A stretch of 64,000 bases of DNA. Origin: Sphingomonadales bacterium (lineage in GTDB: Bacteria; Pseudomonadota; Alphaproteobacteria; Sphingomonadales; Govanellaceae). Both the position numbers and the translations under genes were made by a program. Positions 1 to 64,000 of this stretch are shown here, one piece after another; position 1 is the stretch's first letter; each line of letters begins with the position of its first letter. The stretch covers positions 1 to 64,000 of the forward strand of contig JACFMS010000002.1 of NCBI GenBank assembly GCA_019455285.1, given 5' to 3'. The notes beneath the pieces are model-generated. The model was given only the letters and a program-made list of their open reading frames with translations. It was not told the DNA's origin and did no database searches.

Positions 1-26
1 CGTTGCACTTCAACCGTGAATCCACC

Positions 27-44
27 TTCCCGCTTGCGCGGGAA
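27..44. repeat. Short palindrome after the peptide transporter gene
   Basis: A perfect 7-bp stem (TTCCCGC / GCGGGAA) with a 4-base loop lies just past the stop of the minus-strand transporter gene. It resembles the dispersed palindromes common between genes in Proteobacteria and may help end or stabilise the transporter mRNA. No T-tract follows it, so it is not a classical intrinsic terminator. Confidence 0.45.
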
Positions 45-67
45 TGACGGAAAGGAAAATTTTGCGC

Positions 68-1600
68 CTAATGCACCCCATGCATGCCGCGTCGTAATAG
101 CGGAGAGGCAATCAGCGCCACGACGCCGACGGCAATGCCCAGCCAGCCGATGCTTTGAAAGACGCTGCCGTAGGTGGCAAGCGCTGTAGCAGAATCGACT
201 GCCGCGCCGTTCTCGCCCGATACGCTCATCTGCTTGGCGATGATCGAGCCGATGTACTGCGCCGCAGCGCTGGAAAGAAACCACACTCCCATCATGAAAC
301 CAACCAGCCGCTTGATCGACAGCTTGGTGATCATGGAGAGGCCTACCGGCGATAAGCACAACTCGCCGGTGGTGTGCAGAAAATAAGCCAGCACCAGCCA
401 TATCACCGCCACCTTGCCGTCAGCGCCGGCGAGACCGGCGCCGAATGCCAAGGCCAGAAACCCAAGGCCGACCTGAAACAGCGCCAGGGCGAACTTGGTG
501 GGCGTGCTAGGTTCCCGCTTACGCTTGGCGAGCGCAACCCACAACACGGCAAACAACGGCGCCAGAGTGATGATGAAAATCGAGTTCAAAGACTGGAAGA
601 TCGACGCCTTGATTTCATAGCCCATTACCACGCGATTGACGGCGCGGTCGGCGAACAAGTTCAATGAGCTGCCCGCCTGCTCGAACAGCGACCAGAACAG
701 CACCGAAAAGGCAATCAAGGTCGAGGCCACCAGCATGCGGTCGCGTTCCACGGGTGCGCACCTGAAGAATGAAACGAACAGGATCAGCAGCACCACGACA
801 ACGCCCGTGCCGCCCAGCAGCAAGCCGACCAGGGCATAGCTTTGCACCAGAGTCCACGTCAGGCCGACGCTGGCGATGGCGCACAGATATATCGTCCACT
901 CCAATGATAGACCGATTTTAGTGCGCGCTTTCAACGCCGCCGTATCTGGCGGTTCGGTTCGTCCCATCAGGTGCTTCTGGCCGCGCAAGAATACGGTCAA
1001 GCCGATCAGCATGCCGATGCCAGCGAGCCCGAAACCGTATTTCCAGCCGAACGTTTCGCCCAAATAGCCGCAGACGATGGCGGCGATGGCGGCGCCCAGA
1101 TTTATCCCCATGTAGAAAATGGTGAAGCCAGAATCACGGCGCGGATCGCCTTCTTCGTATAAGGCGCCGACGATGGTGGAGATATTGGGCTTCAAGAAAG
1201 CGACGCCGACGCAGATCAGCGCCAGCGAGAAATAGAATATCTGCAAATAGACCGGATCGCGCTCGATGATGCGCGCGCCATCCGCCGCGATGCGCTCGAT
1301 GGCGTCGGCGCCCTCGAACGCCATGCCGAAATGCCCGAGCACGAGGAGAATCGCGCCCAAGGTAACTGCCTTGCGAGATCCCAGATACTTATCGGCGATG
1401 TAGCCGCCGACCACCGGGCCTAAGTACACCAGCGTGGTATAGGCACCGAAAATTTCATAAGAGGCGTGGTCGGAAAACAGGAAATGCTTAACCAGATAAA
1501 GCGTCAGCAGCGCCCGCATGCCATAGTAGCTGAAGCGCTCCCACATCTCGGTCAGGAAACAGACGGCTAGCCCCCGCGGATGGCCGAAGAACTCGTTCAT
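68..1600 (-). CDS. POT-family proton-coupled oligopeptide transporter
   Basis: Inner-membrane major-facilitator protein that imports di- and tripeptides with protons. The N-terminus has the family signature EMWERFSYYGMRALL (an ExxERFxYYG motif), followed by the GGYIADKYLGSRKAV loop, and hydrophobic segments continue to the C-terminus. The length (510 aa) fits the family. I place the start at the ATG at 1598-1600 (MNEFFGHPRG) because AAGGGGGACG lies just upstream; an in-frame ATG 21 codons earlier lacks a ribosome site and adds residues unlike the family. The gene is divergent from the acyl-CoA dehydrogenase gene across about 115 bp that must carry both promoters. Family call secure; substrate range inferred. 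Confidence 0.9.
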   Translation of the reverse strand: MNEFFGHPRGLAVCFLTEMWERFSYYGMRALLTLYLVKHFLFSDHASYEIFGAYTTLVYLGPVVGGYIADKYLGSRKAVTLGAILLVLGHFGMAFEGADAIERIAADGARIIERDPVYLQIFYFSLALICVGVAFLKPNISTIVGALYEEGDPRRDSGFTIFYMGINLGAAIAAIVCGYLGETFGWKYGFGLAGIGMLIGLTVFLRGQKHLMGRTEPPDTAALKARTKIGLSLEWTIYLCAIASVGLTWTLVQSYALVGLLLGGTGVVVVLLILFVSFFRCAPVERDRMLVASTLIAFSVLFWSLFEQAGSSLNLFADRAVNRVVMGYEIKASIFQSLNSIFIITLAPLFAVLWVALAKRKREPSTPTKFALALFQVGLGFLALAFGAGLAGADGKVAVIWLVLAYFLHTTGELCLSPVGLSMITKLSIKRLVGFMMGVWFLSSAAAQYIGSIIAKQMSVSGENGAAVDSATALATYGSVFQSIGWLGIAVGVVALIASPLLRRGMHGVH

Positions 1601-1717
1601 GCCTAGCGTCCCCCTTGCCTGTCGTTCCAGCGCATATGGCCACAATCGCCGCAAAGCCGTCAAGCGCCTTGGGCATTTCGATCAAAGTAGCGTAAACTGA
1701 GGATACGGAGGTGCGCC

Positions 1718-3370
1718 ATGGCTTCGCCCTATTCGATCTCCACCCTGCCGACCCATGAGGTCGCCAACCAGCCGCCGCTATTGGGCGATATCGATCTTTT
1801 CGCCGGTGATCTACCGCTGCAGGAAGCGCTGAGCCGTTACGGCGCAGCATGGGCGCGCCCGGAGATCCAAGCCTTCGGGCGGATCATGGGGCGGGCGGAG
1901 ACGTATGACCTGGCCGATGCCGCCAACCGCCACAAGCCGGAACTGGCCGCCTTCGACCGCTACGGCCGGCGGATCGACGAGGTGAGCTTTCACCCCGCCT
2001 ATCACGAGCTGATGCGGCTCGCCGCCGCGCACGGCATCCCCTCCATCGCCTGGACGGCAAAAGAGCCCGGCGGCCATGTCGCCCACGTGGCGCTGGAATA
2101 CCTGTTCGGCCAGGTCGAGGGCGGCGTGTGCTGTCCGATGACCATGACCTACGCCGCCGTGCCGGTGATCCGCCGCAGCCCGCAAATCGCCGGCGAGTGG
2201 GAGCAAAAGCTGCTCGCCCGCGCCTATGATCCGCGTCTCTTGCCGGTGGCGGAAAAGACCGCCGCCACCATGGGCATGGCGATGACCGAAAAGCAGGGTG
2301 GTTCGGACGTGCGCAGCAACACCACCCGGGCGACATCCGCCGGCGATGGCTGGTTTGTCCTGAAGGGCCATAAATGGTTCTGTTCTGCGCCGATGTCGGA
2401 CGCCTTTTTGACGCTGGCGCAAACCGACGATGGCTTAAGCTGCTTTTTCGTGCCGCGGGTGTTGCCCGACGGCGCGCGCAATCCGTTCTTCATCCAGCGC
2501 CTGAAGGACAAGCTCGGCAATTGCTCCAACGCCTCCAGTGAAATCGAATATGATGGCACCTTGGGTATGCCGGTGGGCGAGCCGGGGCGCGGCGTGAAAA
2601 CCATTCTGGAGATGGTACACCACACCCGGCTGGATGCTTCCATGGCGCCGGTGGCGCTGATGCGCCAGGCGTTGCTGCAAGCCATTCACCATGCGCGCCA
2701 TCGCATTGCCTTTCAGCGCCGGCTCATCGATCAGCCGCTGATGCGCGCCGTGCTTGCTGATCTCGCCATCGAATGGGAAGCGGCGATGGCGCTGTTGTTT
2801 CGCGTCGCCCACGCCTATGACCAATCCGCAACCAACCAAGATGCGGCGCGGTTTGCCCGCATCGGCGTCGCCCTCGCCAAGTTCTGGCTCAACAAGCTGG
2901 CCGCCAATTATGTCTACGAAGCCATGGAGTGTCTGGGCGGCATCGGTTATGTGGAAGAATCGATCCTGGCGCGGCTTTACCGCGAAGCGCCGGTCAACAG
3001 CATTTGGGAAGGCTCGGGCAACGTCATCTGCCTTGATATCCTGCGCGCGGCGGAACGGGAGGCCGGGGCGCTTGACGCCGTGTTGGCGGAAATCGCCGCC
3101 GCTCGGGGCAGCGACGCCCGCTTCGATCAGGCAAGCGGATCTTTGCGCCAAGCTTGGCGCGACAAAACCGGCAGCGAACAGCGCGCCCGCAGCCTTGCCG
3201 AACGCACCGCCCAATTGCTGCAAGCCTCGCTCCTCCTCCGTTACGCGCCGGCTAGCGTGGCCGACGCCTTCATCGCCACCCGTATCGCTGGCGATCACGG
3301 CCGCACCTACGGCACGCTGCCGCTGGGCGTCGATGTCGAGGCGATCTTAAATCGCGCCTGGCCGGAGTAG
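1718..3370 (+). CDS. AidB-like acyl-CoA dehydrogenase family protein
   Basis: A 550-residue flavoprotein of the acyl-CoA dehydrogenase superfamily, closest in layout to AidB, the E. coli alkylation-response protein. Features seen: an AidB-style N-terminal helical region, the FAD-binding stretch AMTEKQGGSDVRSNT (about residues 188-202), the beta-domain segment GWFVLKGHKWFCSAP, and the C-terminal helical domain with ECLGGIGYVEES and a REAPVNSIWEGSGNV segment. The start has a good ribosome site (GGAG, 6 bases before ATG). In known AidB proteins dehydrogenase activity is weak and DNA binding occurs through a C-terminal region; whether this copy protects DNA or acts in acyl-CoA metabolism is not visible here. 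Confidence 0.87.
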   Translation: MASPYSISTLPTHEVANQPPLLGDIDLFAGDLPLQEALSRYGAAWARPEIQAFGRIMGRAETYDLADAANRHKPELAAFDRYGRRIDEVSFHPAYHELMRLAAAHGIPSIAWTAKEPGGHVAHVALEYLFGQVEGGVCCPMTMTYAAVPVIRRSPQIAGEWEQKLLARAYDPRLLPVAEKTAATMGMAMTEKQGGSDVRSNTTRATSAGDGWFVLKGHKWFCSAPMSDAFLTLAQTDDGLSCFFVPRVLPDGARNPFFIQRLKDKLGNCSNASSEIEYDGTLGMPVGEPGRGVKTILEMVHHTRLDASMAPVALMRQALLQAIHHARHRIAFQRRLIDQPLMRAVLADLAIEWEAAMALLFRVAHAYDQSATNQDAARFARIGVALAKFWLNKLAANYVYEAMECLGGIGYVEESILARLYREAPVNSIWEGSGNVICLDILRAAEREAGALDAVLAEIAAARGSDARFDQASGSLRQAWRDKTGSEQRARSLAERTAQLLQASLLLRYAPASVADAFIATRIAGDHGRTYGTLPLGVDVEAILNRAWPE

Positions 3371-3434
3371 TTGCCATATTCGTTGCGCGCCGATATGGTT
3401 GCGCCCATAAGTTCAGATAAGGGCTCATCCCACC

Positions 3435-4562
3435 ATGCTGCGCATTACCGACGCTTTCGATGGCGGCAACATCATCTGCCGCTCGATCCTTGATCCGGCG
3501 AACATCGAGCTGGAAATTAGAAAAGATAATCAGTCCGATTTTTATCAGTGGTTCTATTTCCGCCTCTCCGGCGCGCGCCATCAGGACTGCGCGCTCAAAA
3601 TCATGAATGCAAGCGGCGCAGCTTATCCGAAGGGCTTTGAGGATTACCGGGCGGTCGCGTCCTATGACCGGCAGAGCTGGTTTCGCGTGCCCACGACTTA
3701 CGCCGACGGCGTGCTCACCATCCGCCATCGGCCTGACCACGACGCCGTTTATTACGCCTACTTCGCCCCCTATTCCATGGAGCGTCACGCCGACCTGATC
3801 GCCCGCGTTGCCATGGACTCCCGGGTGCGGCTGGAGGTGCTGGGACCTACCCTGGACGGCCAGGACCTGGACCTTCTGACCATCGGCGAGGCGGCGGCGG
3901 GCCGCAAGCGGGTGTGGATCATCGCCCGCCAACATCCCGGCGAGACCATGGCCGAGTGGCTGGTGGAAGGGCTGCTCGACCGGCTTTTGGACGCCAACGA
4001 CCCGGTGGCCGGCCGGCTGTTGGATAAGGCGGTGTTTCGCGTCATCCCCAACATCAACCCCGACGGCAGCCGGCGCGGCCACCTGCGCACCAACGCGGCC
4101 GGCGTCAACTTGAACCGGACCTGGAAGGAGCCTTCACTGGAGAAAAGCCCCGAGGTTTATCTCACCCGCCAGGCGATGCATGCCCATGGCGTCGATTTCT
4201 GCCTCGATGTCCATGGCGACGAAGCGCTGCCGTACAATTTCCTCGCCTCCATCGCCGGCATCCCGTCGCTTTCGGAAAAGCAGACCCGGCTGTCGGCCGC
4301 CTATGGCCAAGCGCTCTTGCGGGCGAGCCCGGATTTTCAAACAGATCATGGCTATCCGGTGCCCGAGCCCGGCAAGGCCGATCTTTCCATGTGCTCGAAT
4401 TTCGTTGCTGAGACCTTCGGCTCTTTAGCCTTGACCCTGGAGCAGCCGTTCAAGGACGCCGCCAACCGCCCAGATCCCCTGCATGGCTGGTCGCCGGCGC
4501 GGGCGCAGATATTGGGCCATGCCTGCCTGGACGCCCTGCTGGCGGTGGTCGATGATCTTTAG
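3435..4562 (+). CDS. M14-family zinc carboxypeptidase, cytosolic type
   Basis: A 375-residue metallocarboxypeptidase with the N-terminal beta-sandwich domain of the cytosolic carboxypeptidase group (about residues 1-125, including FYQWFYFRLSGAR) and an M14 catalytic domain. Zinc ligands are visible as HPGE in ARQHPGETMAEW (HxxE) and the later His in CLDVHGDEALPYN; the catalytic Glu is likely in ALTLEQPF near the C-terminus. No signal peptide, so cytoplasmic. Bacterial members are thought to trim C-terminal residues from peptides or proteins; eukaryotic relatives remove glutamate from tubulin. It follows the acyl-CoA dehydrogenase by 64 bp on the same strand and could be co-transcribed. Substrate unknown. 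Confidence 0.87.
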   Translation: MLRITDAFDGGNIICRSILDPANIELEIRKDNQSDFYQWFYFRLSGARHQDCALKIMNASGAAYPKGFEDYRAVASYDRQSWFRVPTTYADGVLTIRHRPDHDAVYYAYFAPYSMERHADLIARVAMDSRVRLEVLGPTLDGQDLDLLTIGEAAAGRKRVWIIARQHPGETMAEWLVEGLLDRLLDANDPVAGRLLDKAVFRVIPNINPDGSRRGHLRTNAAGVNLNRTWKEPSLEKSPEVYLTRQAMHAHGVDFCLDVHGDEALPYNFLASIAGIPSLSEKQTRLSAAYGQALLRASPDFQTDHGYPVPEPGKADLSMCSNFVAETFGSLALTLEQPFKDAANRPDPLHGWSPARAQILGHACLDALLAVVDDL

Positions 4563-4593
4563 ATGAACTTTGTGCTGCATTGCGTCATAAATA

Positions 4594-4604
4594 TTGCATC
4601 GCAA
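4594..4604. promoter_or_regulatory. TTGC-N3-GCAA palindrome upstream of the phasin gene
   Basis: A perfect palindrome, TTGC-atc-GCAA, sits about 50 bp before the phasin start and beside an ATAATC box. TGC-rich palindromes in this position are typical binding sites of PhaR, the repressor that controls phasin genes in PHA-making Proteobacteria. The assignment rests on position and shape only; phaR is not in the window. Confidence 0.3.
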
Positions 4605-4655
4605 CATAATCTAGCTTAAACTGGCCGCTGAAAAGCACACCAGCGAGGCCTCCCC

Positions 4656-5108
4656 ATGACCAGCAAAATCCCAGCAAGCAAACCCTCCGGCAAAACCGCC
4701 AAGCGCCCGGCCAAGGCCGCGACGCCGGAAATTGCCGCCGAGCCAGTAATCCCAACCCTGGCCGCTGATACCGCCGACGTGAAAATCGCCGCCGAGGAAG
4801 CGGCCTGCATTGCGGACGCCACCCAGGCCGCCGCCGTCGATGGCCTGACCGCGCTGAGCCGGGAATATGCCACTTTCTTTGAAAAGAGCGCTGAGGAAGC
4901 GTCTGATCTGATGAAGGCGCTGTGGACGGCTAAAAGCCTGCCCGAGGCGATCGAGATCGGCAACAAGTACGGTCTCGACGCCTTGGCCGCCTACCTGGCG
5001 CACTTGAAGCGGCTACAGGAAATCGCCGCCCAATCCTCGGGCAAGGCCTTCGAGCCGTTTGCGGACGTACTGGAGTCGCCCCTGGCGTGGTGGAAGACGG
5101 CGGCTTAA
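4656..5108 (+). CDS. Phasin family protein
   Basis: A 150-residue protein with an Ala/Pro/Lys-rich N-terminal extension (about residues 1-35) followed by an amphipathic helical phasin domain (AADTADVKIAAEEA through ALSREYATFFEKSAEEAS to the C-terminus). Phasins coat polyhydroxyalkanoate granules and control their number and size. No signal peptide and no transmembrane segment. The gene stands alone, with no PHA synthase or depolymerase nearby. Its stop codon shares a TTAA palindrome with the stop of the convergent gcrA, so the two genes overlap by four bases tail to tail. The small size and lack of sharp motifs make the granule role an inference from the family. Confidence 0.75.
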   Translation: MTSKIPASKPSGKTAKRPAKAATPEIAAEPVIPTLAADTADVKIAAEEAACIADATQAAAVDGLTALSREYATFFEKSAEEASDLMKALWTAKSLPEAIEIGNKYGLDALAAYLAHLKRLQEIAAQSSGKAFEPFADVLESPLAWWKTAA

Positions 5109-5530
5109 CGCAGCGGCCCCAACGACCGTCCCTTAACCGGCCGGCGGTCGCGCCGCGTGGTTTGCGTCTGATAAGCCTGGGCGCAGTGCTCCTTGCAATA
5201 GGGTACCGTCGGCTCGGACTTTTTGCCGCAAAAATGGAAATCGGGCTCGCCGGGATGGCCGATCGGCCACTTGCACATGCGGTCGGTGAGCTGCAATAGC
5301 GTGATCCGCTCCTTGATCGCCTTCTTCTCCGGCGCCTTCTTGGGCGTGACGCGCGCCTTGGGCGCCTCCGCCTTGACCGGCGAGGGGCGCGACGACAGGC
5401 CCATGCGATGGGCCTTGCCGATTACCGCATTGCGGGTGACGTTGCCGAGATCGCTGGCGATCTGGCTGGCGCTCAAGCCCTTCTCCCACAGTTCCTTCAG
5501 GCGGGATATCCGTTCATCGGTCCAACTCAT
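5105..5530 (-). CDS. gcrA: GcrA cell-cycle transcriptional regulator
   Basis: A 141-residue GcrA homologue. The N-terminus MSWTDERISRLKELW plus GLSASQIASDLG and TRNAVIGKAHRMGL forms the conserved DNA-binding helix-turn-helix (residues 1-45). A Lys/Ala/Pro linker follows, then a C-terminal sigma70-contacting region with CKWPIGHPG and a Cys-containing FHFCGKK...PYCKEHC segment. In Caulobacter GcrA works with the CcrM adenine methylase and recruits sigma70 RNA polymerase to promoters bearing methylated GANTC sites. The protein is nearly confined to Alphaproteobacteria, so it is the best lineage marker in the window. It converges on the phasin gene with overlapping stop codons. Confidence 0.95.
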   Translation of the reverse strand: MSWTDERISRLKELWEKGLSASQIASDLGNVTRNAVIGKAHRMGLSSRPSPVKAEAPKARVTPKKAPEKKAIKERITLLQLTDRMCKWPIGHPGEPDFHFCGKKSEPTVPYCKEHCAQAYQTQTTRRDRRPVKGRSLGPLR

Positions 5531-5629
5531 CGGTGCCCTCGCTTCTCTGACCTTGGTGTTAGCTAATCCCCGGGGACGGGAAAATCAAGCTGCATCGGTC
5601 CGAAGTTGCGTCCCACCCGGTCCTCGGCT

Positions 5630-6457
5630 ATGACGGACAGCATGTCCGCCTCGCCCCAGACCCCGCAAAGCTTCGCCGTCCGCCGTATCGGCCGCATCAA
5701 TTGGATGGGCGTGTGGACCATGTACGCCAAGGAGGTGCGGCGGTTCTGGAAGGTCGCCACCCAGACCATCGTCGCCCCGGCGGTGACCACGCTGTTGTTC
5801 CTGGCGATTTTCGCCCTGGCCTTGGGCGGCGGCGGCCGCACCACCTGGGAGGCGCCGTTTTCCGCTTTCCTGGGGCCTGGCCTCATCGTCATGGCCATTT
5901 TGCAGAACGCCTTCGCCAACACCTCCTCCTCGCTCATCATCGCCAAGGTGCAGGGCAACATCGTCGACGTGCTGATGCCGCCTTTAAGCCCCGGCGAGCT
6001 GACCTTCGGCTATGCCATGGGCGGCCTGACCCGCGGCGTGGTGGTGGGCATTGCGGTGACGCTCCTCATGCTGCCCTTCGTGCCGCTGACCTTAAGCCAC
6101 CTGTGGGCGATCCTTTATTTCGGCGTCAGCGCCGCCCTGATGCTGTCGCTGATCGGCGTCCTGACCGGCATCTGGGCCGACAAGTTCGACCATACCGCGG
6201 CGGTCACCAACTTCATCGTCACGCCGCTGTCGCTCCTCTCCGGCACCTTTTATACCATCGACCGCCTGCCCGGCGCCTGGCGCACGATGAGCCACTTCAA
6301 TCCCTTCTTCTACTTGATCGACGGCTTCCGCTTCGGCTTCTTGGGCCGCGCCGACAGCGACATCGCCGTCGGCGTTGCCGCTACCTTGGCGATCAATGCC
6401 ATCCTATGGCTGGCCTGCTACGCGCTCTTTAAACGTGGTTATAAACTGCGTTATTGA
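5630..6457 (+). CDS. ABC-2 type transporter permease
   Basis: A 275-residue integral membrane protein of the ABC-2 family, with about six hydrophobic segments (beginning IVAPAVTTLLFLAIFALAL and ending INAILWLACYALF) and a short basic C-terminus, KRGYKLRY. Such permeases export polysaccharides, lipids or drugs together with a separate ATPase. No ATP-binding partner is encoded on either side: gcrA lies upstream and argD downstream. The start is uncertain: ATG at 5630 is used here, but ATG at 5642 is equally possible, and neither has a clear ribosome site. The ATPase must be elsewhere in the genome or be shared. Confidence 0.85.
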   Translation: MTDSMSASPQTPQSFAVRRIGRINWMGVWTMYAKEVRRFWKVATQTIVAPAVTTLLFLAIFALALGGGGRTTWEAPFSAFLGPGLIVMAILQNAFANTSSSLIIAKVQGNIVDVLMPPLSPGELTFGYAMGGLTRGVVVGIAVTLLMLPFVPLTLSHLWAILYFGVSAALMLSLIGVLTGIWADKFDHTAAVTNFIVTPLSLLSGTFYTIDRLPGAWRTMSHFNPFFYLIDGFRFGFLGRADSDIAVGVAATLAINAILWLACYALFKRGYKLRY

Positions 6458-6559
6458 CCGCCGTTTTCGTCCCCATTTTCGTCCATTGACTATGGGGGGT
6501 TGAGTCCCCATAATCCCCGGCTTTTCGAAGCCCCCTTGTGAGGGGCAGGGGCCTTTGCG

Positions 6560-7777
6560 ATGAAGAACAGCCGCTTGGACGATCCGCAGCAGTCGCTGAT
6601 GCCGCCGTTGTTGCCGGCCTATGCGCGCGCCGACCTGCGGGTCGAGCGCGGCGAGGGGCCTTATCTTTACGATACCGACGGCAAGCGTTATCTCGATTTC
6701 GTCGCCGGCGTCGCGGTCAATTGTCTGGGCCACTGTCACCCGGCGCTGGTCGCGGCGCTGGAAACGCAGGCCAAGAAGCTGTGGCACGCCTCCAACCTGT
6801 TTCGCATCCCGGGACAGGAAGAGCTCGCCGCCCGCCTAGTGAACGCCACCTTCGCCGATACCGTGTTCTTCGGCAACTCCGGCGCCGAGGCGGTGGAGTG
6901 CGCCATCAAAATGGCGCGCAAATATCAATCCCATATCGGCAGGCCAGAGCGCTTCCGCATCATTACCTTCGAGGGTGCGTTTCATGGCCGCACGCTGGCG
7001 ACCATCGCCGCCTCGGGCCAGGAAAAGCTATTGAAAGGCTTCGGCCCCAAAGTGGACGGCTTTGATCAAGTGTCGTTCGGCAATCTGGCGGCGACCCGCG
7101 CCGCCATCGGCGAGGAAACTGCGGCGATCATGATCGAGCCGGTGCAAGGCGAAGGCGGCGTGCGTCCGGCCAGCGCCGAATTTCTGCAAGGATTGCGCAC
7201 GCTGGCCGACGAGCACAACCTGCTGCTGATCTTCGATGAAATTCAATGCGGCATGGGTCGCTCGGGCAAACTCTTTGCACATGAATGGACACGCGTTGCC
7301 CCTGACATCATGGCGGTGGCTAAGGGCATCGGCGGCGGCTTTCCCTTGGGCGCGTGTCTGGCCACGGCGCGCGCCGCCGAAGGCATGACGGTGGGCAGCC
7401 ACGGCTCGACCTACGGTGGCAATCCGTTGGCCATGGCGGTGGGCAACGCGGTGCTGAGCGAAATTCTCAAACCCGGCTTCCTGAAAACTGTGATTGACAC
7501 CGCCGACTACATGCGCGCGCAACTGGTGGCGCTGGCCAATCGGCATCCGGCGGTCATCGACAACGTGCGCGGTTCGGGCCTAATGCTGGGCTTACGGCTC
7601 AAACTGCCGCCGGCGGATATCGTAACGGCGGCTCGGGGGCGCGGCCTTCTGGTGGCGGTGGCGGGCGATAACGTGATGCGTCTCTTGCCGCCGTTGATCA
7701 TCGAGCGCGCCCATGTGGATGAAGCGATCGCGCTTCTCGACGAAACGTTCGCCGCCGTGACGCCGGCTGAGGCGTAA
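6560..7777 (+). CDS. argD: Acetylornithine aminotransferase
   Basis: A class III PLP-dependent aminotransferase of 405 residues that converts N-acetylglutamate semialdehyde to N2-acetylornithine with glutamate, the fourth step of arginine synthesis. Seen are [18 protein letters not shown] at the N-terminus, [18 protein letters not shown] (phosphate cup), [16 protein letters not shown] and the Schiff-base lysine in [14 protein letters not shown] near residue 254. It is followed 13 bp later by argF, so the two form an arginine operon. A related succinylornithine or ornithine aminotransferase role cannot be excluded by motif, but the argF linkage makes argD by far the likeliest. Confidence 0.95.
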
Positions 7778-7790
7778 AGGAGACCGCCTT

Positions 7791-8723
7791 ATGACAACCC
7801 GGCACTTTCTCGACCTCGACGCATTGCCGGCAGCCACGCTGCGGCGCATTCTGGAAACGGCCTTCGATATGAAGCGCCGCCGCGCCGGTTGGCCCAAGGG
7901 CAAGATCGATAGCGGCGCACCCTTGGCCGATTACACGCTGGCGATGATTTTCGAGAAATCATCCACTCGCACCCGCGTCTCCTTCGAGATGGCAATGCGC
8001 CAATTGGGCGGTTCCACCGTGGTCATGCAGGGCCAGGACACGCAGCTGGGCCGCGGCGAATCCGTCGCCGACACCGCCCGCGTGCTGTCGCGCTATGTCG
8101 ACGCCATCATGATCCGCGCCAATCGCCATGACATGGTGCAGGAGTTGGCCCATGAGTCAGAAGTGCCGGTGATCAACGCACTGACCAACCGCAGCCATCC
8201 CTGCCAAGTGATGGCTGACGTCATGACCTTCGAGGAAGCGCGCGGACCCATCGCCGGCAAACGCATCAGCTGGATCGGCGATGGCAACAACATGGCGGTA
8301 ACCTGGATTCACGCCGCCGCGCGATTTTCCTGCGAGCTGCGCTTAGCCTGTCCCGCCGGCTATCGGCCACCGCAAGGCGAGATCGAGTGGGCGAACGCCA
8401 ATGGCGGCAAGGTGACTTTGAGCGATGATCCGGCCTACGCCGCCGACGGCAGCGATTGCCTGATCGCCGATACCTGGGTATCCATGGGCGATACCGACGT
8501 GGAAGAGCGCCTGGCGGCGCTCAAACCCTATCAGATCAATGCCGCGCTGATGAAAAAGGCGAAACCCGACGCCGTGTTCATGCACTGTCTGCCGGCCTAT
8601 CGCGGCAAGGAAGTGACGGCCGAGGTGCTCGATGGCCCGCGCTCCGTGGTCTGGGACGAAGCGGAAAACCGCCTCCACGTGCAAAAGGCCATTCTCATGT
8701 GGTGCCTCGGTAAGCTTGACTGA
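7791..8723 (+). CDS. argF: Ornithine carbamoyltransferase
   Basis: A 310-residue anabolic ornithine transcarbamylase that joins carbamoyl phosphate to ornithine to give citrulline. The carbamoyl-phosphate-binding motif [12 protein letters not shown] lies near residue 55, the second-substrate motif around ANRHDMVQ / NRSHPCQ, and the ornithine-binding HCLPAYRG near residue 265. The start follows a strong AAGGAGA ribosome site 13 bp after the argD stop. It ends one base before the hslO start codon, so argD-argF-hslO are very probably one transcript. Confidence 0.96.
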
Positions 8724-8724
8724 C

Positions 8725-9669
8725 ATGCCCTTCGAATTGGAAGCCGTCGAGCGCGTCCACGCCGATGTCGTCGTGCCCTTCACCATCGAAGGGCGCGACG
8801 TGCGCGGCCGCATCGCCCGTCTCGACGAGGTGGTCGACGATATCATCACCCGCCATGATTATCCCGATGCGGTATCCGCCCTCCTCGGCGAGGCGTTGCT
8901 CTATGCCGCGCTCCTTGGCAGCATGATGAAGTTCGAGGGCATCTTCACCCTACAGGCGAGCGGCGATGGGCCGGTTTCGGTAATCGTCGCCGATTACGCC
9001 GCCGCCGCCGGCGCTGACGGTTCGGTATCCATCGGCGGCATCGTGCGCGGCTATGCGCGCTATGATGATACGCGTCTGGCGGCGCTGGGCGATGGACCTT
9101 TTGACCTTGGCATGCTGATGGGACAGGGACGTCTGGTCTTCACCCTCGATCAGGGCCGATACGCCGAACGCTATCAAGGCATCGTCGAGCTGACCGGCGC
9201 GTCGCTGGATCGCGCGGTGCGTTCATATTTCCTCAACTCAGAACAACTGCCATCCGAAATCATCGCCCATTGCGCCAAGGTGGATGACGGCGATGGTCCG
9301 CGCTGGCGCGCCGCCTGCTTGCTGATCCAACATCTGCCTAGCGGCGCAAAGCTCCAGGATGATGGCGTTTCTGAGGAGAATTGGCGGCATGTCCGCGCCT
9401 TGATGCAAAGCGTCAGACGGGATGAACTGCTTGATCCCGCACTCAGCCTGCACGATGTGCTTTATCGTCTGTTTCACGAAGATGGCGTGCGGGTGTTCGC
9501 ACCGTCGCACGTGGCGCTCGGTTGCCGCTGCAGCGAGGAACGATTGCGGCTCATCATCTCCTCCTTCTCACAGGAAGAGAGACGCGACATGGCAGAAGAA
9601 AATATCATCTCCGCCACCTGCGAATTCTGCAAGACCGAATACCGGTTTGTGCTGTCGGAATTTAATTAG
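8725..9669 (+). CDS. hslO: Hsp33 redox-regulated chaperone
   Basis: A 314-residue Hsp33. This holdase chaperone is switched on by oxidative stress combined with unfolding, when four zinc-bound cysteines form disulfides. The redox switch is intact at the C-terminus: GCRCSEERL supplies CxC and CEFCKTEYRF supplies CxxC. I start the protein at ATG 8725 (MPFELEAVERVHAD), one base after the argF stop, because longer in-frame starts would lie inside argF and add foreign sequence. The argD-argF-hslO order is seen in other Alphaproteobacteria. Cytoplasmic. Confidence 0.94.
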   Translation: MPFELEAVERVHADVVVPFTIEGRDVRGRIARLDEVVDDIITRHDYPDAVSALLGEALLYAALLGSMMKFEGIFTLQASGDGPVSVIVADYAAAAGADGSVSIGGIVRGYARYDDTRLAALGDGPFDLGMLMGQGRLVFTLDQGRYAERYQGIVELTGASLDRAVRSYFLNSEQLPSEIIAHCAKVDDGDGPRWRAACLLIQHLPSGAKLQDDGVSEENWRHVRALMQSVRRDELLDPALSLHDVLYRLFHEDGVRVFAPSHVALGCRCSEERLRLIISSFSQEERRDMAEENIISATCEFCKTEYRFVLSEFN

Positions 9670-9693
9670 GATTATTCTGAGCTATACTTGTCG

Positions 9694-9797
9694 TCATTGC
9701 GAGCCCTGATCAAGGCGAAGCAATCCAGCAAGCAGCATAAGAAAAATGGTTATGGATTGCTTCGTCCCCCGGATCAAGTCTGGGGTTCTCGCAATGA
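9694..9797. repeat. Interspersed inverted-repeat element
   Basis: About 104 bp between hslO and trkH form an imperfect inverted repeat: the outer arms are TCATTGCGAG and CTCGCAATGA, and the inner arms CGAAGCAATCCA and TGGATTGCTTCG surround an AT-rich centre. The same arm words occur in dispersed non-coding repeats of many Proteobacteria. It probably folds into a long hairpin at the convergent ends of hslO and trkH. Recognition of the repeat class is from memory of its arm words. Confidence 0.6.
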
Positions 9798-9824
9798 CAA
9801 ATTTTGCCGACCACATAAATATTC

Positions 9825-11273
9825 TTACCCCCGCCAGAAACCAGGCGTGAACAGCACGAGTACGGTGAGAAGCTCCAGGCGTCCCACCAGCATCGCCAAA
9901 GAGAAAAGCCACTTGGTGCTGGCAGGCAGAGATTGGCAGTTACCAGCCGGACCGATGATATCGCCCAATCCAGGGCCAACATTTCCCATCGCTTGAGCAA
10001 CGCCGGAAGCCGCCGTAATGAGATCAACGCCGGTCGCCAGACAGGCAATCGTGAAGATCAAGAACACAACAACATAGAGAAAAAAGAAACTCGCCACGGA
10101 TCCCATGACTGTCGTTGGTACTGGCCGTCCGTTATAGCGGGCGGGAAGCACGCTGCTTGGCTGCAGGAGCTTGCGTGCCTGCGCATAAGCCATGGAAAAG
10201 AGAACGCGGAACCGAAACATCTTGATGGCGCCGGTGCTTGACCCCGAACATCCGCCAAGAAAGGTTGCAAAGAAAAACAGGCCGGCGGCGAACGCGCCCC
10301 AGGTCTGGTAATCTGTCGAGACGAAGCCGGTAGTGGTGACAACGGAAACGAGGTTAAACGAGGCGTATCGCAACGCAGTCAGCGGCGCATAGTCCTTGAA
10401 TAGGACCAGCCACAATGAAGCAATGCCGATAAGACCCGCCAGCACCATAAAAAATAATCGCACTTGGTCATCCTTGATCAAAGATAGGGGACGCCCGCGT
10501 ATGGCCTGGAAATAGAGCGTATAGGGTAGTGCTGACAATGCCATAAATAGTGTTGCCCAAAAATCCAGAAGCGGGCTGTTGAAATGACCAAAGGATGCGT
10601 CTGAAGTCGAGAACCCTCCCGTCGCTACTGTCGCGAACGCGTGCGCCACTGCTTCGAAAAATGTCATGCCAGAAGCGTCATACGCAATGATGCAAACGAT
10701 TGTTATACCCACATAGACCATAAGAATAATGCCGGCGAGCTGCGATACTCGTGGTACGATTTTTTCCGAGTTGTCCGAGGACTCCATTCTGAAGAGCTGA
10801 TAACCGGCGATTTGCAGCATGGGCAACACCGCGATTGCCATGGCGATGATGCCGACGCCGCCAAGCCAATTAAGAATCGCCCGCCACATCAGGATGCCCG
10901 GCGGCGCGGTATCAAGCCCCACCAGCACCGTGGCGCCGGTGGTGGTCAGTCCCGACATCGCCTCGAAGTAAGCTCCGGCGTAATCGACTTGAAGCGCGGA
11001 ATAAGCAAACGGCAACGCACCGAACGTCGGCAGAATGAGCCATGCCGACACGGTAAGAATAAAAGCCTGCCGGGTGGTCAAGCGATCATATGCGCCGCGG
11101 TTGGCGAAAATAAGCGCGCCGGCCACAAATAGCGAGGTTGCGGACGCCGCCATAAACACTTGCCAGTCAGGATTGGCGAAAGAATAATCAATGAGCGCCG
11201 GCACGGTCATACCGACGCCCAGCACCGCCAATATCAAGCCATTGATATAGAGTACTGGCCTGAGGTCGAGCAC
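9825..11273 (-). CDS. trkH: TrkH-family potassium uptake protein
   Basis: A 482-residue K+ translocating membrane subunit, polytopic throughout, with four repeated pore-like segments of the TrkH/KtrB family, for example AMSGLTTTGATVL, AFATVATGGFSTSD, SVVTTTGFVSTDYQTW and AMGNVGPGLGDIIGPAGN, which carry the selectivity-filter glycines. The start is a GTG (11271-11273) preceded by GGGGGG four bases upstream. Family members need the NAD-binding regulator TrkA, which is not in this window. The gene is convergent with hslO across the inverted-repeat element. Confidence 0.92.
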   Translation of the reverse strand: MLDLRPVLYINGLILAVLGVGMTVPALIDYSFANPDWQVFMAASATSLFVAGALIFANRGAYDRLTTRQAFILTVSAWLILPTFGALPFAYSALQVDYAGAYFEAMSGLTTTGATVLVGLDTAPPGILMWRAILNWLGGVGIIAMAIAVLPMLQIAGYQLFRMESSDNSEKIVPRVSQLAGIILMVYVGITIVCIIAYDASGMTFFEAVAHAFATVATGGFSTSDASFGHFNSPLLDFWATLFMALSALPYTLYFQAIRGRPLSLIKDDQVRLFFMVLAGLIGIASLWLVLFKDYAPLTALRYASFNLVSVVTTTGFVSTDYQTWGAFAAGLFFFATFLGGCSGSSTGAIKMFRFRVLFSMAYAQARKLLQPSSVLPARYNGRPVPTTVMGSVASFFFLYVVVFLIFTIACLATGVDLITAASGVAQAMGNVGPGLGDIIGPAGNCQSLPASTKWLFSLAMLVGRLELLTVLVLFTPGFWRG

Positions 11274-11296
11274 TCTACCCCCCTTTTTCTTCGCGC

Positions 11297-11905
11297 TCAG
11301 TCGCTCGTCCGGCTGCGCGGATTGCCGATCACGGCCAGAAACTCCCGCCGGGTTTTTTCGTCATGGCGAAATGCGCCGAGCATGGTGCTGGTGACCATGG
11401 TGACGCCGCGCTTATGGACGCCGCGGGTGGTCATGCATTGATGCGCCGCCTCAATCACCACCGCCACGCCTAAGGGACGCAGCACGTCGTGAATGGTATT
11501 GGCGATCTGCGCCGTCATCTTCTCCTGCACCTGCAAGCGCTTGGCGAAGGCTTCGACCACCCGGGCGAGCTTGGAAATACCGACCACGCGATCTTTTGGC
11601 AAATAGCCGACATGGGCATGACCGATGATCGGCGCCATGTGGTGCTCGCAAAACGATTCAAAGGCGATGTCGCGCAGCACCACCATCTCGTCATAGCCCT
11701 CAACCTCCTCGAACGTGCGTTCGAGGTAGGCCACCGGGTCTTGCCCGTAGCCAGCGAAATATTCCTCAAAGGCGCTGGCCACCCGGCGCGGCGTATCCTT
11801 CAGACCTTCCCGCGTCGGATCGTCGCCGGCCCATTTAAGAAGCGTGCGCACCGCCGCTTCCGCCTCGCGGCGGGAGGGACGGCCGGCGTTGCTGTCTGCC
11901 GCCAT
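11297..11905 (-). CDS. folE: GTP cyclohydrolase I
   Basis: A 202-residue type IA GTP cyclohydrolase that converts GTP to 7,8-dihydroneopterin triphosphate, the first step to folate (and to queuosine precursors). Zinc ligands are visible: the Cys and His of [21 protein letters not shown] and the later Cys of [18 protein letters not shown]-type substrate contacts ([12 protein letters not shown]) are also present. It begins one base after the apaG stop, so the two are co-transcribed in the order apaG-folE. Confidence 0.96.
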
Positions 11906-11906
11906 G

Positions 11907-12299
11907 TTAATTCACCGACCGCTTTTCATAAGGGCTATCGAGAGAAAAGGCCGGGATCGCCACTTCGAACACGTCGCCCGCGCCGGTGGTCATCAAAAAA
12001 CTGCCAACCATGACCCCCGACGGCGTCGCCAGGGGCGCGCCGCTGGTATATTCGAAGGCTTCGCCCGGTTGCAGCACCGGCTGTTCGCCGACCACGCCCT
12101 CGCCGCGCACCTCCTGCACCCGGCCCAGGGCATCGGTGATTTGCCAATAGCGGCTTTTCAAGCGCACCGTCTCGCCGCCCTGGTTTTCGATCATCACCCG
12201 ATAAGCCCACATATAGCGCGCCTCGGCGGGTTCGGAGCGCTCTTCCATGTAGCGGGGCTCCACCGTCACCTGGATATTGCGCGTGGTCGCCCTGTACAT
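11907..12299 (-). CDS. apaG: ApaG protein
   Basis: A 130-residue ApaG with an Fn3-like beta-sandwich, recognised from [64 protein letters not shown] and [20 protein letters not shown] (written here as four separated stretches). The start is ATG 12297-12299 (MYRAT...); an in-frame TTG two codons earlier is less likely. The family is linked to cobalt/magnesium efflux and to nucleotide-tetraphosphate phenotypes, but its molecular role is unsettled. It sits one base upstream of folE. Confidence 0.93.
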
Positions 12300-12382
12300 C
12301 GCCAAGCCCTACTGTTCACCGCCAGAACCCTGAACCTTGAATATTCTTGCGCCGCGGCAAGGGCTTGTAAAGGCCCGTGCCG

Positions 12383-13606
12383 TCAGCCGCCAAGCCCCAC
12401 CTTGGCCAAGGCTTGGCCGAGGTCTTCGATCAGGTCGTCCGGGTGCTCCAGCCCCACGGAGAGGCGCAGCATGCCCTCGCCAATGCCGAGCTCAGCCCGC
12501 GCCGCCGCCGTCAGTCCCTGGTGGGTGGTGCTGGCGGGATGGGTCATCAGGCTTTTGGCGTCGCCGATGTTGTTGGAAATGTCGACCATCTGCAAGGCGT
12601 TCAATAGCGCGAACGCCTGCGCCCGCCCTTCCGGCACATGAAACACCAGGATGCTGCCGCCGACGCCGCCCATCTGGCGCATGGCGAGATCGTGCTGCGG
12701 GTGGTCCTTGCGCCCTGGGTACATGACCTTTTGCAGTTTGGGCTGGGCGGCCAGGAAATCCGCCGCCCGGGCGGCGTTGGCGCACATCCGCTCGACCCGT
12801 AGATCGAGGGTTTCCATGCCTTTGAGCAGCACCCAGGCGTTAAACGGGCTTTGCGTCGGCCCGGTGTTGCGCAAATAGGGCAGCAGGGGGTCAGCAAGAA
12901 ACGCATTGGAGCACAGGATGGCGCCGCCCAGGCACCGCCCCTGGCCGTCGATGTGCTTGGTGGTGGAATAGACGACGATATCCGCCCCCATCTCCAGCGG
13001 CCGCTGCAACAGGGGCGTGGCGAACACGTTGTCCACCACCACCCGCGCGCCGGCCGCCTTGGCGATGCGGCAGACGGCGGCGATATCGACGATGTCGAGG
13101 GTGGGATTGGCGGGGGATTCCAAGAAAAACACCTTGGTGTTGGGCTTGACCGCCCGCGCCCAGGCGTCCAAGTCGCGGCCGTCCACCAGGGTGGTTTCCA
13201 CGCCGTAACGAGGCAGCAGGTTGTCAATGATCCAGCGGCACGAGCCGAACAGCGCCTTGCCGCTGACCACGTGGTCGCCGGTCCGCACCTGGCACAAAAT
13301 CGCCGCCGCCACCGCCGCCATGCCGCTGGCGGTGGCGCGGCAGGTTTCCGCCCCTTCGATCATCGCCAGACGCTCCTCCAGCATGGCGTTGGAGGGGTTG
13401 CGGAGCCGCGAATAGGTATAGCCGTCCTGGACGCCGGCGAAGCGGTCAGCGGCGTCCTCGGCCGCCTCATAGGCATAGCCCGAGGTCATGAAGATGGCCT
13501 CGCTGGTCTCGCCCAGCTCGCTGCGCCAGGTGCCGGCGCGCAGGAGTTTGGTGGGTAGCCGCCAATTCTTGGTGATAGAGCGATTAAAGCCGGTCTTATG
13601 TTTCAT
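12383..13606 (-). CDS. metZ: O-succinylhomoserine sulfhydrylase
   Basis: A 407-residue PLP enzyme of the Cys/Met metabolism family. Seen are the N-terminal TSGYAYEAAEDAADRF and YSRLRNPSNAMLE, the glycine-rich GMAAVAAAILCQ, VVDNVFATPLLQRP and the PLP lysine in STTKHIDGQGRCLGG. This combination and length match MetZ, which makes homocysteine from O-succinylhomoserine and sulfide in many Alphaproteobacteria. Cystathionine gamma-synthase is a close relative and cannot be fully excluded. The gene lies 76 bp upstream of apaG on the same strand. Confidence 0.9.
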   Translation of the reverse strand: MKHKTGFNRSITKNWRLPTKLLRAGTWRSELGETSEAIFMTSGYAYEAAEDAADRFAGVQDGYTYSRLRNPSNAMLEERLAMIEGAETCRATASGMAAVAAAILCQVRTGDHVVSGKALFGSCRWIIDNLLPRYGVETTLVDGRDLDAWARAVKPNTKVFFLESPANPTLDIVDIAAVCRIAKAAGARVVVDNVFATPLLQRPLEMGADIVVYSTTKHIDGQGRCLGGAILCSNAFLADPLLPYLRNTGPTQSPFNAWVLLKGMETLDLRVERMCANAARAADFLAAQPKLQKVMYPGRKDHPQHDLAMRQMGGVGGSILVFHVPEGRAQAFALLNALQMVDISNNIGDAKSLMTHPASTTHQGLTAAARAELGIGEGMLRLSVGLEHPDDLIEDLGQALAKVGLGG

Positions 13607-13669
13607 GGTGGGGTCCTATCGGTCGGATGGCGTGCGACCTCTTTAGGCAGGGAACCGGGAAAGGTCAAG

Positions 13670-14632
13670 CTAACGGGAACAGGAGGCGCCGCCGAGCACG
13701 CAAAAGCGGGCGCAGTGCGGGTGATTGAGGGCGACCGGCCGGGCCGCCGCGGCCAAGGTCGGCCCCAATTCGAATTGCGGGTCATAGGGCAACAGCGTGC
13801 AGGCGACCACTGCCGGCGACGCGGCTCCCCTGCGCTTGATCACCATGCGGCTGGAGGCGCACATCATGTCCTCTGGCCGGACGCCCAGGATGCCCCAGCA
13901 GGCGGTAGTGATTTCCGGCACGTCGCGACTGGCGTCCATTTCCGGGAACAGCACCAGGGCGGCCGGATCGTTGGCATCGATGGCCAGCCCCAGCTCGGCG
14001 AACAGCCGGGCATAGGCGGCGCGCAGCTCCGCTTGCGGCTCGCCGAACACGGTGCGGCCCGCGACGTGGACGGTAAAGCCATGGGCGATAAGCCAACGCA
14101 CGCCCTTAATCATCGGCGTCCAGGAGCCGGGACCGCGCAGCCTCTCATGACGTTCGGGTTCGGGATGGTCGATGGAGACGCGCACGGTCAACCGCCCGGC
14201 ATGGGCGCGGTGCAGCGCCAACAGCCGCTCCTGGAAGCGCAGCATCGGCCGCAGGGCGTTGGTCAGCACCAGTACCCGAAAGCCCCGCCCCAAGGCCTCG
14301 CCCATGATGTCAAATATGTCGGGGTTCATGAACGGCTCGCCGCCGGTCAGGCCGATGTCCTCAACCGGCAGATGGTCGCGGGCGATCTCCTCGAAAAAGG
14401 CACGCGCCTCGGTCGCCGTGAGGTAGGCCAGGCGGTCGTTTTTGGGGCTGGACTCGATATAGCAGCCGGCGCATTCCAGGTTGCACAGCGTGCCGGTGTT
14501 GAACCACAGGATTTTCAGGCCCTGGAAGGCCACCTCGGCGCGCGCCTCGCCCGTGGCGGTAACGCGGGGATCGCGGAACTTCGCCGGGTCGAGGGGCGGC
14601 GCGGCAGGCGTGAGGGGGAGGGCGATGGTCAT
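13670..14632 (-). CDS. Radical SAM protein, function unassigned
   Basis: A 320-residue radical SAM enzyme. The [4Fe-4S]/SAM motif is CNLECAGC (Cx3Cx2C) near residue 50, followed by LTGGEPFMNPDIFDIM (GGE motif) and RVSIDHPEP. The C-terminus has extra cysteines (HCARFCVLGGASCSR) that could hold an auxiliary cluster, as in the SPASM-like group. The start used is ATG 14630-14632 (MTIALPLTP); an in-frame TTG 12 codons earlier is the alternative, and neither has a strong ribosome site. It stands alone beside the CRISPR locus, with no partner peptide or transporter. Substrate unknown. Confidence 0.82.
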   Translation of the reverse strand: MTIALPLTPAAPPLDPAKFRDPRVTATGEARAEVAFQGLKILWFNTGTLCNLECAGCYIESSPKNDRLAYLTATEARAFFEEIARDHLPVEDIGLTGGEPFMNPDIFDIMGEALGRGFRVLVLTNALRPMLRFQERLLALHRAHAGRLTVRVSIDHPEPERHERLRGPGSWTPMIKGVRWLIAHGFTVHVAGRTVFGEPQAELRAAYARLFAELGLAIDANDPAALVLFPEMDASRDVPEITTACWGILGVRPEDMMCASSRMVIKRRGAASPAVVACTLLPYDPQFELGPTLAAAARPVALNHPHCARFCVLGGASCSR

Positions 14633-14695
14633 GGGGATAAGTGTCGCCGAAGCGCGCAAGCCTGGCAATCGGGGAGTGTAGGACGGCTTACCCTT

Positions 14696-14733
14696 AAAAA
14701 GAGATTTCCCGCCGTCAGTTTCCTGACGACGGG
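14696..14733 (-). terminator. Intrinsic terminator of the tracrRNA
   Basis: On the minus strand an 11-bp stem (CCCGTCGTCAG / CTGACGGCGGG, one G-U pair) with a GAAA loop is followed by AAATCTCTTTTT. The T-tract lies only on the minus-strand side, which fixes the direction. This is the 3' end expected for a type II tracrRNA. Confidence 0.75.
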
Positions 14734-14790
14734 ATCACTCTTCTTCATGGAAAACCATGTTACCGTGGTTTCCCTTCAGACTTCCCGAAG
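14697..14790 (-). ncRNA. tracrRNA of the type II-C CRISPR system
   Basis: Minus-strand RNA encoded divergently from cas9. The anti-repeat (14762-14786) pairs with the first 25 nt of the minus-strand CRISPR repeat at 23 of 25 positions (one G-U), with two internal mismatches. It is followed by a nexus-like hairpin CATGG-TTTT-CCATG (14746-14759) and the terminator stem (14708-14733). This is the canonical order anti-repeat, nexus, terminator. A possible promoter upstream on the minus strand has TTGACC and a TCTATAT box about 18 bp apart, which would start transcription near 14790. The 5' end is approximate; the rest is read directly from the sequence. Confidence 0.85.
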
Positions 14791-14832
14791 ATATAGAAGC
14801 AGATTGACAAGGCCCGGTCAAGTACCGGATGC

Positions 14833-14854
14833 TCGCCATAAGGGAATATGGCGA
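14833..14854 (+). promoter_or_regulatory. Hairpin over the cas9 start region
   Basis: A perfect 8-bp stem, TCGCCATA / TATGGCGA, with an AGGGAA loop ends at the base before the first candidate cas9 start (ATG 14855). The loop holds a Shine-Dalgarno-like AAGGGA. A smaller hairpin, CCGGT-CAAGT-ACCGG, lies just upstream. These structures could tune cas9 translation; this is inference from position. Confidence 0.35.
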
Positions 14855-14866
14855 ATGGGGGTAGAG

Positions 14867-17800
14867 ATGGATAAATTAACTCAGCTGCATCCCAACTATG
14901 TCATGGGTATGGATGTCGGCACCAGCTCCGTTGGGTGGGGTTTTCTTGATATCAAAAATAAGCATATTCTGCAAATCGATCAACGCGCACATCAACCACT
15001 TTCATCAAGTCTCGATACCATGTCCAAAGATTTTACAGCCGCAGGTGTTTGGCTTTTTGATCCAATTGAGTCTAAAGAAAGTAATAAATGGGTATCAAAA
15101 TCCAGGAACCGCGGTGAATATAAAAGGACGCGGAGAACATTGCGGCGACAGAAAAAAAGATTACAACAAATACGGCAACTTTTTTACCAGGCCAACATTA
15201 TCCCGACCGACGACCATGAAATACTTTTCCATAATGGCAAGAGGAAGGCTGAAGCAATATTTCATCTGCCTGTGAATATTTGTCCGTACGAGCTACGCCG
15301 AGATGCATTAATTAGGAAACTAAACGGATATGAGCTATTCCGCGCTTTATATCATATAGCGGTTCACCGAGGATATGAACCTAATTCAAAATCCGGTGAT
15401 AATTCTGACTTAAGACTTAACGATCCAGAAAAGAAACCTAAGAAAAGAAAAAAAGAAGATTCGCACGCAAGAGAAAATAATTTTGAAAGTGCAATAGCAA
15501 GGATGGATGCTCTCCTATCAGGTGACAGAATGACTGTAGGGGAGGCTATGTTAGAAGGCATTCGAAATGATAAGTTAGGTGTAAATCAGAAAAGAAACCG
15601 CGATCACCAATATATCGCAATCATCCGGCGACGTCATCTTATAAAGGAGGTCAAACGGATATTTGATGAACAACGTAATTTCGGCTCTCTCATTGCCACA
15701 GAAAAATTACAAGAAGAGTTCGGAAAACTTGCCTGGAATGTTGCGCAAGGACAAAACGGAGAAGAAAAAGTCGGCGCATGTCCATTTTTATCGGATTCTG
15801 ATGGAAATACCATCAAGCGAGCGCCTAAGTTCTCTCCTACCTATGAAAAATATAGATTTCTACAAAAATTAACGAACATCCGTTTCCTAAATCGGGAAAA
15901 ACTTACTTCAGCCGAAATAGAAAAAATTATGGAAGCGTTTGGATATGCGGAATCTTACAGCTGGCTAGATTTAAGAAAAGTATTGCAGCTACCTACAGAA
16001 ATTAAATTCAAGAATTCCCCAAAGGACGAAAATAAAGACATTGTAGCAGCTCGCGGTTCTGCCGCCCGTGGCACTTACACTCTATGGCAACTTTTGCCAA
16101 ATCGCAAACCTGATGACCCAATTTATGACGATATTGCACGCAAATTATCCTTTTTCGGAGATATTCGTTCAATTATTTCAGAATTGCAAAAATTAGGATT
16201 ATCTCCAGAAGAAATGACAACTATTGAGCAGTCGGCACGAAAAGGCGACTTGCGCTTTTTTCGCGGCGCAGGCGGTATTTCCCTTATAGCTGCACGGATG
16301 TTAAGCGAAAAAATGCTCGAAGGAAAGGACTACGTTCAAGCGTGCAAGGAACATGGCTGGAATCACGAAATGCCTATGCAGCTGCCCTTCGAACAATTAA
16401 ATAACAGCCATGAGTTACGATGTGAGGGAATACAGAAGACCCGTAAAAAAATAATAGAGATAATTAATCACCCAAAATATCCCGCTGTTACATCTCCTGG
16501 GGCTCGTAAAGCCGTAACCGAGGCAATAAAGCAGTTCGCAGCTATAGTGCATGGCCTGGGTTTTCTGCCTAGTAGGCTGCATATAGAATTGTCGAGAGAT
16601 ATCGGGCAGTCCATCGAGAAAAAAAATGAAGAAATGCTCCGGATTGCTAAGGCGACAGCAAGAAATAAGAAATTAGCAGAAAAATATGAGAAGGATTGTG
16701 GCCGCAAACCCCGAGATGGAACTGATGACCTGCTGCGCTACAGATTATGGCGTGAACAACAAGGATGGTGCCCCTATACAAAGGGGTTAACTGGTGGCGG
16801 TTATATTAATCTCGATGATCTGGCGAATGATTTTGAAGGATTACGCTATCAAATTGATCATATATTGCCATGGAGCTGGTCAAAAGATGACTCTCTAAAT
16901 AACCTGGTATTGTGTTATGCGGAGCGCAATCAGGAAAAAGCAGCTCGAGTGCCTTGGGAATACTTCATGGACAAAGCACCCAACCAATGGGAACGTTTCA
17001 AGGCGCATGTAGAGTTGCTCCCCAGCTTGAGTAAAGGAAAGGAATCCGACCCACTAGATGGTATGGGTGGTTATAAAAAGCGTAACTTGCTTGTGGAAGG
17101 GGAGACCAAGTTACAAGAACTCAAAGAGCGTATTCCAAAGTCACATGAAAATGACACGAGATATGCAACCAAGGTTCTACTGCAGGCGCTGGAATGTTTC
17201 TATCCAATTGAAACTTATGTTAATAAAAATGGGAAAGTTTGTAGAGTTCAACACGTTTTCGCCAGACCAGGGCCACTCATTGCAAAACTCCGCCACGCCT
17301 GGGGACTTGATCACTTAAAATACGGAGCCGATGGTAAGAGAAATTCTAATTCTCAGCATCATGCCATCGATGCGCTGATTGTTGCTGCGGTTACAAATGG
17401 GCAACTGAATGAACTGACCATTGAGTGCCAGAAAATAGAAAAATCTGGCGGTCGGGGGAAACGTGGCCTTGGCAAAGTATATCAGCCATGGCCTGAGTTT
17501 TCGAAACAAGTTCAGGAAGCCTACCAAAACATATTTGTGGCCCGCAGTGAACGGCGGAGAGCACGTGGCAAAGGTCATGATGCAACCATTAACCAAATTG
17601 CTAATAAGGACGGGAAAAAGCTAATTTACAAACGCACACCAATCAAAGACCTTGGGATGGATAAAAACAAATTTAATGTTGATAAAGCATTAAAACAATT
17701 AGACGAGATAAAAGAGAAAGAACGCAGTACGGCTATTTATGAAGCCATAAAAAAATGGATCATAGATGGCAGGCCGCAGGACAAGCTGCCCAAGTCCCCC

Positions 17801-18322
17801 AAGGGCGATGTCATTCGCAAAGTGCGCCTGCTGACCAACAAAAAACTGGATGTGCCGGTGCGTGGCGGCGCGGCGGATCGCGGCGAAATGGTGCGGGTGG
17901 ATATTTTCGCCAAGCCCAATAAACGCGGCAAGGATGAATTTTATGCGGTGCCGATTTATCGCCATGAAGTGGCGGACCGCGCCAATAACCCCACACCGCC
18001 CAATATCGCCATCCCATCCGGCAAACCCATCGATTCCAGCTATCGGTTTTGCTTCAGCGTTTATTCGTTCAGCTATCTGGAAATTATCAGGTCCACTGGC
18101 GAAGTCATTGAAGGGTATTACCGAGGTTTCGACCGTGACGGTGGGAAAATTGCCATATCGCTTCATAATATGCCGGATCAACTAATCCGAAGTATCGGGA
18201 TTAAGAAATTATCAACCATAAGGAAGTTTACTGTGGATCGCTTCGGCAATCGTTTTGAGGTCAAGCAGGAAACGCGCACATGGCATGGCGCGGCGTGCAC
18301 ATCGCCAAACCCGCCCGACTGA
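14867..18322 (+). CDS. cas9: Cas9 endonuclease, type II-C
   Basis: An RNA-guided DNA nuclease of about 1,151 aa, the compact II-C size. All catalytic parts are present: RuvC-I Asp16 in MGMDVGTSSVGWGF, an Arg-rich bridge helix (RTRRTLRRQKKRLQQIR), RuvC-II Glu574 in HIELSRD, HNH His665 in QIDHILPWSWS with Asn in SLNNLVL, and RuvC-III His832/Asp835 in QHHAIDAL. I use ATG 14867 with GGGGG five bases upstream; ATG 14855 is a close alternative, and the long open extension further upstream is antisense to the radical SAM gene. Base composition is patchy: AT-rich to about 17,765, GC-rich to about 18,085, AT-richer to about 18,235, then GC-rich. The changes fall in the C-terminal PAM-interacting region, suggesting recombination. 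The 3' end overlaps cas1 by 43 bases. Confidence 0.97.
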   Translation: MDKLTQLHPNYVMGMDVGTSSVGWGFLDIKNKHILQIDQRAHQPLSSSLDTMSKDFTAAGVWLFDPIESKESNKWVSKSRNRGEYKRTRRTLRRQKKRLQQIRQLFYQANIIPTDDHEILFHNGKRKAEAIFHLPVNICPYELRRDALIRKLNGYELFRALYHIAVHRGYEPNSKSGDNSDLRLNDPEKKPKKRKKEDSHARENNFESAIARMDALLSGDRMTVGEAMLEGIRNDKLGVNQKRNRDHQYIAIIRRRHLIKEVKRIFDEQRNFGSLIATEKLQEEFGKLAWNVAQGQNGEEKVGACPFLSDSDGNTIKRAPKFSPTYEKYRFLQKLTNIRFLNREKLTSAEIEKIMEAFGYAESYSWLDLRKVLQLPTEIKFKNSPKDENKDIVAARGSAARGTYTLWQLLPNRKPDDPIYDDIARKLSFFGDIRSIISELQKLGLSPEEMTTIEQSARKGDLRFFRGAGGISLIAARMLSEKMLEGKDYVQACKEHGWNHEMPMQLPFEQLNNSHELRCEGIQKTRKKIIEIINHPKYPAVTSPGARKAVTEAIKQFAAIVHGLGFLPSRLHIELSRDIGQSIEKKNEEMLRIAKATARNKKLAEKYEKDCGRKPRDGTDDLLRYRLWREQQGWCPYTKGLTGGGYINLDDLANDFEGLRYQIDHILPWSWSKDDSLNNLVLCYAERNQEKAARVPWEYFMDKAPNQWERFKAHVELLPSLSKGKESDPLDGMGGYKKRNLLVEGETKLQELKERIPKSHENDTRYATKVLLQALECFYPIETYVNKNGKVCRVQHVFARPGPLIAKLRHAWGLDHLKYGADGKRNSNSQHHAIDALIVAAVTNGQLNELTIECQKIEKSGGRGKRGLGKVYQPWPEFSKQVQEAYQNIFVARSERRRARGKGHDATINQIANKDGKKLIYKRTPIKDLGMDKNKFNVDKALKQLDEIKEKERSTAIYEAIKKWIIDGRPQDKLPKSPKGDVIRKVRLLTNKKLDVPVRGGAADRGEMVRVDIFAKPNKRGKDEFYAVPIYRHEVADRANNPTPPNIAIPSGKPIDSSYRFCFSVYSFSYLEIIRSTGEVIEGYYRGFDRDGGKIAISLHNMPDQLIRSIGIKKLSTIRKFTVDRFGNRFEVKQETRTWHGAACTSPNPPD

Positions 18323-19170
18323 GCTTTGCTGACGGGCAGATTGTCATCAATCAGGATGACGGATCGATCCGCTTGCCCTTGGAAGACATCGCCTGCCTGA
18401 TTCTGGATACGCCGCAGATTACGGTGACGTGCGCCATGCTGTCGGCGTGCGCGGCGCAGGGCGTGGCGGTGATTGTGCCCGACGCCAGGCATCATCCGGC
18501 GGGAATGCTGTTGCCCTTTCATCAGCATTACGCCCAGGCCCATGTGGCGCAGGCGCAAGTTGAAACCTCGGAACCGTTCCGCAAACGCTGCTGGCAGGCC
18601 ATCATCAAGGCCAAGATCGTCAACCAAGCCGCGGTGGTGGCGGCGCGTGATGCAGCCACGGCGAAAGCATTGCGCGCCATGGCCGGGCAAGTGGCATCGG
18701 GCGATCCCGACAACGTGGAAGCGCGGGCCGCCCGCGCCTATTGGGGCGCGCTGTTCGATGATTTCCGCCGCGGCAATGAGGACGACCGGCGCAATGCGTG
18801 TTTGAATTACGGTTATGCCATCGCGCGCGCCGCCTTGGCGCGAGGATTGGTGGCCTGTGGCTTGTTGCCGGCGTTCGGCCTGCATCACCGTTCGCGCACC
18901 AATGCGTTCAATCTGGTGGATGATCTGATTGAACCCTTGCGGCCGATGATCGACAGGCTGGTGGCGCAGCACGCGCCTGACCCATCGACGTCCGCATTGT
19001 CCAAAGAAGATCGCCAGACCTTGGTCGGCGTCCTGACGGAGACAGTGTGGATTGAAAAGGAAAAATTGACTCTGCTGGCGGCGGTAGAAAAAATCGCCGC
19101 TTCTCTGGTACGCGCCATTGATGCCGGCAGCGCTGCGGTACTGCTGCAACCCGCCATCGATGCGCCATGA
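18280..19170 (+). CDS. cas1: Cas1 spacer-integration endonuclease
   Basis: A 296-residue type II Cas1, the integrase subunit that inserts new spacers as a complex with Cas2. Metal-binding residues are recognisable: Glu near 147 in NVEARAARAYW, His near 202 in FGLHHRS, and the acidic DDLIEP near 214-217. The start at 18280 has AGGAAA eight bases upstream and lies inside the cas9 3' end (43-base overlap, different frame). It overlaps cas2 by four bases (ATGA). Codon usage is GC-rich like the chromosome and unlike most of cas9. Confidence 0.97.
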   Translation: MAWRGVHIAKPARLSFADGQIVINQDDGSIRLPLEDIACLILDTPQITVTCAMLSACAAQGVAVIVPDARHHPAGMLLPFHQHYAQAHVAQAQVETSEPFRKRCWQAIIKAKIVNQAAVVAARDAATAKALRAMAGQVASGDPDNVEARAARAYWGALFDDFRRGNEDDRRNACLNYGYAIARAALARGLVACGLLPAFGLHHRSRTNAFNLVDDLIEPLRPMIDRLVAQHAPDPSTSALSKEDRQTLVGVLTETVWIEKEKLTLLAAVEKIAASLVRAIDAGSAAVLLQPAIDAP

Positions 19171-19496
19171 AAAGTGAGGACGTGCGATTCATGTGGCTGT
19201 TCGTTTTCTTCGATCTGCCCGTCGGCACCAAGGAGCAGCGCCGCACCGCCAGCCGCTTCCGCGGCTTTTTAAAGGACGACGGCTATATCATGCTGCAATG
19301 GTCGGTATACGCCCGCGTCTGCCGGGGCCAGGATGCGGTGGACAAGCACCTCGCGCGTATGCGAAAAAGGTTACCCGGCAAGGGCAGCGTGCGCGCCCTG
19401 CAAGTGACGGAAAAGCAGTATGCCCGCATGGAATTTCTGGTCGGCGATTCGGGAAAAACCGAAAGAACCGGCAGCAACCAACTGGTTCTGCTGTGA
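19167..19496 (+). CDS. cas2: Cas2 adaptation protein
   Basis: A 109-residue Cas2 with the ferredoxin-like start RFMWLFVFFDLPVGTKEQRR (conserved Asp after FF) and the segment YIMLQWSVYARVCRG. It bridges Cas1 dimers in the spacer-integration complex. The start overlaps the cas1 stop as ATGA. Its last codons (NQLVLL-stop) form the left arm of a long inverted repeat that extends past the gene. Confidence 0.96.
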   Translation: MKSEDVRFMWLFVFFDLPVGTKEQRRTASRFRGFLKDDGYIMLQWSVYARVCRGQDAVDKHLARMRKRLPGKGSVRALQVTEKQYARMEFLVGDSGKTERTGSNQLVLL

Positions 19497-19542
19497 TTTC
19501 GGGGTTGAAAAAACCCAAAAATCACAGTCAGAACAACCAGTT
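19480..19542. terminator. Long inverted repeat at the cas2 3' end, likely bidirectional terminator
   Basis: Left arm AACTGGTTCTG-CTGTGATTT-cGGGGTT (19480-19506) runs through the cas2 stop codon. The right arm (about 19513-19542) reads back as AACTGG-TTG-TTCTG-A-CTGTGATTT-TTGGGTT, so the arms match except for small insertions. The loop is A-rich on the plus strand (T-rich on the minus strand). It separates the cas operon from the array, which is transcribed toward it on the minus strand. Confidence 0.6.
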
Positions 19543-19553
19543 ACACGCCATCG

Positions 19554-19655
19554 AGCTTAGCATGGGGAAGTCGGTAGGGAAACCACGGCTGTTCACCAAC
19601 GCCACCTCGGCGGCGACTTAGCTTAGCATGGGGAAGTCGGTAGGGAAACCACGGC
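19554..19655 (-). CRISPR. Minimal type II-C CRISPR array: two 36-bp repeats, one 30-bp spacer
   Basis: Two identical 36-bp repeats (19554-19589 and 19620-19655) flank a 30-bp spacer (19590-19619). On the minus strand the repeat begins GCCGTGGTTTCCCTACC and ends CCATGCTAAGCT. That strand is complementary to the tracrRNA anti-repeat, so crRNA is made from the minus strand, toward cas2. The repeat end holds TGCTAAGCT, which could act as an extended -10 promoter inside the repeat, as known for Neisseria II-C arrays. The two copies show no differences. The array is only 64 bp from tRNA-Gly. Confidence 0.93.
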
Positions 19656-19718
19656 ATCCCGTGACCGCCCCCCTTTTCAGCGCGCTTAGACCTTGCTATG
19701 AGGAGAGCACGGCTGCTC

Positions 19719-19792
19719 GCGGGTGTAGCTCAATGGTAGAGCAGAAGCTTCCCAAGCTTACGACGAGGGTTCGATTCCCTTCACCCGCTCCA
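19719..19792 (+). tRNA. tRNA-Gly (anticodon CCC)
   Basis: A full cloverleaf of 74 nt with encoded CCA. Acceptor arms are GCGGGTG and CACCCGC, discriminator T; the D-arm GCTC-AATGGTA-GAGC, anticodon loop TTCCCAA (CCC) and T-arm GAGGG-TTCGATT-CCCTT are present. The first base pair of the anticodon stem (GAAGC/GCTTA) is a mismatch. The 3' end is the attachment site of the mobile element that follows. Confidence 0.93.
19776..19792 (+). other. attL, left attachment site of the integrated element
   Basis: The 17 bp TCCCTTCACCCGCTCCA at the tRNA-Gly 3' end recur exactly at 44750-44766. The tRNA is kept complete on this side, as usual for tRNA-targeting tyrosine integrases. Confidence 0.88.
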
Positions 19793-19849
19793 AATCTTCA
19801 GATTTGTCGAAACACCTGAAAAATAAAGAGAAAAATAGGCCATTTTGGC

Positions 19850-19868
19850 CTGTGCAGGTACTGTGCAG
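19850..19868. promoter_or_regulatory. Paired CTGTGCAG boxes, candidate integrase arm sites (left)
   Basis: CTGTGCAG occurs at 19850 and 19861, exactly 11 bp apart, so both lie on the same face of the DNA. The same pair with the same spacing occurs near the right end. A short palindrome, AGGCCATTTTGGCCT, lies just before it. Confidence 0.55.
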
Positions 19869-19869
19869 A

Positions 19870-20375
19870 AAAATTTGCGGAATCGCTTCGCAGTCGCGCG
19901 CAGAAAATCCGCTTTCATCTCCCCCAAATTCGCCCATCAAAGCCATCCCGTTTTTGGTTGATTCGAGCGTCGTCGAGCGTCATTTCCCCGACAACGCGGT
20001 TATGGCGCGAAGCGCCTATATAGAGGCGGGCAGCGACAGGATCGGACAATGCGGGCAAGGCGCAGACAAGACGAACAGCGTATGAAAGCGCGAGCGCGCC
20101 GCGTCATGGTCCTATGGTCGCGCGGCCTCTCCGATGCGCCTGCGCATTCGCCGCGCGCGGTCGGGCGCAATGCCTCTACGCATTGCCGCCCGTGTTCCTG
20201 CTGGCTGTGTAGCGGTCATAAGGATGTGCCGCGCAAGCGGGAGCGCGGCTTCGAGGAATATCAGGGCTGAAAGTCCTCTGTCCGGCGCGGCCCCAAAGGC
20301 CGCGCCGCCGGTTCAGGGGTGGGTCGGGCGGGATCAGAAATAGCCGCCGTCACCATGACGGCGGCTCCGCCAGAT
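19870..20375. other. Non-coding left-end region of the element with strong hairpins
   Basis: About 500 bp without a convincing gene. It contains two very stable inverted repeats: GGCGCGGCC-ccaaa-GGCCGCGCC (20284-20306), and an 11-bp stem AGCCGCCGTCA / TGACGGCGGCT with a 3-base loop (20342-20366). Short open frames here lack ribosome sites and codon bias. It may hold integration-related sites or a small RNA ending at the terminator that follows. Confidence 0.45.
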
Positions 20376-20407
20376 GCCGGAGGGTCGCCCCTCCGGCGTT
20401 TTCGTTT
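20376..20407 (+). terminator. Intrinsic terminator, plus strand
   Basis: A 9-bp GC-rich stem (GCCGGAGGG / CCCTCCGGC, loop TCGC) is followed by GTTTTCGTTT. The T-tract is on the plus-strand side, although the adjacent gene (ardC-like) is on the minus strand, so it would end a plus-strand transcript coming from the non-coding region to its left. Confidence 0.55.
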
Positions 20408-21306
20408 CAGGCGGCTTCCTGCAATGTGGCGGGCTGCGGCTGCAAACTATGGAGATAGTCGGCGGCGCGCTGCGCGTGGGCGGCGGCGCTGAAGATGGCG
20501 CGTTTGTCCTCCTTCAGCACCTTAAGCCAGTTGCCAATGTAGGCGGCATGCTCGTCACGGGGTTCCGGCGACAGGCTGAGGTCAGCGCAAAGGAACGCTG
20601 CGCCAAGCTCGGCGACAAGTTCCTCCATCGCGTAGCCCTCATCGCCCCAGCGCTTGCGGCCAAAGTCACGCTCCAAGCGGTTCGGGCCTTTCGTCCAGTG
20701 GGTCATTTCATGGGCAAGGGTGGCGTAATAGGCTTCGGCCTCCCGGAAGGCTTCAAAGGGCGGCATTTGCACAAAGTCCTGTGCGGGGCTGAAAAACGCG
20801 CGGCTGCCGCCGTGGCGAATATCCGCACGGGTGGCGGCAAAGAACGCCTCCGCATGCGCGATGCGCTGCACGGTGTCTGCGGGACGCTCGGCCAGAGCAT
20901 AAAAATGCGCCGGCAAACCGTCCACCTGCTCCACGTTAAAGACGGTGTATCCCTTCATAAACGGAATATCGCGCTCTGATTCCTGCCCGTTTTCGTCGGT
21001 TTCGGTCTTGGTGATGGTGTTGGCGTAAACGACAAGGTTGCCTTTCTCGCCCTTGCGGACGTTGCCGCCCAGCTCCTGCGCCTGTTTGTAGGTCATCCAG
21101 ATAGGCGCGTTATATCCACGCTCGCAGGCTGCGCCCCACAGCATCAGGACGTTGATCCCACGGTAGGGCTGACCGTTCGCGCGCAGCGGGCGGGTGATGC
21201 GCCCTGCGGCATGCTCGGCGCTCCATGGCTGGAACCACGGACGGACGCCGTTTTCCAATGCGGTCACGATATGGGCGGTTACACGTTCATAAACATCTTG
21301 TTTCAT
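20407..21306 (-). CDS. ArdC-type antirestriction protein with zinc-peptidase domain
   Basis: A 299-residue protein with an N-terminal ssDNA-binding ArdC domain (YERVTAHIVTALENG, WFQPWSAEHAAGRITRPLR, YRGINVLMLWGAA, PIWMTYKQAQELGG) and a C-terminal zincin-like domain with HEMTH in YATLAHEMTHWTKG near residue 198. ArdC proteins of conjugative plasmids protect incoming DNA from host restriction. The start is ATG 21304-21306 (MKQDVYERV), with AGGAAG upstream; a longer in-frame start adds an unrelated basic stretch. In an element that enters cells as single-stranded DNA the gene fits establishment. The peptidase activity is untested for most members. Confidence 0.87.
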   Translation of the reverse strand: MKQDVYERVTAHIVTALENGVRPWFQPWSAEHAAGRITRPLRANGQPYRGINVLMLWGAACERGYNAPIWMTYKQAQELGGNVRKGEKGNLVVYANTITKTETDENGQESERDIPFMKGYTVFNVEQVDGLPAHFYALAERPADTVQRIAHAEAFFAATRADIRHGGSRAFFSPAQDFVQMPPFEAFREAEAYYATLAHEMTHWTKGPNRLERDFGRKRWGDEGYAMEELVAELGAAFLCADLSLSPEPRDEHAAYIGNWLKVLKEDKRAIFSAAAHAQRAADYLHSLQPQPATLQEAA

Positions 21307-21681
21307 TGCCTTTTCTTCCTTGGCTGATGGGTTGCGCATGCAACCGACTAGCCACGCGGCAATGAGCGGGGATTCAGCCGTCCAGACCGGAAAACGGGGG
21401 GTGGCGCGGGCCGGAGCGCAGCGACTACACGGCCCCCGTTTTCCGCCCCTTGGGGCTTGGTCTTGACGGTGAAGGGCGGCACGCCCCCAAAGAAAGAAGG
21501 AATGCGGATGAAGGCCGCGCACTATCCGCGCGCGGGATTGTTACCGGATGGCTGAGACGCGGCTGCACAGCGGCTCGGTGCCGCAAGGCATAAAGCCCAA
21601 TCCGGCGAAGGCGGACGCGCCCTCGACATCAACAAAAAGTAATAATACAATTTAGAAAAATAACTATTTTCAGGATAAGTC

Positions 21682-21870
21682 ATGAATAAGGTAATCGTTT
21701 ATCAAATTGAGAGCACCAAATCTCGTTTTGAAGCTCTTCACAATGAATTATTAGAATCTTTTTCAAATAAGGATGGAATTTCTCCTAAATATCTTTCAGA
21801 TGTCAATTTTCTCTACTGGTCGTTTTGTGAGCAACTGGAAGATTTCTTATCATCAAATTCGAAAGAATGA
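21682..21870 (+). CDS. Small hypothetical protein
   Basis: A 62-residue acidic protein, MNKVIVYQIESTKSRFEA to LEDFLSSNSKE, predicted helical with no recognised motif. It has an AGGATAAG ribosome site and an AT-rich upstream region with promoter-like tracts. It is clearly more AT-rich than its neighbours, suggesting a separate origin. Function unknown. Confidence 0.6.
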   Translation: MNKVIVYQIESTKSRFEALHNELLESFSNKDGISPKYLSDVNFLYWSFCEQLEDFLSSNSKE

Positions 21871-21950
21871 ATTCTTATGACCGCCGCGTAATGCAACGAT
21901 GATGCGGCCTATGCGACGTGGCAAACAAGGGCGCTAAATTGGATGACATC

Positions 21951-23126
21951 TCATTCGAGTGGAGGCCGATCCGCGCGTGCTGGCTCGTCGAAGGCTGTTG
22001 AAATGCTGCGCGCCAGCAAGGCCGCCGCTTCCGCTTGCCGATGCGTACCTGTCTTGGCGAGGATGCGCTTGAGATGGCTGCGCACGGTGGAAAGCCCGAT
22101 GCCCATATTTACGGCTATATCTTCAAGCGAGGCTCCGCGCCCAAGTGCTGCGGCAACGACACCTTCGGTGCGGGTTAAACCAAAGAGTTCGCGCAGTCGC
22201 GCCACGGCGATTGGTGCTTCGGGGTCACGGATAAATACCAGCACGGCAGGCCGCTGTTCGCCAAAGGCGGAAGCTGAGGGGCGCAGGGGCGCAACCTCTA
22301 GCGCCAGCGGCATGCGGTGCGGACGTGGAATGGAGAGCGCCGCACCGGGCTTGGCGATCCTGCCCCGCGCGGTATCCATCGCGCCCTGCAACAGAGACAA
22401 CAGCTTGCCGTGCAGCGCAGGCGGGCGCAGCGCCAGCCTACCGCGAATAACGGCCAGTTCCACATTCTCGCGCAGCATCCGCTCCGCCATGCTGCTGGCC
22501 TGAATGACACGGCCCGCACCGTCCACCATCAGGACGCCGGTATCCAGCCGGTCGAGCGCCTGCAAGGCGGCGGCATGGGATTGTGATACCGCTGCGAAAC
22601 GCTGCCCGAGACGCAGCGCCCGCTGCAAGTGCGGCAGCACCAACGCCGCCTGTCGTCGTTCGTAGGTAGTATAGGCTCCGGCATCTTGCGGCCTGTGAAT
22701 GCCGAGAACGCCAATCGCGCCCTCGGCTGAGGGGAACACCGCCCCGAGCATGTGGTGAATATCCAGATGCCGGAGCCATTCCTGATAAAAGCCACTCCGC
22801 GCCTGTTCCTCGGGTGTCACCAACTCCTCATCCGTGATGATCCGCGACATGCCGTAGGCGACGCTGCGCTCCACCCATAAATCCTTGCGGTGCCAGTCAT
22901 CCGCCCAGGCCTGCTCGCGCTCGGCCACCATGAGGTTGTCCGTACATTCCAGCAGGTTCACGCGCGCGCCTTCGCCGTGAAGTTTAAGAACGGTACTGGT
23001 CGAGCCGAGGGTTTCCGCGATGCGGTTCGCGGTGCCTGACCACAAGGCGTCATCTATGGCCGCATCGTAAAGATGGGCAATCAATCCCGAGACGCGGGAC
23101 GATTCATAGAGTTCTTGTGACGCCAT
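21951..23126 (-). CDS. LuxR-type transcriptional regulator with PAS-like sensor region
   Basis: A 391-residue regulator. The C-terminus is a LuxR/FixJ-type helix-turn-helix (FGLTRTEGVVAAALGRG, LEDIAVNMGIGLSTVRSHLKRIL, written as two stretches of it: VAAALGRGASLEDIAV and GLSTVRSHLKRILAKTGT). The middle has a PAS-like stretch, LDRLDTGVLMVDGAGRVIQA. The N-terminal 180 residues resemble autoinducer/GAF-like sensing domains without a known ligand. It has no phosphoreceiver domain, so a small ligand or partner is the likely signal. It is divergent from the lipoprotein gene. The start used is ATG 23124-23126 (MASQELYE). It may control the element's transfer genes, but no target is shown. Confidence 0.8.
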   Translation of the reverse strand: MASQELYESSRVSGLIAHLYDAAIDDALWSGTANRIAETLGSTSTVLKLHGEGARVNLLECTDNLMVAEREQAWADDWHRKDLWVERSVAYGMSRIITDEELVTPEEQARSGFYQEWLRHLDIHHMLGAVFPSAEGAIGVLGIHRPQDAGAYTTYERRQAALVLPHLQRALRLGQRFAAVSQSHAAALQALDRLDTGVLMVDGAGRVIQASSMAERMLRENVELAVIRGRLALRPPALHGKLLSLLQGAMDTARGRIAKPGAALSIPRPHRMPLALEVAPLRPSASAFGEQRPAVLVFIRDPEAPIAVARLRELFGLTRTEGVVAAALGRGASLEDIAVNMGIGLSTVRSHLKRILAKTGTHRQAEAAALLARSISTAFDEPARADRPPLE

Positions 23127-23320
23127 GGTCGTGTAACGCCCCCTCATTCATCCCATAGTTCCGGTTAACTTAGACCGCCTGCGAATAACCTTGCCTGAAC
23201 AACACGGCGGGATAGCGCTCTGCCGTCCTGCCGTGCCTGATTTCTCCCCTGTTTAGGGGACGAATGGGCCTCCGCGCCACCTTAACCATAGCGGGAAGGA
23301 TTTTCACGCGCGGAGATGTC

Positions 23321-23905
23321 ATGAGCAAAACCCGTTCCCTTGTCGTGCCGTTGCTGCTCGCGGCGGGGCTTGCCGCCTGCGGCCAGAACGCCGCGACGGC
23401 GGAGAATGCCGCCGCTACGGAGAGCGCGGTAGAGGCAGAGTCCGGCAACACGGCGGGCATAGCTGCCGCTGACGTCGATACTGCCGCAAACCAAGCCGCC
23501 GCGCCCGCGACACCAGAAGCCGTTCCGGCCAAGGCGCAAGCGGCTACCATCGCGGCGCTGCCGCTCAAGCGCGGTTACTACGTCGAGAGCGATACCCCGT
23601 GCGGCCAAGCTTCCAACGCCAACACGACGCTGCTGCGCCGCGAAGGCATCGGCGGCGCGCGGGATTTCTGCGAGTTCAAGAAAATCGAGCCAACAGGGCC
23701 GAACACCTACCGCGTGACGGAAGCCTGCGGGGACTTGCAGGACAGCGCCCCGCCGGAAACCAGCACCTCCATCTATACCCTCACGGGGGATACGGCCTTC
23801 ACCTCGAAGAGCGAGCACGGCTGGGAGCGTAGCGCCCGATATTGCGCCCAGTCGAGCATGCCGCCCGACTGGCGCGCCAACGATATCGGCGATGTGACGG
23901 GCTGA
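23321..23905 (+). CDS. Putative lipoprotein
   Basis: A 194-residue secreted lipoprotein: the signal sequence MSKTRSLVVPLLLAAGLAAC ends in a lipobox (LAAC), then a long Ala/Glu-rich linker (about residues 21-85) leads to a compact C-terminal domain with four cysteines (PCGQASN, DFCEFKKIEP, EACGDLQD, RYCAQSS). The start at 23321 has GGAG upstream. Proteins of this kind are common in alphaproteobacterial elements without known function; entry exclusion or inhibitor roles are possible but unsupported here. Confidence 0.75.
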   Translation: MSKTRSLVVPLLLAAGLAACGQNAATAENAAATESAVEAESGNTAGIAAADVDTAANQAAAPATPEAVPAKAQAATIAALPLKRGYYVESDTPCGQASNANTTLLRREGIGGARDFCEFKKIEPTGPNTYRVTEACGDLQDSAPPETSTSIYTLTGDTAFTSKSEHGWERSARYCAQSSMPPDWRANDIGDVTG

Positions 23906-24028
23906 TACGCGGCAGCCAATGGGTGAACGGTCTCAAGGCCGAAGCCAAGCGCAAGGCGGATGCGCAGGCGCAAGCGCCGAAACTCTAGGACGCCGGGTGC
24001 GGGAATTTTGAGCCGTAAAGGGATTGAT

Positions 24029-24448
24029 ATGGGACTGACCACATTGAGCGGAGCCGTGAGCGGCATCCGTCATTCGACCGAAACGCGGGGCACGGTAGGC
24101 CGCAATGGCGGCTCCGTGAAAACCGGACAGGTCATCGCGTTTCGCGTGGGCGAGCGCTCCGCACAAATCAAGCTGGCCGATGTGCCGGATATCCGCGACG
24201 GGGATGAGGTAACGCTGGCCGGACGCGAGAAGAACGGCGTGTTCAAGGCGCTCGCCTTGCGCAACGACAAGACGCGCGCCGTCTACAGCATCCCGACGAC
24301 GGTGGGCTATCTAATGGGCGCGACGCTCCTCGCGCTCGGGGTGATGACGTTGGTGTTCCTGATCGGCGTCGTGTTCATCGCGGGTGGCCTGTGGACGCTC
24401 TACGAGGCGTATAACTACACGCAAGCGGCGAACATGCTCAGAGCCTGA
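24029..24448 (+). CDS. Hypothetical membrane protein with OB-like N-terminus
   Basis: A 139-residue protein. The N-terminal 80 residues are soluble (IAFRVGERSAQIKL, DIRDGDEVTLAGREKNGVF) and look like a small beta-barrel similar to inner-membrane YqiK/NfeD-type caps. The C-terminal part has two hydrophobic helices, VGYLMGATLLALGVMTLVFL and an adjoining IGVVFIAGGLWTLYEAY segment. It lies about 120 bp after the lipoprotein gene and could share its transcript. Function unknown. Confidence 0.7.
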   Translation: MGLTTLSGAVSGIRHSTETRGTVGRNGGSVKTGQVIAFRVGERSAQIKLADVPDIRDGDEVTLAGREKNGVFKALALRNDKTRAVYSIPTTVGYLMGATLLALGVMTLVFLIGVVFIAGGLWTLYEAYNYTQAANMLRA

Positions 24449-24730
24449 AGGGCGGCCCACCGCGCGCAGATGGAAGGCAAGCGTCTGTGCTCCGGCAAAA
24501 CGAGCTTTGGAGTCTAGATAGAGTGGGCGCTGGCAATCTCCCTGCGGGTCCACCCCCATACGTCCTGTTCATCATGCACCCTGCCAGCGGCGTTGCCTGC
24601 TGGGCGCAAGCCCGTGCGGGCTCCTTCTCTCCGTTGCGGTCCTTCGGATGCACCCGGCAATCCCGCTGGCGTCATCGGGGGGCATGAAAGGCCGTAGTGG
24701 TTGCGGCCTCAAGCAATAGGGAGACAGCCC

Positions 24731-24919
24731 ATGCGCCTCATCGTCGCTTCCGAACTCGACAACCTGCCGGAAACCGCTCTGCACTCCAAATTCTACCGCG
24801 TGCAGCAGGAACTCGCCTTCACCGAGCCCGCCACCACCGAGCGCACGAACGCGCTGGCGTCCCTCGAAAACATCAACCGCGCGATTATCACCCGTCGCAT
24901 CAAAGGGCCGGGCTTCTAG
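24731..24919 (+). CDS. Small hypothetical protein of the element
   Basis: A 62-residue protein, MRLIVASELDNLPETALH to ITRRIKGPGF, with a good GGGAGA ribosome site. It has no signal or membrane segment. It lies alone between a 280-bp non-coding gap and a convergent frame downstream of the relaxase gene. Function unknown; its coding potential is supported by codon usage and the ribosome site. Confidence 0.6.
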   Translation: MRLIVASELDNLPETALHSKFYRVQQELAFTEPATTERTNALASLENINRAIITRRIKGPGF

Positions 24920-24980
24920 CCCGGCCCGCAAGAGAAAACCGCCAGCGGGAAAACGCTGGCGGCTTTCTGGCGTCTGATGG

Positions 24981-25478
24981 CTAAGGCCCCATCGGCTTAT
25001 TGAATCTCCCGCGCAGCGATGGCGGCTTGGGCGCTGATGGCGATGCGGCTGGTTGCTGCGCAGATTTCAGCGGTGGTGGAGGCAGGGGTTTCGGTGCAGG
25101 CGGCGGAGACGGCTGCGCCAGAAATTTCGACCTAAATCCCGTGCGCGCGAGAAGTGCGCGCAAGCCGCGTGCGCGGCGGTTTTTCACGCTGCGCTTCTTG
25201 GCCGGATTCATGAAACGCGAGAGCACGCGGCGCACCGTCGGCATGAACGTGGGCACAAGCTCGGGCGGGTCTTCAAACCCATCACTGTCCTTCGCAGTTG
25301 TACCTGCGCCCGCCTGTTCCGGCGATGGCGCGTCGTCGAGATGCAGGAAGCGCGATACGGCAACGGAGATTGCCGCGATGTCGGGAAACCAGTCGAACAG
25401 CCCTCCGGCGGCGGCTTCGCCCTGTTGTTCTGTGGCAACCTTTTTCTTCTTTTTCTTGCGGCCCGGTTCTGGTTGCAG
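24981..25478 (-). CDS. Pro/Lys-rich frame following the relaxase, start unclear
   Basis: An open frame of about 165 codons begins right at the relaxase stop in the -1 frame and has an ordered look: a Lys-rich stretch (GRKKKKKKVATEQQGE), GGLFDWFPDIAAISVAVSRF, a central acidic part, VPTFMPTVRRVLSRFMNP, and a Pro-rich tail. No ATG, GTG or TTG precedes the conserved-looking part; the coordinate given is a CTG. It may be translated by slippage at the A-AAG site two codons before the relaxase stop, or be the frameshifted tail of a once longer relaxase. Function unknown. Confidence 0.4.
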   Translation of the reverse strand: MQPEPGRKKKKKKVATEQQGEAAAGGLFDWFPDIAAISVAVSRFLHLDDAPSPEQAGAGTTAKDSDGFEDPPELVPTFMPTVRRVLSRFMNPAKKRSVKNRRARGLRALLARTGFRSKFLAQPSPPPAPKPLPPPPLKSAQQPAASPSAPKPPSLRGRFNKPMGP

Positions 25479-25492
25479 GAAACGCGAGCCGC

Positions 25493-26977
25493 TTACTTTG
25501 CGGGTCTTGGCGGCGGTTCCGCCGCGCGCCCCTCTTGCCGTTGTCGTTCCGCCTCGCGGCGGTCTTCTTCCACCTGCGCCAAGAGCCGCGCCGCGCGCGC
25601 CGAGTCCTCGGCATAGCGGATGCGCTCGCGCACAAAACCTACCTGCTGGTCGCGCCGCTGCTGGTCGTGGCGCTCTTTCAGTTCCTCGATATGTTCGGCA
25701 CGATCCTGCCGGATGAGTGCGCGAAGGTCGGCGCGCTCGATAGCCTGCCGTTCGCGCAGATGTTTCCATGTGGTATCTCGCTCTAGGCGTTTCTCCGCGC
25801 CACGTCCCGGATTGAGGCGGTTTTGCAGGGCTTCGATATATCCCTCGATGCCGGATAATTTCCCGTCACGGGTGAAGCGCTCGCGCTCGGCCTGCTGCTG
25901 GCGTCGCAGGCCGTCTATCTTTTCGCGCGCTTCAAGGAAGAGCACATGCCGGAGTTGGCGCAGTTCTGCATTGTGCCATGCGGTGAGTTTGTTCGCCTCG
26001 GCCTGTTCGCGCGCGGCCAAGGCCGCCGCGACGGCGGGCGCGAGTTCCGGCGTGCCGGAATCCTGTTCCCGCGCGTCCGGTGTCTCGCCCTGCGTCTCCG
26101 GCGCTGGCGCGAGATCTTCGACGGGCGGGCGCTGCATCTCGAATGCAGGCGGCTCGGCATCCTGTTTCCGGTCGCGCTGCTGGGCTTTGGCTTCGTTGGC
26201 GGCGGGGAGGCTATCGCGCTCAACATCCGCCATGAAGGCCCGCGCTTCGGCGGCCTTCATTTTGAGTTCGCGGCTCAGGCTGTAAACGCTGCCCTCCGGC
26301 CCGACGAGCACGAAGTCCTTGCTGTCACCCCGCGCCAGTACATAGCCCGCTTCTTCCACGGCGGCCTTAAACGCCATGCCGCTGTCACAGGATGATTTGA
26401 GCGCCGCAAGCTGCGCGCGCCGCTCTTGTGTGGAAAGGCCGCTGCGTTCGGCCTGTTGATGCTCCGCATGGCTGACATCCGCGCGCGGAAACTCCGGCTG
26501 CTTGGCGCGGTCGCGCTTGGCGTGTTTCCCCGGCACATGTTCATGACCGAACTCGCGTTCCAGCTTGAGGCTGGCGCGCTCATGGGCGAGATAGTTATTG
26601 CTGTCCGAGCGCATGGTCATGGTTTCGAGGTCGGTGCGGCACCAGACGATATGGATGTGCTGGCGGCCCTTCTTTTCATGCAGGACGACGGCGCGGGGCT
26701 GGCCGTCTAGCCCGAGTTCTTGTTCCAGAACCTCCACGGCACGCGCCCATTGCTGGGGCGTCATCTCATAGCGGGCGTCGGGGTCGATATTGACGTGATA
26801 GAGGCCCTTCTTGCCGCGCGTACCCTCCGAGAGGGTTTGCCAGTCGCGGAAGGTCGCGGCCAGGTCATCGATGCCGGAGTGTAGTTCCAGCACCTCCATG
26901 TGCTCGTTGGTGTCGGTGCGCTGAAGGTGGGCGGCAAGCTGGCGGGGTCCGGCGCGTGAGCCTCCTTTGATAATCAT
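25493..26977 (-). CDS. Relaxase / mobilization nuclease
   Basis: A 494-residue relaxase of the MobA/VirD2 superfamily that should nick oriT and pilot the strand. The N-terminal catalytic domain has the metal-binding His motif, HEKKGRQHIHIVWCRTD, near residue 104. Where Tyr-relaxases of this group have the nucleophile, this protein reads RQLAAHLQRTDTNEHMEV, with His in place of Tyr; the first Tyr of the protein is near residue 60. The C-terminal half is a long charged helical region (AAREQAEANKL to RREAERQRQEG), probably coiled coil. It is co-transcribed with mobC (9-bp gap). Confidence 0.85.
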   Translation of the reverse strand: MIIKGGSRAGPRQLAAHLQRTDTNEHMEVLELHSGIDDLAATFRDWQTLSEGTRGKKGLYHVNIDPDARYEMTPQQWARAVEVLEQELGLDGQPRAVVLHEKKGRQHIHIVWCRTDLETMTMRSDSNNYLAHERASLKLEREFGHEHVPGKHAKRDRAKQPEFPRADVSHAEHQQAERSGLSTQERRAQLAALKSSCDSGMAFKAAVEEAGYVLARGDSKDFVLVGPEGSVYSLSRELKMKAAEARAFMADVERDSLPAANEAKAQQRDRKQDAEPPAFEMQRPPVEDLAPAPETQGETPDAREQDSGTPELAPAVAAALAAREQAEANKLTAWHNAELRQLRHVLFLEAREKIDGLRRQQQAERERFTRDGKLSGIEGYIEALQNRLNPGRGAEKRLERDTTWKHLRERQAIERADLRALIRQDRAEHIEELKERHDQQRRDQQVGFVRERIRYAEDSARAARLLAQVEEDRREAERQRQEGRAAEPPPRPAK

Positions 26978-26986
26978 GCCGCAGCC

Positions 26987-27511
26987 TCACGGTTTGGGCG
27001 GCGGCATGAACTTGGACAATCCCGCAGGCGGGACGGCCTCCGGCGCTGCCGGTGCCGGGATTGGAGCCGGTGCAGATATCGAGGCCAGCGGCGGTGCCGC
27101 TAGGGCGCTATCCGGTTCCTTGCCAAGCGCCCCATAGATAAGGCTACGGATGTGGGCGAAGTCGGCCAACGCTTCGCGCAGGTCCGGCAAGACGGTCTCC
27201 GCCTCGCCGCCTGTATGCAGGTAGCGGGCAATCTGGTTCAGATTGCTACCGGTCTTGCCAAGGTGGCCGAGAATTTGACGCAGCGCAGCACTGTCGGCAG
27301 GGACGCGCCGCTGTGCGCGGGGACCGGCTTCGCCGATGAGCGCCGCACGGGCGAACGCGGCGGCGGCCATACCCGCCCTGTCGGCGCGGGCGAGAAACGC
27401 CGACTTCTCGTCGGGCGTGACGCGGGCATAGATGGTGGCGGTGCGTTGCCGCCGTTCCGACTTGCGCCGCCCGGAAGGGCTGTGCTCTGAGCCGCTATCG
27501 CTCAAGCGCAT
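26987..27511 (-). CDS. mobC: MobC-type relaxosome protein
   Basis: A 174-residue accessory protein of the relaxosome. A ribbon-helix-helix-like part, RQRTATIYARVTPDEKSAFL (residues about 20-40), is followed by the MobC signature: ILGHLGKTGSNLNQIARYLH (with GSNLNQIAR) and a helical tail ending in Pro/Ala repeats. Such proteins bind oriT and help the relaxase open it. The start ATG 27509-27511 has AAAGGAG directly against it, an unusually short spacing. Upstream in-frame sequence is repeat-like and not counted as coding. Confidence 0.85.
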   Translation of the reverse strand: MRLSDSGSEHSPSGRRKSERRQRTATIYARVTPDEKSAFLARADRAGMAAAAFARAALIGEAGPRAQRRVPADSAALRQILGHLGKTGSNLNQIARYLHTGGEAETVLPDLREALADFAHIRSLIYGALGKEPDSALAAPPLASISAPAPIPAPAAPEAVPPAGLSKFMPPPKP

Positions 27512-28054
27512 CTCCTTTCTGCCGGACGTATCCGGCTGCGGGGTCGAGGGGGTATCCCCCTCCGTCAGGGTGCAGGGGCATGAAAGCCGCCTGCGCGTCG
27601 TCCAGAGCGCGCAAGCTCTGGCCGTGGGCGCCGGGACGCGGAAGTCTCCGGCGAGTGGTCGAGGGGTGCGATAACCCCTTGTCTGGTTCCAAGGACGACG
27701 TGCCTTGGTGGGTGCCGAGGGCGAAGCCCCGGTCATGGGTCGCAGGGAGCACGAAGGCTCCCCGCACGGGTGCAGGGGTGTGAAACCCCTTGCTCGGGAG
27801 GGATGCAACGGGAGGGCGAAGCGCCTTCCTTGCCAAGCCAGCACCTTCAGGTGCGGGGTGTGGACGGTCAGTCCGCACATGGCTTGCACACTCTCCTAAG
27901 CCATAACTTAGGATAGCACGAGACGTGCTGGGGTGTGAGGTAGCGAGCGCATGTGGCAAGGCGGGGCATCGCCGCCTGCATACAATCGTATGCGACTCAC
28001 TCAGCGCGGGATGAGCCGCAGCATAGCACGAAGGCGGGCGATGCGGTGAACCTT
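27512..28054. other. Mobilization intergenic region, candidate oriT
   Basis: A 540-bp gap between the coupling-protein gene and mobC, dense in short inverted repeats. The most oriT-like part is TCCTAAG-ccataa-CTTAGGA (27894-27913) followed directly by AGCACG-aga-CGTGCT (27915-27929). On the minus strand this reads GCTATCCTAAG, resembling the ATCCTG-type nick regions of MOBP plasmids. A further palindrome, GCATAC-aatc-GTATGC (27978-27993), has relatives near 30.8-31.0 kb. The region must also hold the mobC-relaxase promoter. The left part is a string of short GC hairpins. Confidence 0.5.
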
Positions 28055-30451
28055 TCATCCCGCGCGCTCCCCTTCACCGCCGCCCGTGCCGAGCACGTCG
28101 CGGGCCTCGTTGAGCATCTGCGCGAAACGGGCAGAGCCGCCGGTGTCGGGGTGCACCTTCTGCATCAGCCGCTTCCAAGCGGCCCGCACTTCGGCGGCGG
28201 TTGCCCCCTCCGAAAGGCCGAGAAGGTCGAGCGCTTCCGCGCGCGTCATTTTGCCGTTGGGCTTTGCGGCGCGCTGACGCGCGCCGCCGGACTGGCGGCC
28301 CCCGTGACCGTTTCTTTGGCCGCCGTCCGATTTGCCGCCCCGCACAAAATACGGGTTGTCGTCGTAGGCTAAGGGCGGCTCCCAATAGAGATGCGGATAG
28401 ATGGCGGCCAGCGACGCGAAGGCGTCGGGGAGCCGCCAGTAATCCACGGGCCGGACGTAGTGCGGGCGGTCGGTGGGGTTCAGGACAATCGCCACGTCGC
28501 GCCCCAAGGCCAGCACCTCGTCGGGCATGAGCAGCGGGCGGCCTGTCTCCCCGTAATTGACGTTCTCGCTTTGGCCACCGCCACCGGGGCCGAAGTTCTG
28601 CCCTTCGCCATGCCCGACCGTCTGCACAGTCACTTTGCCCAAGGTTTCCGAGAGGTAATTGGCGCTCTCAAGATCATTGACGTTGCAAAACCATTTGTAA
28701 GCGCAGTTGGACAGGATGGTGCCCGCCGCCGCGCCGTAGAGGTCTTTGAGCTGGTCGAGACCCTGCACAATCAGGGTGAAGTCGATGCCGTAGCCCGACA
28801 TGGTGGCGATATCGCGGGGTAAATCCTCGATGCGTCCCAGCGCCGGAAACTCGTCCATCAAGATCATGCAGCGGTGCGGCGGACGCCCGCCCAGCGGATA
28901 GCGCTTGAAGGTGTGCATGGCCGCCGTGGTCATGAGCCGGAGCCATGTGCGCTGGGTGTCGATACGGTCGGGCGGGATGACCAGATAGACCGTCACCGCT
29001 TCCCGTATCAGGTCGGCCATGTCGAAGGATGATGTGGCGGTGGCGGCTTTGACCTGCGGGTCGGAGAGGAACTTGGTGGCCTCCGACAGGTTGGACATGA
29101 TGCCCGAATAGGTTTCTTGCGCGAGGTCGAGGTACGGGCTGACCATCTCCCGTATCGCCCCGCCGAAGGCGCTGCTGGCCGCCATCGGCACCAGAAACCT
29201 GTCCGTAAAATCCTTCCGGCTCAGGCTCACAATCTCCCGCGCGCGGGCGAGCGTCTTTTGCTCGCCCGGCTGGTCGGTGATCCACAAGAGCACGGCGGTC
29301 AGCACATTCGCGGCGCTGCCTTGCCAATAGCGGTCTTTGTCGCCGGGGGTCGTTGGACAGACCGCCGCAGCAAGCGCCTGCGCCACCGCGACGGCGTTAG
29401 GGTCGTCGCGCACCAGCACGTCCAGCGGATTGAAGGTCGCGGGCGCAAGGCCGCGCTCCTTGAACGTCTCCGCCAGTTCGCCCCACGGGTTAATGACATG
29501 GACGGCGCTATTGAGGGTGCTGCGCCGGATGCGCGCCGTGATGGCGGCGTTCTCGCCCTTGGGGTCGATGACAATCGCCGAGCCGCCATAGCGCAAGAGC
29601 GTCGGCACGATGACGCGAGTGCCTTTGCCCGTGCGGGTGCGCGCGACAATCAGCGTATGATGTTCGGGCGTCGAGAGCACGGGCGCGCCCGCCTGCTGCT
29701 CGATGGGGATGGCTGAAAGCTCGGGGGCGCTGCTCTTGCCGAAAAACACGCCCCTGTGGCCGTCGTATGCGTCGGCAAGGCTATTGCGCACGTCCGCATA
29801 GCGGGCGGAGCCGTAGTTGTCGGACAGGGCGGGTTTTGGCTTCCGTTTACGCCGTTTGTCCTTCACGAGCCAAATCAGTCCGACAACGCCCACGAGCACT
29901 GCCAGCGGGCCGAACAGGCTGGAAAACAGACTGCCGAGAAAACCGATGCTGTCTCGGAACAGGCCCACGGCCATATCCTTGGCAATCCCTGCAAGCGCGG
30001 TGACGTAGTTCCAAGGCGTCGGCTCTTTGGGTGGGGCGTATTGCGCCCTGAGCGCCGCCATGCGCGCGCGCGCGACGCTGTCGGCGGCGCTGCTCAGCAT
30101 GAGGTCTTGGCCGGTGCCGATGCCCTGCCATTTCCGGCGCAGGGCGGTTTCCGCTGCTTGCAGTTCAGCGGCGCGGTTTCGCCATGCCGCCGCGTCAATC
30201 TCGCCTGCCTTGCGGCGGTATTCTCCCCGCGCCAATTCCACGCGGATATCGGCCAGCAACGCCGCATCGCGGTCAAAGAGGCGTTGCTGCGCGGGCGGGA
30301 GCACCAGCCCGCGCGGTTCGCCGCCCTGCCGGAATATCGGATTGTCCTTCTGCCAGCTTGGCGCGGCTTCTTGCGCGGCGGCGGACAAAGGCGACGCGGC
30401 AAGCGTCAGCGCCATGGCGACGGCCCGCAAGGGCTTCGTCGCCGCGCGCAT
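28055..30451 (-). CDS. VirD4/TraG-type coupling protein with C-terminal J domain
   Basis: A 798-residue conjugative ATPase that would link the relaxosome to a secretion channel. A signal-like hydrophobic N-terminus (AVAMALTLAASPLSAAA) precedes an unusually long, helical, probably periplasmic segment (residues about 30-150) and a transmembrane helix (LAVLVGVVGLIWLV). Walker A is in ARTRTGKGTRVIVP (near 274), Walker B in MILMDEFPALG (near 529), and a DPKGEN motif lies between. After a Gly/Arg linker, the last 65 residues form a DnaJ-like J domain with HPD in MQKVHPDTGGS. It overlaps the upstream 161-aa gene (TGATG). Fusion of a J domain to a coupling protein is unusual in my knowledge of the family. 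Confidence 0.9.
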   Translation of the reverse strand: MRAATKPLRAVAMALTLAASPLSAAAQEAAPSWQKDNPIFRQGGEPRGLVLPPAQQRLFDRDAALLADIRVELARGEYRRKAGEIDAAAWRNRAAELQAAETALRRKWQGIGTGQDLMLSSAADSVARARMAALRAQYAPPKEPTPWNYVTALAGIAKDMAVGLFRDSIGFLGSLFSSLFGPLAVLVGVVGLIWLVKDKRRKRKPKPALSDNYGSARYADVRNSLADAYDGHRGVFFGKSSAPELSAIPIEQQAGAPVLSTPEHHTLIVARTRTGKGTRVIVPTLLRYGGSAIVIDPKGENAAITARIRRSTLNSAVHVINPWGELAETFKERGLAPATFNPLDVLVRDDPNAVAVAQALAAAVCPTTPGDKDRYWQGSAANVLTAVLLWITDQPGEQKTLARAREIVSLSRKDFTDRFLVPMAASSAFGGAIREMVSPYLDLAQETYSGIMSNLSEATKFLSDPQVKAATATSSFDMADLIREAVTVYLVIPPDRIDTQRTWLRLMTTAAMHTFKRYPLGGRPPHRCMILMDEFPALGRIEDLPRDIATMSGYGIDFTLIVQGLDQLKDLYGAAAGTILSNCAYKWFCNVNDLESANYLSETLGKVTVQTVGHGEGQNFGPGGGGQSENVNYGETGRPLLMPDEVLALGRDVAIVLNPTDRPHYVRPVDYWRLPDAFASLAAIYPHLYWEPPLAYDDNPYFVRGGKSDGGQRNGHGGRQSGGARQRAAKPNGKMTRAEALDLLGLSEGATAAEVRAAWKRLMQKVHPDTGGSARFAQMLNEARDVLGTGGGEGERAG

Positions 30452-30936
30452 CAGAACGGCCCTCCTTCAGCGGGCGGCGTCCCGTCCGCTCCGTCGCCGG
30501 TCGGCACCGCCAGTTCCGGCGCGCCTTCGGCGGCGCAGACGGCGTTCCACAGTTCCGCATAGTGTGGATGGCTGGTCGGGTTGGTTACGATGGTATGCAG
30601 CAGATTTTCGAGGTGATTGCTGACAATCTGCGTCAGCAAGCGCGACGGCGGCGCGGGATTCCGCCCGACTCGGGCCGAATCGAGTTTCTCGATGTGCGCG
30701 AGAAGCGCGAGCAATCCCGGTTGCACCTCGAGCGTCACGGATACGGCGTCGCCCGCGTCATTCATCGCGGCGGAAAGCACGGCTTCCAAGCTGCATACAT
30801 CCGTATGCGCGGCGAAGAGGGATTTGAGGTGGGCGAGTTTGGGATGGGGCAGCGCATCGGGCGTGTCGCCTGCGCCGCTTTCCCAAGCGCTTAGCGCTTC
30901 ATCTACTGTTGGTGCGCTCGGCTTGTCCTCCGGCAT
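30451..30936 (-). CDS. Hypothetical transfer-operon protein
   Basis: A 161-residue protein starting MPEDKPSAPTVDEALSAW and directly coupled to the coupling-protein gene (stop and start overlap as TGATG). It is mostly helical, with no cysteine-rich, membrane or enzymatic motif; stretches such as HPKLAHLKSLFAAHTDV and RLLTQIVSNHLENLLHTIV suggest a helical bundle. Position suggests an accessory to the coupling protein, as for TraD-like small proteins, but sequence alone does not show it. It contains one of the CATAC-N4-GTATG palindromes in its coding sequence. Confidence 0.65.
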   Translation of the reverse strand: MPEDKPSAPTVDEALSAWESGAGDTPDALPHPKLAHLKSLFAAHTDVCSLEAVLSAAMNDAGDAVSVTLEVQPGLLALLAHIEKLDSARVGRNPAPPSRLLTQIVSNHLENLLHTIVTNPTSHPHYAELWNAVCAAEGAPELAVPTGDGADGTPPAEGGPF

Positions 30937-30970
30937 GTGGCCCCCGTTAGTAAACATACGCCTGTATGTT
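30793..30970. promoter_or_regulatory. CATAC-N4-GTATG palindromes near the coupling-protein operon start
   Basis: Two near-identical inverted repeats: GCATAC-atcc-GTATGC (30793-30808), inside the first gene, and AACATAC-gcct-GTATGTT (30953-30970), just upstream of it. A third, GCATAC-aatc-GTATGC, lies at 27978-27993 upstream of the mobC-relaxase operon. Shared half-sites and spacing suggest operators for one transfer regulator. Confidence 0.45.
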
Positions 30971-31174
30971 TGTGCGGAGCGGCAACCCGTCTCGGTAGAT
31001 CTTTGCAATGTCCTGCATCGCGGACAGGACGTTGCAGATGTACTTGCGCACAAACGTCTTTCCCCTTCACAATCTAAAGAGACAGGGGGCGCGTCAAGCT
31101 TACCACAGAGAACGCGCAAGCGAAGATGCGCTGGCAATGCAGCGCACGAAAAGCGCCCCCGGATTGGGGGAGAC

Positions 31175-31528
31175 GTGAAATGGTTGTCCTGCGGCACTGA
31201 TTTCATCGTGGCGGACGTGATCCGCTGGCGCGAGCCGGTCTGGAAACCGCAGCCGCGCCATTCCAAGAAAAGGCCGGTCATCACCGGCCATCGCGTTATC
31301 ACGGGGCAAGTCGTCAAGATTGACCGGGGCGGCTGGGTGCATATCGAAGTCACGGCCTGCACGGTCGAGCCTGCGCCGCAATGGCTGCGCCCGCTCTATC
31401 CGCTCAAACGCGGCGAAGCGATACGCCGTCAGCGCGGGAAAATCGGCCGAGGCAAGATAGACCGCCTGCCATGGAGCGACGAAACCGCCCGCGCCGCGAT
31501 TGTCGGCTCGCGCTTCGTGAAGGTGTGA
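31175..31528 (+). CDS. Hypothetical basic protein
   Basis: A 117-residue protein starting at GTG 31175, with GGGGGAG five bases upstream: (M)KWLSCGTDFIVADVIRW to AAIVGSRFVKV. It is rich in Arg, Lys and Trp, with a beta-rich centre (VITGQVVKIDRGGWVHIEV). It is divergent from the transfer operon and upstream of the HigA-like gene. No family recognised; the reading frame continues far upstream without a start signal, so the GTG is chosen on the ribosome site. Confidence 0.55.
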   Translation: MKWLSCGTDFIVADVIRWREPVWKPQPRHSKKRPVITGHRVITGQVVKIDRGGWVHIEVTACTVEPAPQWLRPLYPLKRGEAIRRQRGKIGRGKIDRLPWSDETARAAIVGSRFVKV

Positions 31529-31598
31529 AGCCGCGAGGGCACGGCTATGAACGTGCCGTTGTGCCGGAAGCCGGACACGGCTCACGCTTCAAAGGTTA

Positions 31599-31617
31599 TG
31601 TAAAGCGTGTCTTTACA
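31599..31617. promoter_or_regulatory. Candidate operator upstream of the HigA-like gene
   Basis: A perfect 7-bp inverted repeat, TGTAAAG-cgtgt-CTTTACA, lies about 60 bp before the HigA-like start. HigA-type proteins bind TGTA...TACA palindromes in their own promoters, so this is a likely autoregulatory site that may also control the operon downstream. Confidence 0.55.
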
Positions 31618-31679
31618 GGCAACGATCCGTCCGATAGGCTGAAAGTCGATTCAAGGGGCAATTCAACCGGATACCGCAC

Positions 31680-32003
31680 ATGCCAAATCAGGCCGATGTT
31701 CGGCTAAAGGAACCCGCCCATCCGGGCGGCTTCGTGAAGCATGAAGTGCTGAAACCGCACGGCCTGTCCGTGACAGATGCCGCCGAAGTGCTCGGCGTTA
31801 CACGGCCTGCGCTATCTGCCCTGCTTAACGAGCGGGCGCATCTGTCTTCGGAAATGGCGCTTCGGATCGAGAAGGCGTTTGGTGTCTCCATGGAGACGCT
31901 GATGCGAATGCAGAACAGCTACGACATCGCCCAAGCGCGCAAGCGGGCGGGAGACATCAAGGTCGAGCGATATTCAGGACTGAACACGAAGGGGCGGGCA
32001 TGA
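31680..32003 (+). CDS. HigA-family antitoxin-like repressor (no HigB)
   Basis: A 107-residue XRE-type DNA-binding protein of the HigA addiction-module family. HPGGFVKHEVLKPHGLSV, TDAAEVLGVTRPALSALLN (the helix-turn-helix) and RIEKAFGVSMETLMRMQNSY are diagnostic. HigA normally follows higB, a small RelE-like RNase; no such gene is found in the 150 bp before it or after it. It stands 47 bp before the helicase gene of the modification operon, so its likely present role is repressor of that operon. The ribosome site is weak. Confidence 0.85.
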   Translation: MPNQADVRLKEPAHPGGFVKHEVLKPHGLSVTDAAEVLGVTRPALSALLNERAHLSSEMALRIEKAFGVSMETLMRMQNSYDIAQARKRAGDIKVERYSGLNTKGRA

Positions 32004-32049
32004 CGGGGCTTAGTTTCAAGGGCAAAGAGTTTGTTAGAGCGGATCGCTG

Positions 32050-35000
32050 ATGAAACTTCTGCGTAACACCGGAAATGAGCGGGTTATTGATCGGCTGCGA
32101 GAATGGCTTCAGCCGGATTCCGCGGTTGATCTTATGTCGCCGGAGTTCTCGCTCTACGCATTTGCCGAAACCCACGATCATTTGAAGAAGGCCGGGCGCT
32201 GCCGCCTTCTGCTCGGCTCAGACGCAGCCCTTGCTGAAACCCTTTACGGCGGATCAGGTGACATTGCCGCGCGCGGCAAACTCCAAGGGCGTTGGCTGGC
32301 CAAACAAGCCGGTGAATGGCTGAACAAGCACGCCGAGGTTCGGCACGTGCCGACAGCTCCACCTCAATCCATGATCGTCGTTTCTAGCAACGACGACCGC
32401 CACGTCCTGACCGGCACATGCCCGTTCACGACCGAAGGTCTGGGCATCACGCCCGGCGACCAGCTTGGCCTTGTTCAGTTGTCCGATACGGACGCGGAAG
32501 CTGCGGCGTATGCTGATTGGTTTCAAGTGAGCTGGAACGCCCTTAAGCCGACAGGAAGCCAGCTTGCTGCCCGTCTCGACGATGCAGCAAACCAGCGCCC
32601 GCCTTCGCTCCTGTATTTTAAGGTGCTCTACGAGCTTTTCCGCGACATCGGCGAGGAGCTTGACGAGGAGCGGATTATCAAATCCGCCACCGGTATTCGG
32701 AACACCACCGTCTGGAACAAACTTTTCAAGTTCCAGCGAGACGGCGTGGTCGGCGCTATCGACAAGCTAGAGCGCATCGGCGGCTGCATCATCGCCGACA
32801 GTGTCGGCCTTGGCAAAACCTTCGAGGCCCTTGCTGTCATCAAATACTACGAGCTGCGCAACGACCGCGTCCTTGTCCTCTGCCCCAAGCGTCTGCGCGA
32901 TAACTGGACGCTCTACAAGGCCAACGACCGTCGCAATATCCTCGCGTCAGACCGCTTCAACTACGACGTGCTCAATCACACCGACCTGTCTCGCGAGGGC
33001 GGCATGTCGGGTGACATCGACCTTAGCCACGTCAACTGGGGCAATTATGACCTTGTCGTGATCGACGAGTCCCATAACTTCCGCAACAAGGCGACCCATA
33101 AGGATCGCGATACCCGTTACGACCATTTGATGAAGCGCATCATCAAAGCGGGCGTCAAAACCAAGGTGCTCATGTTGTCGGCCACGCCCGTCAACAATCG
33201 CCTTGCCGACCTCAAGAACCAGATCGCCTTTATGACCGAAGGCAATGACCTCGCACTCGCGGGCCACGGCATCCAGAGCATCGAGGCGACCATCCGCAAG
33301 GCGCAGACGCAGTTCAACCGCTGGCTGGACCTGCCCGAAACCGACCGCCGCCCGACGCGGCTGATGGACATGCTCGGCTTCGATTATTTCAAGCTGCTCG
33401 ACCTGCTGACCATCGCGCGTTCCCGCAAGCACGTCCAACGCTATTACGGCACCGAGGAAACCGGCCAGTTCCCAGAACGCTTACGGCCAGTCAACATCAA
33501 GGCCGATGTGGACCTTGCCGGAGAATTCCGGCCTATCCGCGAGATCAACAACGAAATCAGGCGGCTCACGCTCGCTGCCTATGCGCCGCTGCGCTACGTT
33601 CTTCCGCACAAGCAGTCCGTCTATGACGAGAAATACAGCACCAAGATCAGGGGCGGCGAAAGCTTTTTCCGGCAGGTGGACCGCGAGGAAAGCCTCATCC
33701 ACCTGCTTCGCGTCAATATTCTTAAGCGTATGGAAAGCTCCGTCGCGTCCTTCGCACTGACCATCAAGCGCCAGCTTGCGGACGTGAACGCGCTGTTGGC
33801 AAAGCTCGACGCCCACGATGAGAGCGTGGACGAGGTTTCCATCGACGATATTGATATAGACGATCCCGCCTTCGAGGCTCTGCTGATCGGGCGCAAGGTC
33901 AAGGTCTTGCTGCATGACGTGGACCGTGTTCGCTGGCGGCAGGATTTAATCGAGGACCGCAACCGGCTCGCCACGTTGCTATCTGCCGCGCAGGCTGTCA
34001 CGCCGGAGCGCGACGCTAAGCTGGCCGCCTTGCGTGAGGTGATCGCCAGCAAGGTCGCCACGCCGATCAACGGCGAGAACCGCAAAATCCTGCTGTTCAC
34101 GGCCTTCGCGGACACGGCGGACTATCTCTACGCACAGCTTGCGAGCTGGGCAAAGAACGAGCTTGGCCTCGAAACCGCTGTCGTCAGCGGCACGGGAGCG
34201 AACAAGACGACCCTGCGCGGGCTGCGTGGTGACATGAGTTCAATCCTCTCCGCTTTTTCTCCGCGCTCGAAAGAGCGACCGGAGGAAATGAGCGCCGAAG
34301 GCCAGATCGACCTGCTCATTGCCACCGATTGCATTTCCGAAGGCCAGAACCTTCAGGACTGCGATTTTCTCACCAATTACGATATTCATTGGAACCCTGT
34401 CCGGATCATCCAGCGGTTCGGGCGTATCGACCGTATCGGCTCGACCAACACCCGCATCCAGTTGGTCAATTTCTGGCCCAACATGGAGCTGGACGAATAT
34501 CTCGACCTCGAATCCCGCGTCAGCGGGCGCATGGTGCTGCTCGACGTGTCCGCGACTGGCGAGGAAAACGTCATTGAGTTTCAGGCCGGAAACCAGATGA
34601 ACGACCTCGAATACCGCCGCGCCCAACTGCAAAAATTGCAGGACGCTGTGATCGACCTTGAAGACTTGTCGAGCGGCGTCTCCATCGCCGACCTCACGCT
34701 CAACGATTTCCGCATCGACCTTGCCGGATATATGCGCGAGCACCGGGAGCGGCTGGAAAGCCTGCCGCCCGGCACCTACGCCGTGGTGCCCGCACCCGAC
34801 GCATCCGCGCCCGAAAACGATCTGCCTTCCGGTGCCATTTTCTGCCTGCGGGCTGTCGGCGAGGCGGCGGAGAGCGCCGCCGAACCCGGCTATCCGCTGA
34901 GTCCCAACTTCGTTGTCCATGTAAGCGACGATGGCGAAGTGCTGTTGCCTTATACGCAGGCCAAGCAGGTACTCGACCGGCTCAAGAAGGCTGCCATCGG

Positions 35001-35250
35001 GCGCGACCTACCCGATGCCGAAGCCTGCACACGCTTCGACAAAGCCACCCGACACGGGCGCGATATGGAGAATTATCAGGCGCTTCTCGCGCGCGCTGTT
35101 GCCTCCATCGCTGGCAAGAGCGAGGAACGCGCCGTCGCCAGCCTCTTCAGTCCCGGCGGTACCCACGGCCTGAAAGGCGAGTTCGCCGGTATCAACGATT
35201 TCGAGGTTGTCGCCTTCCTTGTCATCCTGCCGGAAAGCGGGGCCGCATGA
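32050..35250 (+). CDS. SNF2-type helicase with PLD-like N-terminal domain
   Basis: A 1,066-residue superfamily 2 helicase. The first 130 residues (MKLLRNTGNERVIDRLREWL, VDLMSPEFSLYAFAE, CRLLLGSD) have the shape of the phospholipase D-like domain found on many prokaryotic helicases, but lack the HxK catalytic pair. The motor has Walker A ADSVGLGKTFEAL (near 252), VVIDESHNFRN (near 338), LMLSATPVNNR (near 376) and motif VI IIQRFGRIDRIGS (near 787). It resembles the RapA/HepA and DrmD groups. It is the first large gene of the modification operon; its stop overlaps the DUF4391 start (ATGA). Likely remodels or translocates on DNA during defence; inferred. Confidence 0.9.
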   Translation: MKLLRNTGNERVIDRLREWLQPDSAVDLMSPEFSLYAFAETHDHLKKAGRCRLLLGSDAALAETLYGGSGDIAARGKLQGRWLAKQAGEWLNKHAEVRHVPTAPPQSMIVVSSNDDRHVLTGTCPFTTEGLGITPGDQLGLVQLSDTDAEAAAYADWFQVSWNALKPTGSQLAARLDDAANQRPPSLLYFKVLYELFRDIGEELDEERIIKSATGIRNTTVWNKLFKFQRDGVVGAIDKLERIGGCIIADSVGLGKTFEALAVIKYYELRNDRVLVLCPKRLRDNWTLYKANDRRNILASDRFNYDVLNHTDLSREGGMSGDIDLSHVNWGNYDLVVIDESHNFRNKATHKDRDTRYDHLMKRIIKAGVKTKVLMLSATPVNNRLADLKNQIAFMTEGNDLALAGHGIQSIEATIRKAQTQFNRWLDLPETDRRPTRLMDMLGFDYFKLLDLLTIARSRKHVQRYYGTEETGQFPERLRPVNIKADVDLAGEFRPIREINNEIRRLTLAAYAPLRYVLPHKQSVYDEKYSTKIRGGESFFRQVDREESLIHLLRVNILKRMESSVASFALTIKRQLADVNALLAKLDAHDESVDEVSIDDIDIDDPAFEALLIGRKVKVLLHDVDRVRWRQDLIEDRNRLATLLSAAQAVTPERDAKLAALREVIASKVATPINGENRKILLFTAFADTADYLYAQLASWAKNELGLETAVVSGTGANKTTLRGLRGDMSSILSAFSPRSKERPEEMSAEGQIDLLIATDCISEGQNLQDCDFLTNYDIHWNPVRIIQRFGRIDRIGSTNTRIQLVNFWPNMELDEYLDLESRVSGRMVLLDVSATGEENVIEFQAGNQMNDLEYRRAQLQKLQDAVIDLEDLSSGVSIADLTLNDFRIDLAGYMREHRERLESLPPGTYAVVPAPDASAPENDLPSGAIFCLRAVGEAAESAAEPGYPLSPNFVVHVSDDGEVLLPYTQAKQVLDRLKKAAIGRDLPDAEACTRFDKATRHGRDMENYQALLARAVASIAGKSEERAVASLFSPGGTHGLKGEFAGINDFEVVAFLVILPESGAA

Positions 35251-36017
35251 CGGCGGGTGCAGGTTTTCTTACCATCGTTAACGCGCTGGGGCTTCCGCCC
35301 GGCGCGCGCGTTGATGCGCGTGTGCCCAAAAAGCTGCTGGTCGAACAAAGCGCGCCGACCGCCGCCGACAAACGCGCCATTCAGGATGGCATCGACGAAC
35401 TGCAATGGTTTGCCGCGTGCAAGCCCGCCACCATCGGTGTGCCGAGCTTCGCCGACGATACCCGCGAATATCTTGAGATTGCCGTTATTGGCTGTGCTTT
35501 CCGTCCCGGTGCCAAGGCTGCTCGGCTCACCGAGCTGATCCACCGCGCCATTCCCTATCCGGTGCTGCTTATCACCGCCGACGAGAACGGTCTTGCCGTG
35601 TCGGCGGCGCACAAGCGCCATGCGCAAAATGAAGCGGGCCGCACGGTGATCGAGAATGTCATCGTAGTCAGCGGCCTCCGCGCTGACGCGGTAGATACCG
35701 TGCAAGTCGCGTTTCTGAAAAGCCTTGCGCTGGTGCAGCAGCCACGCGCCGACTTGTACGCCCTTTATGCGGGATGGATCGCCCGGATTGAGGCCGTAAA
35801 CGCCGCCCGCCTGACGGGTGCGTTCGCCGCGACCGACGATCAGGAAGTCATTGACCGCCGCCGCGCCGCTCTCGACGCACATCTGCGGCTCACCAAAGAA
35901 ATCGAAGGTCTGCGCGCCAAGGCCAAGCGCGAGAAGCAGCTTAGCCGCCGCGTAGACCTGAACCTCGAAATCCAACAGCGCGAGGCTGACCTCGCTGCCT
36001 ATGCAAACCAACTGTGA
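35247..36017 (+). CDS. DUF4391 family protein
   Basis: A 256-residue protein recognised as DUF4391 from its N-terminal half: LPPGARVDARVPKKLL, IQDGIDELQWFAACKPATIG and EYLEIAVIGCAFRPGA. The C-terminal 60 residues are a charged helix (HLRLTKEIEGLRAKAKREK), probably coiled coil. Members are typically found beside helicase and DNA methyltransferase genes and have no established activity. Here it starts inside the helicase stop (ATGA) and precedes mod, so it is translationally coupled to the defence operon. Plausibly an adaptor between helicase and methylase; inferred. Confidence 0.78.
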   Translation: MTAGAGFLTIVNALGLPPGARVDARVPKKLLVEQSAPTAADKRAIQDGIDELQWFAACKPATIGVPSFADDTREYLEIAVIGCAFRPGAKAARLTELIHRAIPYPVLLITADENGLAVSAAHKRHAQNEAGRTVIENVIVVSGLRADAVDTVQVAFLKSLALVQQPRADLYALYAGWIARIEAVNAARLTGAFAATDDQEVIDRRRAALDAHLRLTKEIEGLRAKAKREKQLSRRVDLNLEIQQREADLAAYANQL

Positions 36018-36040
36018 CTCCAAGGGGGAATCCATCTCAC

Positions 36041-38023
36041 ATGTCTGAAATCAAGAAACTCGTTTTGGATGACCCTGCAACCAAGAGCGCCGACATTGTG
36101 ACCGGGAATGTCGAGGCCCTGAAAGACCTGTTCCCCGAAGCCTTCGAGGAAGGGAAAATCGACTTCGACGTGCTCAGGCAACTGCTGGGTGCTGGCGTCG
36201 ATGAAAAGGACGAAAAATACGGACTGAACTGGCATGGTAAGCGCAAAGCGAGGCAGATCGCGCTGACGCCATCCACCGGGACACTGTTGCCGTGCCCGGA
36301 TGAAAGCGTCGATTGGGACACAACGCAGAACCTGATGATTGAGGGCGACAACCTTGAGGTGCTCAAGCTCTTGCAAAAGAGCTACGCAGGCAAGGTTAAG
36401 CTCATCTACATAGACCCGCCCTATAACACCGGAAAGGAGTTTATTTATCCTGACAGATTTCAAGATAATTTAGAGACATATCTTCAATACACGGGGCAGA
36501 AGGGTGCAGACGGCTTTCGGACAACTAGCAATACGGAGAGTCACGGGAGGTTTCACACCAACTGGTTGAATATGATTTATCCGAGACTCAAGTTATCGAG
36601 AGCATTACTTTCGGACGATGGGGTTATTGCGATTAGCGTTGATGAGAACGAAATCGACAGGCTACGAGCAGTGATGGCTGAAATATACGGGGAAGAGAAC
36701 TTCGCTGCGCAAATCACTGTCCAAAGCAATCCCCGTGGAAGGCAGTCCGATACGTTCTTTGCTACCGTCCATGAATATCTCTTAGTTTATGCCAAAAGCA
36801 GAGAAAGTGGCATTATAGGGGGCGAAGCTCTGAACGATGCTCAACGGGCCGAGTTTAAGTATTCTGACCCCGATGGCAGGGCATATCGACTCTTAGGCCT
36901 TCGCCAACGCGGCGCTGCGTCGCTTCGCAGCGACCGGCCAGATATGTATTTCCCGATCTACGTGAACTCGACAACGTCAGAAGTATCGCTTGAGCCTAAG
37001 GAGGGTTTTGACCACGAGGTTCTCCCGCGCAAGTCTACTGGCGAAGATGGACGGTGGATGTGGGGCAAAGAGAAATGCGCTAAAGACATTGGTTTCATCG
37101 TTGCCAGATTGATCGAGCGTCGTGGTGAATATGACCTGTTTGTTAAAGATTATCTCGAAAAGAACGGTGAAGAACGCTCTCGGAAATTTAAGACTATTTG
37201 GGATGACAAAAAGCTGAACACGCAAAATGGAACCCAAGAAGTGAAGGCACTACTTGGATCAGGCGCAATGTCATTCCCGAAACCAGTCGCGTTGTTGAGG
37301 GACGTGATTCAGCTTGGCGCTGAGCGTCACAGCCTGATCCTTGACTTCTTTGCGGGGTCAGGGACGACTGGCCACGCCGTTCTTGAAGAAAACGCGAAAG
37401 ATGGCGGCAGCAGAAGGTTCATTCTTGTCCAGCTTCCCGAACTACTCGACCCCGCCAACAATGACCAGAAGTTGGCAGTCGAGCTTTGTGACACGCTTGG
37501 CAAGCCGCGCACTATCGCGGAAGTGACGAAAGAACGTCTGAGGCGGGCTGCCAAGAAAATTAAAGACGATTTCCCTCTCTTCAAAGGCGACATGGGATTC
37601 AGGAATTACAAGCTCGCTCAATCTAACATCGTCGCATGGGAGCCGGAACCGTCCAATCTCGAAAGCACCTTGCTCGCCAATGCCGAACATCTTGTAGCGG
37701 GTCGCACTGAGCGGGACGTGCTCTATGAGCTGTTGCTGAAGCTGGGCCTCGATCTGTGCGTTCCCATCGAGCGGAAGGACATTGCCGGGAAGGCCGTCCA
37801 TTCCATTGGTGGCGGCGCGCTTATCGTTTGCCTCGCTGATGGCCTCACCAAGGACACTGTCGAAACCGTCGCCAACGGTATCGTCGCATGGTGGAAGGAG
37901 CTTGCTTCCGCCGTCGATACCCGCGTCGTGTTCAAAGATTCCGGCTTCGCCGATGATGTAGCTAAAGCCAACATGGCGGCGATTCTCAACCAGAACGGTA
38001 TCCTCGACGTGAGGAGCCTGTAA
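36041..38023 (+). CDS. Type III-like DNA methyltransferase (Mod)
   Basis: A 660-residue beta-class amino-methyltransferase: the catalytic DPPY motif in LIYIDPPYNTGKEF (near 124) precedes the SAM-binding LDFFAGSGTTGHAV (near 436), with the target-recognition region between. This order and size match Mod subunits of type III restriction systems, which methylate adenine on one strand. The start ATG 36041 (MSEIKK) follows GGGGGA; a GTG overlapping the previous stop is an alternative. The middle (about 36,430-37,340) is clearly more AT-rich than both ends, as if the recognition domain had been exchanged. It overlaps the next gene by one base (TAATG). Confidence 0.92.
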   Translation: MSEIKKLVLDDPATKSADIVTGNVEALKDLFPEAFEEGKIDFDVLRQLLGAGVDEKDEKYGLNWHGKRKARQIALTPSTGTLLPCPDESVDWDTTQNLMIEGDNLEVLKLLQKSYAGKVKLIYIDPPYNTGKEFIYPDRFQDNLETYLQYTGQKGADGFRTTSNTESHGRFHTNWLNMIYPRLKLSRALLSDDGVIAISVDENEIDRLRAVMAEIYGEENFAAQITVQSNPRGRQSDTFFATVHEYLLVYAKSRESGIIGGEALNDAQRAEFKYSDPDGRAYRLLGLRQRGAASLRSDRPDMYFPIYVNSTTSEVSLEPKEGFDHEVLPRKSTGEDGRWMWGKEKCAKDIGFIVARLIERRGEYDLFVKDYLEKNGEERSRKFKTIWDDKKLNTQNGTQEVKALLGSGAMSFPKPVALLRDVIQLGAERHSLILDFFAGSGTTGHAVLEENAKDGGSRRFILVQLPELLDPANNDQKLAVELCDTLGKPRTIAEVTKERLRRAAKKIKDDFPLFKGDMGFRNYKLAQSNIVAWEPEPSNLESTLLANAEHLVAGRTERDVLYELLLKLGLDLCVPIERKDIAGKAVHSIGGGALIVCLADGLTKDTVETVANGIVAWWKELASAVDTRVVFKDSGFADDVAKANMAAILNQNGILDVRSL

Positions 38024-38538
38024 TGAGCACGGATCGTTTCCTCACCTTCGCCTACGGCTCCAACATGCCCGCCGCCCGCCTGCGCGAGCGGTGCCCATCC
38101 GCGCGCGCAATCGGCATTGCCGAATTACCCGGCCATGAATTGCACTGGCACAAGCGCAGTCGGGACGGGTCGGGCAAGTGCGATATTATCGCCAGCGATG
38201 CCGTCGATGTTTCTGTGTTCGGCGTGCTCTATGAGATCGCAGCGCAAGAGAAACGCGCGCTTGACCGCGCCGAAGGCTTGGGTGCCGGTTACGAAGAAGT
38301 CGCGATCGAGGTTCTGTGCGGCGGCAGTCCGATAACAGCCAAGGCATATAGAGCGACCGATACCGATCCCGCGCTTCGCCCCTATACATGGTATCGCGCC
38401 TTAGTCATCGCGGGCGCGCGGGAACACGGGCTTCCTGCGTCCTATATCGTCGGACTTGAATCCGTGCCCGCCGACGAGGACGAAAACCGCGCACGCCACG
38501 ATGAGCACATGGCTTTGATCGCGGAGGTACGGGCATGA
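38023..38538 (+). CDS. Gamma-glutamylcyclotransferase-like protein in the defence operon
   Basis: A 171-residue protein with the AIG2/gamma-glutamylcyclotransferase fold signature: the substrate-loop motif FAYGSNMPAARLRERCP at the N-terminus and GLGAGYEEVAIEV, with a Glu in the place of the catalytic acid. The family removes gamma-glutamyl groups as 5-oxoproline from peptides or amines. It overlaps mod (TAATG) and res (ATGA), so it is an integral operon member rather than an insertion. Its role among DNA enzymes is unknown; it could act on a small signalling molecule, on a peptide or protein, or have lost catalysis. Confidence 0.82.
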   Translation: MSTDRFLTFAYGSNMPAARLRERCPSARAIGIAELPGHELHWHKRSRDGSGKCDIIASDAVDVSVFGVLYEIAAQEKRALDRAEGLGAGYEEVAIEVLCGGSPITAKAYRATDTDPALRPYTWYRALVIAGAREHGLPASYIVGLESVPADEDENRARHDEHMALIAEVRA

Positions 38539-41528
38539 AACTGCATTTCGAGCCGAACCTCGACTATCAGCACACCGCGATCGAATCCGTCTGCGACCTG
38601 TTTCGCGGGCAGGAGATCAACCGCACCGAATTTACCGTCACCCGCCAAGCTGGCGGTGGCGCGCAGCAGGAGCTTGGGCTTGTCGAAAACGCCCTCGGTA
38701 TCGGCAACCGGCTGACGCTGCTCGACGACGAGATCATTTCTAACCTGAATGAAATCCAGCTCAAGAACGGCCTGCCGCCATCTGCAAGCCTCGCCTCCGG
38801 TGACTTCACCGTGGAAATGGAGACGGGCACCGGAAAAACCTATGTCTATCTTCGCACGATCTTCGAGCTGAATAAACGGTTCGGATTCACGAAATTCGTG
38901 ATCGTTGTGCCGTCCGTGGCCATCAAGGAAGGCGTCTATAAAACGCTTCAAATCACCGAAGAGCATTTCAAGGGCCTCTATTCCGGCCAGCCCTTCGACT
39001 ATTTCCTCTATGATTCATCGAAGCTCGGGCAAGTGCGCAACTTCGCCACCAGCCCGACCATTCAAATCATGGTCGTGACAGTGGGCGCGATCAACAAAAA
39101 GGACGTGAACAACCTCTACAAGGATAGCGAGAAAACAGGCGGTGAAGCGCCCATCGACCTTATCCGCGCCACGCGCCCTGTCATTGTCGTAGACGAGCCG
39201 CAGACCGTGGACGGCGGCCTTGAGGGACGCGGCAAAGAAGCCCTCAGCGCCATGAACCCGCTCTGCACGCTACGCTACTCCGCAACCCATGTGGACAAGC
39301 ACCATATGGTTTACCGGCTAGACGCGGTGGACGCCTATGAGCGCAAGCTGGTCAAGCAGATCGAAGTGGCCTCGCTCGAAGTCGAGGGTGGGCATAACAA
39401 AGCCTACCTGCGTTTTCTCTCTGCCAGCAACAAAGGCGGTGCCGTGACTGCCCGCGTCGAGATGGACGTGCAGCAGGGCGGACAGGTTCGCCGGAAGGAA
39501 GTCACCGTTCAGGATGGCGATGACTTGGAGGATACGACAGGTCGGGCCATCTACAAGGATTGTCGCATCGGCGAAATTCGCGTGGCGGGTAAAGATTCAC
39601 TGCTCGAAGTGAAAACAGCCGGATCAGAATCCTTCCTCGCCATGGGACAAGCCATCGGCGACGTTGACCCCGATGCCATCAAGCGACTGATGATCCGTCG
39701 CACCATCACCGAGCACCTTGAGAAAGAACGACGCCTAGCGCCGCTCGGCATTAAGGTGCTCAGCCTGTTTTTTATCGACGCCGTGGAGCATTATCGTTCC
39801 TATGACGAGGATGGAAACGCGGTGAAAGGCAAATATGCGACGATCTTCGAGGAAGAATATCGCCGCGCCGCCAAGCTTCCCGAATATGCCAGCTTATTCA
39901 AGGAAGTGGACCTTACTACCGACGCGGAAGAAGTTCACGACGGCTATTTCTCCATCGACAAGGCCAAGCGGTGGACCGACACCGCCGAGAACAATCAGGC
40001 CAATCGCGATAGTGCCGAGCGTGCCTATAACCTCATCATGAAAGATAAGGAGAAGCTGCTGAGCTTCGACACGAAGCTGAAGTTCATCTTCTCTCACTCG
40101 GCACTGAAAGAGGGCTGGGATAATCCCAACGTGTTTCAGATTTGCGCGCTGCGCGAAATCGGCACCGAGCGTGAACGCCGCCAGACTATCGGGCGCGGCC
40201 TGCGCCTCTGTGTCAAATCTGTCGGCCCCGAAAAAGGGCATCGGGTGCGCGGTTTCGAGATTAACACGCTGACGGTAATCGCCACCGAGAGCTACGAAGC
40301 CTTCGCCGAAAACCTGCAAAAAGAGATCGAGGCCGATACCGGCATCCGTTTTGGTATCGTCGAGAAGCACCAGTTCGCGGCTATCTCTGTCCAGCAAGAG
40401 GACGGTACCCTAGCTATGCTGGGGTTCGAGCAATCCGCCGCGATCCACGAATATCTCAAAGGCGCTGATTTCATCGACGCCAAAGGCAAAGTGCAGGACA
40501 AACTGCGTACGGCGCTGAAAGAAGGGACGCTGACGGTCCCTGACGAGCTTGCTGCGCACCTGCCGCAGATCAAGGAAGTCCTGCGCAAAATCGTAGGGAA
40601 ACTCGACATCAAGAACGCTGACGACCGCAAGGCCGTCCGCGTGCGCAAGGAAGTCCTGCACAGCGCAGAGTTTCAGGCGCTATGGGATCGCATCAAACAC
40701 CGCACGACCTATCGCGTTCATTTCGACAACGCCAAGCTGATCGAGGATTGCACCAAGGCAATTTCCAGCGCGCCACCCATCACCAAGGCGAAGGCTGTCA
40801 TTCGCAAGGCTGACCTCGCCATCGGTCAAGGCGGCGTAATTGCTACCGAAACCGCTACGTCCGGCCCCGTCACCATCGAGGAAGGGGATATTGCCCTCCC
40901 TGACGTGCTGACTGATTTACAGGACCGGACCCAGCTGACTCGCCGCAGCCTTGTCACCATCCTGACCGAGAGCGGCAGGCTTGGCGATTTCAGGCGTAAC
41001 CCTCAAGCCTTCATCGAGCTGGCGGCAGAAACCATCAATCGCACCAAGCGCCTCGCGCTCGTGGACGGCATCAAATACCAGCGGATCGGCGACGATCACT
41101 TTTATGCGCAGGAGTTGTTCGAGCAGGAGGAGCTGACCGGCTACCTCAAGAATATGCTTCAAAACACGCAGAAATCTGTGTTCGAGCATGTCATCTACGA
41201 TTCCGGCGGCGTCGAGCGCACCTTCGCCGAACAGCTCGAAAAGAATGAGGCGGTGAAAGTCTACGCCAAATTGCCCAGTTGGTTCAAAGTTCCCACGCCG
41301 CTCGGCACCTACAATCCCGATTGGGCTGTGCTGGTGCAGGTGGACGGCGAGGAACGCCTCTACTTCGTTGTCGAAACCAAGGGCAGCCTGTTCACCGACG
41401 ATCTGCGCGACAATGAGGCCGCGAAAATTGCTTGCGGCGAAGCGCATTTCAAGGCGCTCGCAGTTGACGAGAATCCGGCCCGTTACGTCAAAGCCACCAA
41501 GATCGACGACCTCATGGAGCATTGCTGA
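38535..41528 (+). CDS. Type III-like restriction subunit (Res): helicase with PD-(D/E)XK nuclease
   Basis: A 997-residue DEAD-like ATPase with a nuclease tail. Walker A is FTVEMETGTGKTYVYL (near 94), motif II reads VVDEPQTVDGG (near 219), RYSATHV follows, and motif VI is RQTIGRGLRL (near 551). The C-terminus has NPDWAVLV...FVVETKGSL (Asp near 927, Glu-x-Lys near 948), a complete PD-(D/E)XK active site. The combination and length match type III Res, which cuts after ATP-driven communication between two head-to-head sites. It starts inside the cyclotransferase-like stop codon. In ordinary type III systems res directly follows mod; here one gene separates them. Confidence 0.92.
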   Translation: MKLHFEPNLDYQHTAIESVCDLFRGQEINRTEFTVTRQAGGGAQQELGLVENALGIGNRLTLLDDEIISNLNEIQLKNGLPPSASLASGDFTVEMETGTGKTYVYLRTIFELNKRFGFTKFVIVVPSVAIKEGVYKTLQITEEHFKGLYSGQPFDYFLYDSSKLGQVRNFATSPTIQIMVVTVGAINKKDVNNLYKDSEKTGGEAPIDLIRATRPVIVVDEPQTVDGGLEGRGKEALSAMNPLCTLRYSATHVDKHHMVYRLDAVDAYERKLVKQIEVASLEVEGGHNKAYLRFLSASNKGGAVTARVEMDVQQGGQVRRKEVTVQDGDDLEDTTGRAIYKDCRIGEIRVAGKDSLLEVKTAGSESFLAMGQAIGDVDPDAIKRLMIRRTITEHLEKERRLAPLGIKVLSLFFIDAVEHYRSYDEDGNAVKGKYATIFEEEYRRAAKLPEYASLFKEVDLTTDAEEVHDGYFSIDKAKRWTDTAENNQANRDSAERAYNLIMKDKEKLLSFDTKLKFIFSHSALKEGWDNPNVFQICALREIGTERERRQTIGRGLRLCVKSVGPEKGHRVRGFEINTLTVIATESYEAFAENLQKEIEADTGIRFGIVEKHQFAAISVQQEDGTLAMLGFEQSAAIHEYLKGADFIDAKGKVQDKLRTALKEGTLTVPDELAAHLPQIKEVLRKIVGKLDIKNADDRKAVRVRKEVLHSAEFQALWDRIKHRTTYRVHFDNAKLIEDCTKAISSAPPITKAKAVIRKADLAIGQGGVIATETATSGPVTIEEGDIALPDVLTDLQDRTQLTRRSLVTILTESGRLGDFRRNPQAFIELAAETINRTKRLALVDGIKYQRIGDDHFYAQELFEQEELTGYLKNMLQNTQKSVFEHVIYDSGGVERTFAEQLEKNEAVKVYAKLPSWFKVPTPLGTYNPDWAVLVQVDGEERLYFVVETKGSLFTDDLRDNEAAKIACGEAHFKALAVDENPARYVKATKIDDLMEHC

Positions 41529-41529
41529 C

Positions 41530-42033
41530 ATGGGCGATGTTCCCGCTGACATCTGCGACGGCATTTGGGATGGTGAATGGATAAGTTGGGATGAGATTAA
41601 CCAGCAAATCCAGTACAAGGAATGGCGGGCCCGCTATCCCAATGCTGACCTGTCGCTTGTACCGATCTTTGAATCGTTGATCGGTACTGCCGAAGAATAT
41701 TACCAGCTCACCGGCCGACACCTCCAAGTGTATGGCGATATAGGTGAACTTTATGGGGCCATTACCCATGGCATAAAACTGCATCGGAATTATGCTCAGG
41801 GGTCTGATGGACGGCTTGGCAACGATTTAGTAGAAGTGAAAACGATCACACCTTTCAAGAGCTGCGATGTCGTTGAGATCAACATGGATCGAAACTTCAG
41901 CAAGGTCTTGATCGTGAAGATTAATTGCGATTTTGAAGTGTGGGGTAAGCTGATTGACCGCAAGGCGCTTCCCGCAGGGAAAAAGCGGGGAAATCGCTTG
42001 TGCATCAACTGGGCGCAAGTCGAAGCTAAATAG
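41530..42033 (+). CDS. Small protein with possible PD-(D/E)XK nuclease motif
   Basis: A 167-residue protein starting one base after the res stop: MGDVPADICDGIWDGEW to RLCINWAQVEAK. The segment RLGNDLVEVKTITPF followed by VVEINMDRNFSKVLIVKIN has the D...ExK spacing of a PD-(D/E)XK core. The N-terminal helices include ESLIGTAEEYYQLTGRHL. No known restriction-system family is recognised with certainty. Strict coupling to res makes it the last member of the defence operon. It could be an accessory nuclease or a DNA-binding cofactor. Confidence 0.6.
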   Translation: MGDVPADICDGIWDGEWISWDEINQQIQYKEWRARYPNADLSLVPIFESLIGTAEEYYQLTGRHLQVYGDIGELYGAITHGIKLHRNYAQGSDGRLGNDLVEVKTITPFKSCDVVEINMDRNFSKVLIVKINCDFEVWGKLIDRKALPAGKKRGNRLCINWAQVEAK

Positions 42034-42064
42034 CGCCGTCTCGTTTGCCAGCGCCAGCTCACCC

Positions 42065-42391
42065 TCAAAAGAGGGTGAGCTGGCGGGCGGCGGCCTCGTG
42101 CTGCCGCCACGCCGGATTCGCGGCTTCTTCGTCCAGCCATGTGCGCACAAGGGCCACCGGCCCGCCCATGGCGGCAACGGCATTTGCCGTCGTGAAGTGC
42201 GAGCGATAGCCGGTCTCCGTGATGGGAAGCGGCGCGCGCTCGGGCGCGATGGCCTCGATTTCGAGGTGGGCCGTGTCGAGGCCGTAGTCGTCGGCAAGGC
42301 TGAGCCAGCGCGGTTCGTAGCTGATGGATATGGTCACGCCGTTCCAGACGGTCTCGTGATGCTCCGTATAGCGTTTGCAGAGGCTGCTCAT
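42065..42391 (-). CDS. Hypothetical element protein (third gene of a small operon)
   Basis: A 108-residue protein, MSSLCKRYTEHHETVWNGV to AARQLTLF, preceded by GGGAGG at a good spacing. It has no signal peptide or membrane helix. Its ATG overlaps the stop of the gene upstream by four bases. I have seen similar trios of short genes in alphaproteobacterial conjugative elements, but no function is known. It converges on the defence operon, 31 bp from its end. Confidence 0.7.
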   Translation of the reverse strand: MSSLCKRYTEHHETVWNGVTISISYEPRWLSLADDYGLDTAHLEIEAIAPERAPLPITETGYRSHFTTANAVAAMGGPVALVRTWLDEEAANPAWRQHEAAARQLTLF

Positions 42392-42573
42392 GCTGCACCT
42401 CCCTCTGCGATGGGAAGTTGGGCGGCTTCGTCCTGAGCCGCACCGACGATGTAGAGCACCTCTTGGAGGTCGCGGCGGGCGTCGCCGGTAATGCTTTCGT
42501 AGTTGTCGAGTATAAAGCTGACGTGGTCAAAGATGCTGTTAAGCCCACGGGAGAGACGCTGGCTGCGGGTCAT
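42388..42573 (-). CDS. Small hypothetical protein (second gene of a small operon)
   Basis: A 61-residue protein, MTRSQRLSRGLNSIFDHV to LPIAEGGAA, helical and slightly acidic. It starts within the stop of the upstream gene and ends in the start of the downstream one (four-base overlaps on both sides), so the three are translated together. Function unknown. Confidence 0.65.
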   Translation of the reverse strand: MTRSQRLSRGLNSIFDHVSFILDNYESITGDARRDLQEVLYIVGAAQDEAAQLPIAEGGAA

Positions 42574-42785
42574 GCTGCACCGCCTTCCGCCGCTTCGTCG
42601 GCTTTCGGGGGGAGCAGAACAATGCGACCATCCAGCGGATAGAGGTCGAGTTGCAGGGTATGGCCGTCGCCGTTCTGGTGCGGCCAAGCGGCCCCGATGC
42701 GCGTCCAGTAGGATTTGCCGCCTTTGGCTTCTCTGACGTGCCACGCAATCAGCGCGGGCGCTTTGGTTTCGGATTTTTTCGTCAT
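42570..42785 (-). CDS. Small hypothetical protein (first gene of a small operon)
   Basis: A 71-residue protein with the recognisable element-borne pattern ALIAWHVREAKGGKSYWTRI, GAAWPHQNGDGHTLQLDLYP and LDGRIVLLPP. Short proteins with this WTRIGAAWPH core accompany many conjugative elements of Alphaproteobacteria; no function is established. The ribosome site AAGGAG lies upstream of the ATG at 42785. First of three genes joined by four-base overlaps. Confidence 0.72.
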   Translation of the reverse strand: MTKKSETKAPALIAWHVREAKGGKSYWTRIGAAWPHQNGDGHTLQLDLYPLDGRIVLLPPKADEAAEGGAA

Positions 42786-43324
42786 GTTTGTTCTCCTTGG
42801 TTTGCATTTCCCTTTCGGGCGTGCCCACGGAGAGCCAGGCGCGATGGCGCGGCGTCACACAGGAAAATTGGGGGGACCGGACGCCTGCGAACGGGGGAGC
42901 CGAGGCTTCCTGTTGACGGCAGTAGCGCCCGCGCATGGCAGGGGGGCATGACGCTGCCCGATGGGGATGCAAATAGAACAAGGGGAATTCAGGACGGAGC
43001 CGATAACAAAGCCAATGCCTGCAAAGGGAGAGTGGCAGTTCAAAAGGTCAGCGGCATATCCTGAGATATAGCGATTTTGGGGTAAGGGTGGCCTGCATGA
43101 AGGCAGGCTCCGCTATCCCTTGCCTCTGGTTCGCCAGCGGCTGAGGCAAAGTCTTCGCGGAAAGACGCGATCACGGGGGCGCTTGAAGCTCGGCGCGCCT
43201 TTTTCCCGTGCCCGCTTGGCCGGACTCCACGACCGGGAAGCGCCAGCGGCGCGTCGTGACCTCCGGCAGAAACGCATAGCTCTGTTGCATCGGCCATCGA
43301 ACTCGATGGCTGGTACGATGCGCG
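42786..43324. other. Non-coding region between the small operon and the integrase
   Basis: About 540 bp with no credible gene. It holds the small operon's promoter, a palindrome ATATC-ctga-GATAT (43056-43069), and a hairpin GCCTGC-atgaag-GCAGGC (43091-43108) nested between GGTAAGGG and CCCTTGCC arms. The hairpins may include an excisionase or replication site; nothing decisive is seen. Confidence 0.4.
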
Positions 43325-44620
43325 CTAGCGTTTGGGGCGGTTCGGCTTGTCCGTCTGCTTGGCTTTGATGGACTGCACCTCTTTGGCCTTGGCTTCCAGC
43401 TCGTCGATTTCGGCGTTCATTTCGGCATGCATCGCATCCCATCCGCCGATGCCCATAAGCACGCGGTCGGCATGTTTGATGGTGTTCACATGCCCATAGT
43501 GCTGCTCGATCATCTTAACGGAGGTGCCCATTTGTTGGGCGAGGATATAGACATCCACCCCGGCGGAGAGCCGGAGCGTGGCGTAGGTATGGCGGAAGCA
43601 ATAGGTCGTGCGGGGAATGCCGCTCGGACCCTCGCGAAGGTCGGTGTATTTCAATAACTCTTCGACGGTATCCCGATAGAGCCATTTTGCCGGTTTGCCG
43701 TTGATAATCGTAAAGACATGGTCGTCCGGCTTGGTCGCCTTGGAAAGCTCGCGGATGCGGTCGAGGTATTTTGCGACACTGATCGGAGCAATCAGCTTGC
43801 GGGTTTTGCCCTTGCCCTGAACGTAGAGGACAAGGATTTCCTGTCCGTCTTTGTCTTTTGCGGTGGTGATGTCCCGCCAGCGCAGGTTCTTCGCTTCCGG
43901 CGGGCGCATCCCCGTGTTGCACATGATGAGAATGAAATTGTAGCAGACTTGGCGATACCAGACGCCCTGCGGCGTGGTCGCCTCCTTCATCCACTTGCGG
44001 CCTTTGGTGTGCAGCTTGCGGTATTCCTCAAGCGTGAACTCGTCACGGCGGTTCGATTTGAGCTTTGGCATGCCCTCAAAGCGATGATGCGCGGGAACAT
44101 ACCGCTTGCTGATCGCAAAGTTCATGATGGCTGCGAAAATGGTCATCTCGATGCGAATCGTGGAATCGCTGATGACGCTCTTGCGGCGGCCTTCGCCGTT
44201 TTCGCGCCGCCACAGCGGATATTCTGACCAGCGGTCTTGCGTAACCAGATGAATCTGTGTGCTGCCGACATAAGCCTTGAGAGGCCCGTCGATCTTGCTT
44301 CTGATATTTTTGCAGCGGGCTTGGCTGACCTCGCCCGCGTTGGCGCGCCGCTGTTGGGCGTCGGCATATTCCTCCGCCACCTGCGAGAAGGGGCGGTTGA
44401 ATACGGGAACATCGTGTTTCACCCGAAAACGGATATCGGCATACTCGTCCATCGCGCGGTCACGCGCGGTCTGTCGGTCTGCCGTCCGTAGCGAGATCGT
44501 CTTGTAGCGGTCTTCGTTCTGGATTCTGATCCGGCAGTAATACTGGTCGTGCCCGACGTCGCCGCGTCGGAAGATGATAAGGCCGGGCTTGATCTGCTCT
44601 TTATCGAGGATGAAACTCAT
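43325..44620 (-). CDS. int: Tyrosine-type site-specific integrase
   Basis: A 431-residue phage-type integrase that should insert and excise the element at the tRNA-Gly 3' end. The catalytic domain shows Arg in CNTGMRPPEAKNLRW, the RHTYA box in TYCFRHTYATLRL, and the Tyr nucleophile in MIEQHYGHV. An N-terminal SAM-like DNA-binding region with YADAQQRRANAGEVSQARCK precedes it. The start is ATG 44618-44620 (MSFILDKEQ), with CGGAG upstream; another ATG lies five codons earlier. The gene abuts attR, the usual position, and reads away from it. Paired CTGTGCAG boxes lie 15 bp upstream, so the integrase may repress itself. Confidence 0.95.
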   Translation of the reverse strand: MSFILDKEQIKPGLIIFRRGDVGHDQYYCRIRIQNEDRYKTISLRTADRQTARDRAMDEYADIRFRVKHDVPVFNRPFSQVAEEYADAQQRRANAGEVSQARCKNIRSKIDGPLKAYVGSTQIHLVTQDRWSEYPLWRRENGEGRRKSVISDSTIRIEMTIFAAIMNFAISKRYVPAHHRFEGMPKLKSNRRDEFTLEEYRKLHTKGRKWMKEATTPQGVWYRQVCYNFILIMCNTGMRPPEAKNLRWRDITTAKDKDGQEILVLYVQGKGKTRKLIAPISVAKYLDRIRELSKATKPDDHVFTIINGKPAKWLYRDTVEELLKYTDLREGPSGIPRTTYCFRHTYATLRLSAGVDVYILAQQMGTSVKMIEQHYGHVNTIKHADRVLMGIGGWDAMHAEMNAEIDELEAKAKEVQSIKAKQTDKPNRPKR

Positions 44621-44634
44621 TTCTCCGCTTCCCA

Positions 44635-44703
44635 CTGTGCAGAAACTGTGCAGATTGGCGACGTAAGCGGTTGATCTTCCGTGCCTGTGTAGGTTCTGTG
44701 TGG
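44635..44703. promoter_or_regulatory. Paired CTGTGCAG boxes, candidate integrase arm sites (right)
   Basis: CTGTGCAG at 44635 and 44646, and degenerate copies CTGTGTAG at 44685 and CTGTGTGG at 44696. Each pair is 11 bp apart, matching the left-end pair at 19850/19861. The first pair overlaps the integrase promoter region. Confidence 0.55.
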
Positions 44704-44749
44704 GTCATTGTAGCAAAAAATGTTGTTTATTTGTAGTATCTTGTTATAA

Positions 44750-44766
44750 TCCCTTCACCCGCTCCA
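44750..44766 (+). other. attR, right attachment site
   Basis: Exact 17-bp copy (TCCCTTCACCCGCTCCA) of the tRNA-Gly 3' end. The sequences just outside and inside the repeat differ from attL, which sets the limits of the shared core. Confidence 0.88.
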
Positions 44767-44785
44767 GCCATCGCCCGGGCTTAGT

Positions 44786-47700
44786 TCACCCGATATTCAG
44801 CTTGTACCAGAACACCCGCTCGCGGCCGCCGGCGTCGACCACCACCAGCTTGATGATCCACACGTTCGCGCCGGCAAAGAGCCCGGCGTCGATGCGGCCG
44901 ATCTCGCCCTCCGTCACCGGCTTTTTCAGCTCGATGCCGGCGCTTTTCCAGGCGGTGGGCGTCTCGCCGGCGCCGATCTCCACATAGGCGCGTTTGAACT
45001 GGCGGGCGTCGGCGCTGCCCTTGACCGCCAATTCCACCTTGCCGCCGTCCTGGACGATGGCGACGCCGGAAATTTCCGAGCGGATGAAGAAGTCGGGGCT
45101 GACCGACAACGCGGCGCGGGCGTCAACCAGGCCATAGCCGGTCAAGTTATCCTTGCCCGGGGTTTCGATGTCGCGCGCCGATTGCAGGAGGATATTGCGC
45201 AGCTCCGCCGCCGTCAGCTCGGGGTTCTTCGACAACACCAAGGACGCCACGCCCGACACAATCGGCGCGGCGAACGAGGTGCCGCCGGCGCGGTAGTAGC
45301 GCTTGTCCTCGCCCACATAAGCGTCGCCCGGCTTGTAGTCGACATCGGGAATGTCGCGCATGGTGTCGGTGCGGCGCGCCCGCAGGCTTAAGATGTCGAG
45401 GCCCGGCGCGGCGATGTCCACATCCTTGCCCCAGTTGGAGAACGGCGTGCGCTTGTCCTGCCTGTCGGTGGCGGCCACGGTGATCACGCTGCCGTGGGCG
45501 GCGATGCCGTAGTTGTCCACCTTCTGGCCCTGATTGCCCGCCGCCGCCACCAGAAGCACGCCCTTGGATTCGGCGTATTGCACCGCGGCGCTTTCGATCG
45601 CCGTCACTTCCGGGCCGCCGACACTTAAGTTGATGATGCGCGCGCCATTATCCACCGCATAGACGATGGCCTTGGCGATATAGGAAGCGCGGGTGTTGCC
45701 GAAGCTGTTCAAGCCCCGCAGCACCATGAGGCGGGCGTGGCTGTTGATGCCCGCCATGCCGACGCCGTTGTTGCTGTGAGCGGCGATGATGCCCGCGGTG
45801 ATGGTTCCGTGGCCATCGAGATCCCAGGGTGTGTTGTCGTTTTCAAAGAAGTCCCAACCGATGACGTCATCGACATAACCGTTTTTGTCGTCATCGATGC
45901 CGTTACCGGGAATTTCCTTGGCATTGCGCCACAGATTATTCCAATCGAAATCGAGATGGTTCCAATCGAGGCCCGTATCGATCACCGCAACCACCACCGG
46001 CGATGGCGATTTGCCCAACAGCTCCCAAGCGGAATCCTTCTCCGCCGTCAGGCCGACGCGCTTTAGAGCCCACTGGTTATCGAAATTCTGGCCCCAGGCG
46101 CCCTTGCCCAAATAAAGCGGATCGTTGGGCGCTTCCTCCTTGATACGGCAATAGTTGGTTTCCGTCTGCACCACGTTTTCGTATTGCTTGAGGATGTTGA
46201 CCACCTGGCCTTCGGCATTCTTGACGTAAGTTAAGGTGACGAAGGTCTGGCCGCCGATGGTGTTGACGTCCGAGACATGCTTGCCCATTTTCTGGATGAT
46301 GTCCTTGACGATGGGAGCGCTCTGCGACCCCGCCACCTGCACGTTCTTGCTGGTTTGCGTGGTGACGTCGATATCAGCCTGCAACAGCGGCTTGGCCGAA
46401 CCGCTTTTGGCGGTGTATTTACGCGCCTTATCGACCATGCACTTCAACGTGCCGCAGCCCTCCTTCAGCCATTTCTTGGCGCCCGGAGAGAGGGCGTCCA
46501 TGGGCACATCCAGCGCCAGATCGCCGTTTTCATCGGTGCGGCCCTGAATGGGGTCCTGGTCATGATCGCTCGTTGTATCCTTGGCGACGCCGGGGCCCGG
46601 CGCCACGCTCGCTAACTGCGACGGCATGGCGAGTTTGACGTTCTCGCCCGCCACCGCCTCCACCGCCGTGCCGCCGCCATCGGCCAGCACCGTGCGCTTG
46701 GCCTTGATCACCACCGGCACCGTCGGCTCATCGCGCGGATCATCGCCGCCATCCGTCGGCTGATCCTTGGGATCGTCCTGATCGCCGCCGTCAGTGGTGG
46801 GAATGCCGCCGGGCAGATCCCGCGGATCATCGCCATCATCGGGCGTCGATTTTTTCGGACAATCCTGGCGGCGGTGCGCCACGTCTTCATCGATCTGACG
46901 GATCTGCTGCGCCAAATTTTCGATCATCTCCTCGGATGAGCCGGACGTATTGATCAATTTTTCCAACTGCGACGTCAGATTGTCGCGATGCTGCAACAGG
47001 CTGGCGATCCAGCGCTCGCACGGCTCATCGGCATCGCGCGGATCATCGCCGCCGCCGGACGGTTGATCGCGCGGATCATCGCCGGGAGTCCCGCCGCCCG
47101 GGCCATCGTGCGGATCATCGCCGGGCGCGCCGCCGCCGGGTTTCGGCTGATCGCCGCCACCACCAGGCCCATCACTCGGGTCGTCGCCAGGCGCGCCGCC
47201 GCCGGGGCCATCATGCGGATCATCACCGCCGGGGCCGATGGGCGTGGACGTCGGATTGCCAGGCCGGTATTCGCACCAGGTGGGTGAGTCGGACGCGATC
47301 TGCAGCGCGCCGAAGCTGCCGGGGGTGTAGGAAATCGGCTGCGAAGTGTCGGGCATATAGCCGACGCCGCTGCGATTGCCTTGTCCGAACGGCGGGCATT
47401 GCAGCCCTTCCTCCTTCTTCATTTTGTCGATCATCTCATGCAGATCGCGCTGTACTTGCTCTGCGCCGTAGCCAGGGCTCCAGATCATATCGCGACTATT
47501 TCCGGTGCCGAACGTATCTCCCGCCGCGCATGCGCTGCGAATGCAGTCGCGCAGGCAGGCTTGATACTTGGCCCACCAGTATTCCGCCTGCGCCCGGAAG
47601 TTGTTGGCCCTGGCGGTCTGCTGCTGCGCGCCAATATCGGCCGCTACGGCGGAGGCATCCTTTTGCTCCGCTTCCTGCCGCGATTTATTGGCGTCGCGCT

Positions 47701-49051
47701 GACCGCCTTGATCCTCATAATTGCGCACCGCGTCCTGGGCGGCATGGTAATCTTTCAGGGTAGCGCCATGACTCTGCAAGTTGGCGTCGGTCGGCGGCGT
47801 CAATTCGCCGAGGCGAGCTTTGGCGTCTTGATACCTTTGCTCGCCAACCGCCGCCTGCTGACGCAGCCGCGCCGCATCCGCCCGATGACGTTCGGCATTG
47901 GCGCGTTCAGCATCTGCCGCCGCCTGCGCCTGCTCGGCGTAATGCTTGGCGTCCTCATATTGCTGCCGGTCACGCAAGCAGCCGCGATTGTAGACGCAGA
48001 TGTAATCCGCCGTGGTAAAGCCGTCAGATGGAACAAAGCCGAAACCGCTGTCAGTGTCCTCCTGCGGCGCTAATCCTGTTCTGCTATCGTCTGCCGGCTC
48101 CCCGCCGTTGCAGTTGCAGTCGGCAGTGGCGTGATACTGGCCCTGGCCGGCGGGCCGCACCTCCAGCTTTACCGTGTCATCCTCCACTCGCAGCGTTTTT
48201 TGCAGCGGAATGGTGACATAGACGTTGAAGGCGCGCATTTTCAACGGCCGGCCGGATTTGCATTGGCAATCGCCGGAGATGGACATGTTGTATTGCAGGC
48301 CGGTATCGCCGCCCCTAGAAATCCAGAACGTCATGGTCACCGGACCGCAGGGGTGCGTTGTGGGATCGGGGATATCCAACAGATTCAAAATGCCGCTGCC
48401 CCAGAAGCCGGCGCCATAGGTGCGGTCAGTAACGCCGGTTTCCACTTCCTCCAAAATCTTGTCGTAAAGCTTGCCCGCCGCCTTGCTTAAGAATTTCTCG
48501 CCGACGGTGTTGACCGCCTCGTCGGTGAAGCTTTCATCCAGCACTTCTTCCCATTTCACCGTGCGCGACGCGCCGGCGTTGGCCGCCGCGCCGACGATGG
48601 ATTTGGTCAAGGTCTGGCCGGCGTTTTTCAAGAAATCTTCCGGCGAGCCGGCATCCAGGGCATTCATCACCATTTCGGCGCCAAAGGACGCCATGCCGAA
48701 GCCGTAAAGATCGGCCACGTCCTGGGCGATATCAATGGTGAGTTTGAAGGAATCCCAGGCTCCCTTGGCGATGCCCGACATCTTGACCATGGTCTTGGCC
48801 ATGTGAATGGCGGAGGAGGCGCAATCGGGTTGGGTGTTTTCGGCGAGCGTGCAATAATTTTCGTTGAAGAAATCCGGCATCTGCGCCTCGACCGCATCGA
48901 GCACGCTGTCCGCCTTCACATCCACGTCCACTGTGACGTCGGCGCGGGCCGGCGTCGGCATGTTCAGCAGCGATAAGACAAAAAAGGAGAGGGTCGCCAG
49001 CACTCTTAAGGAAACGTACTTTTTCATACCCGAAGATATCGTACGCTGCAT
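44786..49051 (-). CDS. Very large secreted subtilisin-like (S8) serine protease
   Basis: About 1,421 residues. An N-terminal signal peptide (VLATLSFFVLSLLNMPTPARA) leads to a long non-catalytic region with a coiled coil (EQAQAAADAERANAERHRAD) and low-complexity Gly/Asp/Pro runs built on a GGGxPGDDPxDGP unit (about residues 597-675, with a second DDP-rich stretch near 725-785). The S8 domain is C-terminal: Asp in AVIDTGLDWNH, His in DLDGHGTITAG (near 1,080), the oxyanion Asn in AAAGNQGQK, and Ser in GGTSFAAPIVSG (near 1,260). I start at ATG 49051 because of GAGGGGG five bases upstream; ATG 49027 gives a more classical signal peptide. It is downstream of, and co-oriented with, an outer-membrane protein gene. 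Host or self targets unknown. Confidence 0.9.
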   Translation of the reverse strand: MQRTISSGMKKYVSLRVLATLSFFVLSLLNMPTPARADVTVDVDVKADSVLDAVEAQMPDFFNENYCTLAENTQPDCASSAIHMAKTMVKMSGIAKGAWDSFKLTIDIAQDVADLYGFGMASFGAEMVMNALDAGSPEDFLKNAGQTLTKSIVGAAANAGASRTVKWEEVLDESFTDEAVNTVGEKFLSKAAGKLYDKILEEVETGVTDRTYGAGFWGSGILNLLDIPDPTTHPCGPVTMTFWISRGGDTGLQYNMSISGDCQCKSGRPLKMRAFNVYVTIPLQKTLRVEDDTVKLEVRPAGQGQYHATADCNCNGGEPADDSRTGLAPQEDTDSGFGFVPSDGFTTADYICVYNRGCLRDRQQYEDAKHYAEQAQAAADAERANAERHRADAARLRQQAAVGEQRYQDAKARLGELTPPTDANLQSHGATLKDYHAAQDAVRNYEDQGGQRDANKSRQEAEQKDASAVAADIGAQQQTARANNFRAQAEYWWAKYQACLRDCIRSACAAGDTFGTGNSRDMIWSPGYGAEQVQRDLHEMIDKMKKEEGLQCPPFGQGNRSGVGYMPDTSQPISYTPGSFGALQIASDSPTWCEYRPGNPTSTPIGPGGDDPHDGPGGGAPGDDPSDGPGGGGDQPKPGGGAPGDDPHDGPGGGTPGDDPRDQPSGGGDDPRDADEPCERWIASLLQHRDNLTSQLEKLINTSGSSEEMIENLAQQIRQIDEDVAHRRQDCPKKSTPDDGDDPRDLPGGIPTTDGGDQDDPKDQPTDGGDDPRDEPTVPVVIKAKRTVLADGGGTAVEAVAGENVKLAMPSQLASVAPGPGVAKDTTSDHDQDPIQGRTDENGDLALDVPMDALSPGAKKWLKEGCGTLKCMVDKARKYTAKSGSAKPLLQADIDVTTQTSKNVQVAGSQSAPIVKDIIQKMGKHVSDVNTIGGQTFVTLTYVKNAEGQVVNILKQYENVVQTETNYCRIKEEAPNDPLYLGKGAWGQNFDNQWALKRVGLTAEKDSAWELLGKSPSPVVVAVIDTGLDWNHLDFDWNNLWRNAKEIPGNGIDDDKNGYVDDVIGWDFFENDNTPWDLDGHGTITAGIIAAHSNNGVGMAGINSHARLMVLRGLNSFGNTRASYIAKAIVYAVDNGARIINLSVGGPEVTAIESAAVQYAESKGVLLVAAAGNQGQKVDNYGIAAHGSVITVAATDRQDKRTPFSNWGKDVDIAAPGLDILSLRARRTDTMRDIPDVDYKPGDAYVGEDKRYYRAGGTSFAAPIVSGVASLVLSKNPELTAAELRNILLQSARDIETPGKDNLTGYGLVDARAALSVSPDFFIRSEISGVAIVQDGGKVELAVKGSADARQFKRAYVEIGAGETPTAWKSAGIELKKPVTEGEIGRIDAGLFAGANVWIIKLVVVDAGGRERVFWYKLNIG

Positions 49052-49127
49052 GGCGACCCCCTCACCCATATTGAGCATATGTGTCATGAGCGGCAGCAGA
49101 GTGACTGCCGCTCACGTCATGGCTTCA

Positions 49128-50441
49128 TCAGAAATTCACTTTCAGGTAACCGCCGGCCCGCCAGATGGAGGAGCTGCCGGTTTCCAGATGCGTCGGGTTG
49201 TTGTCCACGAACAGATCGTCGCCGGTGGACGGATTCCACACCCGAGCCAATTTATCGAGATATAGGTACGAGGCGATGAGGCCGAATTCCATGCCCTCGC
49301 CGACGCCAATGCCGATCATAGCGTTCAGATCGAAGCCGAAGGAGAAATCGTTGTCATCATCATCGATGTCAATCGTCAAATCCTGCTGCGGCAGCGCACA
49401 CAACGAGCATAGATTGTGCTGGCTGGAGCGCAGCGAGGCATCGCGGTAATAGCCGATCAGCCCGGCGCCGATGCCGGTGCGCACGCCGTTGGTGTCATGA
49501 TCCATGCGCACGCCCAGCTCCAGCCCCCACAGATCTTCGTTGACCTTCTGGCGCGCCGTGGTGGAAATGGCGTTGCCATAGGCTGGGCTTGAGATCGAGC
49601 TGGTGTGAAGCTGATCGATGTTACTGTAAAACAGCTTGCCAAACGGCGAGAAGCCGTAGCCGTTGTTGCCGCCGGGCAGCATGAACCGGGCGAACAGCGA
49701 CTGGTGATCCACTTTCGCGCGGGTCGATACGTCAAGCCCGTTGTCGCCCAGGAACAGCCCGGTCGAGCTGTTGGGGGCAAAATCATGATAGACGATGCCG
49801 ACATCATCGGTATTTTCCGCAACCGACGCCGAGCTGTTGCCATCAGCCTCGCCATACATGAAGCCGAAATCCAGATAGCCGCCCATGACATTGGGCAGCC
49901 CAAGAACCGCCGCGCCGGACCAGCCGCCCAGACGCTTCTTGCTGCGGCCGATAAAGCTTTCGCCGCCACTGGTGATGCGGGTGCCGGCGCCGACCCGCGG
50001 CGCCTCGAAGCTTTCGTAAGCGCCGAACGCCATGGCGGTCGGGGTATCGGGGCTGGTATCCCGGGCGGTGGTCGGCTGCGGCGCGCTGCCGACTGCCATG
50101 GCGGTGCCGGTATCGAGGTTGACCGCGATCTTCTCGCCAGGACCGGCGGCGGGTACGGCGATGGTGGCGCGGCTGCCGTCGCCGCGAGTGACCGTCAAGG
50201 TGCCGCCTTCGCCGGCGGAACCCGGGAACACCAGGATGAAGATGCCGTCGCCGTCATCGTCGTTTTCCTGCACCGGCACGCTAGCGCCGCTGGCGGTGGT
50301 GAAGCTCAAGCTGGTGCTGGGAACGGCTTGAGCATCAGCGCCGCTTAACACCATGGTCTGGTTGTAAACCGCCCAGGCCGGGGTGCTGAGCAGGCCAAGG
50401 GCTAGTACTGACGCAAAGGATAAGGATGTTCTGCTTTTCAT
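49128..50441 (-). CDS. Outer-membrane beta-barrel protein
   Basis: A 437-residue exported protein. The signal peptide is MKSRTSLSFASVLALGLLST-PAWA. A beta-rich N-terminal domain (about residues 25-125) precedes a C-terminal barrel of about 12 alternating strands (for example GAAVLGLPNVMGGYLDFGFM, FGLIASYLYLDKLARVW), ending in GGYLKVNF, a proper outer-membrane C-terminal signature with terminal Phe. Acidic DDDDND loops may bind cations. It lies 76 bp upstream of the secreted protease gene on the same strand and is probably in the same operon; it could display or export the protease, which is inference. Confidence 0.82.
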   Translation of the reverse strand: MKSRTSLSFASVLALGLLSTPAWAVYNQTMVLSGADAQAVPSTSLSFTTASGASVPVQENDDDGDGIFILVFPGSAGEGGTLTVTRGDGSRATIAVPAAGPGEKIAVNLDTGTAMAVGSAPQPTTARDTSPDTPTAMAFGAYESFEAPRVGAGTRITSGGESFIGRSKKRLGGWSGAAVLGLPNVMGGYLDFGFMYGEADGNSSASVAENTDDVGIVYHDFAPNSSTGLFLGDNGLDVSTRAKVDHQSLFARFMLPGGNNGYGFSPFGKLFYSNIDQLHTSSISSPAYGNAISTTARQKVNEDLWGLELGVRMDHDTNGVRTGIGAGLIGYYRDASLRSSQHNLCSLCALPQQDLTIDIDDDDNDFSFGFDLNAMIGIGVGEGMEFGLIASYLYLDKLARVWNPSTGDDLFVDNNPTHLETGSSSIWRAGGYLKVNF

Positions 50442-50615
50442 GGAAATTTCTCCCTTTTATGCGATCGATAATGCTCGATACTTGCAGAAAATAATGCTTA
50501 TACTACCAAAAAGAGCAAGAAATTGTCTCCTCGGACTAGTAATCCTACCTGGTTTATCCCATGACGCAAGGGGAGATGCCGGTGTGAATGGGCGAGATGC
50601 GCGACGCCGTTACCG

Positions 50616-51830
50616 TCAGCGATCGCGCAAGCGCTTCAGTTCTTGTTGCATTTGCTTGGCCAGACGAGATCTGTCATATGCCCGAGCCAACCTTGTTCCG
50701 CCATCTTGAAGACGCGCATAGAGATTATGGTCCGCTGCTAGCCTAGATACCGCATCCAGAAAAGAAACCTCATGTTCAGGCTCAAAATAAAGGCCGGCCT
50801 CAAATTGCTCCACAATCTGACGGGCCTGGCCATCGACGCCTAAGAGAATGGGTTTCTGCATGGCGGCCGATTCAAAGATCTTGGAAGGAATGACCGTCTT
50901 GAAGGTATCGGACCGCCGCAGCGGCGCCAGGGCTGCATCCGTCACTGAAAGATAGCGGCCCACCTCCTCTTTCGGTACCGGATCCAGAAAAGTCACGTTG
51001 CTAACTTTAAGCTCAGATGCCAAGCGCACCGCATCAGCTTTTGCCGCGCCGGCGCCGATAAATAAGAAATGCACGGATGGGTGATCAATCTTAGCCGCAG
51101 CCCTAATGATAAAATCCAGACCATGGGCCAAGCCGTGCGTTCCGATATAGCCGATGACGAACTTACCATCAAGCTTGAGCGCTGACAGCAGATCATGGTC
51201 TTTATCTTGCGGTTGGTAGAGGTCAAGGTTGGCCCCATTGGGAATAACCGTAATTTTTCCCGCGTCAATGCCGCGACGTTCGAGGTTTTCCTTAAACGCC
51301 CATGTAACGGGGACGACAAGGTCCGCATCTCGGTACATGAAGCGTTCTATTTTTTCCAGAAACTTGATCAGCAACCCGGCTTCCATGGCGCCAACGGCCT
51401 TGATGGATTCAGGCCAGAGATCACGCAGCTCAAACACCCAAGGCTTGCGTCGAATCTTGGATAAGGCAAAGCCCGAAAATGTTGTGAAGAATTGCGGCGA
51501 CGTTGCAATGATCACATCATAGTCCTTAAACAGCCCCGCCCAGAACGAGGTAAAAGCAAAGCTGAGGTAATCGAGGACCCGTTTGGCAAAGCCTTCATTC
51601 GCCGTGATATAGGACCATACACGAATAACCTCTATACCATCCATGATTTCGCGCTGACAGATTTTATTGCGATAGCCGTCATGCACTTTTCCCTGGGGAA
51701 AATTCGGCGCGCAGGTGATCACGGTTACCTGATCGCCGGCGGCCGACCATTGCCGGCAATGCTCATAGGTGCGCGTTGCCGGCGCATTGACCTCCGGCGG
51801 AAAATTATCGGTGATGAAGAGGATTTTCAT
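50616..51830 (-). CDS. WbuB-like glycosyltransferase, family GT4
   Basis: A 404-residue cytoplasmic/peripheral sugar transferase with two Rossmann domains. The N-terminus MKILFITDNFPPEVNAPATR and the segment WSYITANEGFAKRVLDYLSF match the WbuB/WbnH group that adds amino sugars in O-antigen synthesis. The nucleotide-sugar site shows SKIFESAAMQKPILLG (E-x-x-A pattern). It overlaps the upstream heparinase-like gene by four bases. It is the last gene of the minus-strand polysaccharide operon. Confidence 0.87.
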   Translation of the reverse strand: MKILFITDNFPPEVNAPATRTYEHCRQWSAAGDQVTVITCAPNFPQGKVHDGYRNKICQREIMDGIEVIRVWSYITANEGFAKRVLDYLSFAFTSFWAGLFKDYDVIIATSPQFFTTFSGFALSKIRRKPWVFELRDLWPESIKAVGAMEAGLLIKFLEKIERFMYRDADLVVPVTWAFKENLERRGIDAGKITVIPNGANLDLYQPQDKDHDLLSALKLDGKFVIGYIGTHGLAHGLDFIIRAAAKIDHPSVHFLFIGAGAAKADAVRLASELKVSNVTFLDPVPKEEVGRYLSVTDAALAPLRRSDTFKTVIPSKIFESAAMQKPILLGVDGQARQIVEQFEAGLYFEPEHEVSFLDAVSRLAADHNLYARLQDGGTRLARAYDRSRLAKQMQQELKRLRDR

Positions 51831-53431
51831 ACGATAATTTCCGTTCTCAGCGATTTCCGAAACGTTATGACGGCAACTTTTGCCGGTATACGTTTGTTAA
51901 ATTCCGGCGCATAAAAATAATCCGTGATTTCGATCTTATCCGCGCCAGAAAAAATAATCCCAAAATCCTGACATACAATTTTACCATCTCTAACTTCAGG
52001 ATTTGCATCGGGGTGAAAATGAAGTCGCGCCCGGCAAATTGCTCCTGCATGAGTGCCAGTTATATCGTCTTGAATGCTAACAGTGTGATCTGAGAAGTTG
52101 AATCTTCGATGATGCGTATACGCACCCCTGCCATAGCTTTTGATAATCCCCACCGCCTCATTATCCGATATTTTACGTTCAATAATTTTTGCGCGTCGGG
52201 CGACGCGGAACGACGCCCAGATTTCGCTTTGCTCCCGATCTTCAACTTGCACCGTATTGTGCGCCGCCGTTCCCCGTTCAGACAACCGGGCATCCCCCAT
52301 CTCATAGGTAGACGTTCCCGTGTCGACAATGATGGGCTGGCCATTGGCATAAAATTCGAAATTTAACATATCGCAATGGCCGTGACCGGGGATATAATCC
52401 GGCCCAATAGGGCCGATATCACCAAAAAAACTGAAGTTTTTGCCCTCATAACGAAAATAACCGCTGTGCGAAAGATCATTCATGCCCGGCAATAACGCTG
52501 CTGGTTGACTGATGCCTAATCGTTCTGCATAATCACTAAGTTCTTTATAGGTTGGTGTAATGCCATACGCGGCATCATTAAATAGCGGTGGCAGACCATC
52601 TGGTCGCGTCATGACGCAGAGCCATTTTAACGCTCGTACGGCCGCACCAGCCCATTCATTAGGAACAGGCACTGAGGCCATCCGCATGATGTTAATAAGA
52701 TCAAGCAAATCTTCCGTCAACAAAGCATGATAAGTGGTACTCAACTCAAAATGTCCGCCATCGGGGAGAAACTGTTCCTTAACTTGATCACAAAGGATTT
52801 TAAGTCCCTTGTGCAGCCAGCTCTCAGCTTCTGTACCTTTGAAAAAACTGCCGGCAAACACCAAGGCCTTGGCGTTGGCGAATAGATGATTGCCAAGAAG
52901 ATGGTATTCCAGACTTGCACACAGAAATCGCACCTGCACCGCCAGGCTCTGCATCGCATCAGCGGATAAGCTGCCGCCGGTCAGCGACCATTTGATCCAG
53001 TTGACGATACGAAGCGATAAAGGGTAAGGCTCCCAGCCAGTCCCATGCCCAGTTGGGTTATCCCGTAGCCATGCGGCGATCAACTGCTCTTTAAGGGGGG
53101 CCGGCGTTTTCGCGCATAACAGACCTTCGAAATAGTGAAGATTGTAGAGCCAGAGTTTTGGAATACCCGCATTATTCCAGTCCCTCGGCAACAAAAGTTG
53201 CCTCTCTTCATTCAAAAAGATGAAGCGACACTCTCCCAGATACGAGACAGGCTTATTTACGAAGGTTCGTGTAGAACCGGCCAAATGGCGCAACGGGTAA
53301 GCTGAAGTTGATATCTTCTTTGGCGGAAATAATTTTCTATGTATCCGGTTTATGACCTGGACAGGCCGCAAGTGACGTAGTGTACGCCAGTAGAGACCAA
53401 TCTGATACGCCCTTCGTATCATTGGCGTCAA
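51827..53431 (-). CDS. Heparinase II/III family protein
   Basis: A 534-residue protein: an N-terminal alpha/alpha toroid (YNLHYFEGLLCAK, GTGWEPYPLSLRIVNWIKW, YHLLGNHLFANAKALV) and a C-terminal beta-sandwich heparinase domain with YIPGHGHCDMLNFEFYANG and DTGTSTYEMGDARLSERGT. In polysaccharide gene clusters such proteins act on uronic-acid-containing glycans, as lyases or in assembly. No signal peptide is evident. The start is a TTG at 53429-53431, with AAAGG eight bases upstream; ATG 53422 is the alternative. Linkage to the two-domain dehydrogenase upstream (5-bp gap) is typical of such clusters. Confidence 0.85.
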   Translation of the reverse strand: MTPMIRRAYQIGLYWRTLRHLRPVQVINRIHRKLFPPKKISTSAYPLRHLAGSTRTFVNKPVSYLGECRFIFLNEERQLLLPRDWNNAGIPKLWLYNLHYFEGLLCAKTPAPLKEQLIAAWLRDNPTGHGTGWEPYPLSLRIVNWIKWSLTGGSLSADAMQSLAVQVRFLCASLEYHLLGNHLFANAKALVFAGSFFKGTEAESWLHKGLKILCDQVKEQFLPDGGHFELSTTYHALLTEDLLDLINIMRMASVPVPNEWAGAAVRALKWLCVMTRPDGLPPLFNDAAYGITPTYKELSDYAERLGISQPAALLPGMNDLSHSGYFRYEGKNFSFFGDIGPIGPDYIPGHGHCDMLNFEFYANGQPIIVDTGTSTYEMGDARLSERGTAAHNTVQVEDREQSEIWASFRVARRAKIIERKISDNEAVGIIKSYGRGAYTHHRRFNFSDHTVSIQDDITGTHAGAICRARLHFHPDANPEVRDGKIVCQDFGIIFSGADKIEITDYFYAPEFNKRIPAKVAVITFRKSLRTEIIV

Positions 53432-53436
53432 GATTT

Positions 53437-55590
53437 CTACCTTTGCTGCTCAATCATTTCCGCCGCCTTTATGCAGATAGCAGAGACCTCCATCAACTCC
53501 TCATAAGGAATAGGAGAATCCGCGCCAGCGACGATCCCCTTGATAAATTTCTCGCAACACGCTTGCTGGCCTTTATCCTGGCGGAAAGTCCTTACTCCAA
53601 CACCCTTCTCGCCATACCCTTTCAGCTGTCGGAAATTATCAACAACATATATTCTTCCCTCTTGGAATACCTCGATTCTTTCCTTTGGGAATGAGCGATG
53701 CCCATTGGCAAAGTAATGAATGGTCGCCAAAGATCCATTGGCGAACCGCAATGTCACTGAGGCTATATCATGATTGTCATGAATGCCCTTTGGCTGGGAC
53801 ATAGCCGCAGAAGTAACGTCGACAATGGACGACGCCGCCAGAAATCTCGACAAATCGATAAAGTGGCAAGCCTCGCCGATGATGCGGCCGCCGCCCAGTT
53901 CCGGATTCTGCACCCAGGAGTCGGACGGTATCGCCCCGGCATTACAAGTATATACAATGCTCATCGGAGCAGGGGATTTACCCAAATGCGCCTTCATTTT
54001 TTGAATTAGCGGCGCAAAGCGGCGATTATAGCCCACCATCAAACGAGGCGTCGATCCGCACTCATAGGCAGCGCGATACGCGGCATCAATCTGAGAAAGC
54101 TCATCCTGTCTCAACGCAAGCGGCTTTTCGACAAAAACATTTTTCCCTGCATTAAGCGCCTGGACTACGTAACGGGCATGAGAATTGTGCTGGGTACCAA
54201 TGATGACCGTATCGATCTCAGTATCGGAGAATATGCTATCCGTGTCCGTAGTACTGTATTCGAACCCCAGCTTGCCGCCGTGATAAGTTCCTGATACCCC
54301 TTGGGCGCTGGCTATCGTTTTCAGCCGAGACCCAGTTTTAGCAAAGGCAGGCAATAAAATACGCCCAGCATAGTTACCGGCGCCAAGTGCGCCTATGACT
54401 GGCTTGGCGATCCTAGAAATTACATTAGCGGCATTTCGCAATTTCAAGGTGCGGAGTTCGACCGCACTATCCGTTTTCTGTACCGTACCATAGTCGAGAA
54501 TAATGCCAAGCGCCGACCTATCATTCACCAATAAGTCATAGGCTTTCGCCGCATCCTCGAATGCAAAGCGATGGGTGCGCAAGGGCTCTAAGCGCAAACT
54601 CCCCGCAGCCATCATATCCAGAACAGCTTCAAAATTACGCTTTTCCGTCCAGCGCACGAAGCCAATCGGATAGTCATGCCCTTCCTGCTCGTATGTTGGG
54701 TCGTAACGCCCCGGCCCATAAGAGCAAGATACCTGGAAAGTTAGTTCTTTTTCATAAAAATCAGCGCGTTGCAACTCCAGACCAACCACCCCCACAAGAA
54801 CGATGCGGCCACGCTTGCGGCACATCGACGCCGCTTGGCGCATGGGTTCGTTGCTCTTGGAAGCAGCGGTGATGATGACGCCATCTACGCCATGGCCACG
54901 GGAAAATCTCTCCGCAGCTGAAATGGGATCCTCGCCAGCGCCAAGATTGACCACCTCGGCACCGAATTCCTTGGCCAACTTAAGCTTCTCGGGATCAAGG
55001 TCGATACCAAGCACCCGGCAGCCCTGCGCACGTAATATCTGGACCGCCATGAGGCCAATCAGCCCCAACCCCGTCACTACGAAACATTCGCCAAGCGTCG
55101 GCTGCGCCAACCGAATACCTTGCAGGGCGATGGCGCCAACTACCGTGAATACTGCGTCGTCATCAGCAACGCTTCCGGGTATGACGGCGCAGAGATTCTT
55201 GGGCACGCACACAACCTCGGCGTGACTGCCATTTGACACAACTCGGTCACCGACCTGAAACTCAGTCACCCCCTTACCGACTTCCAGCACGATCCCGACA
55301 TTGGAATATCCCATGGGCAAAGGCTGATCGAGCTTGGATTTGACGGCATCAATGGTCGGCATCAGCCCGTCCGTCTTGATCTTATCCAGCACCATTTTTA
55401 CTTTTTCCGGCTGCTGGCGCGCCTTTTCCAAATAGCCGGCGCGGCCGAAATCTACTAGCATTCTTTCAGTGCCGGCGGAGATTAAGGTACAGGAAGCCTG
55501 AATAAGCAGATTGCCATGCCTTACACCTGGCGAAGGCACCTCTACAATTTCACTACTACCATCCTTCAAACTTTGCAGTAACTGCTTCAT
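53437..55590 (-). CDS. Two-domain oxidoreductase: zinc-type alcohol dehydrogenase fused to Gfo/Idh/MocA
   Basis: A 717-residue fusion. Residues 1-370 form a medium-chain dehydrogenase (SCTLISAGTERMLVDFGRAG, VGDRVVSNGSHAEVVCVPKN, NAD site VVTGLGLIGLMAVQILRAQG). Residues 395-717 form a Gfo/Idh/MocA dehydrogenase (VIGALGAGNYAGRILLPAF, the EKPL motif in GKNVFVEKPLALRQDEL, HFIDLSRFLAA). Proteins of this build occur in O-antigen and exopolysaccharide clusters beside heparinase-like genes and are thought to oxidise a sugar-linked substrate. The exact substrate is unknown. Confidence 0.9.
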   Translation of the reverse strand: MKQLLQSLKDGSSEIVEVPSPGVRHGNLLIQASCTLISAGTERMLVDFGRAGYLEKARQQPEKVKMVLDKIKTDGLMPTIDAVKSKLDQPLPMGYSNVGIVLEVGKGVTEFQVGDRVVSNGSHAEVVCVPKNLCAVIPGSVADDDAVFTVVGAIALQGIRLAQPTLGECFVVTGLGLIGLMAVQILRAQGCRVLGIDLDPEKLKLAKEFGAEVVNLGAGEDPISAAERFSRGHGVDGVIITAASKSNEPMRQAASMCRKRGRIVLVGVVGLELQRADFYEKELTFQVSCSYGPGRYDPTYEQEGHDYPIGFVRWTEKRNFEAVLDMMAAGSLRLEPLRTHRFAFEDAAKAYDLLVNDRSALGIILDYGTVQKTDSAVELRTLKLRNAANVISRIAKPVIGALGAGNYAGRILLPAFAKTGSRLKTIASAQGVSGTYHGGKLGFEYSTTDTDSIFSDTEIDTVIIGTQHNSHARYVVQALNAGKNVFVEKPLALRQDELSQIDAAYRAAYECGSTPRLMVGYNRRFAPLIQKMKAHLGKSPAPMSIVYTCNAGAIPSDSWVQNPELGGGRIIGEACHFIDLSRFLAASSIVDVTSAAMSQPKGIHDNHDIASVTLRFANGSLATIHYFANGHRSFPKERIEVFQEGRIYVVDNFRQLKGYGEKGVGVRTFRQDKGQQACCEKFIKGIVAGADSPIPYEELMEVSAICIKAAEMIEQQR

Positions 55591-55603
55591 ACCCTTGCGC
55601 CTA

Positions 55604-56368
55604 TCATAGCATCAATGCGTCTTTTTCCGAACGAGACGGATAATTGATCAATACTGCTCTATATTTTCCTTTAAACACAAATAAACTCCCGGCGGCAGCT
55701 CCTATAATGCCAAACCGGCGAATGAGGGAGCGAACGTCATCCAGAGATGATGCGCCACCGAGGGCCGTTATTGGCAAAGACGTTTCGCTCCTGACCCGTT
55801 CAATGAGGTCTAGGTCGTATCCCTTCATTTCGCCATCACGATCTATTGAATTGATCACAATCTCGCCTGCACCCAGTTTCGCAACCTGCCTAGCAAAATT
55901 AGTCGGATCAAGGCCGGTTGCACGCGTACCGTTGTGTGTAAATATCTCGTAACGTCGCAGCAAACCTGATTTCTTCACGTCCATGACGAACACAATGCTC
56001 TGACTGCCAACCCGCACCGCCGCTTCTGAAATCAACTCCGGCGTTTGAACAGCCGCTGCACTTATGGCTACCTTTTCCACGCCCAGGCCAATAATCTGTT
56101 GCGTCTGCTCCACTGTCTTGATGCCGCCTCCATAGCAAAGAGGCATTCGACATTCAGCAGCGAGTCTTGCAATCAATGCGTAATTGGGCTCCCGCCGTTG
56201 CACGGTTGCGTCAATATCTAGAACAATTAGCTCATCGACCTCCTTTTCGTTAAAGATACGGACGGCGTTTATTGGATCTCCAACATACTTGAAATCGCTA
56301 AATCGAATGGTTTTTACCAATCCGTCATTCTTAATCAGGAGACAAGGGATTATTCTTGGACGCAACAT
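55604..56368 (-). CDS. HisF-like cyclase subunit for acetamidino-sugar synthesis (WbuZ type)
   Basis: A 254-residue TIM-barrel homologue of HisF, with the phosphate-site Asp pattern LIVLDIDATVQRREPN and SIDRDGEMKGYDLDLI. The start MLRPRIIPCLLIKNDGLVKT is that of the surface-sugar HisF2 branch, not the histidine-pathway enzyme. In Pseudomonas and other bacteria this protein works with a HisH-like glutaminase and an N-acetyl sugar amidotransferase to convert an acetamido group to an acetamidino group. All three lie together here. Gap to the HisH-like gene: three bases. Confidence 0.88.
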   Translation of the reverse strand: MLRPRIIPCLLIKNDGLVKTIRFSDFKYVGDPINAVRIFNEKEVDELIVLDIDATVQRREPNYALIARLAAECRMPLCYGGGIKTVEQTQQIIGLGVEKVAISAAAVQTPELISEAAVRVGSQSIVFVMDVKKSGLLRRYEIFTHNGTRATGLDPTNFARQVAKLGAGEIVINSIDRDGEMKGYDLDLIERVRSETSLPITALGGASSLDDVRSLIRRFGIIGAAAGSLFVFKGKYRAVLINYPSRSEKDALML

Positions 56369-56371
56369 CGG

Positions 56372-56983
56372 TTACAACTCAGCGAAATTTTTTAGTAGTT
56401 GAATGCCCCACCCATGACTTTTCTCAGGATGAAACTGTGTGCCGAAAACATTACCCGATCTCACGGCTGAAGGAAAATGCCCATTATAATCCGTTTCCGC
56501 CAGAATATCCTCCGGATTTGCTGGCGCGAAGTAATAGGAATGAAGAAAATAGAAACGAGGCGAATCTATGCCCTTGAAGAGACTAGAGACATCACGGGGA
56601 ATTACATCGTTCCACCCCATGTGAGGAAGATGGGTCTGCTGAGTAAATGCGCTTTCATTAAACCTGCGTACTTCCGCATCAATCCAACTCAATCCATTCA
56701 ATCGGCCTTCGTCACTTCTTTTGGCCATCATTTGCATGCCTACACAAACCCCAAGTACGGGTCTTTTCTTCCTCAGCACCAAACCGTCCAGACAGTCACG
56801 CATTCCAGATGCCTCAAGCCTGCTCATGGCCCAGTCAAACGCCCCCACCCCCGGGAGTATGATTTTCTCTGCTGTCGCCAGCTCCTCTGGAGTTTCTACA
56901 ATACGCGCTGGTATATTCAAGCGGTTATAAATGTTGACAAATGCCTGAATATTTCCCAGACCATAATTGACAATAACAATCAT
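56372..56983 (-). CDS. HisH-like glutaminase for acetamidino-sugar synthesis (WbuY type)
   Basis: A 203-residue class I glutamine amidotransferase that supplies ammonia to the HisF-like partner. Catalytic Cys is in LGVCVGMQMMAKRS, and the His/Glu pair in FHPEKSHGWG. It starts at ATG 56981-56983 (MIVIVNYGLGNIQAF), overlapping the amidotransferase stop (ATGA); a longer in-frame start lies inside that gene. Surface-sugar role inferred from its neighbours. Confidence 0.9.
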   Translation of the reverse strand: MIVIVNYGLGNIQAFVNIYNRLNIPARIVETPEELATAEKIILPGVGAFDWAMSRLEASGMRDCLDGLVLRKKRPVLGVCVGMQMMAKRSDEGRLNGLSWIDAEVRRFNESAFTQQTHLPHMGWNDVIPRDVSSLFKGIDSPRFYFLHSYYFAPANPEDILAETDYNGHFPSAVRSGNVFGTQFHPEKSHGWGIQLLKNFAEL

Positions 56984-58116
56984 CTCTTGCCGCCGACTTC
57001 CAGCCTGAGCATTTTCATTACCCACGCGCCCCAGTCATAAATCTGCCGCTGTGACTTATAATCACGATATGTTTTTTTTGGTAAGTTCAGATAACTATTC
57101 AACTCCTCCACGCTTATACCCAGTTTGCTCGCCACATACTCTATGTCATGTCCGATCGTTGCCTCGTCGTAAGGAGGTAGCTTCAATTTCTCTAGGGCCT
57201 CTTCGCGAGTCATCTGTCCCGTCAGAATGAGGCTGGAATATTGAACCCTCCTGACATCATAACCAAACCGCGTCGGCAACCAATAACTCTCATAAAATCT
57301 TGTGAAGCGTGACTCAAAATGCTTCTGCGGGTAGGGCTGCCAGCCAAATTTTTCGATCAGCAGATTCATTGCATCTTTCTTGACGTATGGAACAAAATTA
57401 AGCGGTCTGACAACCCTTATTCCCTTGATGTAGGGCAAGAAGATTTTATGCCAGAGAATCGATGTTACTGGGAATTTGGCAAGTGGACGTTCTCCAAAGT
57501 GATTGTGAATATCGCGAAGCTGCACTGAATCGGACTGATAGTACATCCATTCTACTGGGTTACGGACACATTCTGTCGATAAGTTTGCGCCAGTGAGAAT
57601 ATATTTGACTTTGTACTGCTCCGCAAATTTATACATGGTTGTAAAAAAAGCATGATCTTGTGGCGTATCAATATGGGGAACACCAGACTTAAAAAATGCC
57701 AACTGAAGGTCTTTCATCTCCTCCCAATCAATGACTTCCGTATAAAGGTCGAGTCCTAACCCATCTACCAGTTTCTCAATATTATTGACCGCTTCCTGTG
57801 AATTCCACCCCGCATCCACATGGAAAACCAATGGGCGCAGCCCAAGCTTGTCTTTGGCAATATAGGTCAGATACGAGCTATCGATGCCACCACTCATGCC
57901 GATGATGCAGTCAAAGTCCTTGCCTCTTCCTGCTGATTTTATCTTCTCTATTATAAGTTCAAGTTTTCTCTGTCCTCGTTCACCAGTTCGCCAATTCGAC
58001 AAGGTATGGTGATAAAAGGTATTACAATGGTCGCAGACCCCCTTCTCGTCGAAGGTTATCATGGAATCTGTGGTATCCATTACGCAATTGGAGCAGATTT
58101 GGTATTGGCGAGCCAT
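56980..58116 (-). CDS. N-acetyl sugar amidotransferase (WbpG/PseA-like)
   Basis: A 378-residue ATP-pyrophosphatase-type amidotransferase that would turn an N-acetyl group on a nucleotide sugar into an acetamidino group, using ammonia from the HisH/HisF-like pair. The PP-loop is IGMSGGIDSSYLTYI; an N-terminal zinc-type element, CSNCVMDTTD...CDHCNTF, is typical. It heads the three-gene amidation module. The product is probably an acetamidino-modified uronic or nonulosonic acid; which one cannot be told from sequence. Confidence 0.9.
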   Translation of the reverse strand: MARQYQICSNCVMDTTDSMITFDEKGVCDHCNTFYHHTLSNWRTGERGQRKLELIIEKIKSAGRGKDFDCIIGMSGGIDSSYLTYIAKDKLGLRPLVFHVDAGWNSQEAVNNIEKLVDGLGLDLYTEVIDWEEMKDLQLAFFKSGVPHIDTPQDHAFFTTMYKFAEQYKVKYILTGANLSTECVRNPVEWMYYQSDSVQLRDIHNHFGERPLAKFPVTSILWHKIFLPYIKGIRVVRPLNFVPYVKKDAMNLLIEKFGWQPYPQKHFESRFTRFYESYWLPTRFGYDVRRVQYSSLILTGQMTREEALEKLKLPPYDEATIGHDIEYVASKLGISVEELNSYLNLPKKTYRDYKSQRQIYDWGAWVMKMLRLEVGGKR

Positions 58117-58126
58117 TTGTTACCTA

Positions 58127-59245
58127 CTAGATGCTTTTCTCGAATACTTTCATGTAGCTATGAAAGACCTGCTCCCAAGAGGGCAATGCCCGCAGAACTT
58201 GTCTTCCCCTTTGGATTTTAAGCTGCCTGCCTTCAGGATCATTAAGACTTTCCAAAATTCTATCCAAGATGTTACGGTAATCAAGTGGGTCAAAATAGTA
58301 AGCCGCATCCCCACATAAGTCTTTAGCAAAGTCTAGATCACTAGTGTAAATTGGCTTTCCATGGAACATCGCTTCCACATATGTACCCGAAAACGATTCC
58401 AATAAGGTTGGCATTAATAGCCCATCGGTTTGAGCATAGAGAGAGGGGACATCATTCATTGCGACAGGCCCGACATTATGGATGATGTCCTGCAACCCAC
58501 GTCGCTTCACCTGCTGTAAAAACTCTTTCGCTTTGCGATGTTGTTCGGGAGAGATTGTAATAATAATACGAATCTTCTCACCACGAGCGAGAATTTCCTC
58601 TGCCAATGGAAGGAATATCTCTATATTTTTGTGAGTATAGTAATGGGTCAGATAAAGCAACTTTACGCCATCACCTAATTTGAAATCATGTGTGAATTTC
58701 CCTGTAAGGTTATCTAGAGACACAGCGTTAGGAATCACTTCTACGTATTCCAGATCATATATTTTTTCTAGACGACGCTTTATCAGACCAGTTTGAGCGA
58801 TCATTAAATCCACATACTTTAAGTTCTTCTTAAAATAAAACAGCTTTGCCTTACGTATTAGCCAACCCTTAAAGTCCATCACCTTCCATGCGTAAGAATC
58901 TGGGAATACTGCATAGGACCAATCAAATAAAAAAATCTGCGTAGATGGGGTTGGCATAGGTATATCTGCCAGATTAAAAACCAGATCACAGGATTTATTG
59001 CGGACTATTTTAGGCAATATCCAACAATTCACCAAGGGAAGAAGCAGGGTTTTATTATAGATTTCTGGAAAATCTAGGATACGAATATGTTCACATTGGA
59101 ATGGTCTATATGCATCAGCGCTCGGCGTCAGGAACCAATAACGATCTTTAGTAGGATGCTGGTGTAATAGAGACAAAAAATTGGTTAGGATGCTTTTGCC
59201 ACCCCCGCTTTTAGCGCTTATTCCGTTGACGAAGATTTCTACCAT
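58127..59245 (-). CDS. Glycosyltransferase, family GT4
   Basis: A 372-residue GT-B glycosyltransferase: glycine-rich N-terminal loop (MVEIFVNGISAKSGGGKSIL), the second-domain start GDGVKLLYLTHYYTHKNIEI, and the acceptor/donor motif PTLLESFSGTYVEAMFHGKP with two spaced Glu residues. The start is ATG 59243-59245, two bases after the upstream gene's stop. The sugar is unknown. The region is AT-rich compared with the chromosome, as usual for surface-sugar genes. Confidence 0.85.
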   Translation of the reverse strand: MVEIFVNGISAKSGGGKSILTNFLSLLHQHPTKDRYWFLTPSADAYRPFQCEHIRILDFPEIYNKTLLLPLVNCWILPKIVRNKSCDLVFNLADIPMPTPSTQIFLFDWSYAVFPDSYAWKVMDFKGWLIRKAKLFYFKKNLKYVDLMIAQTGLIKRRLEKIYDLEYVEVIPNAVSLDNLTGKFTHDFKLGDGVKLLYLTHYYTHKNIEIFLPLAEEILARGEKIRIIITISPEQHRKAKEFLQQVKRRGLQDIIHNVGPVAMNDVPSLYAQTDGLLMPTLLESFSGTYVEAMFHGKPIYTSDLDFAKDLCGDAAYYFDPLDYRNILDRILESLNDPEGRQLKIQRGRQVLRALPSWEQVFHSYMKVFEKSI

Positions 59246-59247
59246 CT

Positions 59248-60285
59248 TTATGGTCTGTACTTCAGCGCTTGCAAAAATCCTTCTGCCATTTTTTCCACCG
59301 TGCAATACTGCGAGTAGTAAGCATATGCCCCTTCCCCCAAAGAGCGCGCAAAATCCATATCTACTGCCAAACGCAGCATATGTTCCGCTAAGGATTGGGG
59401 ATTGTCTTCACTAAGTATTCCATTCTCCCCCGATTTAATATTGGCCATTTCGCCACCGGAAATCGCGTTCTTCTTAGTGAGGAAAGGAACGCCAAAAGCC
59501 ATGCTCTGCAATACGGCAAGGCCTGCCTGACCAAAAGAAACAGAGGCAATAGCCTCTTTATAATATTTTTCCAAAACCTTTGGATTATTTATTGATCCTG
59601 CCAAAACAACTTTATCTACTAGACCTTCTTTTACAATCAAAGACTGAAGATTTTCCCGCTCTGGTCCCTCTCCAATAATTATATATTGTAAGTCTCGCCC
59701 AGTTTTTTGTAATACCTTATTAAAAGCTTGGATAGTTATATCGTTTTGTTTGCGAGCATCTAAAGAACCAACGTTGATGAATTTATTTTTGATAGGATAT
59801 GTAAAACAAGGAACCCGATCAGGAACATGAAATGTGTTGTTGGCTAAAAATAACTTGTCGCGTTCCAATCCGAGCCTATTAAAATACTCCAAGGAGAGGT
59901 GATTATAAAAGACGATGGGATTATCGCGATGGGCAATCCAAAGCTTTGCCTTAAGGGCAAGGGTGCTTGCTCCTTTATCCAAACCCCACCATATCCAGGG
60001 GATTTTATGATCCCATCTATACATCGCCAACATAATATTTAGCCAGCGTACATCGAACATAGCAATAATTGCTTCGATGGGCAGCGTTGAAAGCGTCTCC
60101 AATAGCCGCTGTTGCCACCAAAATGGGCCAATTTTTCTGACAGGTACTATAATTTCTTTATATTTATCACCTGGATTACAATTAGGTTCGCCTGAATGAA
60201 GAACGGCAACCTCAAAATGTTTGCACAGCTCATTGTAAAAGGGCCTTCGATAGTGCAACAGTTTATTTTGAATAACCAGGATCAT
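59248..60285 (-). CDS. Glycosyltransferase, GT4-like
   Basis: A 345-residue GT-B enzyme: MILVIQNKLLHYRRPFYNEL, second-domain FINVGSLDARKQNDITIQAF and YIIIGEGPERENLQSLI, then SFGQAGLAVLQSMAFGVPFL as the donor-site motif. Typical of transferases building branched O-antigens. It is tightly spaced (two bases) to the downstream glycosyltransferase gene. Donor and acceptor unknown. Confidence 0.83.
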   Translation of the reverse strand: MILVIQNKLLHYRRPFYNELCKHFEVAVLHSGEPNCNPGDKYKEIIVPVRKIGPFWWQQRLLETLSTLPIEAIIAMFDVRWLNIMLAMYRWDHKIPWIWWGLDKGASTLALKAKLWIAHRDNPIVFYNHLSLEYFNRLGLERDKLFLANNTFHVPDRVPCFTYPIKNKFINVGSLDARKQNDITIQAFNKVLQKTGRDLQYIIIGEGPERENLQSLIVKEGLVDKVVLAGSINNPKVLEKYYKEAIASVSFGQAGLAVLQSMAFGVPFLTKKNAISGGEMANIKSGENGILSEDNPQSLAEHMLRLAVDMDFARSLGEGAYAYYSQYCTVEKMAEGFLQALKYRP

Positions 60286-60346
60286 TTAGTATTTGCCCCA
60301 GTAATTGAAAGATCCAGCCAGAGAACTATTATTCAAAACAAAATCT

Positions 60347-61042
60347 TTATTTATTCTGCCATAATAAATAATTGTGGTCATCCAAAGAAAATTTATTAAA
60401 TCCAAAGCTACAAATACGATCAACAATTCGCTTAGTATCGGCCTCACTATATCGAGGAACAGCATGGTGGTGAAATTCGATAAATATCTGTTTGAAGGGA
60501 GTAAGGTCTGCTCTATCTACTCTATCAAGCAATCTATACTCGGCCCCTTCGACATCAAGCTTTAAGATGTCTACATTAGCCACGCCGATATGCTTCAATA
60601 AGGAGTTTAATGTCATCGCCCTTACTTCATAACTTATTATTTCGTCATCTCGTACATTCTTATGGTCGTTCATTAGCGAACCACTTTCATTAGTCCGACT
60701 CTCATGAAAAGTCAGTACTCCATCTTCAGCGCTAATAGCAAAAGGAAGAAAAATAAAATGATTGCTGTTCTCTTTCTCAAATTTTTCTAAAGCATGTCTA
60801 TGCTTCATTGTAGGATCAATAGCGTATGCCTTAACTCCGTACCGCTCTATCATCATCCGGGAGAAATCAGCTTCGTAGCTGCATCCGGCATCAATAACAA
60901 CAGAATCTGGCGTTAAGCGTGGTATATATAAAAAATTGGGTTTTTCATATATAAGCCCTATTTTCCTAGCCCCCCAAAGTCTAACAGCCTTCTTTGAGAA
61001 GCGATTAATTTTATGCATTACTCTTCGGAAGATTTTCATCAT
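60347..61042 (-). CDS. FkbM-family methyltransferase
   Basis: A 231-residue SAM-dependent methyltransferase. Motif I is SVVIDAGCSYEADFSRMM, and the FkbM signature VDILKLDVEGAEYRLLD and FIEFHHHAVPRYSEADTK follow. Members O-methylate sugars in surface glycans. It overlaps the asparagine synthase-like gene by four bases. Target sugar unknown. Confidence 0.87.
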   Translation of the reverse strand: MMKIFRRVMHKINRFSKKAVRLWGARKIGLIYEKPNFLYIPRLTPDSVVIDAGCSYEADFSRMMIERYGVKAYAIDPTMKHRHALEKFEKENSNHFIFLPFAISAEDGVLTFHESRTNESGSLMNDHKNVRDDEIISYEVRAMTLNSLLKHIGVANVDILKLDVEGAEYRLLDRVDRADLTPFKQIFIEFHHHAVPRYSEADTKRIVDRICSFGFNKFSLDDHNYLLWQNK

Positions 61043-62937
61043 TGCATCGCCCCAACTTGATTTTTCTTAACCCTGACATTATCCTGCAAGGAACCCCAAT
61101 CCCTTGCAATGGCTGCACCCGATTGCATAAATATTTGATCCCATAAATGCACTTGATACAAACGAAAAAGAAAGCGTTCGTATTTAGAATTTAACATCCC
61201 TTCGCCCATCAAGAAAGTCGATAAGCTCTGCGTAAAAATTGGCCACTTAAGAATAGAAGAACTTCTTAGTTTTTCTATTATTGATAGTTTCGTTTCTTTC
61301 TTAATGTCTGAGGAAAAACCGATTTTTTCACGATCGAGGGTGTCCTTGAATTCTCGATAAATAGGGAGCGTGCGTATGGCATATTTATCAATAGCATTAT
61401 AGAGTTTTAATTTCTCGTCATGCTGAAATACAAAGTCCACAAGCCTGTGGTCCATAAAAGGAGCTCTGTTTTCAACCGAGGTCCTCATAGCTACAATATC
61501 ACCATAAAAAAGCAGGTTCTCCAAGCCGAGACTATGGTGCCAGATCAAATAACGGTTTAAGGCATTGCTATTACGCACCTTAGATAATTTCCTTACCACA
61601 ATTTCTTTTCTAGGTTCTGAACTGAACTTGCGGAAAAATCGCTCATAATCATAAGAAATTCTCATAAGCCTCCTACCAGAGGAGGGAAGAATATTACGCA
61701 AGTAAAGAATAATAGCCATCGTAAAACCAAATCTAAATTGATCTACGAGACAATAATATGCTTGAATAAATTTCCCACGAAAAAAGAACCAGGGAATTAC
61801 CAGCATGAAATAATTTTTATACCCTGCGAGAAGCTCATCGGAGCCCTGTCCATCCAGAGCTACTTTAATCCCAGCTTCAGCCACCGACTGGTACAAAAAA
61901 TCGACAGAAACAATAGCCGGAGACGAATGGCCTCTACCCATATGTTTAACCAAGCGCGCCAGCCGTTCTTTGTATTCAGCGGCTTCTTGAGGCTGCTCTC
62001 GTATCGTTAAAGACATATGTAATTTATTAGCTATTTTTTCCGCATATCCGCTTTCGTCGAACTTATCTCTAGATCTATATGTAAACGCTGGAATATCGAT
62101 ATCGGCGCCCGCATACTTCCTAGCATATGCAGCTATAATAGTACTGTCCGTGCCCTCGGAAAGAAGAATGCCAAAGGGCACATCGGCCCGCAGCCTTACC
62201 CTGATAGCATCCTGGAGTAATTCTGAAAATTTGCTGAAAGAAGAGGCATCAGTCTGCCAAATTTCACCTGACCAATAATCCCAATACCTAAAACTAGCAC
62301 AATGCCCTGCAGCATCTATTTCGCAATAGTGCACCTTGGGAAATTCCTCAATTCCCTTAAAGAAAGTGCGCCCACCACCCTCATAAGTTCCCTCTTGGAG
62401 AAACTTCTGGATCAATTCATAATCGATTTCTTTATCTGAGAGCGGGGCTAATTGCTGAAATTCACTAGAAAAAAATACGCTGTTACCTTTTTGCATTACG
62501 AAAATCGGCTTCTGACCAAATCGGTCACGCGAAACCGTCAGCGTTCTATTCTTTCTGTTGTATATAACAATAGCCCACATTCCATTAAATTTAGTAAAAC
62601 AATCATTCCCCCACCCATGGAAGGATTTGATGACAACCTCGGTATCAGAATTAGTTTCAAATGTATAATTGAGAGCACGAAGTTCTTCGCGAAGCTCAAT
62701 GTAATTAAATACCTCGCCATTAAATATAATGACCAGATCTTCATAAAATAAAGGTTGATTGCTTTGCGTCTCCAATCCAAGAATTGAAAGGCGCGTGTGT
62801 CCCAGAAAACAAAAGCCATCATTAAAATAACCGATATTATCAGGCCCTCGGTGTGATGCGACTTTGGTCGCATCTATCAATTCTTGTTCAGCAAGAATAC
62901 AATTTTCTATGTTGAAGGCTGCGAATATTCCGCACAT
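61039..62937 (-). CDS. Asparagine synthase (glutamine-hydrolysing) family protein
   Basis: A 632-residue two-domain enzyme. The N-terminal Ntn glutaminase starts with the catalytic Cys (MCGIFAAFN) and has FNGEVFNYIELREEL. The C-terminal ATP-pyrophosphatase domain has the PP-loop as LLSEGTDSTIIAA, with Glu replacing the first Gly of the usual SGGxDS. In surface-polysaccharide clusters this family amidates sugar acids (for example uronic acids) rather than making asparagine. The context and the altered loop favour that role. Downstream FkbM gene overlaps by four bases. Confidence 0.87.
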   Translation of the reverse strand: MCGIFAAFNIENCILAEQELIDATKVASHRGPDNIGYFNDGFCFLGHTRLSILGLETQSNQPLFYEDLVIIFNGEVFNYIELREELRALNYTFETNSDTEVVIKSFHGWGNDCFTKFNGMWAIVIYNRKNRTLTVSRDRFGQKPIFVMQKGNSVFFSSEFQQLAPLSDKEIDYELIQKFLQEGTYEGGGRTFFKGIEEFPKVHYCEIDAAGHCASFRYWDYWSGEIWQTDASSFSKFSELLQDAIRVRLRADVPFGILLSEGTDSTIIAAYARKYAGADIDIPAFTYRSRDKFDESGYAEKIANKLHMSLTIREQPQEAAEYKERLARLVKHMGRGHSSPAIVSVDFLYQSVAEAGIKVALDGQGSDELLAGYKNYFMLVIPWFFFRGKFIQAYYCLVDQFRFGFTMAIILYLRNILPSSGRRLMRISYDYERFFRKFSSEPRKEIVVRKLSKVRNSNALNRYLIWHHSLGLENLLFYGDIVAMRTSVENRAPFMDHRLVDFVFQHDEKLKLYNAIDKYAIRTLPIYREFKDTLDREKIGFSSDIKKETKLSIIEKLRSSSILKWPIFTQSLSTFLMGEGMLNSKYERFLFRLYQVHLWDQIFMQSGAAIARDWGSLQDNVRVKKNQVGAMQ

Positions 62938-63234
62938 TGTAACGAGCTCTCATTCTAACAGTTAAGGCGGGATTGATAATACCTATGCCCCACAAAAGTA
63001 AAGACATAAAGAAGACCTCTATACCTTAGTTAGGTAATATATTCTATAAAAAAATAGCTAAAATTACAGGATATTTTTGCAGTTAGATTATGTTCATCAC
63101 AAGCGATCTATCCTTCGCAAAGGAGCGGCGCGGCCAAAAAAATGAGGCTGCAGAACAGAAGCCAAGATTGAGTTGAGTGAAAAGACCTCTCGTACCCTAA
63201 GAGCAACAACTGTCATATAATGATACCTGTTTAC

Positions 63235-64000
63235 TCAGCCAAAAAGAGGCAGCAAGTAACCATCGATCTCCGTTTTAATTTTGGAAAATGAGTATTCTTC
63301 GCGCATTCTAATAAGGTTTGATACAAATATCTCTCTAGTTTCTTCTGCCTCGTATTGTAAAAAATAGTTAGGCCAGTCATGATCTTTCTGAAAGTCGTAC
63401 ATATAACCCAAATCACCATACTGTTGAGTGAACTCAATGATGGGATGTATTTTGTTTGATATAAATGGAACCAGATTCGTTATGCAATCACATAAGTTAC
63501 CGCTCAACTTCCCTTCAAATGCCAGGTCATGCGGTAGGAAAATGTATGACGATTCTTGTACTGTTTGCAGATAAGTTTCATATTCCATAAATTTATCTAT
63601 AATCTGTACATTACTTCTACTGCGCAGATCATCAATCAATCCTTTTTCTAGATTTTTTCCAGAATTATATATTTTATAAAAAAACTTCTTTTGAGTATCT
63701 GCTCTAATTAACTTGACAAAGTCATCGATAGGTTTTCCTAATTTCAGGGGGCCATAAAATGAGATGATCCGTTTATTAAAGGATGTTTTTGGTTTCGTAT
63801 AATGCGCGATCATTAAATGATATTTTATTTTAACTATTGAATTGATATTTCGTGGTTTAATGTACTTGTATATCAACTCTCTTTCAAATTCACTATGACA
63901 GAACACAAAATGGCACCTTTTAAAAATTAAGCGAAGTAAGAGTCTCAGCGCCACCCCTCCCCTTATCAATCTATCTTGTGAGATATTATTAGTCAGAACA
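63235..64000 (-). CDS. Glycosyltransferase-like protein, 5' end beyond the window
   Basis: At least 255 codons are open to the window edge with no convincing start, so the gene is partial at its N-terminus. Visible are CHFVFCHSEFERELIYKYIK (first-domain end), FNKRIISFYGPLKLGKPIDD (second-domain start), and SSYIFLPHDLAFEGKLSGNL. This looks like a GT-B glycosyltransferase, though the donor-site motif is weak. The DNA is the most AT-rich of the window. The 297 bp between it and the asparagine synthase-like gene hold only AT-rich, promoter-like sequence. Confidence 0.6.
   Translation of the reverse strand, partial: VLTNNISQDRLIRGGVALRLLLRLIFKRCHFVFCHSEFERELIYKYIKPRNINSIVKIKYHLMIAHYTKPKTSFNKRIISFYGPLKLGKPIDDFVKLIRADTQKKFFYKIYNSGKNLEKGLIDDLRSRSNVQIIDKFMEYETYLQTVQESSYIFLPHDLAFEGKLSGNLCDCITNLVPFISNKIHPIIEFTQQYGDLGYMYDFQKDHDWPNYFLQYEAEETREIFVSNLIRMREEYSFSKIKTEIDGYLLPLFG

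Follow-up and report, generated by a model that had tools for sequence, protein, structure and literature searches.

A gene for a gamma-glutamylcyclotransferase (GGCT)-like protein lies between mod and res of a type III restriction-modification (R-M) operon in the window, the 64,000-nucleotide stretch of DNA analyzed here. Very probably, this gene is optional cargo that is kept by selection in a variable mod-res slot of a four-gene type III cassette. The best explanation of the observations as a whole, to which we give an even chance, is that this optional cargo works as a second-layer accessory enzyme.

The embedded gene and its host operon

The operon is encoded on the plus strand in the order HKD/SNF2 helicase, DUF4391, Mod, GGCT, and Res, with GGCT as the inserted member. 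The first cassette gene (32050–35250) encodes an SNF2-type helicase with an N-terminal HKD/PLD-like region (Pfam SNF2-rel_dom and Helicase_C; PADLOC HKD+Snf2, 1e-117), and the second (35247–36017) encodes a DUF4391 protein (Pfam DUF4391, 2e-70), a conserved member present in most cassettes. These are followed by mod (36014–38023), encoding a type III DNA methyltransferase (Pfam N6_N4_Mtase, 9e-35; PADLOC MTase_III, 3e-203), and, beyond the GGCT gene, by res (38535–41528), encoding the type III restriction subunit with helicase and endonuclease domains (Pfam RE_endonuc, 1e-36, and ResIII; PADLOC REase_III, 1294 bits). At the sequence level, the operon thus combines a beta-class methylase with a Res protein composed of an SF2 helicase and a PD-ExK endonuclease, as expected for type III R-M, and the motifs DPPY and FAGSGTT in Mod and GTGKT and NPDW...ETKG in Res can be read directly. 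All four junctions overlap by one or four bases (at 35247, 36014, 38023, and 38535).

A sequence-only reading of the window had described a GGCT-like open reading frame overlapping both of its neighbors, and its coordinates, frame, and TAATG and ATGA overlaps were all exact. The gene occupies positions 38023–38538 on the plus strand and encodes 171 amino acids. The 3' end of mod reads ...AGCCTGTAATGAGC, its TAA stop codon sharing a single base (38023) with the ATG of the GGCT gene (TAATG), and the stop codon of the latter overlaps the res start codon as ATGA (38535–38538). The family assignment was likewise upheld: the protein matched the Pfam families AIG2_2 (PF13772; E 5e-15, 56 bits against a curated cut-off of 27) and GGACT (PF06094; E 6e-9, 37 bits against a curated cut-off of 22.8), and a phmmer search of PDB sequences returned human GGCT (E 2e-12). 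An AlphaFold2 model was predicted with high confidence (pLDDT 95.7), and the best Foldseek match of this predicted structure was again human GGCT (3cry_B, E 2e-15, TM 0.84), with gamma-glutamylamine cyclotransferase (GGACT; 3jub/1vkb) and ChaC as weaker matches. Neither the GGCT nor the DUF4391 protein had a match among the PADLOC models, and the GGCT had none in NCBIfam. With human GGCT (C7orf24; PDB 2i5t, 3cry, and 2rbh) the window protein shares the fold, the YGSN loop, and the position of the catalytic Glu; it differs in being bacterial and encoded inside an R-M operon, and the two are 27–28% identical.

The structure prediction that the sequence-only reading had proposed as a check gave a confident GGCT fold. 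Sequence alignment placed the catalytic Glu elsewhere than in the GYEEV motif that had been suggested as the target for mutation. In the phmmer alignment to 2i5t/3cry, the catalytic Glu of human GGCT, E98 (replaced by Gln in the 3cry mutant), corresponds to E84 (codon 38272–38274, plus strand) within LDRAEGLGAGY ('RAEG'). This residue is the same in every sequence of two alignments, one of 14 and one of 26, whereas both Glu residues of GYEEV vary across the aligned GGCTs and were ruled out as the active site. The YGSN motif of the substrate-loop signature (Y11, G12, S13, and N14; codons 38053–38064, plus strand) is also invariant in both alignments, as are the FxYGSN loop as a whole, L80, and Y90, while D81 and Y109 are invariant or nearly so. 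Because these active-site residues are kept, the protein looks like an active enzyme, and it is likely a cyclotransferase that converts a gamma-glutamyl substrate to 5-oxoproline. The invariance of the catalytic Glu further indicates that catalysis is probably what selection acts on.

Several other features of the window lie near the operon. Just upstream is a gene for a HigA-family HTH protein (31680–32003, plus strand; NCBIfam antidote_HigA, 1e-26), which was not detected in homologous cassettes and was absent by tblastn from locus L328, introduced below. A VirD4/TraG-type coupling protein carrying a DnaJ domain at its C-terminal end (28055–30451, minus strand) and a tyrosine integrase (43325–44635) are also encoded, which suggests that the operon is carried on a mobile element. 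A short open reading frame just past res (about 41560–42033, plus strand) has a weak match to DUF6998 (E 0.011) and could be a further cassette gene, and positions 44786–49087 of the minus strand encode a 1433-residue protein that contains repeats rich in Gly, Pro, and Asp and has a subtilase domain at its C-terminus.

A variable slot between mod and res

A scan of GTDB genomes with an alignment of the helicase identified at least 541 confirmed relatives, and the best 80 were taken for locus analysis. Among these 80, the order helicase, DUF4391, Mod, Res is kept across phyla wherever the contig is long enough, the phyla including Pseudomonadota, Bacillota, Chloroflexota, Planctomycetota, and Verrucomicrobiota. 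A related four-gene cassette without GGCT, whose Res is 35% identical, is also borne by E. coli plasmids. The slot is bounded on the left by the conserved C-terminus of Mod (VRSL-stop) and on the right by the start of Res (MKLHFE), and both ends of the junction could be read in 69 cassettes, including that of the window. The distance from mod to res falls into two ranges with none between, 5–169 bp in 42 of the 69 and 511–4704 bp in the other 27. Cargo is present in these 27 (about four in ten), and no gene lies between mod and res in the 42.

Elsewhere in the same genome set, cargo was less frequent, with 8 of 77 HKD-DUF4391 junctions (Fisher p 7e-5) and 14 of 75 DUF4391-Mod junctions (p 0.009) filled, these p values serving as a guide only since related cassettes are not independent. 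A set of viral contigs had cargo in 13 of 40 Mod-Res, 1 of 24 helicase-DUF4391, and 9 of 21 DUF4391-Mod junctions; as the last is filled at least as often as Mod-Res in this set, the excess of cargo at Mod-Res relative to DUF4391-Mod does not hold generally. Based on Pfam matches, Mod-Res cargo includes RhuM, Fic/Doc, SoFic-like Fic, YhcG PDDEXK, Bro-N, SLFN_AlbA_2, PLD-like, and UvrD-like helicase proteins, DarT (DarT-DarG) with Macro, AAA_21 with DUF4276, and AAA_13 (PrrC/RloC type). The neighboring gaps hold Zeta toxin, GmrSD_N, and DUF4357 genes. Many of the slot cargo genes are of toxin or abortive-infection type, and some are not recognized toxins.

A GGCT gene occupies this same slot in at least four genomes, namely that of the window, a Rhizobiales genome (L049), a Pseudomonadota metagenome-assembled genome (L064), and a genome of the same taxonomic order as the window (L328). 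The sequence-only reading had named confinement of the gene to this one locus as counting against it, and the gene is not so confined, with the known GGCT-bearing cassettes numbering only four. The Rhizobiales cassette also contains a GmrSD_N (DUF262) gene in its DUF4391-mod gap (L049:13995-15932). All four cassettes retain the ATGA overlap with res. The L328 locus matches the window in all five genes and in their order; the whole operon is 88–94% identical and the GGCT 80–81%. Between these two loci, the dN/dS of the GGCT gene is 0.126, compared to 0.05–0.11 for the other operon genes, making it the fastest evolving of the five and nonetheless constrained. Recurrence in four genomes together with a dN/dS of 0.13 rules out a chance insertion or a decaying gene.

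In a tree of 53 GGCTs, constructed without the L328 protein (81% identical to the window GGCT), one clade (100/95) unites the proteins of the window, L049, and L064, and it is nested in a broader group to which the fusion proteins also belong. Supported branches of the Res tree, in contrast, set L064 apart from the window and L049. This splitting of the GGCT carriers implies that the gene moved between cassettes or was lost several times, independently of the cassette. The specificity region of Mod (residues 240–420) is only 13–33% identical between the window and L049 or L064; a tie between GGCT and DNA specificity was ruled out, as the gene is kept beside Mod proteins with unrelated target regions.

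No GGCT is present in 66 of the 69 cassettes with a readable mod-res junction. That homologous operons might do without the gene had been named beforehand as a result that would count against its involvement, and at the sequence level this is what was found; GGCT is therefore not a required part of restriction or modification, and its candidacy as a core component was rejected. The GGCT-less cassettes nearest by Res, L331 (85%) and L058 (about 78–80%), both have a broken res gene and for that reason are weak evidence for function without GGCT. In L331 (9401-14060), res is interrupted by an IS1380 insertion, and in L058 (16971-19999) it is in two frames owing to a frameshift, possibly an assembly error. 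More distant GGCT-less cassettes (L052, L053, L055, and L075) have full-length res matches.

We infer that GGCT is co-translated with Mod and Res. The sequence-only proposal of joint expression with mod and res and of a part tied to defense draws support from the overlaps, from the gene's recurrence in four genomes, and from the defense- or toxin-type genes that occupy the slot in other cassettes. Among the specific roles raised in that reading (processing of a signal, modification of Res or Mod, inhibition of self-damage), the survey of cassettes bears on the last, which we consider here as inhibition of self-damage or antitoxin-like chaperoning of Res, by binding rather than catalysis. The tight overlap with res and the place before it would let GGCT be made before Res; we nevertheless regard this role as very unlikely, as the scarcity of the gene among the cassettes weakens any function in self-damage protection, its invariant catalytic Glu suggests that catalysis is selected, and DNA was cut by a preparation of Eco86II, a type III enzyme from the group discussed below, and the only components detected in that preparation were Mod and Res (PMC8259958).

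Relatives outside the slot and possible roles

Solitary GGCT relatives, at about 40–50% identity, are scattered, and many are found in ordinary chromosomal settings. Among those whose loci were taken with wide flanks, none had the Mod, Res, or helicase of the cassette beside it. The GGCT family was matched in 9 of 14 control genomes, and this housekeeping occurrence of the fold, together with the ordinary contexts of several relatives, means that a link to defense is not general.

Some relatives do adjoin conflict genes, and we list these as individual cases. In L031 (G001:C9) and L330 (G844:C44), the GGCT gene directly follows HipB-HipA, overlapping hipA in L330, where HipA was recognized by its likeness to the L031 protein; both loci adjoin apparent conjugation genes, and one of the two genomes belongs to the genus of the window. 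A single 707-residue open frame in L313 (9867-11990; G712:C36) combines HEPN_RES_NTD1, RES, and GGCT domains. In L015, the gene lies 16 bp after DUF6119; in L312, it adjoins a PHP/AAA_21 ATPase, with similar-looking proteins in L030 and L161; and in L029 and L329, it precedes one and the same unnamed CxxC protein. In L012, L013, and L161, GGCT follows, as part of one fusion protein, an unnamed domain about 325 residues long that has a zinc ribbon. Pfam provided no name for this N-terminal domain, relatives of which occur on other plasmids in proteins not annotated as GGCT, and a scan for further viral copies of the fusion returned only L161 itself.

The abundance of solitary chromosomal relatives is compatible with a metabolic passenger, an ordinary GGCT that came to lie between mod and res, plays no part in defense, and is kept for gamma-glutamyl or glutathione turnover. 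In the host genome, a glutathione synthetase is present, the window gene is the only AIG2-type gene found, and neither ChaC nor a second AIG2-type gene was found. The window GGCT would hence be the only recognized gamma-glutamylcyclotransferase of its host, which keeps this reading alive. We consider it unlikely all the same, given that the other cargo of the mod-res slot is mostly defense- or toxin-like, that the slot GGCTs form a clade of their own located only between mod and res in genomes of different lineages, and that exact overlaps tie the gene to the translation of res.

Alternatively, the enzyme might act on Res, Mod, or a partner toxin by cleaving off a gamma-glutamyl or isopeptide tag, thereby switching the system or shielding it from modification by phage. 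The fold includes GGACT, represented by the weaker Foldseek matches 3jub/1vkb, which acts on side-chain-linked gamma-glutamyl groups, and some GGCT relatives are joined to toxin-like proteins by fusion or by gene coupling. In addition, bacterial AIG2 genes are found next to genes for amide-bond ligases (PMC2588565), and GGCT occurs in the amidoligase modules of phages (PMC11945000). Against this, the structure most similar in fold is human GGCT, which is of the amino-acid type, and not GGACT, no amidoligase was seen in the operon, and most cassettes persist without the gene, so that removal of a tag appears improbable. The proposal that the enzyme is an effector whose target is a gamma-glutamyl metabolite, and not a remover of a protein modification, is tentative and rather doubtful.

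By analogy with the other slot occupants, we favor an accessory enzyme that stands outside the restriction reaction; whether its second-layer role is linked to defense we judge to be evenly balanced. Under this model, GGCT would be translated together with Mod and Res from the overlapping genes and would take no part in DNA recognition or cleavage. Once infection is sensed or restriction fails, it would act on a metabolite or a modified protein, splitting a gamma-glutamyl substrate to yield 5-oxoproline, as a second layer comparable to PrrC, RhuM, or Doc in R-M operons. Candidate substrates are gamma-glutamyl metabolites and gamma-glutamyl-type protein tags. A wider and more doubtful conjecture is that this GGCT lineage forms a portable immunity module that plugs into unrelated operons (mod-res, HipBA, HEPN-RES, and DUF6119) and destroys a gamma-glutamyl metabolite or removes a tag in the response to phage.

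A search of the open-access literature returned no paper linking GGCT or AIG2 to R-M, toxin-antitoxin systems, or anti-phage defense. Accessory genes are swapped at the cargo sites of a widespread type III R-M family, most prominently between mod and res, and listing the contents of these slots is a direct route to new effectors. GGCT is their least expected occupant, tying small-molecule chemistry to restriction, and if it turns out to work as an effector or to strip tags from proteins, it would bring new chemistry to bacterial immunity.

Comparison with known systems

The window operon has an optional gene inside an R-M operon that alternates with toxin genes, with 27 of 69 slots filled, and in this it is PrrC-like; because GGCTs are not generally toxic, we have not filed the gene as an R-M-embedded toxin. 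Toxins embedded in R-M operons are known to provide a second layer (PMC3710099), as for PrrC (PMC12707154). PrrC in the EcoprrI type IC locus and the RhuM, Doc, and HEPN proteins of R-M operons (PMC3710099, PMC12707154) share with the window the arrangement of an optional embedded gene with alternatives at one place. They differ in that these proteins are nucleases or protein-modifying toxins, while GGCT is a cyclotransferase of small-molecule type with no toxicity known. The PADLOC candidate system C3a139 (HKD+Snf2) provides the model matched by the first gene of the window cassette (1e-117), whereas the GGCT and DUF4391 proteins fall outside the PADLOC models.

Among type III systems, the operon resembles the third group as that group has been described. 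Systems of this group, such as Eco86II and BspHIV, have an extra gene for a helicase-like ATPase 5' of mod, followed by mod and res (PMC8259958). In the window cassette, too, mod is preceded by a gene for a helicase-like ATPase, a linkage that is consistent across phyla; the cassette differs in its embedded GGCT, a component not described for the third group (PMC8259958). Accessory genes inside R-M operons are a known kind, and it is the occupant, a GGCT, and the mapping of the slot within this cassette that appear to be new.
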